Made by a program: the position numbers and the translations under genes
Origin: Herpetosiphonaceae bacterium
GTDB lineage: Bacteria; Chloroflexota; Chloroflexia; Chloroflexales; Kallotenuaceae
Reading direction: 5' to 3'
Assembly (NCBI GenBank): GCA_013821605.1
Contig: JACDGP010000042.1
Span: 1 to 41,025 of the forward strand
Length of the DNA stretch: 41,025 nucleotides
Notes under the pieces: model-generated
What the model was told of the DNA's origin: nothing
Database searches by the model: none
What the model saw: only the letters and a program-made list of their open reading frames with translations
Part shown: one piece after another, positions 1 through 41,025 of the stretch
Layout of the letters: every line of letters starts with the position of its first letter
How positions within the stretch are numbered: the first letter of the stretch is position 1

Positions 1-917
1 GGCTGAACCAACCAACTGACTGCCGGCAACGTGCCAGCTTGGGCATCCTGAAGGAAGTTTGAGTAATTGACGACATTCTTTTGCCAGTCGGGACCATTAC
101 GAATATGGTCGATGGCATCATACGAGGACCAGATATAGCCGGGCTTGTTGTAGTCGGGCGTGTAATACTTCCACGAGAGACCAGCAGCGTCGAGCGAATC
201 ACCGAGCGTGGGGAAGTTGAAACATGGAAATACGTTTTCTGTCGTGCCATCCGCGTGACGCTCTTCGACGGTCGTGCTCGGGACCGAGTCACAGCCCCAG
301 CGCTGCGCAAGCCTGCAAGGCAGGGCACAGAGCGGAACTTCATCGACATCGTCATCTTCACCCGCGATCGACCAGAGATGGTTGGCGAAGCTCGCCCCTA
401 GGATGCTAGAAAAGAAATTGTCGGTCAGTGTGAAGTTCTGGGCATACTTCCAGTATTTGGGGAGATCCTCCTGATACAACTGCGAGTCGGCTTCATCGAT
501 GCCGTGCTGAATGGCACCCGGTATTTGCGAGAACTTATCCATCTTGCCGTTATCGATCGCATTAACGGCGTTAGCATGGAGATGAAAAATGTCGCTCGAC
601 AGGTGATCCGGCTGGTGGTTGAGGGTATGGCGGAGGCCATCGGTGCCGGTATAGGTGGTGGTCCCATTGGCTCCTGGGAAGGTGCCGAAGTAGTTATCAA
701 AGGTGCGATTTTCCTTATCCATAATCACGATATGCTGAAGCGGCGTGGTGCTGGTAGGCGGCTGCACCGCTCCAGTGGTCAGCATTGGTGTAGTAGGTAG
801 GGCAGGCCGTGCAGCGGTGGGCGACCACCCTAGCAGACTCACAACGACGACCAGGAGCAGGACGAGCACGACCATGAGACGAGATACCGGACGGACGTGG
901 ATGGGGGGATGCTCCAT
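1..917 (-). CDS. Secreted phosphoesterase, copy 1 (C-terminus beyond window)
   Basis: The minus-strand frame is open from 917 to the window edge and encodes the first ~305 residues of a phosphoesterase-family (PF04185-type; phospholipase C/acid phosphatase) protein, closely paralogous to the next three genes. Visible features: an N-terminal Sec-type signal (hydrophobic run, then SPTAARPA), the metal-site motif IVIMDKENRTFDNYFG, and GASFANHLWSIAGEDDDVD, whose Ser aligns with the family's nucleophile position (inference). The WDD metal motif would lie outside the window. I chose the ATG at 917 because GGGAG sits 8 nt upstream; an in-frame ATG at 938 is possible but overlaps that ribosome site. 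It is expected to hydrolyse phosphate esters outside the cell; substrate unknown. Confidence 0.88.
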   Translation of the reverse strand, partial: MEHPPIHVRPVSRLMVVLVLLLVVVVSLLGWSPTAARPALPTTPMLTTGAVQPPTSTTPLQHIVIMDKENRTFDNYFGTFPGANGTTTYTGTDGLRHTLNHQPDHLSSDIFHLHANAVNAIDNGKMDKFSQIPGAIQHGIDEADSQLYQEDLPKYWKYAQNFTLTDNFFSSILGASFANHLWSIAGEDDDVDEVPLCALPCRLAQRWGCDSVPSTTVEERHADGTTENVFPCFNFPTLGDSLDAAGLSWKYYTPDYNKPGYIWSSYDAIDHIRNGPDWQKNVVNYSNFLQDAQAGTLPAVSWLVQ

Positions 918-948
918 AACTTTCGCTCCCGGTTTCATGAGGTGATGT

Positions 949-980
949 GCCCCGCCCGCCGGTTGACGTGTAGGCGGGGC
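949..980 (-). other. Hairpin in leader of phosphoesterase copy 1
   Basis: A perfect 8-bp inverted repeat (GCCCCGCC / GGCGGGGC, 16-nt loop) lies between the stop of copy 2 and the start of copy 1. There is no T-run after it on the minus strand, so it may be an attenuator, RNA-stability element or weak terminator. The flanking sequence (CACATCACCT just before the start region) is shared with the leader of copy 2, but the hairpin is not. Confidence 0.4.
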
Positions 981-1068
981 TTGCCAGCTTCGATCAATGG
1001 AAATTCCTTGGGCGTTAGTCAAGCGTTGAATGCGCGGTTCGAATGCGATTTTATCGGGATACCTTTGT

Positions 1069-2451
1069 TCAGTCGCCTGCGCCGTCGTTGGGTCCCGGCT
1101 CTGGACCAGGGGTTATTGGGCAGGTGCGCTTGTTGAGTGGTAGAGGCGGTAAAGGTCTTTGATTGAAGTCCTGCGTGAGCATCAGGCTGTTGGCGGTCCT
1201 GTCCATGTCGGTCAAGGCCGGGAGTGTCCAGTTGTCTTCCACCATCTTCAGCATTGATGAGAAGCTATACATGGTATGGTTGACCCCATGGACCAATGTA
1301 GATTTCGAGTAGGGCGAGATCACCATCGCTGGCTCACGCAGGCCATACATGATCTGTGCATTCGGGCCTTTGGGCGGGACGACATGATCATAGAAGCCAC
1401 CGAAATCATCCCAGACCAGAATAATGGCGGTGTTGGCCCATAAGGTAGGATTGTTCATGATGGCGTTGATCTGCTGCACCGTCCAATTCTCGCCGGCACA
1501 GACACTTTGTGGTGGGTGCTCGCTCACGCTGGTCGGCTCAACTAACCAGCTCACCGCCGGGAGCGTGCCGGCTTGGGCATCCTTGGGAAAGTCTGCGTAA
1601 TTGACGATATTGGTTTGCCAGTCGGGACCATAGCGGATATGCTCGATGGCGTCATAGCTCGACCAGATGTAACCGGGCTTGTTGTAGTCGGGCGTGTAAT
1701 ACTTCCACGAGAGACCAGCAGCATCCAGCGAATCACCTAATGTAGGAAAGTTGAAACACGGAAACACCTTTTCTGTCGTGCCATCTGCGTGACGCTCCTC
1801 GACCCGGGTACTCGCTACCGAGTCACAGCCCCAGCGCTGTGCAAGCTTGCAGGGTAAGGCGCATAGTGGAACACCATCGACATCATCGTCCTCAGCAGCA
1901 ATTGACCAGAGGTGGTTGGCGAAGCTCGCACCCAGAATAGTGGAAAAGAAGTTGTCGGTCAGCGTAAAGTTCTGGGCATACTTCCAGTATTTGGGGAGAT
2001 CGTCTTGGTAAAACTGCGAGTCGGCTTCATCGATGCCATGCTGAATGGCGCCTGGTATTTGGGAGAACTTATCCATTTTGCCGTTATCGATCGCATGAAC
2101 GGCGTCAATATGATCATGCGAAATGTCACCAGACAAACGATCTGGCTGGTGATTGAGCGTGTGACGAAGCCCATCGGTGCCGGTATAGGTGGTGGTCCCA
2201 TTGGCCCCGGGGAAGGTGCCAAAGTAGCTATCAAAGCTACGATTTTCCTTGTCCATGATCACGATATGCTGGATTGGCGTGGTGCTGTCAGGTGGCTGCA
2301 CCACACGGTAGGCCAGCGTGGGTGCAGCCGGCAGGGCGGGTCGTGCTGCCGTGGGCGACCACCCCAGCAGACTCACTGTTACGGCGAGGAGTAGGGCGGT
2401 CACAACCGTGAAACGCGTTACCGGACGGGTGTGGATGGAGGGATGCTCCAT
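1069..2451 (-). CDS. Secreted phosphoesterase, copy 2
   Basis: 460-residue secreted member of the phosphoesterase family (phospholipase C/acid phosphatase, alkaline-phosphatase superfamily). Order: signal peptide with hydrophobic core ~14-30 and cleavage region SPTAARPA; metal motif with E69-N70-R71; TDNFFSTILGASFANHLW with Ser176 at the likely nucleophile position; then WDDFGGFYDHV near residue 350 providing the paired Asp metal ligands; late NHTMYSFSSMLKMVEDNW motif; a Pro-rich and acidic C-terminus. The start at 2451 has GGGAG 8 nt upstream; an ATG seven codons earlier is less likely. It lies 72 nt after copy 3 and 151 nt before copy 1, so co-transcription is plausible. The substrate (phospholipid, nucleotide or other phosphoester) cannot be read from sequence. 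Confidence 0.92.
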   Translation of the reverse strand: MEHPSIHTRPVTRFTVVTALLLAVTVSLLGWSPTAARPALPAAPTLAYRVVQPPDSTTPIQHIVIMDKENRSFDSYFGTFPGANGTTTYTGTDGLRHTLNHQPDRLSGDISHDHIDAVHAIDNGKMDKFSQIPGAIQHGIDEADSQFYQDDLPKYWKYAQNFTLTDNFFSTILGASFANHLWSIAAEDDDVDGVPLCALPCKLAQRWGCDSVASTRVEERHADGTTEKVFPCFNFPTLGDSLDAAGLSWKYYTPDYNKPGYIWSSYDAIEHIRYGPDWQTNIVNYADFPKDAQAGTLPAVSWLVEPTSVSEHPPQSVCAGENWTVQQINAIMNNPTLWANTAIILVWDDFGGFYDHVVPPKGPNAQIMYGLREPAMVISPYSKSTLVHGVNHTMYSFSSMLKMVEDNWTLPALTDMDRTANSLMLTQDFNQRPLPPLPLNKRTCPITPGPEPGPNDGAGD

Positions 2452-2523
2452 AAACTTCGCTCCCGATTTCATAAGGTGATGTGCCCCAGTGCTTCAATTG
2501 CAATTTTGTCGGGAGCTCTCGGA

Positions 2524-3924
2524 TTAGTCCCCGTCTCCCTGGGCCTCGACATCGGCAGGCAGCGCAGGTCCAGAGGATGCTGGACAGGTACGCTGAGTCA
2601 GCGGTAGGGGCGGCAACGGAGTTTGGCTGAAGTCTTGCGTGAGCATCAAGCTATTGGATTGGCCGTCCATAGCCGTCAATGCTGGCAACGTCCAGTTATC
2701 CTCCACCATCTTCAACATCGATGAGAAACTATAAAACGTATGGTTGACCCCATGGACCGGCGTAGATTTAGAGTAGGGCGAGATCACAATCGTTGGCACG
2801 CGCATCCCATACATCGTCTGTCCATTAGGACCCTTGGGCGGCGGGACATGGTCAAAGAAACCGCCAAAATCATCCCAGGTCAGGATAATGGCGGTGTTCG
2901 GCCACAAGGCTGGGTTGTTCATGATGGCGTTGATCTGCTGCACCGTCCAATTCTCGCCGGCGCAGACACTATGTGGCGGGTGATCGTTCGTACCTCCTGG
3001 CGAAACCAACCAACTCACGGCCGGCAGCGTACCGTTTTGTGCATCGCTGAGGAAGTTGGTGTAATTGACAACATTCTTCTGCCAGTCGGGACCATTACGA
3101 ATATGATCAATCGCATCATAGGTGGACCAGATATAGCCGGCCTCGCCCTGGCTGGGAGCATAATACTTCCAGGAGACGCCGGCCGTATCAAGTGTATCAC
3201 CCAACGTGGGAAAGTTGAAACATGGAAATACGTTTTCGATCGTGCCGTCGGGGTGACGCTCTTCGACGGTGGTGCCAGGATATGAGTCACAGCCCCAACG
3301 CTGCTTCGAAGCAGTACACGTGGAGAGGTTGGGACAGGCTGGGATACCATCAACATCATCATCTTGTGCTGCGATCGACCAGATATGATTGGCGAAGCTC
3401 GCCCCCAGAATGTTCGAAAAGAAATTGTCGCTCAACGTGAACCGTTGCGCATATTGCCAGTAGTTCGGCAGATCCGCCTGGTACAGCTGGGAGTCGGCTT
3501 CATTGACGCCATGTTGCATAGCTCCCGGTATCAGAACGAAATGATCCATTTTGCCGTTGTCAATTCCCGTAACGGCATTATCACGGCTATGCCCAATGTC
3601 CGAGGACAATTTGTCCGGCTGGTGATTGAGCGTATGGGTCTTGCCATCGGTCCCCCGATAGGTCGTTGCACCATTGGCGCCTGGGAAGGTGCCGAAGTAA
3701 TTATCAAAGGTACGATTTTCCTTATCCATAATCACGATGTGCTGGATCGGCGTCGTGCTGGCATGCGGTTGCTCCAGCGCAGTGGTCAGCGTGGGTGCAG
3801 CCGGCAGGGCGGGTCGTGCCGCCGTGGGCGACCACCCCAGCAGACCCACGACGACTGCAAGGAGCAGTGCGGTCAGGGCTGCGAGACGTGTTACCGGACG
3901 GGTGTAGATGGGGCGGTACTTCAT
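2524..3924 (-). CDS. Secreted phosphoesterase, copy 3
   Basis: 466-residue paralogue of the neighbouring enzymes, starting MKYRPIYTRPVTRL with a Sec signal peptide. It keeps the family metal and catalytic motifs: MDKENRTFDNYFGTFPGANG, SNILGASFANHIWSIA, TWDDFGGFFDHVPPPKGPN and NHTFYSFSSMLKMVEDNW. It differs from its neighbours mainly by a short Cys-containing insertion after DGIPAC (NLSTCTASKQ) and a Gln/Glu-rich loop where the others have a PDYNKPG-like segment. GAGAGA lies upstream of the ATG. The 31-nt gap to copy 4 suggests one transcript running from copy 4 leftward. Confidence 0.92.
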   Translation of the reverse strand: MKYRPIYTRPVTRLAALTALLLAVVVGLLGWSPTAARPALPAAPTLTTALEQPHASTTPIQHIVIMDKENRTFDNYFGTFPGANGATTYRGTDGKTHTLNHQPDKLSSDIGHSRDNAVTGIDNGKMDHFVLIPGAMQHGVNEADSQLYQADLPNYWQYAQRFTLSDNFFSNILGASFANHIWSIAAQDDDVDGIPACPNLSTCTASKQRWGCDSYPGTTVEERHPDGTIENVFPCFNFPTLGDTLDTAGVSWKYYAPSQGEAGYIWSTYDAIDHIRNGPDWQKNVVNYTNFLSDAQNGTLPAVSWLVSPGGTNDHPPHSVCAGENWTVQQINAIMNNPALWPNTAIILTWDDFGGFFDHVPPPKGPNGQTMYGMRVPTIVISPYSKSTPVHGVNHTFYSFSSMLKMVEDNWTLPALTAMDGQSNSLMLTQDFSQTPLPPLPLTQRTCPASSGPALPADVEAQGDGD

Positions 3925-3955
3925 AGCTTCTCTCTCATTTTAATGAGTAAACCTA

Positions 3956-5338
3956 TCAATCGCCATCTTCGTTGGCGTCTGGAGGCTCGGAGCCAGCAAA
4001 CGCTGGGCACGTGCGCTGAGTCAGTGGTAAGGACGGCAACGGCGTTTGGTTAAAGTCCTGGGTAAGCATAAGGCTGTTGGACTGGCCGTCCACATCCGTG
4101 AGCGCTGGCAAGTTCCAATTGTCCTCTACCATTTTCAACATCGATGAGAAAGTGTAGAACGTATGATTGACGTGGTTCCCTTGCGAACTCGAGTAGGGTG
4201 AGATCACCATGGCCGGCACGCGGATCCCGTACATCGTCTGGCCATTGGGACCCTTGGGTGGCGGGACATGGTCATAAAAGCCGCCGAAATCATCCCAGAC
4301 GAGGATAATGGCAGTGTTGGGCCATAAGGCTGGGTTATTCATGATGGCATTGATCTGCTGCACCGTCCAATTCTCGCCATTACAAATACTGGCCGGTGCA
4401 TGCTCGCTCACCTTGGTTGTCTCAACCAACCAGCTCACCGCCGGGAGCGTACCGGCTTGGGCATCCTTGAGGAAATCGGTGTAATTAACGACATTGGTTT
4501 GCCAGTCGGGGCCATTACGAATATGGTTAACCGCATCATAGGTGGACCAGATATAGCCCTGTACACCCTTATTCGGTGCGTAGTACTTCCACGAGACGCC
4601 GGCAGCATCAAGCGAATCACCGAGCGTGGGAAAGTTGAAACACGGAACGACCTGTTCCGTCGTGCCGTCTGGGTGACGCTCTTCGACCGTCACGCCGGTT
4701 GGCGAGTCACAGCCCCACTTCTGGGGCAGACCATGACAACCTGTGCCACACTGCGGAATACCATCGACGTCGTCGTCTTCACCCGCAATCGACCAGATAT
4801 GGTTGGCAAAGCTGCCACCCTTGATGCTCGAAAAGAAATTGTCGGTTAGGGTAAAGTTCTGAGCGTACTGCCAGTAGTTCGGAATATCCGATTGATATAC
4901 CTGAGAGTCGGCTTCATCGACGCCGTTTTGGATAGCGCCCTGCAGTTTGGAGAACTTATTCATTTTGCCGCCATTGATCGCCAAGTCAGCGTCAGCATGA
5001 TTATGAGCAATGTCGCCAGACAAACGGTCCGGTTGGTGATTGAGCGGGTGCACGTTGCCATACACACCCGTAAAGGTCATTGCACCATTGGCATTTGGGA
5101 AGGTGCCAAAGTAGCTATCAAAGCTGCGGTTTTCCTTATCCATGATCACAATATGTTGGATTGGTGTCGTGCTAGCATGCGGCTGCATCAAGGCAGTAGT
5201 TAGCGTTGGTGCCGGCAGCACGGCGGGTCGTGCAGCAGTGGGTGACCACCCCAGCAGACCCACAACGACGACAAGGAGCATGGCGGTCAGGGTCGTGAGA
5301 CGCGTTACCGGGCGCGTGTGGATGGGACGATACTCCAT
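3956..5338 (-). CDS. Secreted phosphoesterase, copy 4 (first in array)
   Basis: 460-residue paralogue and probable promoter-proximal gene of the array. It has a signal peptide, MDKENRSFDSYFGTFPNANG, KGGSFANHIWSIAGEDDDVDG, VWDDFGGFYDHVPPPKG and NHTFYTFSSMLKMVEDNW. A Cys pair in QCGTGCHG replaces the corresponding segment in copies 1-3. I start it at 5338 (MEYRPIHTRPV) because AGGAGAG lies 5 nt upstream and the other copies align there; an open frame continues 19 codons further upstream without support. Function is inferred as extracellular phosphoester hydrolysis, possibly phosphate scavenging. Confidence 0.92.
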   Translation of the reverse strand: MEYRPIHTRPVTRLTTLTAMLLVVVVGLLGWSPTAARPAVLPAPTLTTALMQPHASTTPIQHIVIMDKENRSFDSYFGTFPNANGAMTFTGVYGNVHPLNHQPDRLSGDIAHNHADADLAINGGKMNKFSKLQGAIQNGVDEADSQVYQSDIPNYWQYAQNFTLTDNFFSSIKGGSFANHIWSIAGEDDDVDGIPQCGTGCHGLPQKWGCDSPTGVTVEERHPDGTTEQVVPCFNFPTLGDSLDAAGVSWKYYAPNKGVQGYIWSTYDAVNHIRNGPDWQTNVVNYTDFLKDAQAGTLPAVSWLVETTKVSEHAPASICNGENWTVQQINAIMNNPALWPNTAIILVWDDFGGFYDHVPPPKGPNGQTMYGIRVPAMVISPYSSSQGNHVNHTFYTFSSMLKMVEDNWNLPALTDVDGQSNSLMLTQDFNQTPLPSLPLTQRTCPAFAGSEPPDANEDGD

Positions 5339-5661
5339 AACTTCTCTCCTGGTTACAAGAGTAAATATGGTCGGCACTTCAGCCGAATCCTGCATGCGTT
5401 CCGCATGACATCTCCTAATATCATATAGAACCGTGTAACGACAGCGTTAGCTACTTGTGAATGCCTGTCGCCAACACGTCCCCTTGAAAATGGTGGTTCG
5501 CTTTATAAAAGAAGGAGGAAGGTATTAACCTTCGGAACAATTATATACCGAAACATCGGAAAGTCAAAAAACCGTAGGGCTACCAGTTGCTCAATCGCGA
5601 CAGAAAGATGTCGACGATGGTTTTGACTATAGCATTTATGTACAGAGTTTGAAGATGCCAA
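5339..5661. other. Gene-poor region with leader hairpins upstream of phosphoesterase array
   Basis: Together with the fragment at 5662-5877 this is the longest gene-poor stretch (539 nt). Read on the minus strand it is the leader/promoter region of the phosphoesterase array. Two compact dyads lie close to the gene: TCGGC/GCCGA (5371-5386) and CATGCG/CGCATG with a 3-nt centre (5393-5407). No convincing -35/-10 pair was identified. Short open frames on both strands have no recognisable family features. Confidence 0.45.
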
Positions 5662-5877
5662 TTGGTCCAACGTGGCCAGGCACCAAAGGTACTTGGGAGC
5701 CTCAATAGTACGAACACGGTGCTTGAACTGCTCGCCCACCTTGGCGTTCGTAACGTCGCTTCTATCCGACTAATGCTACCAAAATCTGAGGTGCAGGCCC
5801 TGGAGTTTGCTGACCAGCGCCCCGTCTGGTACATTTTGAGTAGTGAGAAAATGCTAGTTGATAAGGAAGCTTGCTTG
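5662..5877 (+). pseudogene. Possible remnant of a UTRA-like regulator domain
   Basis: The frame that becomes the pentapeptide protein is open upstream from a TTG at 5662, adding 72 residues. The segment around LGVRNVASIRLMLPKSE and then ADQRPVWYI weakly resembles the effector-binding UTRA domain of GntR-type regulators (a mPtpeEA-like stretch followed by a PV.. strand). No DNA-binding domain precedes it and there is no ribosome site at 5662. It may be a decayed gene fragment fused in frame by chance, or simply non-coding. Recognition is tentative. Confidence 0.22.
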
Positions 5878-6729
5878 ATGGGGAACACATTGCATTGGCG
5901 TCCAACTCGACGAGGTATGGTACAAACCCTTCTAGGGATGACGCTCATTGCTAGCATCATTCTACTTCTGAAGCAGGAAGGCCGCACAACTACTCAGGGT
6001 AACGTGGGTGCTTCTACTCTTCAGACCTATTACGACAACATGTCGGACCTCATGAACAACGGCCACTTGCGTACGGCAGAGCCACAGTCGGAAACGCGAA
6101 ACACTGCTCGCGCCAGCACACTATCAGTGCTCCATCAACTTGATGCCGAGGGGAAAGCACAAGTTATCCACTTTTTATACGAAGCCAACGTCATCAGTGG
6201 TGCACAGCCGGTCGTTCCACTTCAATTAGCGGAGCTCCAAAATGCCAACCTGCACAGTGCCAACTTGCAAAATGCCAACTTGCAAAATGCCAACTTGCAA
6301 AATGCCAACTTGCAAAATGCCAACTTGCAAAATGCCAATCTCCGTTTTGCCAACCTCCAAAGTGCCAACTTCCAGAGTGCCGACCTCCGTTCTGCCGACC
6401 TCCGTTTCGCCGATCTCCATTTCGCCGACCTCCGAGGGGCCCAGCTTTTAAGCGCTAAGCTCCAAGGGGCCAAGCTGCCGGGTGCTAACCTCCAAGGAGT
6501 CCAGCTCCCAAGTGCCCAGCTTCCAAGTGCCAACCTGCAAAGCGCCAATCTCCAAGCGGCCAACCTGCAAAGTGCCAATCTCCACGGGGCCAACTTGCAA
6601 AGTGCGAACCTGCAAAGTGCGAACCTGCAAAGTGCGAACCTGCAAGTCGCTACCTACGATAGCAACACACGGTGGCCTGATGGCTTCGACCCGCAAGCTG
6701 CCGGAGCCAAGCAAAAGGATACGCCATAG
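5878..6729 (+). CDS. Membrane-anchored pentapeptide-repeat protein
   Basis: 283 residues. Basic N-terminus (HWRPTRRG), one membrane segment (~18-33), then a region with YYDNMSDLM...LRTAEP...ARASTLSVLHQLD...KAQVIHFLYEANVI. This is the conserved linker commonly placed before repeats in large cyanobacterial/Chloroflexota pentapeptide proteins. From ~117 to ~256 there are about 28 tandem A(N/D)LQx-type pentapeptides predicted to fold as a right-handed quadrilateral beta-helix. I start at the ATG at 5878 because AAGGAAG is 8 nt upstream and the family linker follows; the longer frame is described separately. Molecular role unknown; the repeats are probably cytoplasmic. Its end faces the next gene convergently, 35 nt apart. 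Confidence 0.85.
   Translation: MGNTLHWRPTRRGMVQTLLGMTLIASIILLLKQEGRTTTQGNVGASTLQTYYDNMSDLMNNGHLRTAEPQSETRNTARASTLSVLHQLDAEGKAQVIHFLYEANVISGAQPVVPLQLAELQNANLHSANLQNANLQNANLQNANLQNANLQNANLRFANLQSANFQSADLRSADLRFADLHFADLRGAQLLSAKLQGAKLPGANLQGVQLPSAQLPSANLQSANLQAANLQSANLHGANLQSANLQSANLQSANLQVATYDSNTRWPDGFDPQAAGAKQKDTP
6232..6651 (+). repeat. Tandem 15-bp repeats encoding pentapeptides
   Basis: The coding repeats are also repeats at DNA level. Four consecutive identical 15-bp units (AATGCCAACTTGCAA) fill 6271-6330, and three identical units (AGTGCGAACCTGCAA) fill 6601-6645; the rest are diverged versions. Each unit encodes one pentapeptide, so gain or loss of units keeps the frame. Identity beyond what the protein requires implies recent duplication or slippage. 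Confidence 0.85.
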
Positions 6730-6764
6730 CCTATGCCCAGCACAGTCGCTAGTGTTAGCAAGCG

Positions 6765-7706
6765 TTAGGGGCATGTGGTACCACTGCAATTGTTGGGAGT
6801 ATTGTTTGCAAGGGTCGCATTCGAGAATATCAGTGTGCCATAGTCATTGAAGATACCGCCGCCGTCGAACGACGCCGTGTTACCGGAGATACTGCTGTTC
6901 TCGACCGTGACCGAGGCTTGAATTTGGTTGTAAAGGCCACCACCGTATAGCGCCGTGTTGCCGGAGAGCGTGCTGTTCTGGAGCGTCAGCGTGCTGTTGT
7001 TCTCGTTATAGATGCCACCCCCATACAACGCCATGTTGCCGGAGACCGTGCTGTTCTGGAGCGTTAGCACGCCGTGGTTGTAGATACCCCCGCCGGAGCC
7101 ACCGGTACTCTCTGCATTGCCGTTGGTGATGGTCACGCCAGCGAGCGTCACGCTGCCGCTCGTGATCGTCAACACCTGACCGGCCCCGCCGCCATTCAGC
7201 GTGGTCGTCGTTGCACCGGCCCCCGACAGGACGACATCACGACCCGTAGTGAGGTGGACTAAATAGTAGGTACCGGCAGCCAGACTAATCGTTGCGCAGG
7301 AGGCGTCATCGACAGCGGTCTGAATAGTGGGATAGGGGCCGTTGCCTTTAGGATTGACCGAGCACATTCCTGCCCCTGTGCCCGTAGGCGTCGCGGTGCT
7401 GGCGCTCGTGGGCGTTCGCGACGGCGTCGAGGTGCTGGTCGGGACTGAGGTGGTCGTGTTCGTTGGCGGTGTGGTGCTCGTCGGCGTTTGCATCGGAGCA
7501 TTCGTGCTGGTTGGCGTTATGGTGGGTACAACGGTCGCTAGGTTGCCGTCTTTAACAACAAGCGGTAGGTATGCAAGTTGAGCGGAAGACATGGCAGAAG
7601 GCGTAACTCCCGCTTGTGCCGCAGTGCTTGAGCTATATAGAATGGGCAAGGCAGCAACGACCGCTACGATGCCGACTAGGATCACTCGTGAGACCCAACC
7701 CTTCAT
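6765..7706 (-). CDS. Stalked parallel beta-helix surface protein
   Basis: 313 residues. A signal peptide or membrane anchor (residues ~5-30) is followed by a short PSAMSSAQLAYLPLVVKDG segment and a Thr/Pro/Ser stalk (~60-112, TPTST-like). The rest forms a beta-helix domain with PMP-like repeats (GGGIYN, LTLQNSTVSGN, ALYGGGIYN) after a start motif CSVNPKGNGPYPTIQTAVDDA. Such domains are found in adhesins, polysaccharide-binding proteins and polymorphic membrane proteins; no catalytic residues are evident. The start at 7706 has AGGAGAAGCT directly before it; the frame extends 14 codons further without support. Likely exported to the cell surface. Confidence 0.82.
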   Translation of the reverse strand: MKGWVSRVILVGIVAVVAALPILYSSSTAAQAGVTPSAMSSAQLAYLPLVVKDGNLATVVPTITPTSTNAPMQTPTSTTPPTNTTTSVPTSTSTPSRTPTSASTATPTGTGAGMCSVNPKGNGPYPTIQTAVDDASCATISLAAGTYYLVHLTTGRDVVLSGAGATTTTLNGGGAGQVLTITSGSVTLAGVTITNGNAESTGGSGGGIYNHGVLTLQNSTVSGNMALYGGGIYNENNSTLTLQNSTLSGNTALYGGGLYNQIQASVTVENSSISGNTASFDGGGIFNDYGTLIFSNATLANNTPNNCSGTTCP

Positions 7707-7880
7707 AGCTTCTCCTACTAGTTCAGGACTAACCTTCCCTCGTAACAAACGTCGCGAGAACTCCGGTTATCCTAACCGTAGCCGTCAAGTATACACGTCG
7801 GTTGTCGCGTCGTGTGTGCGCTGCCGGCTGCATTGGCCCAACTGACAGCCAGGAGCACCCTGATTTGCTGCTGAAAGTGC

Positions 7881-7909
7881 TTGCACCGCACCCACTCTTG
7901 GGCTACACT
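7881..7909 (+). promoter_or_regulatory. Promoter of pgsA (leaderless geometry)
   Basis: TTGCAC (7881-7886) and TACACT (7904-7909) are separated by 17 bp. The expected transcription start, ~7 nt after the -10 box, falls within 1-2 nt of the pgsA ATG at 7918. No Shine-Dalgarno sequence precedes that ATG. Confidence 0.6.
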
Positions 7910-7917
7910 AAGCGTAG

Positions 7918-8544
7918 ATGAGGAGCAACGCCGTGCGGATTCCATGGAACCCAGCTAACATTCTGAGTTTTGGTCGTCTGCTGGCCACGTTGCCCTTGAT
8001 CCTCTTGATTCTGCGCTCGACACATCTTAGCTTGTTTATCTCGGCTCTCTTGTTTGTGGTGATGGCCGTCACCGACACCGTCGACGGTCGCTTGGCACGC
8101 CGCTATGGTTGGGTGAGCAACCTCGGCATCTTCCTTGATCTCACTGCCGACAAGGTGTATACCTCGGCAGCCTTGATCGGGATGGTCGCGATCGGCTTGC
8201 TGCCCAGCTGGATTGCAATTGTGATCATCACGCGGGAGTTCATTGTGGCCGGCTTGCGTTCCTTCGCTGCTGCAGAAGGAACCGTTATTCCATCTGATCG
8301 GTGGGGCAAGCACAAAATGCTGCTGACGATCATTGCGATTGTCTGGATGCTGCTGTGGGGTAGTGCGGGCCTGGCTCCAGGCACCCATCTAACGCCCTTC
8401 CCGGCCTTTGATACCTACCTCATCTTGCGTTTGATAGCCTTCCTGCTCCCGCTCGGCTTCTGGATCATGATCGCAGCTGTCCTACTAACCGTCTTTTCGG
8501 GCTATGACTACCTGCGCAAAGCGGCCGGCTTATTTACTGCCTGA
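7918..8544 (+). CDS. pgsA: CDP-diacylglycerol--glycerol-3-phosphate 3-phosphatidyltransferase
   Basis: 208-residue integral membrane enzyme that makes phosphatidylglycerophosphate from CDP-diacylglycerol and glycerol-3-phosphate, the first committed step to phosphatidylglycerol and cardiolipin. The CDP-alcohol phosphatidyltransferase signature D-x2-DG-x2-AR-x8-G-x3-D-x3-D is complete (D53, D56, G57, A60, R61, G70, D74, D78). About six hydrophobic segments are present, and ITREFIVAGLRSFAA and DRWGKHKM match the PgsA subfamily rather than phosphatidylserine synthase. Length is typical. The uracil-DNA glycosylase follows but has its own promoter. Confidence 0.92.
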   Translation: MRSNAVRIPWNPANILSFGRLLATLPLILLILRSTHLSLFISALLFVVMAVTDTVDGRLARRYGWVSNLGIFLDLTADKVYTSAALIGMVAIGLLPSWIAIVIITREFIVAGLRSFAAAEGTVIPSDRWGKHKMLLTIIAIVWMLLWGSAGLAPGTHLTPFPAFDTYLILRLIAFLLPLGFWIMIAAVLLTVFSGYDYLRKAAGLFTA

Positions 8545-8566
8545 GACCAGCCCGTGGGGACCGCGC

Positions 8567-8595
8567 TTGATACCACGACGGCTCTCCGGTATACT
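8567..8595 (+). promoter_or_regulatory. Promoter of the uracil-DNA glycosylase gene
   Basis: TTGATA (8567-8572), 17-bp spacer, TATACT (8590-8595): an excellent housekeeping-type promoter. The predicted start near 8602 leaves a leader of only about 8 nt before the ATG at 8610, and no Shine-Dalgarno sequence is present. Confidence 0.65.
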
Positions 8596-8609
8596 TCTCC
8601 CACGAACAA

Positions 8610-9284
8610 ATGGACGAAACAGTTGATTATGCGGCCATTGCTGCTGGCCTCGCCGAAATTGCAGCCGAAGTGAGTGTGTGTACGGCCTGCGAGTTACATA
8701 AAGGTCGTACCTGTGCTGTGCCGGGCGAAGGCCCGGTCAATGCCGATATCTTCTTCATTGGGGAAGCACCGGGGCGCAACGAAGACGAGACCGGGCGCCC
8801 TTTCGTCGGCCAGGCCGGCCACTTGCTCGAAGATTTGCTCGAAAAGATCGGCCTAACGCGCGATGACGTCTTCATTGGAAATGTCGTTAAGTGCCGACCT
8901 CCACAAAATAGAGACCCACGCCCCGAGGAAATCGCGGCCTGCTCCGGCTATTTGCAGCGGCAACTTGAGTTGCTCAAACCCAAGGTGGTGGCGACGCTGG
9001 GGCGTTATTCGATGGAAAAGTTCTTCCCCGGTGCCAAGATCACCAAGGTGCACGGCAAAGCCGAACGTCAAGGCAAGCGAGTCGTGATTCCGCTGTATCA
9101 CCCGGCCTATATTTTACGAAATATGGCGGCGATGCCCGATGCCGTGCGCGACATGCAGCGCATTCCACGCTTACTAGAGCGGCTTGAGCAGGTGCTGGCC
9201 GATGAAGCAGTCCAAGGTATCAAGCCGCCGGTTCCCACCCCTGAGCCCGAAGCGCCGACTGGCGAGCAGCTTTCATTACTGTAG
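8610..9284 (+). CDS. Family 4 (iron-sulfur) uracil-DNA glycosylase
   Basis: 224 residues. Removes uracil arising from cytosine deamination, starting base-excision repair. The four cluster Cys of the [4Fe-4S] type-4 family are visible (C24, C27, C95, C111). Active-site motif GEAPG (51-55) is followed by E60, TGRPFVGQAG, NVVKCRPPQNRDP and, near the end, the HPAY motif (loop inserting into DNA). A Pro-rich tail (~205-224) is dispensable-looking. The N-terminal region related to DNA polymerase subunits in older annotations is the same family. It ends 4 nt before the following membrane-protein gene, suggesting co-transcription. Confidence 0.93.
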   Translation: MDETVDYAAIAAGLAEIAAEVSVCTACELHKGRTCAVPGEGPVNADIFFIGEAPGRNEDETGRPFVGQAGHLLEDLLEKIGLTRDDVFIGNVVKCRPPQNRDPRPEEIAACSGYLQRQLELLKPKVVATLGRYSMEKFFPGAKITKVHGKAERQGKRVVIPLYHPAYILRNMAAMPDAVRDMQRIPRLLERLEQVLADEAVQGIKPPVPTPEPEAPTGEQLSLL

Positions 9285-9288
9285 CTTG

Positions 9289-9954
9289 ATGGATGCTGCT
9301 TTGCCAAAGACCTATACCCTCACCGCCACGGGTCGCCGTACAACACTGAGCCTGCTGCTGGGTGCGCTGGTTCTGTGGGTAACAGCGCTCTGGCTGCTTG
9401 GCGACACACTCCATTTGACCCTTGTGCATCCGACCGTCACTCATCCCTGTACGGTGGGTACACTTATGCGTGCCACTCTGCAACATCAACCCATTGAGAC
9501 AGGGTTCGCCAGCCATCCCTGCACCGCTGCAACCGTCGATCAGGTCGTCCCGGGGGCACTGTTGCTTGTGATGGTGATCGCGCTGCCCCTAATGGCATGG
9601 AATCTGGTGGAAGAATGGTCCACGCGCTATACCGTGACCGATGCAGGTCTGTTGTATCAAACCGTCGGACCGATCCACGTCCTGTATCCCTGGGATGCGA
9701 TCGTTGGCTTGCGGCGGGTGGATCCTCAATCGGTTGAGCCCGTGGATGAGTTGGTGATTGATCGCCAGCACCGAGTGCAGATTCGACCGCTCGTACTGGG
9801 CTGGTTGCATCGTCTGGCCTTTGGACTTGCGCGGGTGCCGCTGTATGCTGGCATCACAGAACGAGATGAGCTGGTGGCACGTATACAAAGGTATAGCCAG
9901 CTTAAACCGAGCGCCGTGGGCCAGGGTGTACCAACCCCACGACGCAGCTTATAG
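9289..9954 (+). CDS. Two-TM membrane protein with PH-like domain
   Basis: 221 residues. Two hydrophobic segments (~residues 17-37 and ~85-105) flank an extracytoplasmic loop with two Cys (HPCT... HPCT). A cytoplasmic beta-rich segment follows (RYTVTDAGLLYQTVGPIHVLYPWDAIVGLRRV...), resembling bacterial PH-like membrane domains. No enzyme motif is visible. The start is taken at the ATG at 9289, 4 nt after the glycosylase stop; there is no ribosome site, so translation is probably coupled. The repeated HPCT motif in the loop may form a disulfide. Function unknown. Confidence 0.75.
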   Translation: MDAALPKTYTLTATGRRTTLSLLLGALVLWVTALWLLGDTLHLTLVHPTVTHPCTVGTLMRATLQHQPIETGFASHPCTAATVDQVVPGALLLVMVIALPLMAWNLVEEWSTRYTVTDAGLLYQTVGPIHVLYPWDAIVGLRRVDPQSVEPVDELVIDRQHRVQIRPLVLGWLHRLAFGLARVPLYAGITERDELVARIQRYSQLKPSAVGQGVPTPRRSL

Positions 9955-10003
9955 AAGGGCCTGCAAGCCGGCCCATATGACTTGCAATAATCAAAAATCG
10001 TAA

Positions 10004-10066
10004 AGCCCACGCGTAACTCTTAATGGGTGTGGGTTCAATGACGCGTATGCGTCGAAGGAAGGAGTA
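10004..10066 (+). promoter_or_regulatory. Structured leader with strong ribosome site upstream of RNase J gene
   Basis: Two hairpins can be drawn: AGCCCACGC (10004-10012) with GTGTGGGTT (10027-10035), nine pairs including two G-U; and GACGC-GTAT-GCGTC (10040-10053). Immediately after comes a purine run GAAGGAAGGAG (10054-10064), the strongest ribosome site in this block, two nt before an ATG at 10067 that is not the RNase J start. The organisation suggests post-transcriptional control of RNase J, perhaps by the nuclease itself (inference). Confidence 0.5.
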
Positions 10067-10120
10067 ATGACGGTGGTGGAACAAGACAGGTTTTCGCCAA
10101 CGTCGACGTATGGCTACTGA
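10067..10120 (+). CDS. Putative 17-codon leader ORF overlapping the RNase J start
   Basis: ATG at 10067 follows the GAAGGAAGGAG run. The frame encodes MTVVEQDRFSPTSTYGY and stops at 10118-10120, overlapping the first codons of the RNase J gene (ATG at 10110) in a different frame. The RNase J ATG itself has no ribosome site and no upstream in-frame start, so reinitiation or coupling from this small ORF is the simplest way to translate it. A peptide function is not implied. Confidence 0.4.
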   Translation: MTVVEQDRFSPTSTYGY

Positions 10121-11789
10121 TCGTTTACGTGTAATTCCGCTCGGTGGCGCGGGCGAAGTCGGGCGCAATTGTTGGGCGCTCGAGTGTGGTGATGATATTC
10201 TCATCCTCGACATGGGGGTGATGTTTCCCGAATCGGAGATGCTTGGCGTTGATTTGATCCTGCCGGATGTAACGTATCTCCAGGAGCGCAAGGCTAAGAT
10301 CCATGGTGTGTTCATTACGCACGGTCACGAAGACCACATTGGCGCGGTCCCGTATTTGCTGCCGCTGATCGGTTTCCCGCCCGTATACGGCACACCGCTC
10401 ACCCTTGGCCTGATTCAGCCCAAACTAAAAGAACACAAGTTGCTTGACAAGGTGCAGCGCAACACCATTGAGGCCGGCGGTAGCTATTCTGTCGGTCCCT
10501 TCAAGGTCGAGCCGTTTCATATTTCGCACTCGATCCCAGACGCAGTCGGCTTCGGCATTACCACGCCCGCAGGACTGGTCGTGTATTTGACCGATTGGAA
10601 GTTCGATCATACCCCGGTCGACAACTGGCCGACCGATATCGCTAAAATGGCCGAGTTGGGCAAGCGTGATCCGTTGCTACTGCTCACCGACTGTGTGCGC
10701 GCCGAGTCAAAGGGTGTGACGCCCTCGGAGCGCGTGATCAGCCAGGCCTTTGACAGCATCTTCACCATTGCACAGGGTCGCGTGATCGTCGCTACCTTTG
10801 CCTCGAATATTTCGCGTGTGCAGCAGGTCATCGATACCGCCGATGCTTATGGTCGCAAGGTCGTCCCGGCCGGTCGCTCGATGGAAAACAACGTGCGGAT
10901 TGCGCTCGAAATGGGCTATCTGCATGCGCCCGACGGTGTTGTGATCCGTGCTTCACAGATGGCCGAATATCCCGATGATCAAATGGTGATTGTGTGTACC
11001 GGCTCCCAGGGTGAGCCCATGGCTGCCCTTGCACGCATGGCCAACCGCGATCACAACATCAAAATCAAGCCCGGCGATACCGTCGTCTTATCCGCAAGTC
11101 CTATTCCAGGTAATGAGGTCTCGGTCTCGCGCGTGATCGACAACCTATTTCGCCTAGGTGCTGAAGTCATCTACGGACAAGACCAGCGCGTGCACGTGTC
11201 GGGCCATGCCGCTCAAGAAGAGCTGAAGATGGCGCTCTCGATGCTGCGCCCGCGCTATGTTGTGCCGTTCCACGGCGATTATCGCCATATGTCAATCTAT
11301 AAAAAGCTGGCCACCAGCATGGGTTGGCCCGCTGCCAACGTCTTAATGCCCGAGACCGGCGTGATGATGGAGTTCGAGGATGGGCACGGCTCGATCACCG
11401 GCAAGGCTCCGGTCGGCATGATCTATGTTGACGGCACGGCTATCGGTGGTGATGTGACCAATGCCGTGATGCGTGATCGCCAGATGCTGGCCAAGGATGG
11501 TATCCTGATGGTCGTTGTCAGCGTTGATCGCCAGACGGGACGAGTCGTGGCCGGGCCAGACATGGTTAGTCGTGGCATCGTTCATATGCGCCAGAGCACC
11601 GATTTGCTCGACACTGCCAAGCAGCGGGTCCGTGATGCCCTTGATGGTCGCACCAATGGCAATGGCAACGGTGCTAATGTTATGGATATGAATTTCGTCC
11701 AGCACAAAATCAAGGATGTCGTGGGCGAATACCTCTACCAGCAGACCCGGCGGCGGCCGATGGTGCTGCCGGTCGTCATGGAGGTATAG
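10110..11789 (+). CDS. rnj: Ribonuclease J (metallo-beta-lactamase/beta-CASP RNase)
   Basis: 559 residues. RNase J has 5'-3' exoribonuclease and endonuclease activity in mRNA turnover and rRNA maturation. The zinc motif HGHEDH is at 71-76 (H71, H73, D75, H76); further motifs are ISHSIPDAVGF, the LLTDC strand, the beta-CASP domain (from ~205, with CTGSQGEP and HVSGHA), and the late FHGDYRH. A C-terminal domain (~450-559) includes DRQMLAKDGILMVVV, then a Gly/Asn-rich linker GRTNGNGNGAN, the typical RNase J dimerisation region. Length is that of bacterial RNase J. The N-terminal PLGGAGEVGRN motif is diagnostic. ftsK follows after two or three hairpins. Confidence 0.95.
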   Translation: MATDRLRVIPLGGAGEVGRNCWALECGDDILILDMGVMFPESEMLGVDLILPDVTYLQERKAKIHGVFITHGHEDHIGAVPYLLPLIGFPPVYGTPLTLGLIQPKLKEHKLLDKVQRNTIEAGGSYSVGPFKVEPFHISHSIPDAVGFGITTPAGLVVYLTDWKFDHTPVDNWPTDIAKMAELGKRDPLLLLTDCVRAESKGVTPSERVISQAFDSIFTIAQGRVIVATFASNISRVQQVIDTADAYGRKVVPAGRSMENNVRIALEMGYLHAPDGVVIRASQMAEYPDDQMVIVCTGSQGEPMAALARMANRDHNIKIKPGDTVVLSASPIPGNEVSVSRVIDNLFRLGAEVIYGQDQRVHVSGHAAQEELKMALSMLRPRYVVPFHGDYRHMSIYKKLATSMGWPAANVLMPETGVMMEFEDGHGSITGKAPVGMIYVDGTAIGGDVTNAVMRDRQMLAKDGILMVVVSVDRQTGRVVAGPDMVSRGIVHMRQSTDLLDTAKQRVRDALDGRTNGNGNGANVMDMNFVQHKIKDVVGEYLYQQTRRRPMVLPVVMEV

Positions 11790-11878
11790 AGCTTTCTTAA
11801 TGTAAAGCTGTCTCCCTGGTAAGGGCAGGTATCTAACCATTACCAGGGAGATGGGCGAAGGCCGGCGTGGGGGACGCC
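11790..11878 (+). other. Three hairpins between rnj and ftsK
   Basis: Directly after the rnj stop: AGCTTT/AAAGCT (11790-11809, 8-nt loop); then a perfect 12-bp inverted repeat TCTCCCTGGTAA / TTACCAGGGAGA (11811-11822 and 11840-11851, 17-nt loop); then GGCGT-GGGGG-ACGCC (11864-11878). None is followed by a T-run. The last presents the only G-rich ribosome-site candidate for ftsK (start 11883) in its loop. Candidate roles: partial terminator, RNA-processing site, or translational control of ftsK. Confidence 0.5.
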
Positions 11879-11882
11879 TTAC

Positions 11883-14504
11883 ATGTCAACACGAAACAGC
11901 AACACCAAAAACGACGGCCCTCCCTCCAAGCGTGCGCGTAGTGCTGCGCCCAAAAGTGGCGGCAAAGGCACCCCTGCGCGCCGGACACCGTCGCGTAAGG
12001 CTGCTCCGCCACGACCGCCGTTGCTAACTCCGCAGCGCCAGCGCGAGTTTTTTGCCCTGTTGCTGCTCGGTCTGGGGGCACTGCTCCTGGCCTTCCTGCT
12101 GTCGAATAGCGGGAGCGATGCAGGCTCGATCGGCACGCTGATGGCGAACGGCATGCGCAATGCCTTTGGCCTGGGGGCGTTGGTGGTGCCGGTCATGTTT
12201 ATTGTGGTCGGCGTGTTGATCTTATGGCAAGAGCGTTATATCGAAGCGCCGATCACTGGCGGTAATCTCTTGGGCGTGATTGTGCTCGCCTTGCTGGCCC
12301 TCGCGATGCTCGAAACCAAAAATATTAACGAACTGGCCGTGCGCGACCCCGGCGATGGCCATGGTGGTGGCGTGCTTGGCCTGCTCATCAACCGCGCGCT
12401 GGTCAGCGCCTTTGGTGCCCCCGGCACCTGGACGCTGCTGCTCCTGTTGTTCGTGCTGGCCGTGTTGCTGACCTTCAACATCACCTTGCGCCAGGCTTTC
12501 AGTGGTATCAAACATGGCTGGACGACGATCAAGGAACGCATCGTCGGTTCCGGATCGGGTGGGTCCCACGACGATCTTGCGCCGGAGCCTGTGCCCTTCA
12601 GCGAAGAGCTGAAGCGTCATTTGCCACAGCTCAAGAACGTCGGCAAACGTCCCGCACCACCTCTACCTGCGCCTCGCACGCCGGCCCAGGAGCTGCAGGA
12701 GCAGCTGATCTTTACGCCGATTGCGGCGCGCCCGACCCAGGCCAGCCTATGGGAAGGCCGGCACGGTCCTGCCACGGCTTCACAGCCTGGGGAGCGTGTC
12801 AAGCCCACCGAGGCCCAGACGGAGCAGGTCGCGCTGGCGAAAACCGGTGCCGCGAGCGCTGCCGCTACCGGCAAAACGGTTCCTTTGTCTGGCGACGTCC
12901 CCGCGAAGAAAGGCAAAGCCGGTCCACCACCAGAAGAAGACGGCATCGCTGAGATTGAGACCGGTGGGCCTCACCAGGCCTGGCCCTTGCCCGGCGTCGA
13001 GCTTTATGACGATTATGTTGAAAGCGAGGTTGACGACAACGAAAAGCGCTCGAAGGCACGAGTCATTGAGTACACGCTTTCCTCCTTTAAGATCGAAGCG
13101 CAGGTCGTTGGTATGAATCCTGGCCCTGCTGTCACCCAGTACCAGCTTCAGCCCGCCACCGGCGTCAAAGTCAGTCGCATTACCTCGCTTGAGCGTGACC
13201 TGGCGCTTGCGCTGTCTGCGCCCTCGATCCGGATTGAGGCCCCGATCCCCGGCACCCCTTATATTGGTATCGAGATCCCGAACAGTGCCATCGCCTCGGT
13301 CTCGATGAAGGAGGTGATCGACACCGATGAGTTCCGGCTGCATAAGGGCAAGCTCAAGTTGGCACTGGGCAAGGATGTGTCGGGTTCCCCGGTCGTGACC
13401 GATTTGGCCAAAGCGCCCCACCTGTTGATCGCCGGCTCGACCGGCTCAGGTAAGTCGATCGCGATCAACTCGATTGTGGCTACCTTGCTCCAGGAGCATA
13501 CTCCCGACGAATTGCGCTTCATCATGATTGACCCCAAGATGGTGGAGTTGATCGTCTACAACCACATCCCGCACCTGCTGGCTCCGGTCGTGACCGAGTT
13601 GGAGCGGGTCGTCAGCCTACTTAAGTGGTCGGTGCGCGAGATGGAGCGGCGCTATAAGTTGCTGGCCCAAAAAGGCTTTCGTAACATCGAATCATTCAAC
13701 AAAGAGGCCCGCAAGCGTCCCGATCTTGAGGCACTACCCTATATCGTGATCATTATCGATGAGTTGGCCGACCTCATGATGCTCGCCCCCGACGAGGTCG
13801 AAACCTTAATCTGCCGTCTAGCGCAAATGGCACGCGCCATCGGCATCCACCTGATCCTGGCGACGCAACGTCCCTCGGTTGACGTCGTCACCGGCCTGAT
13901 CAAGGCCAACTTCCCCACCCGTATGGCCTTTGCCGTGACCTCGCAGATCGACTCGCGCGTGATCCTCGACACCAACGGTGCCGAGCAACTGCTGGGACGC
14001 GGTGACATGCTGTATCTCGCTTCGGACGCGCCCAAGCCAATCCGGGTGCAGGGCACCTTCGTCTCTGACCGAGAGGTCGAAAAGCTCGTGACCTTCTGGC
14101 GGGCGGCCCAAAAGCCCGACCAGGTGATGCCGGGCACCGAAGGACGGGTCGCACCCAAGCCTGTACCGATGAAGCCACGTGTCGAGGGCGATTGGAACGG
14201 CGATGGCGTTAGCTCCGGCAGCGTCGTGCCTGCTTCTACAGAGCGTACTGAGATGGTCGGTGGGGTTAGCGCCCTCCCCAACGGCATGGGCGATGTCCTC
14301 GATCCCGCCGAGCAAGACGAGTTACTCCCTAAAGCTATTCAACTCGTCCGCCAACACGAGCGCGCCTCGGCCTCGTTGCTCCAGCGCCGCCTGCGCATCG
14401 GTTACTCGAAAGCAGCGCAGCTCATCGACCTCCTAGAACAGCAAGGCATCGTCGGCCCCGCCGAAGGTGGCCGGTCGCGTGAAGTGCTTCAGGATGGGGA
14501 GTAG
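11883..14504 (+). CDS. ftsK: DNA translocase FtsK/SpoIIIE
   Basis: 873 residues. ATP-driven DNA pump that clears chromosome termini through the division septum. Order: basic, Ser/Pro-rich N-terminus (1-50); four membrane segments (~55-75, 95-115, 128-145, 182-200); a linker rich in Pro/Ala (~215-370); alpha/beta motor from ~375, with Walker A GSTGSGKS near 517-524 and Walker B YIVIIIDELADLMM near 620; TQRPSVDVVTGLIKANFPTR; then the C-terminal gamma winged helix (~803-865), with RRLRIGYSKAAQLIDLLEQQGIVGP, which reads polar KOPS/SRS-type sequences. All domains are intact. Confidence 0.95.
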   Translation: MSTRNSNTKNDGPPSKRARSAAPKSGGKGTPARRTPSRKAAPPRPPLLTPQRQREFFALLLLGLGALLLAFLLSNSGSDAGSIGTLMANGMRNAFGLGALVVPVMFIVVGVLILWQERYIEAPITGGNLLGVIVLALLALAMLETKNINELAVRDPGDGHGGGVLGLLINRALVSAFGAPGTWTLLLLLFVLAVLLTFNITLRQAFSGIKHGWTTIKERIVGSGSGGSHDDLAPEPVPFSEELKRHLPQLKNVGKRPAPPLPAPRTPAQELQEQLIFTPIAARPTQASLWEGRHGPATASQPGERVKPTEAQTEQVALAKTGAASAAATGKTVPLSGDVPAKKGKAGPPPEEDGIAEIETGGPHQAWPLPGVELYDDYVESEVDDNEKRSKARVIEYTLSSFKIEAQVVGMNPGPAVTQYQLQPATGVKVSRITSLERDLALALSAPSIRIEAPIPGTPYIGIEIPNSAIASVSMKEVIDTDEFRLHKGKLKLALGKDVSGSPVVTDLAKAPHLLIAGSTGSGKSIAINSIVATLLQEHTPDELRFIMIDPKMVELIVYNHIPHLLAPVVTELERVVSLLKWSVREMERRYKLLAQKGFRNIESFNKEARKRPDLEALPYIVIIIDELADLMMLAPDEVETLICRLAQMARAIGIHLILATQRPSVDVVTGLIKANFPTRMAFAVTSQIDSRVILDTNGAEQLLGRGDMLYLASDAPKPIRVQGTFVSDREVEKLVTFWRAAQKPDQVMPGTEGRVAPKPVPMKPRVEGDWNGDGVSSGSVVPASTERTEMVGGVSALPNGMGDVLDPAEQDELLPKAIQLVRQHERASASLLQRRLRIGYSKAAQLIDLLEQQGIVGPAEGGRSREVLQDGE

Positions 14505-14534
14505 AGCACAAGGATATTCCTTCGGCACGTCTCC

Positions 14535-15056
14535 CTACCACAACTCTCCTTCGCGCCATTCGGCAGATAATGGGGCATCAAGCTCAAGAGATGGCGTCTG
14601 TGGTAGGCGTAGCACCATTACTTCACCATCGGGAGTTGATCGTGGTCCATCATCTGTTCGAATGAAAAGCGGACCACGCCACAATTGCCAGCTGAGACGC
14701 AGATATAAGCCGTAACGCGCCGGCGATAATGCCGCCACATCGAAGTCAGCGATCGCTGACGCAAGCTCTTCCATCACAGCACTCGCAAACCCCCGTCCAC
14801 GGTAAGCTTCCGCAGTCGCAACCGCTTCTACGTACGCCGTCCGCATCGGTGATCTGTCATTACACTGCAGCCACCGTGTTACCCACAGTGCATGACTTAC
14901 GAGCATACCATCACAGTACCCCAAGATGTGGGTGGCGTCATGAAATGTACGGAAGAGTGGTTCAAAATCAAAGTCATAGGCACGGGAACATAGTTGAAGC
15001 ACTGTAGCACGGTTCTCTGCAGGGAGGTCAACCCCCCTCACCACGCGTAATGACAA
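14535..15056 (-). CDS. GNAT acetyltransferase resembling aminoglycoside 2'-N-acetyltransferase
   Basis: 173 residues. Acetyl-CoA motif A is YVEAVATAEAYRGRGFAS (~75-92, RGRGFA at 86-91). The second half (LSPARYGLYLRLSWQLWRGP..., then RTPDGEVMVLRLP-like residues and an ending AEWREGELW) closely follows the AAC(2')-I family of mycobacteria, whose members end in a similar DWRAGDVW. Function by analogy: acetylation of aminoglycosides or another amine. The start is a TTG at 15056 without a ribosome site; the reading frame continues upstream into the right end of a TnpB element, so the native start or promoter may have been displaced. Faces ftsK convergently. Confidence 0.78.
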   Translation of the reverse strand: MSLRVVRGVDLPAENRATVLQLCSRAYDFDFEPLFRTFHDATHILGYCDGMLVSHALWVTRWLQCNDRSPMRTAYVEAVATAEAYRGRGFASAVMEELASAIADFDVAALSPARYGLYLRLSWQLWRGPLFIRTDDGPRSTPDGEVMVLRLPQTPSLELDAPLSAEWREGELW

Positions 15057-15068
15057 TTGTTCAGCCGT

Positions 15069-16361
15069 GAAGTACCCCGCCCACGAGGAGCGGGGCTTCC
15101 GCTTTCATCACGCACTGCTGGCAGTTGCCAGTCTCACATGCGCTCCAGCGGCAGTTTGACTCTCCGTGCTTCCCACGGCGAGTACTCGTAATCCTTCCCG
15201 AAGAATGTTCCGAGCCGCATTCATATCTCGGTCATGCCGTGCACCGCACCTGCTACAGTTCCATGTACGCTCCGAAAGCGGAAGCTGGTGCACAGCACCA
15301 CAGCTGAAACAGGTTTTACTTGACGCAAACCAGCGACTCACCCGGACCACCTGCCGAGACCACCACACCGCTTTGTATTCAAGCATGCGCACAAATGACC
15401 CTAACCCGGCATCCGTGAACGATTTGGCTAGCTTGCTTCTCGCTAACCCCTTGATGTTCAAATCTTCGATGCACAGGGCATCGAACGTACGAATCAGGTT
15501 GATTGATAGTTTATGCAGAAAGTCGGTGCGTTGGTTGCGCACTTTCTGATGCTGACGAGCAAGCGCGAGGCGAGCGCGATTGCGGCTCTTGCTGCCTTTG
15601 GTACAGCGCGACACCTGGCGCTGCAACCGCTTGAGCTTCCGCTCTGAACGACGATACAGGCGTGGCGCAGCAACCTTGGTTCCATCATCCAGCGTCACAA
15701 ACGAGCTGAGACCGACGTCGATCCCGACCGGGGTGCAAGCCGTCCGGACCATGTTCTCAGGTTGCTCAAGATGGCTGACAAAGGTCACGTACCAATTCCC
15801 GGTGGCATCTTGCTTGACCGTCGCCGACGTGACGACACCCTCCAGTGAGCGATGGATTGTCGCCTTGACGAGGCCGACCTTTGGAAGACGTACCTGATTG
15901 TCAATCACGGTGACGTGCTGCGGAATGCGAAAGGTAGGTGACGTCCGCTTCTTGCTCTTGAAGCGTGGAAAGCCCGCTCGCTTTTCAAAGAAGTTCATGA
16001 ACGCACGTTCCAGGTCCATGAGCACCTGTTGCAGTACCTGCGAGTGACACTCCTGCAAGAAGGCTGTCTCTGGTTGCCGTTTGAGTTCCACCAATTCACT
16101 GGCCAAGGCGGTATAGGTCAGACGTTTGCCCGTCGCCTGGTAGGTTTCCTGCTTACGTGCCAAGGCCCAATTCCAGACGAAGCGACGGCAGCCAGCAAAC
16201 TGCCGGAACAGCTGTTCCTGTGCGGCGGTCGGGTTCAAGCGATATTTGAAGGACTTCACCGTTGTCATTGGTTCATCATAGCATAGACTGTGTCAGACAT
16301 AGTCACAAAAGAAAGGTGGTTGCCAGAGGCTCGCCTCATCCCCACCCATAAAGGGATGGGG
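15069..16361 (-). mobile_element. Solitary TnpB element (IS1341-type, IS200/IS605 superfamily)
   Basis: A single tnpB gene with no tnpA is bounded by a hairpin on each side. Downstream end: GAAG-TA-CCCCGC ... GCGGGG-CTTC (15069-15099), a 10-bp stem with a 2-nt bulge. Upstream end: CCCCACCC-ATAAA-GGGATGGGG (16340-16361), a stem with one bulged A, next to TTTT. Subterminal hairpins of this type are the recognition structures of IS200/IS605 ends; exact cleavage points cannot be fixed from one copy. Mobilisation would need a TnpA elsewhere. The coordinates cover the hairpins and gene, so the true ends extend a little further. Confidence 0.75.
15108..16268 (-). CDS. tnpB: RNA-guided nuclease TnpB
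   Basis: 386 residues, full length for TnpB (OrfB of IS605). N-terminal helix-turn-helix/wedge begins KSFKYRLNPTAAQEQLF. The split RuvC active site is complete: D184 in GIDVGLSSF, E268 in LCIEDLNIKGL and D348 in HDRDMNAARNI. A zinc ribbon lies between (C320, C323, C338, C341). The protein should cut DNA next to a short TAM using an omega-RNA made from the element's own 3' end, which would cover the end of this gene and the hairpin at 15069-15099. Intact catalytic residues argue it is active or recently so. Confidence 0.93.
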   Translation of the reverse strand: MTTVKSFKYRLNPTAAQEQLFRQFAGCRRFVWNWALARKQETYQATGKRLTYTALASELVELKRQPETAFLQECHSQVLQQVLMDLERAFMNFFEKRAGFPRFKSKKRTSPTFRIPQHVTVIDNQVRLPKVGLVKATIHRSLEGVVTSATVKQDATGNWYVTFVSHLEQPENMVRTACTPVGIDVGLSSFVTLDDGTKVAAPRLYRRSERKLKRLQRQVSRCTKGSKSRNRARLALARQHQKVRNQRTDFLHKLSINLIRTFDALCIEDLNIKGLARSKLAKSFTDAGLGSFVRMLEYKAVWWSRQVVRVSRWFASSKTCFSCGAVHQLPLSERTWNCSRCGARHDRDMNAARNILREGLRVLAVGSTESQTAAGAHVRLATASSA

Positions 16362-16420
16362 TTTTCGACTCGCTACGTCCCTATAAAACTCCCCACCCGA
16401 TTGAGTAGCGTCCCTGCATC

Positions 16421-16474
16421 CCAATACGTTGCCTACATGATCTTAACAACTTCTAAATACCGGTTGAGTATCCT
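16421..16474 (+). promoter_or_regulatory. Response-regulator-type box array and promoter, copy 1
   Basis: Four half-sites lie at 11-bp spacing: CCAATA (16421), CCTACA (16432), TTAACA (16443), TAAATA (16454); then TATCCT (16469-16474) as the -10 box. TCTTAACAACTTCT (16441-16454) is identical in copies 2 and 3, and the 13-bp spacing to GTATCCTT is the same. There is no good -35 hexamer, as expected for an activator-dependent promoter. It serves the operon at 16522. Confidence 0.7.
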
Positions 16475-16521
16475 TTGGATCATGCAAACGCGGCCACAAA
16501 CCGCACAGAAAGAGGCAGCAT

Positions 16522-16827
16522 ATGTTCCACACAATTGGACGCATCTTGACCATCTTGTTCGTCGCCAGCATTATTGGTGGCGCGACCTATCTCCTCGTAC
16601 AAACGCTGGGCGCGCAATCTGCTGGCACAACCTTGCAGCAGTTTGGTGGCCGGGGCGGTCCTAACAGCCAGAGTGCGTCGCTCATCGGCGGGCTGGGCCA
16701 AATAGTGTTGAACCTTGTGCAGACGGGCGTGATCATCGCTATTGTCTATCGACTTCAGCGCTGGTGGCTCGGTCGGCCGCAGGCACGTACGGCCCAGGCC
16801 CGTCGTGCATCGGTTGCTACACGCTAA
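16522..16827 (+). CDS. Small two-TM membrane protein
   Basis: 101 residues: a membrane segment at ~7-27, a Gly/Arg/Asn-rich linker (QQFGGRGGPNSQSAS), a second membrane segment at ~55-77, and a basic cytoplasmic tail (RRWWLGRPQARTAQARR). GAGG sits 7-8 nt before the ATG. No known family recognised. It is the first gene behind a box-array promoter shared with the two-component operon and is followed 41 nt later by a DUF4405 cytochrome-like gene, so the two products may work together in the membrane. Confidence 0.75.
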   Translation: MFHTIGRILTILFVASIIGGATYLLVQTLGAQSAGTTLQQFGGRGGPNSQSASLIGGLGQIVLNLVQTGVIIAIVYRLQRWWLGRPQARTAQARRASVATR

Positions 16828-16868
16828 TCTCCGCTGACGACGGACCCATAAGGAATAGGAGAACTCCC

Positions 16869-17351
16869 ATGGCCCGCAACGGAAAAACTGACACGGTCAA
16901 GACCAACTGGTATGTCGATCTGGTGATGGCACTTCTCTTTCTCATTGTGTTAGCTCCGACCTTCACCGGGTTGCCGCTGCACGAATGGCTGGGGGTGGCT
17001 GGGGGTGCCGTAATTATTGTGCACCTGTTACTGCACTGGCAATGGATCGTGACAACGACCAAGCGCTTCTTCGGTCAGGTCAACGCCCTGGCGCGCCTGA
17101 ACTACGTCATCAATAGCCTGCTCCTGGTGACGCTGATCGTGGTCATCCTAAGCGGCTTAATGATCTCTGAGACCGTGCTGAAGTTCTTCGGCTTGACCGC
17201 CAGTGGGAGCTCTGCCTGGCGCGGAATTCATAGTACGTCAACGAGTGCGATCCTTGTGCTGTTCGGCGTACATGTCGCAATGCATTGGAAGTGGGTGACT
17301 CATGCCGTGGTCCAATACGTCTTCACACCACTGCGGCAGCCCAACAGCTAA
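16869..17351 (+). CDS. DUF4405-type membrane cytochrome b-like protein
   Basis: 160 residues with four membrane segments (~18-32, 41-60, 79-98, 125-142). Two matching sets of His (H38, H52, H56 and H121, H135, H139) occupy equivalent positions in the helix pairs, the DUF4405 pattern thought to bind b-type heme (HEWLGVAGGAVIIVHLLLHW and GIHSTSTSAILVLFGVHVAMHW). Likely a membrane electron carrier or redox sensor, not an enzyme on its own. The ATG at 16869 is preceded by AGGAG at 7 nt; the longer frame starts inside the upstream gene. Confidence 0.82.
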   Translation: MARNGKTDTVKTNWYVDLVMALLFLIVLAPTFTGLPLHEWLGVAGGAVIIVHLLLHWQWIVTTTKRFFGQVNALARLNYVINSLLLVTLIVVILSGLMISETVLKFFGLTASGSSAWRGIHSTSTSAILVLFGVHVAMHWKWVTHAVVQYVFTPLRQPNS

Positions 17352-17356
17352 CACTT

Positions 17357-18400
17357 CTACTCATCTTCGATCTCCGGATTCGCTGCCATAATGGCTGCCG
17401 CTACCTCCCAGATACGCGGCAGCCATGCTTTGACTTGGTCGCTACGCTGCTGGAGGTCGGCGAATGAGGTGATCTCAAGATCACCGAGCAATTGCCGGTA
17501 ACCGGGATTAAACTGCTCCTGCGTCTCCCGTGATGCATCACAGGCGAATATCTGCTGGCATCTTGAATAGGTAGCAACCATCCAGAAGATCGCCTCACGA
17601 TGGTAGCCCCGCTCGATTAACTCTCGGCTGCCATCAATCGCGACCGGACGGGCAAGATCGCTGATGTCGGCAGCAAAAGAGAACGGCGTTTTGATCACGG
17701 CTTTGGCGGCATCGAATGCAGTCGTGAGCACGGCGAGATGCTGCTCAACCTGCGCCCGGCTCATCTGGGCACACCCCAATAACTCCAACAGGCTTGGGTA
17801 AAAATCCAAGTGCCCATACTCTACCAGGAGATCGTGTGCTGCTAGATACCGCTTCCGCACCGTTGGGTTCTTGAGGCCCGCCACCAGCAGGATGTGCGTC
17901 GTCACGCCCGTCCCGAAGAGCCAGGGAAGCACCTGATCATGAAATGGCGCCGCCGGGTCCAAGCCTTTCAGGTTGTTGAGCACTTTGTCGCGGGCGTGGT
18001 CACAACGCTTGCGGACCCACTGGCGTTTGGCATAGTCTTTGGAGATCGCCGCTTGGAGCTTGGTTAACTGACCGGTTGGATCCGCAATTACGCTCGCCTT
18101 GTGAAAGCTGCCGGCCATGTGGGACTGTCCCAAGATCAACGTAGGCGACTGAAGCTGCTCTTGTGGCAGGTAGGAGACTTCGAGCATAACGTCCCGATAC
18201 ATGAACTTCCCTGGCTTGTTGGGTAAATTGGGGTCGGCAAGGACGACCATGACATCCAGATCGGACGTGGCAGGCAGGACGGCATCATCCGGCAGCCAAT
18301 TCGTCGAACCGTGGAAGAAAGCGCCACAAAAACCCGCTGTCTTCCTCCCTATCTCATTCACCCACTGGCGAGCTACGGCTTTGGCATCTTTGACAATCAT
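17357..18400 (-). CDS. Nucleotidyltransferase-fold protein (aminoglycoside adenylyltransferase-like)
   Basis: 347 residues. The N-terminal third has the pol-beta nucleotidyltransferase signature: GAFFHGSTNW (G31-S32) followed by SDLDVMVVL (D47, D49). The remainder is a helical domain without obvious motif. This family transfers nucleotides to proteins, RNA or antibiotics; the substrate is unknown. The start follows the aldo-keto reductase stop by 2 nt, so both are one transcript. Its stop lies just 5 nt from the convergent DUF4405 gene. Confidence 0.72.
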   Translation of the reverse strand: MIVKDAKAVARQWVNEIGRKTAGFCGAFFHGSTNWLPDDAVLPATSDLDVMVVLADPNLPNKPGKFMYRDVMLEVSYLPQEQLQSPTLILGQSHMAGSFHKASVIADPTGQLTKLQAAISKDYAKRQWVRKRCDHARDKVLNNLKGLDPAAPFHDQVLPWLFGTGVTTHILLVAGLKNPTVRKRYLAAHDLLVEYGHLDFYPSLLELLGCAQMSRAQVEQHLAVLTTAFDAAKAVIKTPFSFAADISDLARPVAIDGSRELIERGYHREAIFWMVATYSRCQQIFACDASRETQEQFNPGYRQLLGDLEITSFADLQQRSDQVKAWLPRIWEVAAAIMAANPEIEDE

Positions 18401-18402
18401 GG

Positions 18403-19344
18403 CTATTGCCCGGAAACAGTGTCGACGCGCGCAAAAAGATCATGAAGCCGTGTGCTTACCGGGGGCGGGAGTGGCGGCAGCAGGATTGCGGCGACGTTCT
18501 CTTCCAGATGGTGTAGATTGCCGGTACCGCTTAGCACGACATGGATGTCCGGCTCGGCTCGGCAAAAACGATAGGCGGCCTCCGGTAAACTATGCACGTC
18601 GTCTATGTCCGTGACGAAACCTAGCGGGTACTCGAGATCCACTGCCGCGCGGTCGATCAGCCCGGCCTGCACTAGTTCGCTAACCATCTGCTGCAGTTTC
18701 GCCGGCTGGCTCAACGCATCACGGACCGCGAACATACATAGCACGCCTGTGTTGTGGCGTTGTGCTGCAGCTAGGACGCGCTCCCGCGCCGACTGGTTGA
18801 GGATGTTATAGCCGACCATGATCACATCCCAAAGATCATCCTGCATCGCGCCTGACAGCATCACGTGGCCCGGATCGCCACCGAACGCCTCGGTAATGCC
18901 GAGGAAGCGGATCTTGCCTTGGTCGCGTAGCCTCAGCATGGCGGGTACTAATTCGGCGACGGCATACTCGTATTGATCGGCCCGTACGCCGTGCAGATGG
19001 TAGATATCGACATAATCGGTCTGGAGCCGGTTCAGACTAGCTTCGAGGCCGCGCGTGAGTTCCGCAGCAGTGATGGCTCTGGTCTGGTCCATGACCGATT
19101 TCTTGGTCGATAGCACAATGCTCTCACGGTCAATGCTCTGCATCGCTTCGCCAATGACTGTCTCGGTACCGTAAGCCTCCGCCGTGTCGATAACGTTGAT
19201 GCCCAGCTCGAGTGCGCGGCGCACGATGACCATCGCTTCGGCGGACGTTGCGCCACTACGCTGGCCAAGCCGGCTATGGCCGCCACCCCCTAGTCCGAGC
19301 ACGCTTGCCCGCAGCCCGGTTCTGCCTAATGTCACATATTCCAT
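18403..19344 (-). CDS. Aldo-keto reductase
   Basis: 313 residues, (beta/alpha)8 NADPH-dependent oxidoreductase acting on aldehydes/ketones. Catalytic tetrad candidates: D53 and Y58 in NVIDTAEAYG, K81 or K82 in VLSTKK, H116/H118 in DIYHLHG. The opening MEYVTLGRTGLRASVLGLGGGG is typical of the family. I use the ATG at 19344: a -35/-10 pair directly upstream places the mRNA start about 2 nt before it, whereas the 20-codon longer frame runs through that promoter. Physiological substrate unknown. Confidence 0.87.
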   Translation of the reverse strand: MEYVTLGRTGLRASVLGLGGGGHSRLGQRSGATSAEAMVIVRRALELGINVIDTAEAYGTETVIGEAMQSIDRESIVLSTKKSVMDQTRAITAAELTRGLEASLNRLQTDYVDIYHLHGVRADQYEYAVAELVPAMLRLRDQGKIRFLGITEAFGGDPGHVMLSGAMQDDLWDVIMVGYNILNQSARERVLAAAQRHNTGVLCMFAVRDALSQPAKLQQMVSELVQAGLIDRAAVDLEYPLGFVTDIDDVHSLPEAAYRFCRAEPDIHVVLSGTGNLHHLEENVAAILLPPLPPPVSTRLHDLFARVDTVSGQ

Positions 19345-19352
19345 AGCAGCCA

Positions 19353-19381
19353 AGTATGAACCATCCCATCTCCCTCCGCAA
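19353..19381 (-). promoter_or_regulatory. Promoter of the aldo-keto reductase operon (leaderless geometry)
   Basis: On the minus strand TTGCGG (19376-19381) and CATACT (19353-19358) are 17 bp apart. The expected start (about 19346) is only ~2 nt before the ATG at 19344. No ribosome site is present. Confidence 0.5.
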
Positions 19382-19463
19382 GACCAAATGATGGCATGCT
19401 CCATGATGCATAAGCATCAAGAAGGCTTCGCTTCGATAGCGCATAGGCCGAAAGGATTAATGA

Positions 19464-20405
19464 ATGCCGCAGCTCCATTTCGGTTGGCGGACGCCGGATT
19501 GGCCCGAGGGCAACCGGACGACGCAGGAGTTCATATCTGACATCCATCGCACGCTCGAAGTTGTGTCCGAGCACTTTGACAGCGCCTGGGTGGCCGATCA
19601 TTTTGTGCCCTGGGACAAGCGCATCCCGGTGCAGACCGATGCCGTCGAATGCATGACGATGCTAGCGTACCTGGCGGCGGCCTATCCGAAGCTGACCTGG
19701 GGTACGATCGTCCTGTGTCAAAGCTACCGTAACCCAGCCTTGTTGGCCAAGATGATCGCCAACCTTTGTGCCTTTGCACCCGGTCGGATCGTCTTCGGTA
19801 TCGGCGCAGGCTGGAAGCAGGAGGAGTATGCCGCCTACGGCTACCCCTGCCCCCGCGCCGCTGTGCGTATCAAACAGCTTGACGAAACCTGTGAGATCGC
19901 GAAGCGTTTATGGACCCACACCCCGGCCACCTTCAAAGGCGAGCATTATCAAATCCATGAGGCCTATCTCAGCCCCAAGCCCGATCCTCTACCTCCGTTC
20001 ATGATCGGCGGTGGCGGCGAGCAGTTGACTTTGCGGGTCGTTGCCAAGCATGCCGATTGGTATAATCTGCCGGGCGGCTCGCGCGAGAACTACCAGCATA
20101 AGCTTGAGGTTTTGCGCGGCCATTGTGCGGCGGTTGGCACCGATTACGACCGGATCATTAAGTCCTGGTCTTGCGATTGTGTCGCGGTCGCCGCGACGGA
20201 CGCCGAGGCTCGGCGTATCGCCGAGGCTAGTACATTTTGTAGTCCTGATAGCACGCTGATTGGCACTCCCGACCACATTGCTGGCGAACTCCAGTCCTGG
20301 GTTGACCTGGGTGTGACCCATTTCCAACTGCGCTTCGCCGATTTCCCGAGCTTGGATGGCATCAACCTATTTGCCCACGAAGTCTTGCCCCGGTTCCGGA
20401 GCTAG
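19464..20405 (+). CDS. Luciferase-like (LLM class) F420/flavin-dependent oxidoreductase
   Basis: 313 residues, TIM-barrel luciferase-like monooxygenase fold. Seen: FDSAWVADHFVPWDKR, a TWGTIVLCQSYRNPALLAKMIANL strand-helix, GRIVFGIGAGWKQEEYAAYG, PPFMIGGGGEQLTLRVVAKHADWYN and a C-terminal VDLGVTHFQLRF. The GIGAGW...EY and GGGGE...LR..A..AD.WN patterns are typical of F420-dependent members, but flavin cannot be excluded. Substrate unknown. AAAGGA precedes the ATG. It is divergent from the aldo-keto reductase. Confidence 0.88.
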   Translation: MPQLHFGWRTPDWPEGNRTTQEFISDIHRTLEVVSEHFDSAWVADHFVPWDKRIPVQTDAVECMTMLAYLAAAYPKLTWGTIVLCQSYRNPALLAKMIANLCAFAPGRIVFGIGAGWKQEEYAAYGYPCPRAAVRIKQLDETCEIAKRLWTHTPATFKGEHYQIHEAYLSPKPDPLPPFMIGGGGEQLTLRVVAKHADWYNLPGGSRENYQHKLEVLRGHCAAVGTDYDRIIKSWSCDCVAVAATDAEARRIAEASTFCSPDSTLIGTPDHIAGELQSWVDLGVTHFQLRFADFPSLDGINLFAHEVLPRFRS

Positions 20406-20425
20406 TCGAGCATCCCGTCTCATCT

Positions 20426-20454
20426 GTTAGCCGGCGTATATCACCGGCTAACAC
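20426..20454 (+). terminator. Hairpin downstream of LLM oxidoreductase
   Basis: Perfect 10-bp stem TGTTAGCCGG / CCGGCTAACA with a 9-nt loop, 20 nt after the LLM stop. No T-run follows, so it may be a Rho-type or stabilising 3' hairpin rather than a classic intrinsic terminator. Confidence 0.5.
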
Positions 20455-20493
20455 GGCTCGCCGCAGCGGTCAATGGCCTCGTCATCCTGCATG

Positions 20494-20547
20494 CCCACAC
20501 GTCCCTTACACGCTCTTAACAACTTCTAAACACGGCATGGGTATCCT
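20494..20547 (+). promoter_or_regulatory. Response-regulator-type box array and promoter, copy 2
   Basis: Half-sites CCCACA (20494), CTTACA (20505), TTAACA (20516), TAAACA (20527) at 11-bp phasing, then TATCCT (20542-20547). This copy has the best second repeat (TAAACA). Sequence similarity to copy 1 extends over ~70 bp including ACGT and TACA elements upstream and GGATCATG after the -10 box. It drives the PHP gene. Confidence 0.7.
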
Positions 20548-20586
20548 TAGGATCATGAGGCGGCTTTCGACCGCAAGGATGATCCG

Positions 20587-21426
20587 ATGAACTGGCTACC
20601 AAAGAACTGCCGTGGGATATCTACGACCACCACCACGTGTCTGAGTGAGCAAAAACTTGACCCCATGCTGCCGGTCAACCGAGCTGATCTGCACGTCCAT
20701 ACATCTGCCAGTGATGGCCTCGCGACTGTCGAGCAAGTCCTTGCGCAGGTCGCCACTGCGGGTAAGCTGCGCGTTGTTGCAATTACTGATCACGATGCGA
20801 TGCTGGATGCGGTACGCGCCCGCCGGCTGCAGCGTGACTTTGGCGTCGAGGTCATTGTCGGCGAAGAAGTGAGCACCCAAGAAGGCCATCTGCTGGCGCT
20901 CTTTATTGACCATGCATTGCCCCCTGGTCGTCCTGCTGCCGAGACCATCGCTGCCATCCATGCTCAGGGTGGCCTATGTATCGCCCCGCATCCATATGAT
21001 TGGCTGATTCCGTCACTTGGTAAGGCTGGACTACGCACACGTTGCGTGCCACATGATGGTGCAGCTGATGGTCGTGATTGGCCCTTTGATGCTATCGAGA
21101 CCTTGAACGCCAGCATTACCTGGCCTGCCTCTGTTGCGAACGCATGGGCCCAATATGTGGCCGTTGAGCTAGGGCTGCCGGTAGTCGGCGGCAGTGATAC
21201 GCACACGCTTGCCACGGTTGGACAGGCCTATACCGAGTTTTGCGGGACTACGGCTGAGGATGTGTACCGTTCGATCAAAGAAGGCACCGTAGCAGCGGTC
21301 GGTCACTGCTGGAGTCCCACGCAGTTTCTTGAGTTCTATCAGTTAACACTGCGCCGGCGTAGCTTAAGCGGGGCGCTCAAGTTAGCTTGTGCGAACGTCA
21401 CGTTGCTGCACAAAGCTGTGGCGTAA
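20587..21426 (+). CDS. PHP-domain metal-dependent phosphoesterase
   Basis: 279 residues. The PHP (polymerase and histidinol phosphatase) metal motifs appear in order: ADLHVHTSASDG (H36, H38), AITDHDA (~66), GEEVST (~95), CIAPHP (~130) and VVGGSDTH (~200). These proteins hydrolyse phosphate groups from nucleotides or small phospho-metabolites in the cytoplasm; the C-terminal ~60 residues carry a basic RRRSLSGALKL segment. The start at 20587 has AAGGAT upstream; a later Met (MLPVNRADLHVHT) is also possible. It lies behind box-array copy 2, so it probably belongs to the two-component regulon. Confidence 0.83.
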   Translation: MNWLPKNCRGISTTTTTCLSEQKLDPMLPVNRADLHVHTSASDGLATVEQVLAQVATAGKLRVVAITDHDAMLDAVRARRLQRDFGVEVIVGEEVSTQEGHLLALFIDHALPPGRPAAETIAAIHAQGGLCIAPHPYDWLIPSLGKAGLRTRCVPHDGAADGRDWPFDAIETLNASITWPASVANAWAQYVAVELGLPVVGGSDTHTLATVGQAYTEFCGTTAEDVYRSIKEGTVAAVGHCWSPTQFLEFYQLTLRRRSLSGALKLACANVTLLHKAVA

Positions 21427-21490
21427 CCGTCATGGCACCCCATCCACAGGACAGTCCTGGTGCTCGCTTGCTGATCTTTAAGTGAAGCTC

Positions 21491-21547
21491 TTGACAAAGA
21501 CATAGCGAAGGTGTATCATCGATATATCGGCATAATTCGATGATACA
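21491..21547 (+). promoter_or_regulatory. Promoter and operator of the PadR regulator gene
   Basis: TTGACA (21491-21496), 17-bp spacer, TATCAT (21514-21519). The -10 box is inside a perfect 11-bp inverted repeat TGTATCATCGA (21512-21522) / TCGATGATACA (21537-21547), separated by 14 bp. Centre-to-centre distance of ~25 bp suggests two DNA faces bound by a PadR dimer or pair of dimers. The layout predicts strong autorepression. Confidence 0.75.
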
Positions 21548-21583
21548 ACGAATGCTTTAAGACAAAGCGAGAGGAAATGGATT

Positions 21584-22450
21584 ATGGATCCAAAAGACAA
21601 AATGTATGGGCGCCGGTTCGGCGGTCGGTGGGCCGGTCGCGGCGGGCCGGGTGGGCGTGGCGGTTGGCCGGAGCAACGTGAGCGTTGGCAAGCAGGTCCG
21701 GAGGGGGAGCGACCAAGTGAGTCCTCGGAGCTGTCAGAGCACCGTGGCCATTGGCGCCGTGGCCGACCGAGTGGTGGACCCGGCGGTGGTCCCGAGCGAC
21801 CTGAAGCCGCCCAGCATCGGCATGAAGGCCGGCCTGAGGGTGGACCCGGACGACCAGAGCGACCGGACCCGCGTGGTGGCTGGGGTGAAGACCGCCTTAG
21901 GGGCGGACCTGGCGGTCCGCTGCATCGGCTGTATGAAGAGTGGGGCCGGCGTGGCGGTCCACGGGCCGGGCGCGGCGATGTTCGCGCTGCAGTCCTTTCC
22001 TTACTGACCGAGAAGCCCTTACACGGCTACGAAATCATCCAGCAGATTACGGCACGTAGCGGTGGTGCGTGGCGTCCGAGTCCCGGATCGGTGTATCCCG
22101 CGCTCCAATTGCTGGAAGATCAGGGACTGATTGCCAGCGAACAGACCGACGGACGGCGCGTCTTCCACCTCACCGACGAAGGACGTGCGCATGTTGAGCA
22201 ACACAAGACTGAGCTGGATGCAGGGTGGTCCGCAGTTGCAAACACGGTGGATGACGCCGTACGAGAAGTGCATGACCTCCTCGGACAGGTTGGTACCGCC
22301 CTCCAGCAGGTCATCCATGCGGGAACCCCTGGTCAAATCACGCAAGCACGTACACTGTTGGTCAACACGCGCCGCCAGCTGTATCGTATCCTCGCTGATG
22401 ACGAGCCCACGGGCAGCGAGCCGGCGACTGGCGATACCATTCACTCCTAG
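21584..22450 (+). CDS. PadR-family transcriptional regulator with Gly/Arg-rich N-terminus
   Basis: 288 residues. Residues 1-~128 are low-complexity (Gly, Arg, Pro, Trp; GRGGPGGRGGW-type), then the PadR winged helix ~130-205 (GDVRAAVLSLLTEKPLHGYEIIQQI, GGAWRPSPGSVYPALQLLEDQGLI, then RRVFHLTDEGRAHVEQH), and a C-terminal helical dimerisation part. PadR proteins usually repress efflux or stress genes and release DNA on binding a small hydrophobic ligand. The ATG has GAGG ~9 nt upstream. It is autoregulated through the dyad in its promoter and lies upstream of the 22575 membrane protein, which has its own regulatory array. Confidence 0.9.
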   Translation: MDPKDKMYGRRFGGRWAGRGGPGGRGGWPEQRERWQAGPEGERPSESSELSEHRGHWRRGRPSGGPGGGPERPEAAQHRHEGRPEGGPGRPERPDPRGGWGEDRLRGGPGGPLHRLYEEWGRRGGPRAGRGDVRAAVLSLLTEKPLHGYEIIQQITARSGGAWRPSPGSVYPALQLLEDQGLIASEQTDGRRVFHLTDEGRAHVEQHKTELDAGWSAVANTVDDAVREVHDLLGQVGTALQQVIHAGTPGQITQARTLLVNTRRQLYRILADDEPTGSEPATGDTIHS

Positions 22451-22471
22451 CACTGGAGACCAGGCCCAATC

Positions 22472-22525
22472 CTCACAATTTCCGCGACAGATCTTCACAA
22501 GTAACTCATAACTGAGCGCTATCCT
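22472..22525 (+). promoter_or_regulatory. Diverged response-regulator-type box array, copy 4
   Basis: At the same register as copies 1-3: CTCACA (22472), a weak slot (CGCGAC, 22483), TTCACA (22494), CTCATA (22505), and TATCCT at 22520-22525. The distance from the central half-site to the -10 box equals that in the other copies, although the sequence is more divergent. It precedes the 22575 gene. Confidence 0.5.
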
Positions 22526-22574
22526 ATATATACGAAGCTTCACAGAAGCAACGGTACATAGGAAGGATACGAAG

Positions 22575-23153
22575 ATGTATGCACGCAGAAATTGGCTAGG
22601 CTATCTGGCGATTGGCTTAGGCCTGGTCGCTCTGGTTGTTAGCCTCAGTGGGCGCATGGACGGACCACGGGGTGGCATGCAAACAGCGGGTGGTTATGGC
22701 AGACGGAACGGTCCGGCGGCAGTCGCACCGGATGTGCAGCCCCCGACAGCAGCAGTGCCGGCAGCGCCTAATGGGGCGCAGGGGAATGCGGGGCAGGGGG
22801 CGGTTAACCCCCGGCTTGGAGCTGGTCGTGGGCCAATCGGAGATGTCGGACGCTCACCGTTCGGCCATCCGTTTGGTGGTGTGGTACCGTTAGTCGGTGG
22901 CCTGTTCGTGATCGGACTTGGTCTCGCATTGTTCGTCGCCCCCGGACGACGCGGTCGCAGGGGCGGTCACCAAGGTGGACCCGGTGCTGGTCAACTTGTG
23001 AGTGGTGAACAGGATTGGCAGTCGGTCGCTGCTGTTTATCCGTCCGCAGCACCGCAGCCCCAACCTGCTGCCCCTGCCGTAGCACCGGCGCCACCGCAAA
23101 CACCACCGGCATCCGCGCACACCGGTGAAACGACGAGGTTGTACGATTTCTAA
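22575..23153 (+). CDS. Two-TM Pro/Ala/Gly-rich membrane protein
   Basis: 192 residues. Basic N-terminus (MYARRNW), membrane segment ~8-25, extracytoplasmic Gly/Pro/Ala/Asn-rich low-complexity region, second membrane segment ~103-121, basic stretch GRRGRRGG, then a Pro/Ala tail with QPQPAAPAVAPAPPQTPP. No family recognised. The ribosome site AGGAAGG is 8 nt before the ATG. It shares with the 16522 product a two-segment design and a GRGG-like linker, and shares a diverged box array. Likely an envelope-stress or scaffold protein. Confidence 0.7.
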   Translation: MYARRNWLGYLAIGLGLVALVVSLSGRMDGPRGGMQTAGGYGRRNGPAAVAPDVQPPTAAVPAAPNGAQGNAGQGAVNPRLGAGRGPIGDVGRSPFGHPFGGVVPLVGGLFVIGLGLALFVAPGRRGRRGGHQGGPGAGQLVSGEQDWQSVAAVYPSAAPQPQPAAPAVAPAPPQTPPASAHTGETTRLYDF

Positions 23154-23202
23154 CGGCGGCTCCGGCGCTGCCCTGTCCTAAAACCTTGATAGGTAGGCTA
23201 TC

Positions 23203-23241
23203 TTGTACTGGCATTAAGCTTAATGCCAGTACAAACGTTTT
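23203..23241 (+). terminator. Long palindromic terminator
   Basis: A perfect 16-bp inverted repeat with no spacer (23203-23218 and 23219-23234; arm ends TTGTACTGG...), folding with AAGC/TTAA at the tip, followed by ACGTTTT (to 23241). It is 50 nt after the 22575 stop and ends that unit before the two-component promoter. Perfect symmetry leaves open a second role as an operator. Confidence 0.65.
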
Positions 23242-23266
23242 AAAGAGTAACCCGACTGCCCAAACC

Positions 23267-23320
23267 CCAACATCTTGTCTAGACGATCTTAACAACTTCT
23301 GAATATCGATGCGGTATCCT
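23267..23320 (+). promoter_or_regulatory. Response-regulator-type box array and promoter, copy 3 (two-component operon)
   Basis: CCAACA (23267), TCTAGA (23278), TTAACA (23289), TGAATA (23300), 11-bp phased, then TATCCT (23315-23320). TCTTAACAACTTCT and the distance to GTATCCTT match copies 1 and 2 exactly. It lies in front of the response regulator gene, implying autoregulation. Confidence 0.7.
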
Positions 23321-23393
23321 TATGGTTAGTTGATGGAATAGTTCCCGCTAGCAGCGGCATATAACCGGGATGTTCTGTACAAATGAGGTTGGC

Positions 23394-24080
23394 ATGCCGA
23401 AAACGATATTGGTTGTAGATGATACACGTAGTTTGCGCACTATGGTTCAAAGCTATTTGACCCAGGAAGGCTTTCGTGTCGTGACAGCGGGCGATGGACG
23501 CGAAGGTCTCATGGTCGCGCATCAGGAACACCCTGATCTGATCATTCTTGATTTGATGATGCCCGAGATGGGCGGCTATGAGTTCATGCGCGCTTACAGC
23601 AAAACGGGCGCGGCCCCCATTATTGTACTAACCGCGCGACTCGAAGAAAACGACAAGGTGCTGGGCTTAGAGCTGGGTGCGGACGATTACGTGACCAAGC
23701 CGTTTAGTCCCCGCGAACTCACGGCTCGTGTGCGTGCAGTCTTGCGTCGCGTGAGCAAGGATGCGCCTCAGCAGGACCTCTTGCATGCGGCCAATATCAC
23801 GCTCGACCGTGAAACCCGCGTCGTTACCGTCGGTGATCGGCGCGTTGACCTGACACCCTCCGAGTTCGATATCTTGTCCATGCTCCTGGCTGCACCCGGT
23901 CGCGTTTTCTCGCGCCTAGATTTGCTCGAACGGCTGCAAGGCACGGCCTACGAAGGCTATGAACGCACCATCGACGTACACATTCGTAACTTACGCACGA
24001 AGATCGAGCCCGATCCGCGCAATCCGCGCTATATCGAGACCGTCTTCGGCATTGGGTACCGCTTCGCAGCGGATATATAA
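23394..24080 (+). CDS. OmpR/PhoB-family response regulator
   Basis: 228 residues. Receiver domain 1-~120: D9-D10 acidic pocket, phospho-acceptor D53 in LIILDLMMPE, VLTAR switch Thr, and VTKPFSP Lys. The C-terminal winged helix (~130-228) has LTPSEFDILSMLLAAPGRVFSR, then ERTIDVHIRNLRTKIEPDPRNPRYIETVFGIGYRF, the OmpR/PhoB DNA-binding signature. That class binds direct repeats spaced 11 bp, as found in its own promoter and three neighbouring ones. I start at MPKTILVVDD (23394) because GAGG lies 5 nt upstream; the eight-residue longer frame is unsupported. The kinase begins 4 nt after the stop. Confidence 0.93.
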   Translation: MPKTILVVDDTRSLRTMVQSYLTQEGFRVVTAGDGREGLMVAHQEHPDLIILDLMMPEMGGYEFMRAYSKTGAAPIIVLTARLEENDKVLGLELGADDYVTKPFSPRELTARVRAVLRRVSKDAPQQDLLHAANITLDRETRVVTVGDRRVDLTPSEFDILSMLLAAPGRVFSRLDLLERLQGTAYEGYERTIDVHIRNLRTKIEPDPRNPRYIETVFGIGYRFAADI

Positions 24081-24084
24081 CAGC

Positions 24085-25485
24085 ATGCGCTCTCTCACCC
24101 TCAAACTGACCCTGTCATTCCTCTTCGTCGGCCTCATCGGCGCGGTGTTGGTCGCTTGCTTCGTCGGCCAGCGTACACAAACCGCCTTCTCCCAGTTTGT
24201 CGCTGATCGCGGCCGGAGCGACTTGGTCAATACGCTTGCCCAATACTATGTCGCGCACGGCAGTTGGGATGGTGTAGGCAGCGCTCTGGCGCTTGGGACA
24301 GGGGGCCAGCTTGGCTCCCCTCATTCCCATCTTCCCCTTGAACTGGTTACATCAAGTGGCCACGTCATCTTGAGCGATGGGAACTATCCGGTCGGTGCCT
24401 CCATCTCAGCGATCGAGTTGGCCGATGGCGTGCCGATCAAGGTTAATAACAGCACCGTTGGCGTGCTCGTCAATAGCCCGGGCATGCCCCTGTTGGGGCA
24501 GGGAGCACCGGAGCGAGATTTTCTGTCGCGCATCACCCACGCGATCATCTATGGTGCGGCCGGGGCGACTGTTATCGCCCTCTTGATCGGGATCATCCTT
24601 GCCCGTACCTTGACGCATCCCATCCGCGAGCTAACTACTGCCACGCAGGTGGTGGCAAAAGGGACGCTGGGACAACAGGTGACCGTACGCTCACGCGATG
24701 AATTGGGTGCCTTAGCAGCCTCCTTCAACCGCATGAGTACCGATCTGGCCGACGCACGTACGTTGCGCCAGCAGATGACGGCTGATATTGCCCACGATCT
24801 GCGTACACCGCTGAGTGTGATCCTGGGCTACACGGAGGCTCTGCGTGACGGCAAGTTGCCCGGTACCCAAGAGATTTACGATACGATGTACGATGAGGCG
24901 CAGTTGCTCCAGCACTTAGTCGATGACTTAAGGACGCTCTCGTTAGCTGACGCTGGTGAACTCCCGCTCCGCCGCCAATCTATTGCGCCTCTGGCTCTGC
25001 TGGAACGCGTGGTTGCTTCCCATAAAGTGCAGGCTCAGACCCTGCACATCACGCTTGCACTCCAAGCTGCGCCGCATCTGCCGGAGGTTGAGGTTGACCC
25101 GGAGCGCATGGCCCAGGTGTTGAGCAACCTTGTGAGCAACGCCTTACGCTACACGCCTGCAAACGGCACGATTACGGTTGCCGCAGAAGCCCATGCCAAC
25201 GCTGTACAACTCGCGGTGGCCGATACCGGCGCGGGCATTGCTCCGGAGGAGTTGCCGCACATTTTTGAACGCTTCTACCGAGGCGACGCATCGCGTCAAC
25301 ATGATGGTTCATCTGGCCTGGGGTTGGCGATTGTGAAGGCTCTTGTTGAAGCCCATGGCGGGACGATTGCCGTCACCAGCAGCATGGGCCGAGGCACGAC
25401 CTTTACCATCACCCTGCCCGTCGTGGCCCCTGCGCTCACTCATCATCCTATTACCACACTGCAGCATCAGGAGCATCATGCGTAG
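24085..25485 (+). CDS. Membrane sensor histidine kinase
   Basis: 466 residues. Membrane segment ~9-29, extracytoplasmic sensor loop (~30-155, no recognised ligand domain), second membrane segment ~160-180, HAMP (~181-233; LTHPIRELTTATQVV... ELGALAASFNRM), HisKA with phospho-acceptor H237 in DIAHDLRTPLS, and HATPase_c with NLVSNALRYTP, DTGAGI, FERFYRG, SSGLGLAIVK and GRGTTFTITLP. Autophosphorylates and passes phosphate to the upstream response regulator. The 42-codon N-terminal extension of the frame overlaps the response-regulator gene and is not used; the ATG at 24085 starts the membrane segment. The next gene overlaps by 8 nt. Confidence 0.93.
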   Translation: MRSLTLKLTLSFLFVGLIGAVLVACFVGQRTQTAFSQFVADRGRSDLVNTLAQYYVAHGSWDGVGSALALGTGGQLGSPHSHLPLELVTSSGHVILSDGNYPVGASISAIELADGVPIKVNNSTVGVLVNSPGMPLLGQGAPERDFLSRITHAIIYGAAGATVIALLIGIILARTLTHPIRELTTATQVVAKGTLGQQVTVRSRDELGALAASFNRMSTDLADARTLRQQMTADIAHDLRTPLSVILGYTEALRDGKLPGTQEIYDTMYDEAQLLQHLVDDLRTLSLADAGELPLRRQSIAPLALLERVVASHKVQAQTLHITLALQAAPHLPEVEVDPERMAQVLSNLVSNALRYTPANGTITVAAEAHANAVQLAVADTGAGIAPEELPHIFERFYRGDASRQHDGSSGLGLAIVKALVEAHGGTIAVTSSMGRGTTFTITLPVVAPALTHHPITTLQHQEHHA

Positions 25486-25858
25486 CTGGAGCCGCTGGCT
25501 CCTCTTGCTGGGCTTCGTTGCCGCGCTTGGAGTGACGTTTATCTTTGTCATGCGTGCGGTGGAACACGCGCGACCACTCCGCCAGCGTACCGATCCGGCG
25601 ATCCGTGGCTGGATGACTATCCCTTTTGTCGCTCATAGCTATCACGTGCCACCGTCCGTTCTATACCAGGCGCTCGGCTTGCAGCCCGTGCGCGGCGATC
25701 AGCATATGCTTACGACCATCGCACAGTTGCAGGGCCGTACGGTTTCTGCCGAAGCCACCATTCTACGCCAAGCGGTCACACAGTTCCGTGTATCACCGCC
25801 TAAGCCCAATCAGCGCCGGCCCACCTCTACGCCTACGCCATCGCCGGGGACACCATGA
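25478..25858 (+). CDS. Single-TM protein paired with DedA
   Basis: 126 residues: membrane segment (WLLLLGFVAALGVTFIFVM, ~6-24), then an extracytoplasmic or cytoplasmic domain IPFVAHSYHVPPSVLYQALGL...HMLTTIAQLQGRTVSAEATIL, and a Pro/Thr tail. The HxVPxxxLYxALGL...LxxIAxxxG pattern is, to my knowledge, seen in small proteins next to DedA genes, with a helix-turn-helix-like repeat of unknown role. It overlaps the kinase by 8 nt (CAGGAG site inside the kinase) and the DedA gene by 4 nt, so the four genes are tightly coupled. Confidence 0.72.
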   Translation: MRSWSRWLLLLGFVAALGVTFIFVMRAVEHARPLRQRTDPAIRGWMTIPFVAHSYHVPPSVLYQALGLQPVRGDQHMLTTIAQLQGRTVSAEATILRQAVTQFRVSPPKPNQRRPTSTPTPSPGTP

Positions 25859-26511
25859 CGCTGAGCGAACAATTCCTGGCCGCACTCGTTCAATATGGCC
25901 TGCCCGCCTTGTTTGTCATTGTGCTGGTGTCGTCGGCCGGCGCACCCTTGCCGTCCTCGTTGCTGCTCGTAGCAACAGGCTCCTTGGTCCAACAAGGTCA
26001 GTTCAGCTTCTGGCCAGTCGTCGGGTTGGGTGTTGCTGGCTCCATGCTCGGTGACCATCTTGGCTATGGTCTTGGGCGACTCGGTGGGCGCAAGCTGGCC
26101 GATCGCGTCGCTCGTCTCGTAGGTGGTCAGCGCGGACTCCTGGCCGCCGAGTCAGCAATGCGTCGGTGGGGTGGTCCCAGCATTTTTCTGAGTCGTTGGC
26201 TGGTGACAGCGGTGGGACCTGCCATCAATCTGACCAGCGGTATTGCGCTCGTCTCGTGGTGGAGCTTCTTCCTCTATGACCTCGCCGGCGAGACGGTCTG
26301 GGTCGCTGGCTACCTCGGTATCGGTCGCTACTTCAGTGATCAGGTTGAAGCGCTGACGACACTCCTCGGTGATCTCCGCTGGGCGCTCCTCGCCCTCGCT
26401 ATCGCCGCTTTGCTCGGCTGGCTCCTCTGGCGGCAGCGTCCCCAGCGCGACCGCTCTGCATCTGTACCACAGGCTAATGCTCCATTGCCCATGGCGCAGC
26501 CCGAGGAGTAG
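25855..26511 (+). CDS. DedA-family membrane protein
   Basis: 218 residues, integral membrane protein of the DedA/SNARE-associated (VTT) family, implicated in flipping undecaprenyl phosphate or phospholipids and in envelope resistance. Visible signatures: SAGAPLPSSLLLVATGSLVQQG (half-helix motif), GDHLGYGLGRLGGRK, then FLSRWLVTAVGPAINLTSGI with the conserved RW-x-P-like pattern, and several membrane segments. ATGA overlap with the previous gene. Its location in the two-component operon suggests that the kinase monitors envelope lipid stress (inference). Confidence 0.88.
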   Translation: MTLSEQFLAALVQYGLPALFVIVLVSSAGAPLPSSLLLVATGSLVQQGQFSFWPVVGLGVAGSMLGDHLGYGLGRLGGRKLADRVARLVGGQRGLLAAESAMRRWGGPSIFLSRWLVTAVGPAINLTSGIALVSWWSFFLYDLAGETVWVAGYLGIGRYFSDQVEALTTLLGDLRWALLALAIAALLGWLLWRQRPQRDRSASVPQANAPLPMAQPEE

Positions 26512-26590
26512 TTCCCGTCGAAATATCCATCTATCAGAATCTCCCGTGCTACTGGCATGCTCGTGGCACGCTGCTTGTAAGGCCGCTCCG

Positions 26591-26612
26591 CTTTGGCAAT
26601 AACCTGCCAAAG
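26591..26612 (+). other. Perfect dyad upstream of the SDR gene
   Basis: CTTTGGCA / TGCCAAAG with a 6-bp centre, 24 bp before the SDR start. It could be an operator of that gene or the 3' hairpin of the DedA operon (80 nt after its stop); no T-run follows. Confidence 0.4.
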
Positions 26613-26636
26613 CTGTAACACAAGGAGCATATCCCG

Positions 26637-27419
26637 ATGGGCATGTTGAATAACAAGGTCGCGTTCATCACGGGCGGGGCCAGTGGCATTGGGGCGGGAA
26701 CGGCGCGACGCTTTGCGCAAGAGGGAGCAAGCGTAGCGATCGCCGATGTGCAACCCGACGAAGGCGAGCGCCTACGGAGGGAATTAGTCGCGGAAGGTGG
26801 CCAGGCGATCTATATCGACTGCGATGTGAGTGATGCTGCAGCAGTCAAGCGCGCGATTGACACGACGGTGAAGCAGTGGGGCAAGCTTGATATCGTCTTC
26901 GCGAACGCTGGCATTAATGGCGTTTGGACGCCAATTGACGAATTGCAGCCGGAAGAGTGGGACCGCACACTCAATATCAACCTCAAGGGTACCTACCTGA
27001 CTGTGCACTTCGCCGTGCCCTACCTGAAACAGGCGGGCGCTGGCAGCATCATTATTACCAGCAGCGTCAACGGTAATCGCACCTTCTCAAGCCCAGGCGC
27101 GAGTGCCTATAGCACCTCGAAGGCCGGTCAGGTCGCGTTTATGAAGATGATCGCACTGGAACTGGGACGTCATAATATCCGCTGCAACGCAGTGTGTCCG
27201 GGCGCCATCCATACGAATATCGAGCAGCGTACCGAACATCGCAACACCGAGCAGGTTGGCATCAAGATCGAGTTGCCCGCTGGCAGTCCCGCCCTACATG
27301 AGGGCCAAGGTGAGCCTGTTGATGTTGCCGATGCCTGCCTATTCCTGGCATCGGATCTTGGACGGCATGTATCCGGCGTCGAGATGTACGTGGACGGCGG
27401 GGCATCCCTGCTACGTTAA
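26637..27419 (+). CDS. Short-chain dehydrogenase/reductase
   Basis: 260 residues, classical SDR. TGGASGIG (12-19) for NAD(P) binding, ADVQPDEGER after beta2, NAGING, catalytic Ser in IIITSSVNG, Y158-x3-K162 in AYSTSKAG, then CPGAIHTNIEQR and the C-terminal GVEMYVDGGASL. Asp at the end of beta2 (IADVQ) suggests NAD(H) preference. Substrate unknown. AAGGAG is 9 nt before the ATG at 26637. Confidence 0.9.
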   Translation: MGMLNNKVAFITGGASGIGAGTARRFAQEGASVAIADVQPDEGERLRRELVAEGGQAIYIDCDVSDAAAVKRAIDTTVKQWGKLDIVFANAGINGVWTPIDELQPEEWDRTLNINLKGTYLTVHFAVPYLKQAGAGSIIITSSVNGNRTFSSPGASAYSTSKAGQVAFMKMIALELGRHNIRCNAVCPGAIHTNIEQRTEHRNTEQVGIKIELPAGSPALHEGQGEPVDVADACLFLASDLGRHVSGVEMYVDGGASLLR

Positions 27420-27428
27420 CGAAGCTCG

Positions 27429-27511
27429 GCCCGCTCTATGCGGGCTAACCGGTGAAGCGAGGCATGAATAGGGTTGACGTTGAGGCACGCGGTATACCGC
27501 CGTGCCTCAAC
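27429..27511. terminator. Two hairpins between convergent SDR and sigma-factor genes
   Basis: GCCCGC-TCTAT-GCGGGC (27429-27445) follows the SDR stop, then a long dyad (27479-27511) with arms GTTGAGGCACG / CGTGCCTCAAC plus CGG/CCG around TATA and one unpaired C. The second sits symmetrically between convergent genes, likely a bidirectional 3' end. Neither has a long T-run. Confidence 0.55.
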
Positions 27512-27512
27512 A

Positions 27513-28439
27513 TTACATGGGCAGAGAGTTCAGGCGGCCCAGCTTATCTGGGTTAAGAATCATGTAGATGCGCCGCACTTGCTCTGCTACGATCTCCAGC
27601 AGTACTACCCCATACACATGCCCATCCACGTAGCCAATGATTGCCGGCTGTCCATTGATCTCCTCGATACGCCCCTGGATTCCTGACGGCAGTTTGCTCA
27701 TGCCACCCAGCATCCCACGCGTCGCCTTGTCGGCTCCGTACAAAGAATTGCGCGCGGCCTGCACCTTGCCCCCTCCATCGGCAGTAAAGACGATATCGTC
27801 GGTCAGCAGCTTCAGCAGCCCCTGCATATCTCCACTGGTGCTGGCCTGGATGAACTGATAGGTAATCCGTTCCTGCTGCTCGTGCGATACCGCAAAGCGC
27901 GGTGGCTGCTCGCCTACCTGTTGGTGCGCACGATGGAGCACCTGGCGGCAATTGGCCTCGCTTTTACCCACGATCTCCGCAATTTCGGTATAGTCATAGT
28001 CGAAGACCTCGCGCAACAAGAAAACGGCCCGCTCCAGCGGCTTCAGCCGTTGGAGCATAATCAGAAAGGCGAAGGAAAGCGACTCGGTTAGGACGACGTT
28101 GTCGACGAGTTCTTGGTGCTGGCCCGTCGGGATAGGTTCAGGCAACCAGGGCCCAACATACAGTTCACGTTGTGCCCTGGCCGAGCGCACCTGGTCGATG
28201 CAGAGCCGCATGACCACCGCTGATAAATACGCTTTAGGCGATTGCACCTCCTCACTGCTGGCTTGAAGCCAGCGCACAAAAGCCTCCTGGACAATATCTT
28301 CGGCATCCGTGCCACTGCCCATCATCCGGTAGGCGATCGCGAACAGGAGCCCTCGGTACTGGTTGAACAGGTCCGCCGTGGTCGCTGCCTGATTCAATTG
28401 CCCCCTCGCCTCCGGACTTCCATTGCGCTCGCTCCCCAT
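27513..28439 (-). CDS. ECF41-group RNA polymerase sigma factor with C-terminal SnoaL-like domain
   Basis: 308 residues, longer than ordinary ECF sigma factors. Sigma2 region (~20-85: FNQYRGLLFAIAYRMMGSGTDAEDIVQEAFVRW), WLPEP linker, sigma4 (~110-165, LKPLERAVFLLREVFDYDYTEIAEIVGKSEANCRQVLHRA), then an NTF2/SnoaL-like domain with the two ECF41 hallmarks DGGGK (~240) and NPDKL (~298). In this group the C-terminal domain acts as an internal anti-sigma, and target operons carry oxidoreductase genes next to the sigma gene. The ATG at 28439 has AGGAAG 6 nt upstream and follows the preceding gene's stop directly; 12 further upstream codons are unlikely. Confidence 0.92.
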   Translation of the reverse strand: MGSERNGSPEARGQLNQAATTADLFNQYRGLLFAIAYRMMGSGTDAEDIVQEAFVRWLQASSEEVQSPKAYLSAVVMRLCIDQVRSARAQRELYVGPWLPEPIPTGQHQELVDNVVLTESLSFAFLIMLQRLKPLERAVFLLREVFDYDYTEIAEIVGKSEANCRQVLHRAHQQVGEQPPRFAVSHEQQERITYQFIQASTSGDMQGLLKLLTDDIVFTADGGGKVQAARNSLYGADKATRGMLGGMSKLPSGIQGRIEEINGQPAIIGYVDGHVYGVVLLEIVAEQVRRIYMILNPDKLGRLNSLPM

Positions 28440-28440
28440 G

Positions 28441-29781
28441 TTACGCTTCCTGCAGGAGTGCATGGGATTGCTCAAGTGGCTGCGAGGTGATCCGCTTTCC
28501 TCGTAGGATCAACTGAGCAACCTCACGGGCGCTGGCCATGCTAGCATCCGCCAAGTATCCTTCGTTCCCGATCCAATCACCAGCTAGGTATACGCCTACG
28601 ATGCCTGCTACCTGTGGCCCAGGTCGTCCACCAAAGCCACCACTGCTCGCGGTTGGCCATAGGCTGACGGCCTCGATCCGTGGCAGGTAGGAGCGTTTGA
28701 CCAGCTCGTCGCGCCACCCTGGCTGTAAGATATCCAGGAAATCTTCCAAATCACGCTCGTCGGCACGTGGATCACTCGGCTTGGCGGGATCAAGATATTT
28801 GATCGTGTGGATCAGTGCTCCACCTTGTGGCGCGATCTTCGCGAACAACGATTGAACCGTCAAGAAGCGAGGATGTTCCTCATCGAAGACCACCGGGTGT
28901 CTCGCTGAGGGTAGGCGGCGGAGTGCGACGTCCAGGCAGGCTGCCTCGATGGGCACGATCGCATCCACGACCCGCCGCAAAGTAGGGTAACATCCTGCAT
29001 CAACCAGCTTCGCCGCTGCCTGCGGATTGGTAGCGATGATCACGTCAGCCGCAGCTACGGTGCTGCCATCCTGCAGGCGCACCCCCCGCGCACGACCACC
29101 TTGCTCTTCGATTGCCTCGACGCGTGCCCCCCGCACAATCTGTACTCCAGCTTGCTGCGCCACCTTCCGCAACCCATCAACCAGCATCTGCCAACCACCA
29201 TCAATGTACAAGACGTTGTGCTTGAGCGATAGCTGCAGTTGCGTGACAAATACTTCGGCGCTGATCTGGTCAAGCGCGGCGCTATAGGTCAATGTACGTG
29301 CGAGCGCTGCCAGCACTTGACGCAGCCGTGGCCGCTGTGTGCTACTCTCCAGCCAGGCCTGCACGCTCACATGTTGCAGATCATGTGCTTTGCATAGTGC
29401 AAGCGCGGCCAACATGCGGGTGAACTCCAGTTTGTCGACGGCCTGAAGCAGATCGGTGCGCAACAAGGTAAGTGGGTCGGCGGGAAAGGCCTGCAGCTTG
29501 CCCTGGCGTAACATAAAAGTTCCCTTGGGGCTCTGGCTACTATACCTGATCCCCAGTTCGCGCAAGACGCACCATGCTGCACCCCCCGGATAAAGCGCGT
29601 GTGCCCCACGGTTGAAGGAATAATCGTTATACACCTGCGTGGCTGCGCGCCCTCCCAGCTCCGCCGCTTTCTCGAAAAGCGTCACCGCGACCCCGGCGCG
29701 GGCTAGATAACAGGCAGCAGTCAGACCGGCCATGCCACCGCCAACCACGACAACATCGGTTTGTGCGACGTGCGAATCCAT
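28441..29781 (-). CDS. FAD-dependent oxidoreductase (phytoene desaturase/protoporphyrinogen oxidase-like)
   Basis: 446 residues. Rossmann FAD motif DVVVVGGGMAGLTAACYLARAG (GGGMAG at 14-19), FEKAAELGGRA at the FAD ribose site, then DGSTVAAADVIIATNP and the C-terminal VYLAGDWIGNEGYLADASMASAREVA, which is the NAD(P)/FAD amine oxidase-type closing motif. Related to carotenoid desaturases and amine oxidases; substrate not readable. I start at 29781 with AAGGAG 7 nt upstream, giving a 22-nt gap after the VOC gene. The 48-codon longer frame overlaps that gene. Middle gene of the VOC-FAD-ECF41 operon. Confidence 0.87.
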   Translation of the reverse strand: MDSHVAQTDVVVVGGGMAGLTAACYLARAGVAVTLFEKAAELGGRAATQVYNDYSFNRGAHALYPGGAAWCVLRELGIRYSSQSPKGTFMLRQGKLQAFPADPLTLLRTDLLQAVDKLEFTRMLAALALCKAHDLQHVSVQAWLESSTQRPRLRQVLAALARTLTYSAALDQISAEVFVTQLQLSLKHNVLYIDGGWQMLVDGLRKVAQQAGVQIVRGARVEAIEEQGGRARGVRLQDGSTVAAADVIIATNPQAAAKLVDAGCYPTLRRVVDAIVPIEAACLDVALRRLPSARHPVVFDEEHPRFLTVQSLFAKIAPQGGALIHTIKYLDPAKPSDPRADERDLEDFLDILQPGWRDELVKRSYLPRIEAVSLWPTASSGGFGGRPGPQVAGIVGVYLAGDWIGNEGYLADASMASAREVAQLILRGKRITSQPLEQSHALLQEA

Positions 29782-29803
29782 CTTTTTGCTCCTTATCAGT
29801 CCC

Positions 29804-30238
29804 TCATCGGAACTGGCACAAACAAGACGGAAGAGCACTATCGTTTGTGACAAATGTAATACGCTGGCTGAAACCGTCGCCATCCTGAATAAACTCCAGC
29901 CGGTTGCCAAAGGGATCGGCAGCATAGCAGCGATGGACCTCGGGCAGTGTCTCGTCAGCTATGACCTCAACCCCGGCGGCTTCTAACTCGTGTTGGCACG
30001 CCTTCAAATCGGCAACCCGGAAGGCCGGATGCGCCTTGCGCGCGGGCGCAAAGGCTGTTTCCACCCCTAGGTGGATGACCGTCCCCGGACCCACAAACCA
30101 GCAGCCGCCACGCGCTTGCAATGGCTCCGGCTTGGTTTCTTCCTCCAGTCCCAGCAGATCACCATAAAAGTGTCGCGCCGCAGCTTCCTCGCCTGCCGGC
30201 ATCGCCAGTTGAATATGATCTAGCCCGAGCAACTTCAT
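29804..30238 (-). CDS. VOC-family (glyoxalase/dioxygenase-like) protein
   Basis: 144 residues, single vicinal-oxygen-chelate unit pair. Seen: GLDHIQLAMPAG with H8 near the metal site, RHFYGDLLGL, HPAFRVADLKACQHELEAAGVEV, and DPFGNRLEFIQ with a possible metal Glu. Could be a glyoxalase, bleomycin-type binding protein or dioxygenase. AAGGAAGG lies 8 nt before the start. First gene of the operon that ends with the ECF41 sigma factor, a frequent arrangement for this sigma group. Confidence 0.85.
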   Translation of the reverse strand: MKLLGLDHIQLAMPAGEEAAARHFYGDLLGLEEETKPEPLQARGGCWFVGPGTVIHLGVETAFAPARKAHPAFRVADLKACQHELEAAGVEVIADETLPEVHRCYAADPFGNRLEFIQDGDGFSQRITFVTNDSALPSCLCQFR

Positions 30239-30317
30239 CGCTGATTCCTTCCTTCATCAATCACCGGCTGTCCATTGACGGACCGCTATATACTACCCAT
30301 AGACCGTGGGAGGGATC

Positions 30318-30689
30318 ATGGATTGGGGTATGATCGGTGCAATCGCAACCGTGATTGCTGCGGCATTCACTATCTTCATCGAATGGCCGCGCTTCAGGGA
30401 ACGATGGCGCACAATCTCGATCATGTCCATCGTGGCACGTATGCTGGTTATTGTCGGAGTCCTCGGCATTCTCATGGCGCTCGTAAGTGCCGTCGTTCTG
30501 CAAGGGCAGCCTTCCGGAGAGCGCCTCGTCATGCTCGGCATTGGACTTTCGGCGCTTAGCAACGGAATGCTCTTTCTACCTGCTGGCATCCGTATTCCTA
30601 AGTTCTCTGATCGGCTGTTTATAGTTGGCGTTGCTGTGCTCAGTCTTTTTTTCGGTGCACGCATGCTATTCAGTGCCATCAATCACTAA
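30318..30689 (+). CDS. Small hydrophobic membrane protein
   Basis: 123 residues with four hydrophobic stretches (~5-20, 40-60, 70-90, 97-115) and no recognised family. ATG at 30318 with GGAGG about 4 nt upstream; a GTG four codons earlier is less likely. Divergent from the VOC/FAD/sigma operon with 79 nt between starts. Confidence 0.65.
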   Translation: MDWGMIGAIATVIAAAFTIFIEWPRFRERWRTISIMSIVARMLVIVGVLGILMALVSAVVLQGQPSGERLVMLGIGLSALSNGMLFLPAGIRIPKFSDRLFIVGVAVLSLFFGARMLFSAINH

Positions 30690-30803
30690 CAGTATGTGTG
30701 AGTGGAAGCCGAAACTTTAAGCCATGCGCGGCGTTAACCTTAATAACCGTGGGGAGGTGCATAGTGTGGTAGCTGTGTCATACCTCGCGCCCTCACTCAT
30801 TGT

Positions 30804-30845
30804 CGCCTCCGGCGCTGCCTGCCCCTAGGCATTGCACCGGAGGCG
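30804..30845. terminator. Terminator-like dyad between convergent genes
   Basis: CGCCTCCGG (30804-30812) and CCGGAGGCG (30837-30845) form a perfect 9-bp stem, with a smaller GCCT/AGGC pair in the loop. It lies between the + strand membrane protein and the minus-strand TetR gene and could end both transcripts. ATTT follows on the + strand. Confidence 0.5.
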
Positions 30846-30870
30846 CTGTCATTTCGGGTCCCATTGCCTT

Positions 30871-31455
30871 TCATATATGGTGTATATCCGTGCCGAGGCC
30901 ATAGCTAAGCCCATGCACGTTCAATTGCGGTAGCCACAGGGCCATTTGCTCGGCTGTATATGGCAGGTCATGCTCCAACCACCAGGTGATCGTTCCCAGC
31001 ATTGCGTTGGCCATAAAGCTGATGCATAGATCTAATGGCACCCGCATACGCGCCGGATCATACGTCATGGCTTCCAGCCGCATCCGTAGGTGCTGCTCGA
31101 CATAGCTGCGAATATGCGCGCTGAACGGAGCCATGCCGTCTTTGCCCAGAATAATGCGATAAAACTTGGCATGCTCGACTATATGCTCAAGTAAGTGGCG
31201 CAGTGCGGGCGGACCATAGGGTTCCTCGTAAGGGCCAAGCTCATCCACCAGTTCTCGGACGTTGCTCATCACTAGATCATACTTGTCGGTATAGTGGCGG
31301 TAAAAGGTCGCGCGGTTCACCATCGCCCGCTCGGTAATCTGTTGCACGGTGACCGCCGCAAAGCCCTGCTCGACCGTAAGTTCGATCAGTGCATTGCGCA
31401 AAAGCATGCGCGTCCGGCGCACACGCAAATCGAGGACAGATGCATTTTGCGTCAT
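30871..31455 (-). CDS. TetR-family transcriptional regulator
   Basis: 194 residues. N-terminal HTH ~12-58: LRVRRTRMLLRNALIELTVEQGFAAVTVQQITERAMVNRATFYRHY is typical TetR (ITER..V...TFYRHY); the C-terminal ligand domain is unclassified. The ATG at 31455 is preceded by GAGGAG; a 12-codon longer frame has no site. It is divergent from the P450 gene and the intergenic dyads suit TetR control of both genes. Confidence 0.9.
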   Translation of the reverse strand: MTQNASVLDLRVRRTRMLLRNALIELTVEQGFAAVTVQQITERAMVNRATFYRHYTDKYDLVMSNVRELVDELGPYEEPYGPPALRHLLEHIVEHAKFYRIILGKDGMAPFSAHIRSYVEQHLRMRLEAMTYDPARMRVPLDLCISFMANAMLGTITWWLEHDLPYTAEQMALWLPQLNVHGLSYGLGTDIHHI

Positions 31456-31467
31456 TTGCTCCTCGGT

Positions 31468-31573
31468 GTTGCTTAAGCAACGTCTGTCCACGATTGGTGA
31501 TTGACGTACGTTGCCACTATTGCTATCTTTATTTTAGCAACAACATGAACATTATGCTACACGATGTTGCTTA
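31468..31573. promoter_or_regulatory. TetR/P450 intergenic operators and P450 promoter
   Basis: GTTGCTTAAGCAAC (31468-31481) is a perfect 14-bp palindrome close to the tetR start. TTGCTA (31520-31525) and TAGCAA (31535-31540) form a second, spaced dyad using the same half-site, and TGTTGCTTA recurs at 31565-31573. A + strand promoter TTGACG (31501-31506), 17 bp, TATCTT (31524-31529) overlaps the second dyad, so repression of the P450 by the TetR protein is likely. Confidence 0.65.
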
Positions 31574-31597
31574 TGAGTTTGAACATGCGAGGAACCG

Positions 31598-32833
31598 ATG
31601 ATGACAATGGCTATTGAACAAGTCGATCTTTTTAGCCCTGCGTTCAAAGCAAATCCCTATCCTACCTATAGCTGGCTACGTGAAAACGGGCCGGTATACC
31701 GTGCGACGCTGCCGGACGGCCAGACGATGTGGGTCGTCACACGCTATGCGGATGTGGTGGCAGTCTTCAAGGACGAGCGCTTCGTCAAAGATTTCCGTAA
31801 TGCCATGACATCTGCACAGATCGAAGAGTTGTCCCTGCCGATCCATTCGCGCGAGTTTCGTCTACTCACTGGACATATGCTGAGCAGCGATCCAGCCGAT
31901 CATACGCGCTTGCGCGCGCTGGTATCGAAGGGCTTTACGCCCCGCCGCATTGAGCAACTGCGACCACGTATCCAACAGGTAGCCGATGATCTGTTGGCTG
32001 CCCTACAAGAGCGCGGCGAGATGGATCTGATCGCTGACTTTGCTTTTCCTTTGCCGATGATTGTAATCAGCGAGCTACTCGGCATTCCTGAAGCCGATCA
32101 TGATCAGTTCCGTGATTGGTCAAGTACGATCATTAACCATCTTGGCTCGGGACCCCTGGACCCGGAGACGATGGCTGCCGCTCAAGCCTTTGGCACCTAT
32201 TTGCAGCAGCTGGCCCGCGCTCGCCGGGCCGCCCCCACTGACGATCTCATTAGTGCTCTGGTGGCAACCGAAGGACAAGGCGACCAGCTTAACGAGGATG
32301 AGTTGCTGGCGATGCTCTTTTTGCTCATTGTGGCCGGCCATGAAACGACGGTGAACTTGATCGGCAACGGCGTCCTTGCGCTCTTGCAGCATCCTGATCA
32401 GTTGGCGAAGCTTCGGCAGGAGCCGGCGCTCATCGCGGGAGCCATCGAGGAATTCCTACGCTACGACGGTTCTGTTGAAACCTCGACGTTCCGCTATGCG
32501 CGAGAGGATATCGAATTCCGGGGCCAACATATTACCAAAGGTGAACGTGTGCTGGTGGTGATTGCTGCCGCTGATCATGACCCGGAGCAGTTTGCGCAGC
32601 CGGAGGACCTCGACATCATGCGGGCGATCAACCGCCATGTTGCGTTCGGTCAAGGTATCCACTATTGTTTAGGTGCGCCGTTAGCGCGCCTGGAGGGCCA
32701 GATCGCTATCAATACGCTCCTGCGTCGCCTGCCAACCCTGCGGCTTGCAGTTGATGACAAGTTGTTACACTGGCGTCCCGGTCTGCTGATGCGTGGCCTC
32801 TACGCGCTGCCGGTCGCTTACGATGTCGCGTAG
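31598..32833 (+). CDS. Cytochrome P450
   Basis: 411 residues, typical soluble bacterial P450. I-helix oxygen-activation motif AGHETT (~247), the ExxR motif within EEFLRYDGS, SRxxR-like region PRRIEQLRPR, heme-binding FGQGIHYCLG with proximal Cys357. Starts PYPTYSWLRENGPVYR, as in CYP107-like families. Catalyses monooxygenation with partner ferredoxin/reductase not seen nearby. AGGA precedes the start region (adjacent ATGs at 31598 and 31601). It overlaps the convergent hypothetical gene by 16 nt. Confidence 0.93.
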   Translation: MMTMAIEQVDLFSPAFKANPYPTYSWLRENGPVYRATLPDGQTMWVVTRYADVVAVFKDERFVKDFRNAMTSAQIEELSLPIHSREFRLLTGHMLSSDPADHTRLRALVSKGFTPRRIEQLRPRIQQVADDLLAALQERGEMDLIADFAFPLPMIVISELLGIPEADHDQFRDWSSTIINHLGSGPLDPETMAAAQAFGTYLQQLARARRAAPTDDLISALVATEGQGDQLNEDELLAMLFLLIVAGHETTVNLIGNGVLALLQHPDQLAKLRQEPALIAGAIEEFLRYDGSVETSTFRYAREDIEFRGQHITKGERVLVVIAAADHDPEQFAQPEDLDIMRAINRHVAFGQGIHYCLGAPLARLEGQIAINTLLRRLPTLRLAVDDKLLHWRPGLLMRGLYALPVAYDVA

Positions 32834-33375
32834 TGTCGCCCGGCATACTCGTCACTCAGTAGATCGTCATCCTCGAAGTGGACAAACTCCTGCGGGTTGG
32901 TGCGTATATACGTACTAACCCGCAGGAGCGTTGCGGGGATAATCTCCCGGTAGCGGGCGTAAAGCCGGCTGACCGCCGCACTAAGTTGCGCATCTTCCTC
33001 CAGATTCTTCGGCGCACCGACGCACCGCTCCACCGCGTCCGGCGTGCCGAGGCGCTGCACGACCTCATTGAGCAGTTGCAGCATCGCCTCATCCCCGAAC
33101 CAGCGCAGCGCGCCCGCGATTCCGGCCCACTTCTGCGGCTCCGTCAGCAGATAGGTCATCCAGCCGTAAAATTCATCCACTTCGGTGCCGGCATGCTGAT
33201 GTAGCACCTGGAACAAAAGCAACGCGTGTTGTCCCTGGGTAAGTTGAGCAACAAGCTGTGCATTGTTGGCGGGACCGTTCTGCAACATAAGGCGGTGGGT
33301 AGGCTCGATACATACCCATCCAAGCGTCTCATCATCCAGCGTGTGGAAGGTGTCTTGCATCATCGGTACCAACAT
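32818..33375 (-). CDS. Hypothetical 185-residue protein
   Basis: Not recognised. Helical, acidic-neutral protein (e.g. TLGWVCIEPTHRLMLQNGP, EFYGWMTYLLTEPQKWAGI, EEDAQLSAAVSRLYARYREIIPATLL). Residues LLRVSTYIRTNPQEF are encoded by a striking 42-bp palindrome. The start is uncertain: I use the ATG at 33375 with GGGGG 4 nt before; an upstream GTG at 33402 gives nine more residues. It follows marR by 38 nt on the same strand and may be in the same transcript. Its 3' end overlaps P450 by 16 nt. Confidence 0.6.
   Translation of the reverse strand: MLVPMMQDTFHTLDDETLGWVCIEPTHRLMLQNGPANNAQLVAQLTQGQHALLLFQVLHQHAGTEVDEFYGWMTYLLTEPQKWAGIAGALRWFGDEAMLQLLNEVVQRLGTPDAVERCVGAPKNLEEDAQLSAAVSRLYARYREIIPATLLRVSTYIRTNPQEFVHFEDDDLLSDEYAGRHYATS
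32887..32928. repeat. 42-bp near-perfect palindrome inside a coding region
   Basis: All 21 opposed positions pair; 19 are Watson-Crick and two are G-T. The arms are CTCCTGCGGGTTGGT / ACTAACCCGCAGGAG, with a nearly self-complementary centre (GCGTATATACGT). Read as + strand RNA the two exceptions become G-U pairs, so the fold is complete; in minus-strand RNA they are A-C mismatches. It lies 54 nt after the P450 stop, pointing to a 3' structure of the P450 message. Confidence 0.8.
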
Positions 33376-33413
33376 GCGACCCCCGTGGCGCGGATTTCCC
33401 ACGCATACCGTTC

Positions 33414-33986
33414 TTAGTGTGTAGCGCCCCTGCTCCTCGGTCTGTTACGAGCCGAGCGGGGTGCTGGAGCCTTTGCTGATTCGAAACGTACCAACAAGCG
33501 GCGGAGGAGCGCTACTAGAATGGTCTGCTCCTCAGGCGTGAGCGCTGCCACAAGTTGCGCTTCATTTGCCAGATGCGCCGGCGCAACGGTATCAAACAGG
33601 TGCTCACCGCGCTCCGTAAGGCTGACCAAGACACCCCGGGCGTCAGCGGGATCCGCCTCGCGCCGCACAAGACCCATGCGCTCTAGCCGGTCAATACGAA
33701 AGCTAACTGTTCCCGATGTCCGTAGCAGTGCCTGCATCAGGGCTTTTTGAGGGAGGCGGTATGGTGCACACGAACGGCGCAGCGTCGCAAGGATATCGAA
33801 GCCGGCACGCGACAAACCGAAGCGTTTAAATGTCTGCGCTAGTCCTGCATCAAGCAAGGTGGCGAGCCGTCCGACGCGTGCCACAATGGCCACCGGCGCT
33901 GTTTCCAGGTCCGGGCGCTCCTGCGCCCATTCAGCAAGGACGTGGTCAACCCAGTCCTCCGTCAATGTCTGTCTTGCCCTACCCAT
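33414..33986 (-). CDS. MarR-family transcriptional regulator
   Basis: 190 residues. Winged-helix core ~55-150: GLSRAGFDILATLRRS, PQKALMQALLRTSGTVSFRIDRLERMGLVRREADPADARGVLVSLTERG, with the basic wing (RREADPADARGVLVSL), then a Pro/Arg tail. It is divergent from the truncated hemoglobin gene. ATG at 33986 sits 6 nt after a TAAACT -10 box, with no ribosome site, so the message is probably leaderless. Confidence 0.9.
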   Translation of the reverse strand: MGRARQTLTEDWVDHVLAEWAQERPDLETAPVAIVARVGRLATLLDAGLAQTFKRFGLSRAGFDILATLRRSCAPYRLPQKALMQALLRTSGTVSFRIDRLERMGLVRREADPADARGVLVSLTERGEHLFDTVAPAHLANEAQLVAALTPEEQTILVALLRRLLVRFESAKAPAPRSARNRPRSRGATH

Positions 33987-33992
33987 ACGACT

Positions 33993-34053
33993 AGTTTACT
34001 TCGATTCAGTCGAATGATACAATTGGTCCAAAACTTGCTTCAATTGAAGCAAG
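33993..34053. promoter_or_regulatory. Divergent marR/globin promoters and operators
   Basis: Globin side: TTTACT (33995-34000), 17 bp, TACAAT (34018-34023). marR side (minus): TTGTAT (34017-34022), 18 bp, TAAACT (33993-33998). Both spacers contain TTCGATTCAGTCGAA (34000-34014), a dyad with 5-bp arms. Downstream, CTTGCTTCAATTGAAGCAAG (34034-34053) is a perfect 20-bp palindrome in the globin leader. Both are plausible sites for the MarR protein, giving coupled control. Confidence 0.7.
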
Positions 34054-34078
34054 CTCGTTTGACCAGAGGTAGTCAAGC

Positions 34079-34870
34079 ATGCAGGCTGGATCAGGTTACT
34101 TCCATGACCGGGTGGACGACTCGCAGCACGAGCCAACTGTGGCCGAGTGGGCTGGCGGCTTGGCTGCTCTGACGCGTCTTACACATCTGTTCTATGAAAA
34201 GTACGTCTCCCAGGACCCGCTGATCGGTCCTCTCTTCGCCCATATGTCCCCCGACCACCCCGAGCGCGTGGCTGCCTGGCTTGCCGAGGTCTTCGGTGGA
34301 CCCACGAACTACAGCGAGAAGTACGGCGGTTATTCCCATATGGTCTCACAGCATGTTGGCAAGCGCATTACTGAGGCGCAGCGAGCTCGCTGGGTCAGCC
34401 TGATGTGCCAGTCGGCAGACGAAGTTGGCCTGCCCGCCGACGCTGAGTTTCGGGCTGCCTTTGTCTCCTATATTGAGTGGGGCTCCCGCCTTGCCTTTGA
34501 GAACTCCCATGCCGATGCGCATCCTCCTGAGCACATGCCGATGCCACATTGGTGGTGGGTCTGCAACGCCACGCCCGGGTCCCGCGTCTCAGCACTTGCC
34601 GCCCAGCCTGAGGAACAACCAGTACCGGCCGTACAGCCTGCCGTCGACGAAGTGGTGAGCTTCAAAACCCACATCAAGCCGCTGTTCCGTCCCAAGGATC
34701 GGCAATCGATGAAGTTTGCTTTCGACCTGTGGTCCTACCAGGACGTGAAGGGCCATGCCGACGGTATTCTCCAGCACTTGCAGGCTGGGTCGATGCCCTG
34801 CGACGGGGCCTGGCCCCGCGAAACAGTAGCAGTCTTCCAGCGCTGGGTTGAGGGTGGTATGCAGGAGTAG
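34079..34870 (+). CDS. Group II truncated hemoglobin with C-terminal extension domain
   Basis: 263 residues. Globin part ~20-145: THLFYEKYVSQDPLIGPLFAHMSPDHPERVAAWLAEVFGG, then YGGYSHMVSQHVGKRITEAQRARWVSLM with proximal His likely H92 and W105 at the position conserved in group II. A linker (~145-190) leads to a second domain (193-260: FKTHIKPLFRPKDRQSMKFAFDLWSY... LQAGSMPCDGAWPRETVAVFQRWV), a module I have seen as a stand-alone or fused tail in oxidative enzymes; function unknown. The globin would bind O2/NO or carry peroxidase chemistry. GAGG precedes the ATG. Controlled with marR. Confidence 0.87.
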   Translation: MQAGSGYFHDRVDDSQHEPTVAEWAGGLAALTRLTHLFYEKYVSQDPLIGPLFAHMSPDHPERVAAWLAEVFGGPTNYSEKYGGYSHMVSQHVGKRITEAQRARWVSLMCQSADEVGLPADAEFRAAFVSYIEWGSRLAFENSHADAHPPEHMPMPHWWWVCNATPGSRVSALAAQPEEQPVPAVQPAVDEVVSFKTHIKPLFRPKDRQSMKFAFDLWSYQDVKGHADGILQHLQAGSMPCDGAWPRETVAVFQRWVEGGMQE

Positions 34871-34923
34871 AAGTCCCTGGCTGGCGGTGATCTGACAAGA
34901 CACACGAAGCTTTCGAGCCATCA

Positions 34924-35874
34924 TTAATCGATAGGCTTCAGTCCTGCCACAATCTCCGCCCGCCGTGACTCGAGGAACGGTGGTAGCACGATCTTCTCGC
35001 CCAGGGTTGCCGGATCTTCATCGACCGCGAAGCCCGGCTCATCCGTAGCAAGCTCGAAAAGAATGCCATTCGGCTCGCGGAAGTACAGGCTACGGAAGTA
35101 GTAGCGGTCTACCAGTCCACTGTTTGGAACACGGAACGACGTCAGCCGTTGCAGCCACTCATCATGCTCCGCAAAGGTCGGCACCCGAAACGCCACATGA
35201 TGCACCCCGCCGGCGCCGGCCCGTGTCGCCGGCAGTCCCGGCTGCACGGCCACGTGCAACTCGGCGGCTGCTCCGCCTGGTCCCATCTCGTACACATGCA
35301 CGGTGTTCGCCGGGGTATCCGGATGAGCATAGGTCCGTACCGGGCGCATATTGAGCACCTTCTGGAGAATAACGTCGGTTGGCTCCAGCGCCGGGACACC
35401 CACAAGAATAGGGCCAAGGCCACGGATCTGGTAAGCGGCTGGAACTGGGCTGCGCTCCCATGGGCTACTACTGCCCACACCCTGGTCGTCCACCAGTGCC
35501 AACCGCTGTCCTTCTGGATCCTCGAAATCCAGGGTCAAGCGGCCGTCACGTTCCGTGATTGCATTCGCGGTGACGCCCTGCTCGCGCAGCTGCTGCTCCC
35601 ACCACGCCAGTGCCTCCGACCCCGCCACCCGCAAGGACGTGCGCGTGATGGCGTGTGTGCCGCGTCGCTCACGTGGCACCGGCCAATCGAAGAAGGTCAG
35701 ATCGGTCCCCGGATGACCTTCGCCATCGGCGTAGAAGAGGTGGTAGGCGCTCGTGTCGTCCTGATTGACCGAGCGCTTCACCAAGCGCATGCCGAGTGTC
35801 TGAGTATAAAACCGGTAGTTTTCGCGAATCTGTGCTGAAACTGCCGTCAAATGATGAATACCGGTAAGGTCCAT
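34924..35874 (-). CDS. mhqO: Ring-cleaving dioxygenase of the MhqO type (VOC fold)
   Basis: 316 residues, two VOC modules. N-terminal [36 protein letters not shown] (His ligands H7/H8), [19 protein letters not shown] in the second module, then [23 protein letters not shown] with the ligand Glu, matching the Fe(II)-dependent hydroquinone/catechol dioxygenases of the B. subtilis MhqO/MhqA group. Predicted role: opening hydroquinone or quinone-derived rings. AAAGGA sits about 9 nt upstream. Last gene of mhqD-mhqO, 54 nt after mhqD. Confidence 0.88.
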
Positions 35875-35928
35875 GTAGTTTTTCCTTTCGCTGCCCGCTC
35901 GTATGCGTGCAGGGTAATGAGGTGATGC

Positions 35929-36579
35929 TTAAGTCGTTTGTGTGAGATGTCCAGCTTGGATGTCGGTCAGCCACAGTGTTGCGGCTTGGACTTCTGACGG
36001 TGTAAGCGCATGGCCGCCGGGCTCCCAGTGCAGTTGCACCGAGGCATGTGCCTGCTCCAAAAGGCGGGCAAGTTGTTCCGTTTGCTGCGGCGGGATCAGC
36101 GTGTCGTGCCTCCCCGCACTCAGAAATATGGGCACACCCTGCAGTTCGGGGAGTGTCTCAGGAATGAAGGGCACCATCGCATGCAACAACACGGCACCGG
36201 CGAGCAGCGTTGGATAGCGCAGCAACAAGCTCGCCGCGATATTCGCGCCATTGGAATAACCAACGGCAATAATTCGCTGCGAATCGAACTGGTAAACGTC
36301 ACTGGCAGCGGTGACAAAGGTCGCCAGCTCGTCGGTGCGCTGCCGCAGATCAGCCAGGTCGAAGATCCCTTCCGCCAGCCGCCGGAAAAAGCGCGGCATC
36401 CCATGCTCAAGAACCTGTCCGCGTGGGCTTAGCAGGGCGGCCCGTGGCGCGAGTGCGTGGCCCAGCTTCAGCAGGTCATGCTCATCACCGCCGGTCCCAT
36501 GCAGCAACAACAGGGTTGGGGCGGTAGCCGTCTGGGCCGGCACAAAGCGGTGGGTAAAGGTCAATGATGTGTCGGACAT
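35929..36579 (-). CDS. mhqD: Phospholipase/carboxylesterase family hydrolase (MhqD type)
   Basis: 216 residues, alpha/beta hydrolase. Oxyanion strand LLLLHGTGGDEHDLL, nucleophile elbow GYSNGA (S109), Asp in SAGRHDTLIPP (~157), His in PGGHALT (~190). Related to B. subtilis MhqD, which co-operates with MhqO in quinone/hydroquinone resistance. Lies directly downstream of an MhqR-type operator copy at 36595-36608; ribosome site GGAG 8 nt before the ATG. The genes are read leftward and mhqO follows. Confidence 0.87.
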   Translation of the reverse strand: MSDTSLTFTHRFVPAQTATAPTLLLLHGTGGDEHDLLKLGHALAPRAALLSPRGQVLEHGMPRFFRRLAEGIFDLADLRQRTDELATFVTAASDVYQFDSQRIIAVGYSNGANIAASLLLRYPTLLAGAVLLHAMVPFIPETLPELQGVPIFLSAGRHDTLIPPQQTEQLARLLEQAHASVQLHWEPGGHALTPSEVQAATLWLTDIQAGHLTQTT

Positions 36580-36594
36580 GCAAGTTTCTCCAAT

Positions 36595-36608
36595 GTTTAG
36601 TGCTAAAC
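36595..36608 (-). promoter_or_regulatory. Operator copy in front of mhqD
   Basis: GTTTAGTGCTAAAC: 6-bp inverted arms with a 2-bp centre. On the minus strand it overlaps TAAACA, a possible -10 box of an internal mhqDO promoter (weak TTTTTA -35 at 17 bp). Confidence 0.6.
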
Positions 36609-36624
36609 CTACCGGGTAAAAAAA

Positions 36625-37074
36625 TTATGGCGCGAGCGTATGATCAAGTTTACGGAGCAGACGGACAAGCTCCGTCTGCTCCGTACTCGAAAGTGGCGAC
36701 AACGCATCCGCGATCAGTGCTTCTTGCTGCGGCACCACGCGATCAAACAACGCCTGTCCCTCTGCTGTGAGTGACAAGCAGTTCGTTCGACCCTCCTGCT
36801 GTCGCCTGACCAATCCTTCACGCTCCATTTTACTTAGTAGCTGCGAGATATTGCCTTTTGTCACGAGCAGTGCGGAAGCAAGCTCCTGTTGACTGATGCC
36901 GGGTGCTGCGCCGATCTGTGCCAGCACATCGAATTGACCGGTGTTCAGATCCTGCATGCGAAAGGAGCGTTCCGAAAGCGTCGAAATCTTCTGAAATACT
37001 CGCGCTAATCGCAGCCAAGCCACCACCGCTGGCTGCCGTAGGCCCTTTCGTTGCGTTTGAATTGCTTGTTTCAT
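36625..37074 (-). CDS. mhqR: MarR-family regulator of the MhqR type
   Basis: 149 residues. MarR winged helix ~45-115: MQDLNTGQFDVLAQIGAAPGISQQELASALLVTKGNISQLLSKMEREGLVRRQQEGRTNCLSLTAEGQALF, with a basic wing. Located directly upstream of mhqD-mhqO as in quinone-responsive operons of Bacillus (mhqR controls mhqNOP and mhqED), so derepression by quinones is likely. The start at 37074 lies 6 nt after a -10 box and is leaderless in appearance. The assignment to MhqR rests on neighbours and fold, not on specific residues. Confidence 0.78.
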   Translation of the reverse strand: MKQAIQTQRKGLRQPAVVAWLRLARVFQKISTLSERSFRMQDLNTGQFDVLAQIGAAPGISQQELASALLVTKGNISQLLSKMEREGLVRRQQEGRTNCLSLTAEGQALFDRVVPQQEALIADALSPLSSTEQTELVRLLRKLDHTLAP

Positions 37075-37080
37075 AGCATG

Positions 37081-37109
37081 AGTTTAGCACTAAACCATAG
37101 CTATGTCAA
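37081..37109 (-). promoter_or_regulatory. mhqR promoter with overlapping operator
   Basis: On the minus strand TTGACA (37104-37109), 17 bp, TAAACT (37081-37086). GTTTAGCACTAAAC (37082-37095; the same dyad as at 36595, read on the other strand) overlaps the -10 box. ATG begins 6 nt downstream, so no leader remains. Autorepression is predicted. Confidence 0.7.
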
Positions 37110-37233
37110 TATGTACACCACTTCTGGTAAATGTATCAGCAGCACTGCAACTTTGCTCTGCCTTCTGGCGTCGTACGCTCTACGAACATCACCAACGCCC
37201 GCCCAAGCTGCTGATAACCATTGGAGGTACACC

Positions 37234-37809
37234 ATGGCAATGCCTACCCAGACGGAGCACGTTGAACGAGTGGAACAAACGGCCCAATCTTCTGCCGGCC
37301 TACCAACGCGACATCTGCTGTCGCCCGACCGCACCAACCTGCCCGCTCTTTCCTGGCAGCACAGCCGTAACGGTTTAGCCCTCATTATCTTCGCGTTCTT
37401 GTTGATGATCCCACGCCTCGTCAACACGGGACACCTTCGTGCTGGATTGATCCTGCTGACGATCAGTAGCTGCTTCATGTTCTTCGCCCTCTGGCAGCGT
37501 CTCTACCCTTTCCTGATCCCGGCTTGTATCTTATTGGGCTTAAGCATCGGTGTCCCACTTGCCGCCTTGACCGGTGGCGTTTCGGTACTATGGGGCTTGG
37601 CACTCGGCTTTCTGGCGATCTTGTTCTTGGGACGTACCTTCTTTAACGTCCAAGTGCCGTGGCCGGTCTACCCGGCTGTGCCGCTCTTCGGCGTGGGCAT
37701 GATCATCGCCGTAGCTCGTCTGCCACTTACGCTCAGTAATAGTTCAATCTGGGCCGCCCTGCTCGTACTTGGTGCGGGACTGTGTTTGCTACGCGGCCAG
37801 AAGAATTAA
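37234..37809 (+). CDS. Multi-pass membrane protein
   Basis: 191 residues. Hydrophilic N-terminus of ~45 residues, then five or six membrane segments (e.g. LALIIFAFLLMIPRL, LILLTISSCFMFFALW, FLIPACILLGLSIGVPLAAL, LALGFLAILFLGRTFF, VPLFGVGMIIAVARL, AALLVLGAGLCLL). No recognised family. The ATG at 37234 has GGAGG 6 nt upstream; the longer open frame runs back over the mhqR promoter and is not used. Divergent from mhqR. Confidence 0.7.
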   Translation: MAMPTQTEHVERVEQTAQSSAGLPTRHLLSPDRTNLPALSWQHSRNGLALIIFAFLLMIPRLVNTGHLRAGLILLTISSCFMFFALWQRLYPFLIPACILLGLSIGVPLAALTGGVSVLWGLALGFLAILFLGRTFFNVQVPWPVYPAVPLFGVGMIIAVARLPLTLSNSSIWAALLVLGAGLCLLRGQKN

Positions 37810-37930
37810 GGCAGATGATCTTGCCGGTCGCAGCACAAGAGCTGGTACGTCGCTTTGACGGTGCGTGCGTTCAAGCTCTTGTTCTCACCGGTATGATGAA
37901 CTGGACAGAGGAGCGGGACCCTCTAGCGTA

Positions 37931-38410
37931 CTAGACAGTCGGCGGTGGGGCTGGGGTGATGCCATAGCGGCCCATAATCTCCGCCATCTTGCTGCGGTCG
38001 GGCGGCCCGCCGCCTGCTGCCTTGATCACCTCGGCCGACTCACGGAAAAACTCTGGGCCGATCAGCCCTGGGGTCTGGGTGAAAAGCACCCGCGCATCGA
38101 TAGTACCTTGGTTCCCGAAGCCGTGAACCGCACCCCGTGGAATGCACAGTCCCTGGCCCGGTCCTACGTCGATCCGTGCGCCATTGACGGTCCAGGTCGA
38201 GACACCCTCAAGGCCATAGATCGTTTCCTCGCAGCCCTCATGACTATGGGGCGGCCCGGCCAGCTTTGTCCCGACGGGGACTGTATACTCAAACATCGCG
38301 ATCGTGCTATGGGAATCGGTACCAGTTACCAGGAACCGGACCTGCGTCGAGCCAAGGTGGATCATTTCCTCTGAGGGATTAAGCTTGACCTGCGCATCAT
38401 GCTGCAGCAT
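37931..38410 (-). CDS. Cupin-domain protein
   Basis: 159 residues. Cupin metal motif 1 PPHSHEGCEETIYGLEGVSTWTVNG (H, H, E ligands) followed by motif 2 PGQGLCIPRGAVHGFGN (H). C-terminal helix with EFFRESAEVIKAAGGG. Small single-domain cupins are often dioxygenases, isomerases or quinone/antibiotic-associated binding proteins; substrate unknown. AAGGAG is upstream of the ATG. Confidence 0.85.
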   Translation of the reverse strand: MLQHDAQVKLNPSEEMIHLGSTQVRFLVTGTDSHSTIAMFEYTVPVGTKLAGPPHSHEGCEETIYGLEGVSTWTVNGARIDVGPGQGLCIPRGAVHGFGNQGTIDARVLFTQTPGLIGPEFFRESAEVIKAAGGGPPDRSKMAEIMGRYGITPAPPPTV

Positions 38411-38496
38411 TGTGATCTCCTTATGATCATCTCGGTATGAGGTGTCGGAGTCAACATAGCATAGTAGCCTGTGCGTGTCTTGTAAAAAAGGGAAGT

Positions 38497-39315
38497 TCAG
38501 TCCTGGTAGAAGATGCGCCCCACCTCGTTGTGCTGCTGGGCGAAGGCGACCGGTGCATGTCCCGTGAACTGCTTGAACTCCTTAATAAAATGCGGCTGAT
38601 CATAGTAATAATCGAACATATCACAGCTGAACTGTTTGAAAGTAGCGCCCTGTCCCCAGCGTTGGTAGAAGTGCTGAAAGCGAACAATGCGCGCCACCAA
38701 TTTGGGACTGATCCCGACGTACTCGGCAAATAGCATGTCCAGGTAGCGCCGGCTGTACCCCAGGCTGCGACACAAATCATTCATTGGAATGCGCCCAGTA
38801 TGCACTTCGATCATCTGAAGCGCTTGGTCGATCATCGTGTGCCGGTGCACGCTACCACTGAGCCGCTGGATGAACAAAGCTTGGATCAGTGCAACCTTTT
38901 GCTCAACTGTCTCGGCCGCGCCTATAGCATTGTGCAATTCACGCTCACGTCGTTCCAGGAGGTCATCAAACGGGTGGATGCTATTCGTAAGCTCATGCTG
39001 TGACACACCCAGCAGCCGGTACGCTGACGCCGGCTTGAGTTGAATGCCAATGATGCCAACTGCACCTGGTCCATCAAGCAGCACCGGCGTGGTCATAATA
39101 CCCACCACCATCATCGCGGACGAGTCATGCCTGACAGCCTGTCCATCGCTCACACTATGGATCGCACCCAGATACGGCATGATAACTTTTGGCTTGCCAT
39201 TGGGCACAATCGTCCGTAGGTCACCCGGTGGTAAGCCATCAGCGCTTTCAAATGCCCATATATCCTCGATATGCGGCACTAACAAGGGATGAGGTTGCAA
39301 TCGTCGGAGATGCAT
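38497..39315 (-). CDS. AraC-family transcriptional regulator
   Basis: 272 residues. N-terminal beta-rich domain (LLVPHIEDIWAFES... GIIGIQLKPASAYRLLG, resembling the DUF6597-type sensor of AraC proteins), then two HTH motifs ~168-255 (TGRIPMNDLCRSLGYSRRYLDMLFAEYVGISPKLVARIVRFQHFYQ and FKQFSCDMFDYYYDQPHFIKEFKQFTGHAP). The start at 39315 has GAGGTGG upstream; the frame extends 31 codons into the neighbour. It follows the TfoX-like gene by 10 nt. Confidence 0.86.
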   Translation of the reverse strand: MHLRRLQPHPLLVPHIEDIWAFESADGLPPGDLRTIVPNGKPKVIMPYLGAIHSVSDGQAVRHDSSAMMVVGIMTTPVLLDGPGAVGIIGIQLKPASAYRLLGVSQHELTNSIHPFDDLLERRERELHNAIGAAETVEQKVALIQALFIQRLSGSVHRHTMIDQALQMIEVHTGRIPMNDLCRSLGYSRRYLDMLFAEYVGISPKLVARIVRFQHFYQRWGQGATFKQFSCDMFDYYYDQPHFIKEFKQFTGHAPVAFAQQHNEVGRIFYQD

Positions 39316-39325
39316 GACGGCCACC

Positions 39326-39673
39326 TCAGGTGTTACGGGAGTTTGAGCCGACAAACTCCATGGCTTCTCGCGCCAAAAGCAGCCATTCTGCTTCCGACGT
39401 TGGCTCAACGACCAGCCACTCCTTCATAAGTCGACCATGACCGGGATCAAAGTGTTGCCCTGCGCCAGCTGCGATGAGTGCATTGACCCGCTGCTTTGGC
39501 AGCTTCACAACAAACTCACGTTTGGACGAGAGCATGGCGAAGATTTTGCCTCGGATGCGCAGTCCTGATGAGCCGAAGCCCTTCCCCGATGGCGGTGTAA
39601 CCTCCGGATGGCTAAGCAACTCCTCGACAATCATGGCAAAGCGCTCTTCTGGCGTGATGGGTGAATTGCTCAT
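39326..39673 (-). CDS. TfoX N-terminal-like/YjbR-like protein
   Basis: 115 residues. Pattern KGFGSSGLRIRGKIFAMLSSKREFVVKLPKQRVNALIAAGAGQHFDPGHGRLMKEWLVV is the TfoX N-terminal/YjbR-type fold of small proteins with unknown molecular role. Start at 39673 has GGAGG ~10 nt upstream; a 14-codon longer frame is unsupported. Same operon as the AraC regulator. Confidence 0.8.
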   Translation of the reverse strand: MSNSPITPEERFAMIVEELLSHPEVTPPSGKGFGSSGLRIRGKIFAMLSSKREFVVKLPKQRVNALIAAGAGQHFDPGHGRLMKEWLVVEPTSEAEWLLLAREAMEFVGSNSRNT

Positions 39674-39724
39674 GCGGGTGAGACCTCCCCAACGCGTGGT
39701 AGCTGCCCACACCACGCCGATGTA

Positions 39725-40915
39725 CTAGAAGCCACCCGTGCCGTGGGGTGTTCCGTTCCCGGTGGGGCCATCATAGCCAAATTTGCCGTTACAGAGATAC
39801 GATCCGCCGCAACTACCATTCCTGCCGCTGATCACTTTGTACAGGCTGGAAAGGTGGCTGTAGGAGTACGAGCCATAGTTCACAGTTGCTGCATTCCCGG
39901 CCAAAGCATACACGCCGGCGATAATCGGTGAGGCTACGCTGGTGCCGCCGAAGACCATCCATCCTCGGACGCCATAGGTGTCGTAGACCGCGACGCCCGT
40001 CGCCGGATCGGCCACTGCCGCAACATCGGCGACTGTGCGCCGCGCGCAACCTGTATCTAATTGCCAGCTAGGCTTACTAATATAGGCGCTGCAGCCACTA
40101 CCGGCACCACCGCTGGAAGGGGCGGCACTGCCCCACACGGTCTCTTTCCAACCGCGCGCGTTGCTGGCACGCACCAGATTCGTGCCGCCCACTGCGGTCA
40201 CGTACTGCGACGCCGCTGGGAACTCGACTCCATAACCATTGTCACCCGAGCTTACCGTGATCGCGATCCCGGGATGGTTGTAGTGTACTTCGTCGTTGAC
40301 CTCGTTGCTGTATTCACCGCCACCATAGCTATTGCTGATCACGTTGGCACCCAATGTGGCTGCCTCATCGACAGCGAGCGCGAGGTTCGCGGAGCTATTG
40401 CTTGTCGCCTCGACCAGCAAAATGTGACAATTTGGGCAAGCAGCACTTACCATATCGAGGTCCAGCGAAATCTCTTCTGCCCAACTGACGTTGCCGCCGG
40501 GCGGATACGCCGTGCCACCGGTTTGATCGACCTTGCGGAAGCAGCCGTTAGCCGTGGTACATGGTGCTAAACCAAATTGAGAACGATAAACGGCAAGATC
40601 TGCTTCTGCTCTGGGATCGTCATAAGCATCAGCAATTGCCACGGTTTGGCCGTTTCCAGCCGTGTCACTCGGCAGTTGGTAGGCGGATTGCAGATCGCTC
40701 GGCCCGTACCCACTAGGCGTCACATTCGGGCCTGCTGCCAGTGGGGCAATATCGGTGCGGACAACAGCGTGACAATGGGCAGTTCCGGGAGCAGTAAGCC
40801 CGCAAACCCGCGCAAACGTTGGCTGAGCCGGTGAAGCAGCTACTGTGCTCGATAAACTACTCACTGGCAACCCTACAAAGGCCAGGATGCCCAACAGGTG
40901 AACAACACACTTCAT
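39725..40915 (-). CDS. Secreted S53 (sedolisin-type) serine-carboxyl peptidase
   Basis: 396 residues. Signal peptide ~1-28, then a short pre-domain (CGLTAPGTAHCHAVVRTD) and GPSDLQSAYQLPS typical of this group. Catalytic residues visible: E148 and D152 in WAEEISLDLDMVSA, oxyanion D225 in SSGDNG, Ser326 in GGTSVASP. The large kumamolisin pro-domain is absent; only ~70 residues precede the catalytic domain. Multiple Cys (CPNC, GCSAY, CGGSYLC) suggest extracellular disulfides. The calcium site would be in the final segment (GKFGYDGPTGNGTPHG). ATG at 40915; a TTG two codons earlier is less likely. Confidence 0.88.
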   Translation of the reverse strand: MKCVVHLLGILAFVGLPVSSLSSTVAASPAQPTFARVCGLTAPGTAHCHAVVRTDIAPLAAGPNVTPSGYGPSDLQSAYQLPSDTAGNGQTVAIADAYDDPRAEADLAVYRSQFGLAPCTTANGCFRKVDQTGGTAYPPGGNVSWAEEISLDLDMVSAACPNCHILLVEATSNSSANLALAVDEAATLGANVISNSYGGGEYSNEVNDEVHYNHPGIAITVSSGDNGYGVEFPAASQYVTAVGGTNLVRASNARGWKETVWGSAAPSSGGAGSGCSAYISKPSWQLDTGCARRTVADVAAVADPATGVAVYDTYGVRGWMVFGGTSVASPIIAGVYALAGNAATVNYGSYSYSHLSSLYKVISGRNGSCGGSYLCNGKFGYDGPTGNGTPHGTGGF

Positions 40916-40950
40916 AACCAACTCATTTCGCTATAACACAATGATAGCAG

Positions 40951-41025
40951 CTACCGCCAACCGCTGATCCGCTCGACCCATAGCCTGCCCGCCCGTGCTA
41001 ACTGCTCCTGCCGCCGTTCGAGCAG
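40951..41025 (-). CDS. C-terminal fragment of a possible gene at the window edge
   Basis: Minus-strand frame open from the window edge with 24 codons ending ...ARAGRLWVERISGWR then TAG at 40951. The Arg/Gln-rich helix-like sequence looks coding but is too short to identify. It is 35 nt from the sedolisin start and probably belongs to a gene further right. Confidence 0.4.
   Translation of the reverse strand: MLERRQEQLARAGRLWVERISGWR

Follow-up and report, generated by a model that had tools for sequence, protein, structure and literature searches.

The window analysed here is the whole stretch of 41,025 nucleotides from a Herpetosiphonaceae bacterium. It carries the same promoter block several times over, and one copy precedes the gene for a response regulator of the OmpR/PhoB class. 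The question is whether the block is an operator through which this regulator controls both its own operon and the genes behind the other copies. Judged from the sequence, the array and the adjacent sensor/regulator pair very probably belong together, the array marking genes that the pair switches on at the cell surface. In our main reading, to which we give a probability of about 0.8, a small regulon of extracytoplasmic redox and envelope functions is under an OmpR-class activator that also controls its own operon and is paired with a BaeS-type sensor.

In a search of the whole window the 14-bp core TCTTAACAACTTCT was found exactly at 16441, 20514 and 23287, and each core is followed by 13 bp and then by GTATCCTT, just as an original prediction made from the bare letters had claimed. 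With up to two mismatches allowed, the window still holds only these three cores (0.12 expected). The complete array measures 56 bp and consists of four 11-bp units with the consensus TCYNMAYANNT, a 6-bp spacer and a TAnnnT -10 box; array 1 reads TCCCAATACGT TGCCTACATGA TCTTAACAACT TCTAAATACCG GTTGAG TATCCT. Units 3 and 4 are the strongest, and full 8/8 matches to TCYNMAYA are reached by three of the four units in array 1 and by two of four in each of arrays 2, 3 and 4. Array 3 had been described as a diverged copy that keeps the register and the TATCCT box, and it does so with unit scores of 8, 5, 8 and 6 out of 8. The 11-bp phasing is real, as the prediction of four repeats at 11-bp steps required: over 42 non-redundant sites, columns 11 positions apart correlate with r = 0.76 and columns 22 apart with 0.67, and no other lag between 4 and 21 exceeds 0.19. 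The TA...T of the -10 box is invariant among these 42 sites, and a G two bases 5' of the box (-14, where an extended -10 has its G) is kept in 36. A good -35 box is absent from every copy in the window, again as predicted, the best match to TTGACA being 2/6 at any spacing of 15-19 bp; none belongs to the conserved geometry of the 42 sites either. Rfam gave no RNA families in the window.

Table 1. Arrays and the genes behind them, inside the window (positions of the window) and elsewhere in the genome (by contig)
Feature	Location	Strand	Remarks
Array 1	16419..16474	+	four 11-bp units, 6-bp spacer, -10 TATCCT at 16469-16474; E 9e-12 (profile R1), 1.4e-9 (profile R3)
Small membrane protein, 101 aa	16522..16827	+	first gene after array 1; no Pfam match
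DUF4405 / cytochrome b561-like membrane protein	16869..17351	+	
Array 2	20492..20547	+	four units, spacer, -10 TATCCT
PHP-domain phosphoesterase, CehA/McbA-type metallohydrolase	20587..21426	+	NF038032 88.8 bits, cut-off 80
Array 3, diverged copy	22470..22525	+	four units, spacer, -10 TATCCT; E 2.8e-7 (nine-site profile), 2.2e-5 (42-site profile)
Gly/Pro-rich membrane protein, 192 aa	22575..23153	+	no Pfam match
Array 4	23265..23320	+	four units, spacer, -10 TATCCT; 5' of regulator operon
OmpR/PhoB-class response regulator, proposed array binder	23394..24080	+	PF00072 2.4e-29, PF00486 8.6e-27
Sensor histidine kinase, BaeS-type periplasmic sensor domain	24085..25485	+	
Small conserved protein	25478..25858	+	YVAHSYHVPP motif
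DedA / VTT-domain membrane protein	25855..26511	+	
Two arrays back to back	C108 (L018:7736-7893)		DUF6069 membrane protein; divergently, small membrane protein and TIM-barrel isomerase
Array	C97		5' of membrane protein with haem-binding domain
Array	C234		5' of small membrane protein, ApbE and ferric-reductase-like protein
Array	C194		5' of Tat/lipoprotein intradiol dioxygenase; Mn catalase next after 160-bp gap
Array	C152		5' of Tat/lipoprotein intradiol dioxygenase

The genome was scanned with a degenerate pattern, then with a profile of nine sites and then with a profile of the 42 non-redundant sites. Eight sites were found by the pattern, and the profile gave exactly ten in the 5.88-Mb genome (E from 2e-11 to 2e-5), the next match standing at 0.35. 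The window holds four of them and the rest of the genome six. Each of the ten stands shortly 5' of a gene start in the correct direction, with four units and the -10 box at a constant distance. The two back-to-back arrays are about 47 bp apart and serve divergent genes. Because the profile was partly built from these same sites, the independent tests are the tenth site, on C152, which was left out of the first profile, together with the relatives and a reversed control. The proposal that a shared promoter array marks a regulon holds, with ten promoters and not the four first listed, and the opposite outcome, an array found everywhere, failed outright, since the array is confined to these ten.

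In 60 genomes the nine-site profile gave 81 matches at E<=0.1, ten of them in the genome studied here, against 4 for the same columns reversed. Within 355 kb around the matches the forward matrix scored at least 15 at 64 places and the reversed matrix at none; as these regions had been picked by the profile, only the count for the reversed control is informative there. When the class was scanned (158 genomes), sites at E<=0.01 turned up in 49 genomes, all in the same order except for one weak case, and the array is almost absent from the class outside Chloroflexales. Further targets in the relatives are a YceI-like protein, a trypsin-like (HtrA-type) protease and a PMT_2/YkcB-type glycosyltransferase, as well as an acyltransferase, a P-type ATPase and a HlyD/MacB-type exporter.

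Which regulator reads the array is indicated by the company that the sites keep. With orthologues of the regulator at 23394 defined by an identity of 58% or more, 41 of the 158 genomes in the class have one. The other genomes with an orthologue contain 69 sites; 25 of these, from 21 genomes, are no more than 4 kb away from it, a proximity whose chance is about 1e-49 under uniform placement. Site and regulator occur together in 33 genomes, the regulator only in 8, the site only in 16 and neither in 101 (Fisher p 1e-14 over the 158 genomes, in a test that ignores shared descent). The gene order near the array varies: family f1 has a YceI-like gene and then the regulator, f3 has DUF4405, a small protein, the regulator and the kinase, and the array is nevertheless the operon head in most orthologous loci. 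In Roseiflexus-type relatives the first gene of the regulator operon behind the array is DUF4405; one relative (G001, L186) has the small YVAHSYHVPP protein and DedA behind an array of their own, and in another (G002, L192) DedA also stands under a separate array. The motif scan of genome and relatives that had been suggested as a check thus returned ten sites here and, across the order, sites conserved beside orthologues of the regulator. A direct-repeat array occupies the -35 position of the regulator's own promoter (array 4) and of the orthologous operons; array 4 and this conserved linkage support the predicted autoregulation, in which the adjacent OmpR-class protein would bind its own promoter.

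The co-occurrence has exceptions on both sides. An array in genomes without the regulator, which the original prediction had named as evidence against itself, is seen in 16 of the 49 site-bearing genomes, where there is no regulator of at least 58% identity. We regard this as a weakness and not as a refutation, because the assembly of G005, a site-only genome with nine sites, reaches 80% completeness and is split into 1240 contigs, and because a related regulator (49-53% identity) is encoded no more than about 2 kb from a site in at least three others (G046, G053, G059), so that a 23394-type or sister regulator may read the motif there. Of the eight genomes with the regulator only, none with a strong site, five have a weaker one that scores 20-27 and precedes the regulator by about 940-1030 bp.

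A different OmpR-class regulator, a paralogue, might instead read the arrays, with the 23394 operon merely one of its targets. Half-sites of this class resemble one another, a second group of regulators with 52-54% identity (L206, L213, L217) has sites upstream in relatives, and a paralogue on contig C29 of the same genome (L238) is preceded by a similar phased array of the TCTTCATAATT type. However, in 21 other genomes the sites stay with the 23394 orthologue although the gene neighbourhood has been rearranged, usually as the operon head, and the matrix gives the C29 array a score of only 13, while the four window sites reach 46-70. In a tree of 66 regulators the motif-bearing ones cluster mainly in the group of the window regulator, 19 of whose 24 members have the motif, and upstream of regulators with 47-50% identity no site within 4 kb scores above 14. 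We consider control by a paralogue unlikely, and the second group suggests that the motif may have more than one reader.

The regulator at 23394 has the receiver and winged-helix (Trans_reg_C) domains that the OmpR/PhoB class requires, and the adjoining kinase at 24085 has HAMP, HisKA and HATPase_c domains. The sequence shows the arrays with their number, promoter position, geometry, conservation and linkage to this regulator family; binding by 23394, activation rather than repression, dependence on phosphorylation and the nature of the signal we infer, as follows. The kinase would sense through its BaeS-type periplasmic domain and phosphorylate the regulator, which would then bind the four 11-bp direct repeats as two tandem dimers; bound there, it would substitute for the absent -35 box and bring a sigma-70-type RNA polymerase to the fixed -10 box. 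The ten promoters would be turned on in this way, that of the regulator's own operon included, giving positive feedback. OmpR-class activators commonly stand in for a -35 box. An operator for repression or dual control is decidedly unlikely; the sites do overlap the promoter itself, but a repressed promoter would be expected to have the -35 box that all the window sites lack. The constant distance from core to -10 and the identical core in three window copies might also be read as the promoter of an alternative (ECF-type) sigma factor, with the core as -35 and GTATCCTT as -10. That reading was rejected on the four-unit periodicity and is highly improbable: two further units are conserved 5' of any -35, TAnnnT is an ordinary -10 box, a response regulator is encoded by the conserved gene linked to the sites, and no sigma factor is seen in the listed target operons.

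Among known systems the repeats had been likened to those of B. subtilis PhoP, whose consensus is TTAACA. The likeness stands in so far as PhoPR is also of the OmpR class, with several 11-bp direct repeats of this type which the unit fits; it goes no further, since the BaeR consensus fits equally, the sensor here is BaeS-like and phosphate-starvation genes are absent among the annotated genes of the regulon. In the pho box of E. coli PhoB, too, 11-bp direct repeats take the place of the -35 box, but the PhoB half-site CTGTCATAAAT mismatches the array unit (-2.4 bits). The consensus sequences of CpxR, PhoB, WalR, MtrA and ArcA fit the unit poorly.

The sensor points to BaeSR, the envelope-stress system of E. 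coli and Salmonella. With a profile built from 56 kinases of Chloroflexales, both orthologues and the nearer paralogues, and E. coli proteins from MG1655, the sensor of kinase 24085 was aligned with that of BaeS along its whole length (hhalign probability 96.4%, E 1.3e-9, residues 4-135 to 8-150), against 4.7% for CpxA, 1.5% for PhoQ, 37.7% for CreC, 0.6% for RstB and 0.1% for PhoR. Searched as a single fragment, the sensor had no useful match among PDB sequences and no score in NCBIfam. Over nearly its entire length (5-445 of 466) the kinase matches NCBIfam BaeS_SmeS, at half the cut-off. The array unit matches the BaeR consensus TCTNCANAA (PMC3799227) at 11.0 bits (P 2e-4), and TTAACA does equally well. 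In E. coli, spy carries TCTNCANAA twice at a step of exactly 11 bp, TCTTCATAATC TCTGCAAAATC, and in mdtA the BaeR box TTTTTCTCCCTTATTGGCTGGCTACACT stands 7 bp before TACACT. The system appears to work like BaeSR, which is likewise autoregulated, with a regulon that faces the membrane. It differs in having four units in place of one box, in unit position 5, which is mostly A here and C in the BaeR half-site, and in its targets, mdtABC and spy not being seen here and cytochrome, ApbE, haem and dioxygenase genes found instead. Filing the system as BaeSR was rejected, both proteins falling below the NCBIfam cut-offs (kinase, NF012163 244 bits against 500 and NF007837 239 against 603; regulator, NF007982 191 against 380) and the regulator being no closer to BaeR than to PhoB, RpaB and MtrA, whose models outscore it.

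The regulon proteins include a b561-like cytochrome, an ApbE flavin transferase with a ferric-reductase-like protein, a haem-binding protein, secreted intradiol dioxygenases and DedA. From this extracytoplasmic redox and envelope content the input is likely an envelope-acting or redox-active stress, which agrees with the membrane or redox stress function that the gene content had suggested to begin with. BaeSR has been linked to indole, metals and tungstate (PMC3160322) and, by work cited in PMC6017853, to tannin resistance; by analogy the signal here is possibly phenolic or a metal, and with dioxygenases in the regulon phenolics are a reasonable candidate inducer. A wider idea, which we put forward tentatively and hold to be somewhat doubtful, is that a BaeS-type sensor with an 11-bp-repeat operator is an old module of Chloroflexota and Proteobacteria that has kept its operator and -10 geometry and had its targets replaced wholesale, here by an extracytoplasmic flavin, haem and dioxygenase set directed against redox-active phenolics.

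The main points of the original prediction, the array, the regulon and the linkage to the adjacent regulator, were right. The regulon is new, of a kind already known. Our search of the literature, to which the 30 Chloroflexi transcription-factor regulogs of RegPrecise 3.0 did not belong, found no described response-regulator regulon in Chloroflexales, an order for which a clearly bounded two-component regulon can now be given together with its operator. The regulon ties DUF4405, DUF6069, the small membrane proteins and the secreted intradiol dioxygenases, all families of unknown function, to one signal, and the tested profile lets the same regulon be read in relatives, cultured species included.

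Some neighbouring features were noted in passing. The C29 paralogue (G000:C29:16500-24500; 50% identity) has phased BaeR-like units, TCTTCATAATT GCTCCATAATT, followed by GACCGG TATCCT, and is possibly a sister system with a shifted half-site. In Herpetosiphon-like genomes (L236, L237) the promoter of a second regulator of the group reads TCCTCACAATT TCTCCATAATT GGCTGC TATGCT, in which the stretch TTTCTCCATAATTGGC is nearly the E. coli BaeR box TTTTTCTCCATDATTGGC. Within the window an IS605 OrfB/TnpB-like gene, identified by eye (15108-16268, minus strand), adjoins array 1, and three tandem paralogues at 1069-5395 on the minus strand are secreted phosphoesterase-like proteins, phospholipase C-like by eye. 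A PadR-family gene at 21584, with a Gly/Arg-rich N-terminus, has its own TTGACA-N17-TATCAT promoter (region 21490-21547); the promoter carries TGTATCATCGA / TCGATGATACA, a perfect inverted repeat of 11 bp whose halves begin at 21512 and 21537 and which is likely an operator for autorepression.
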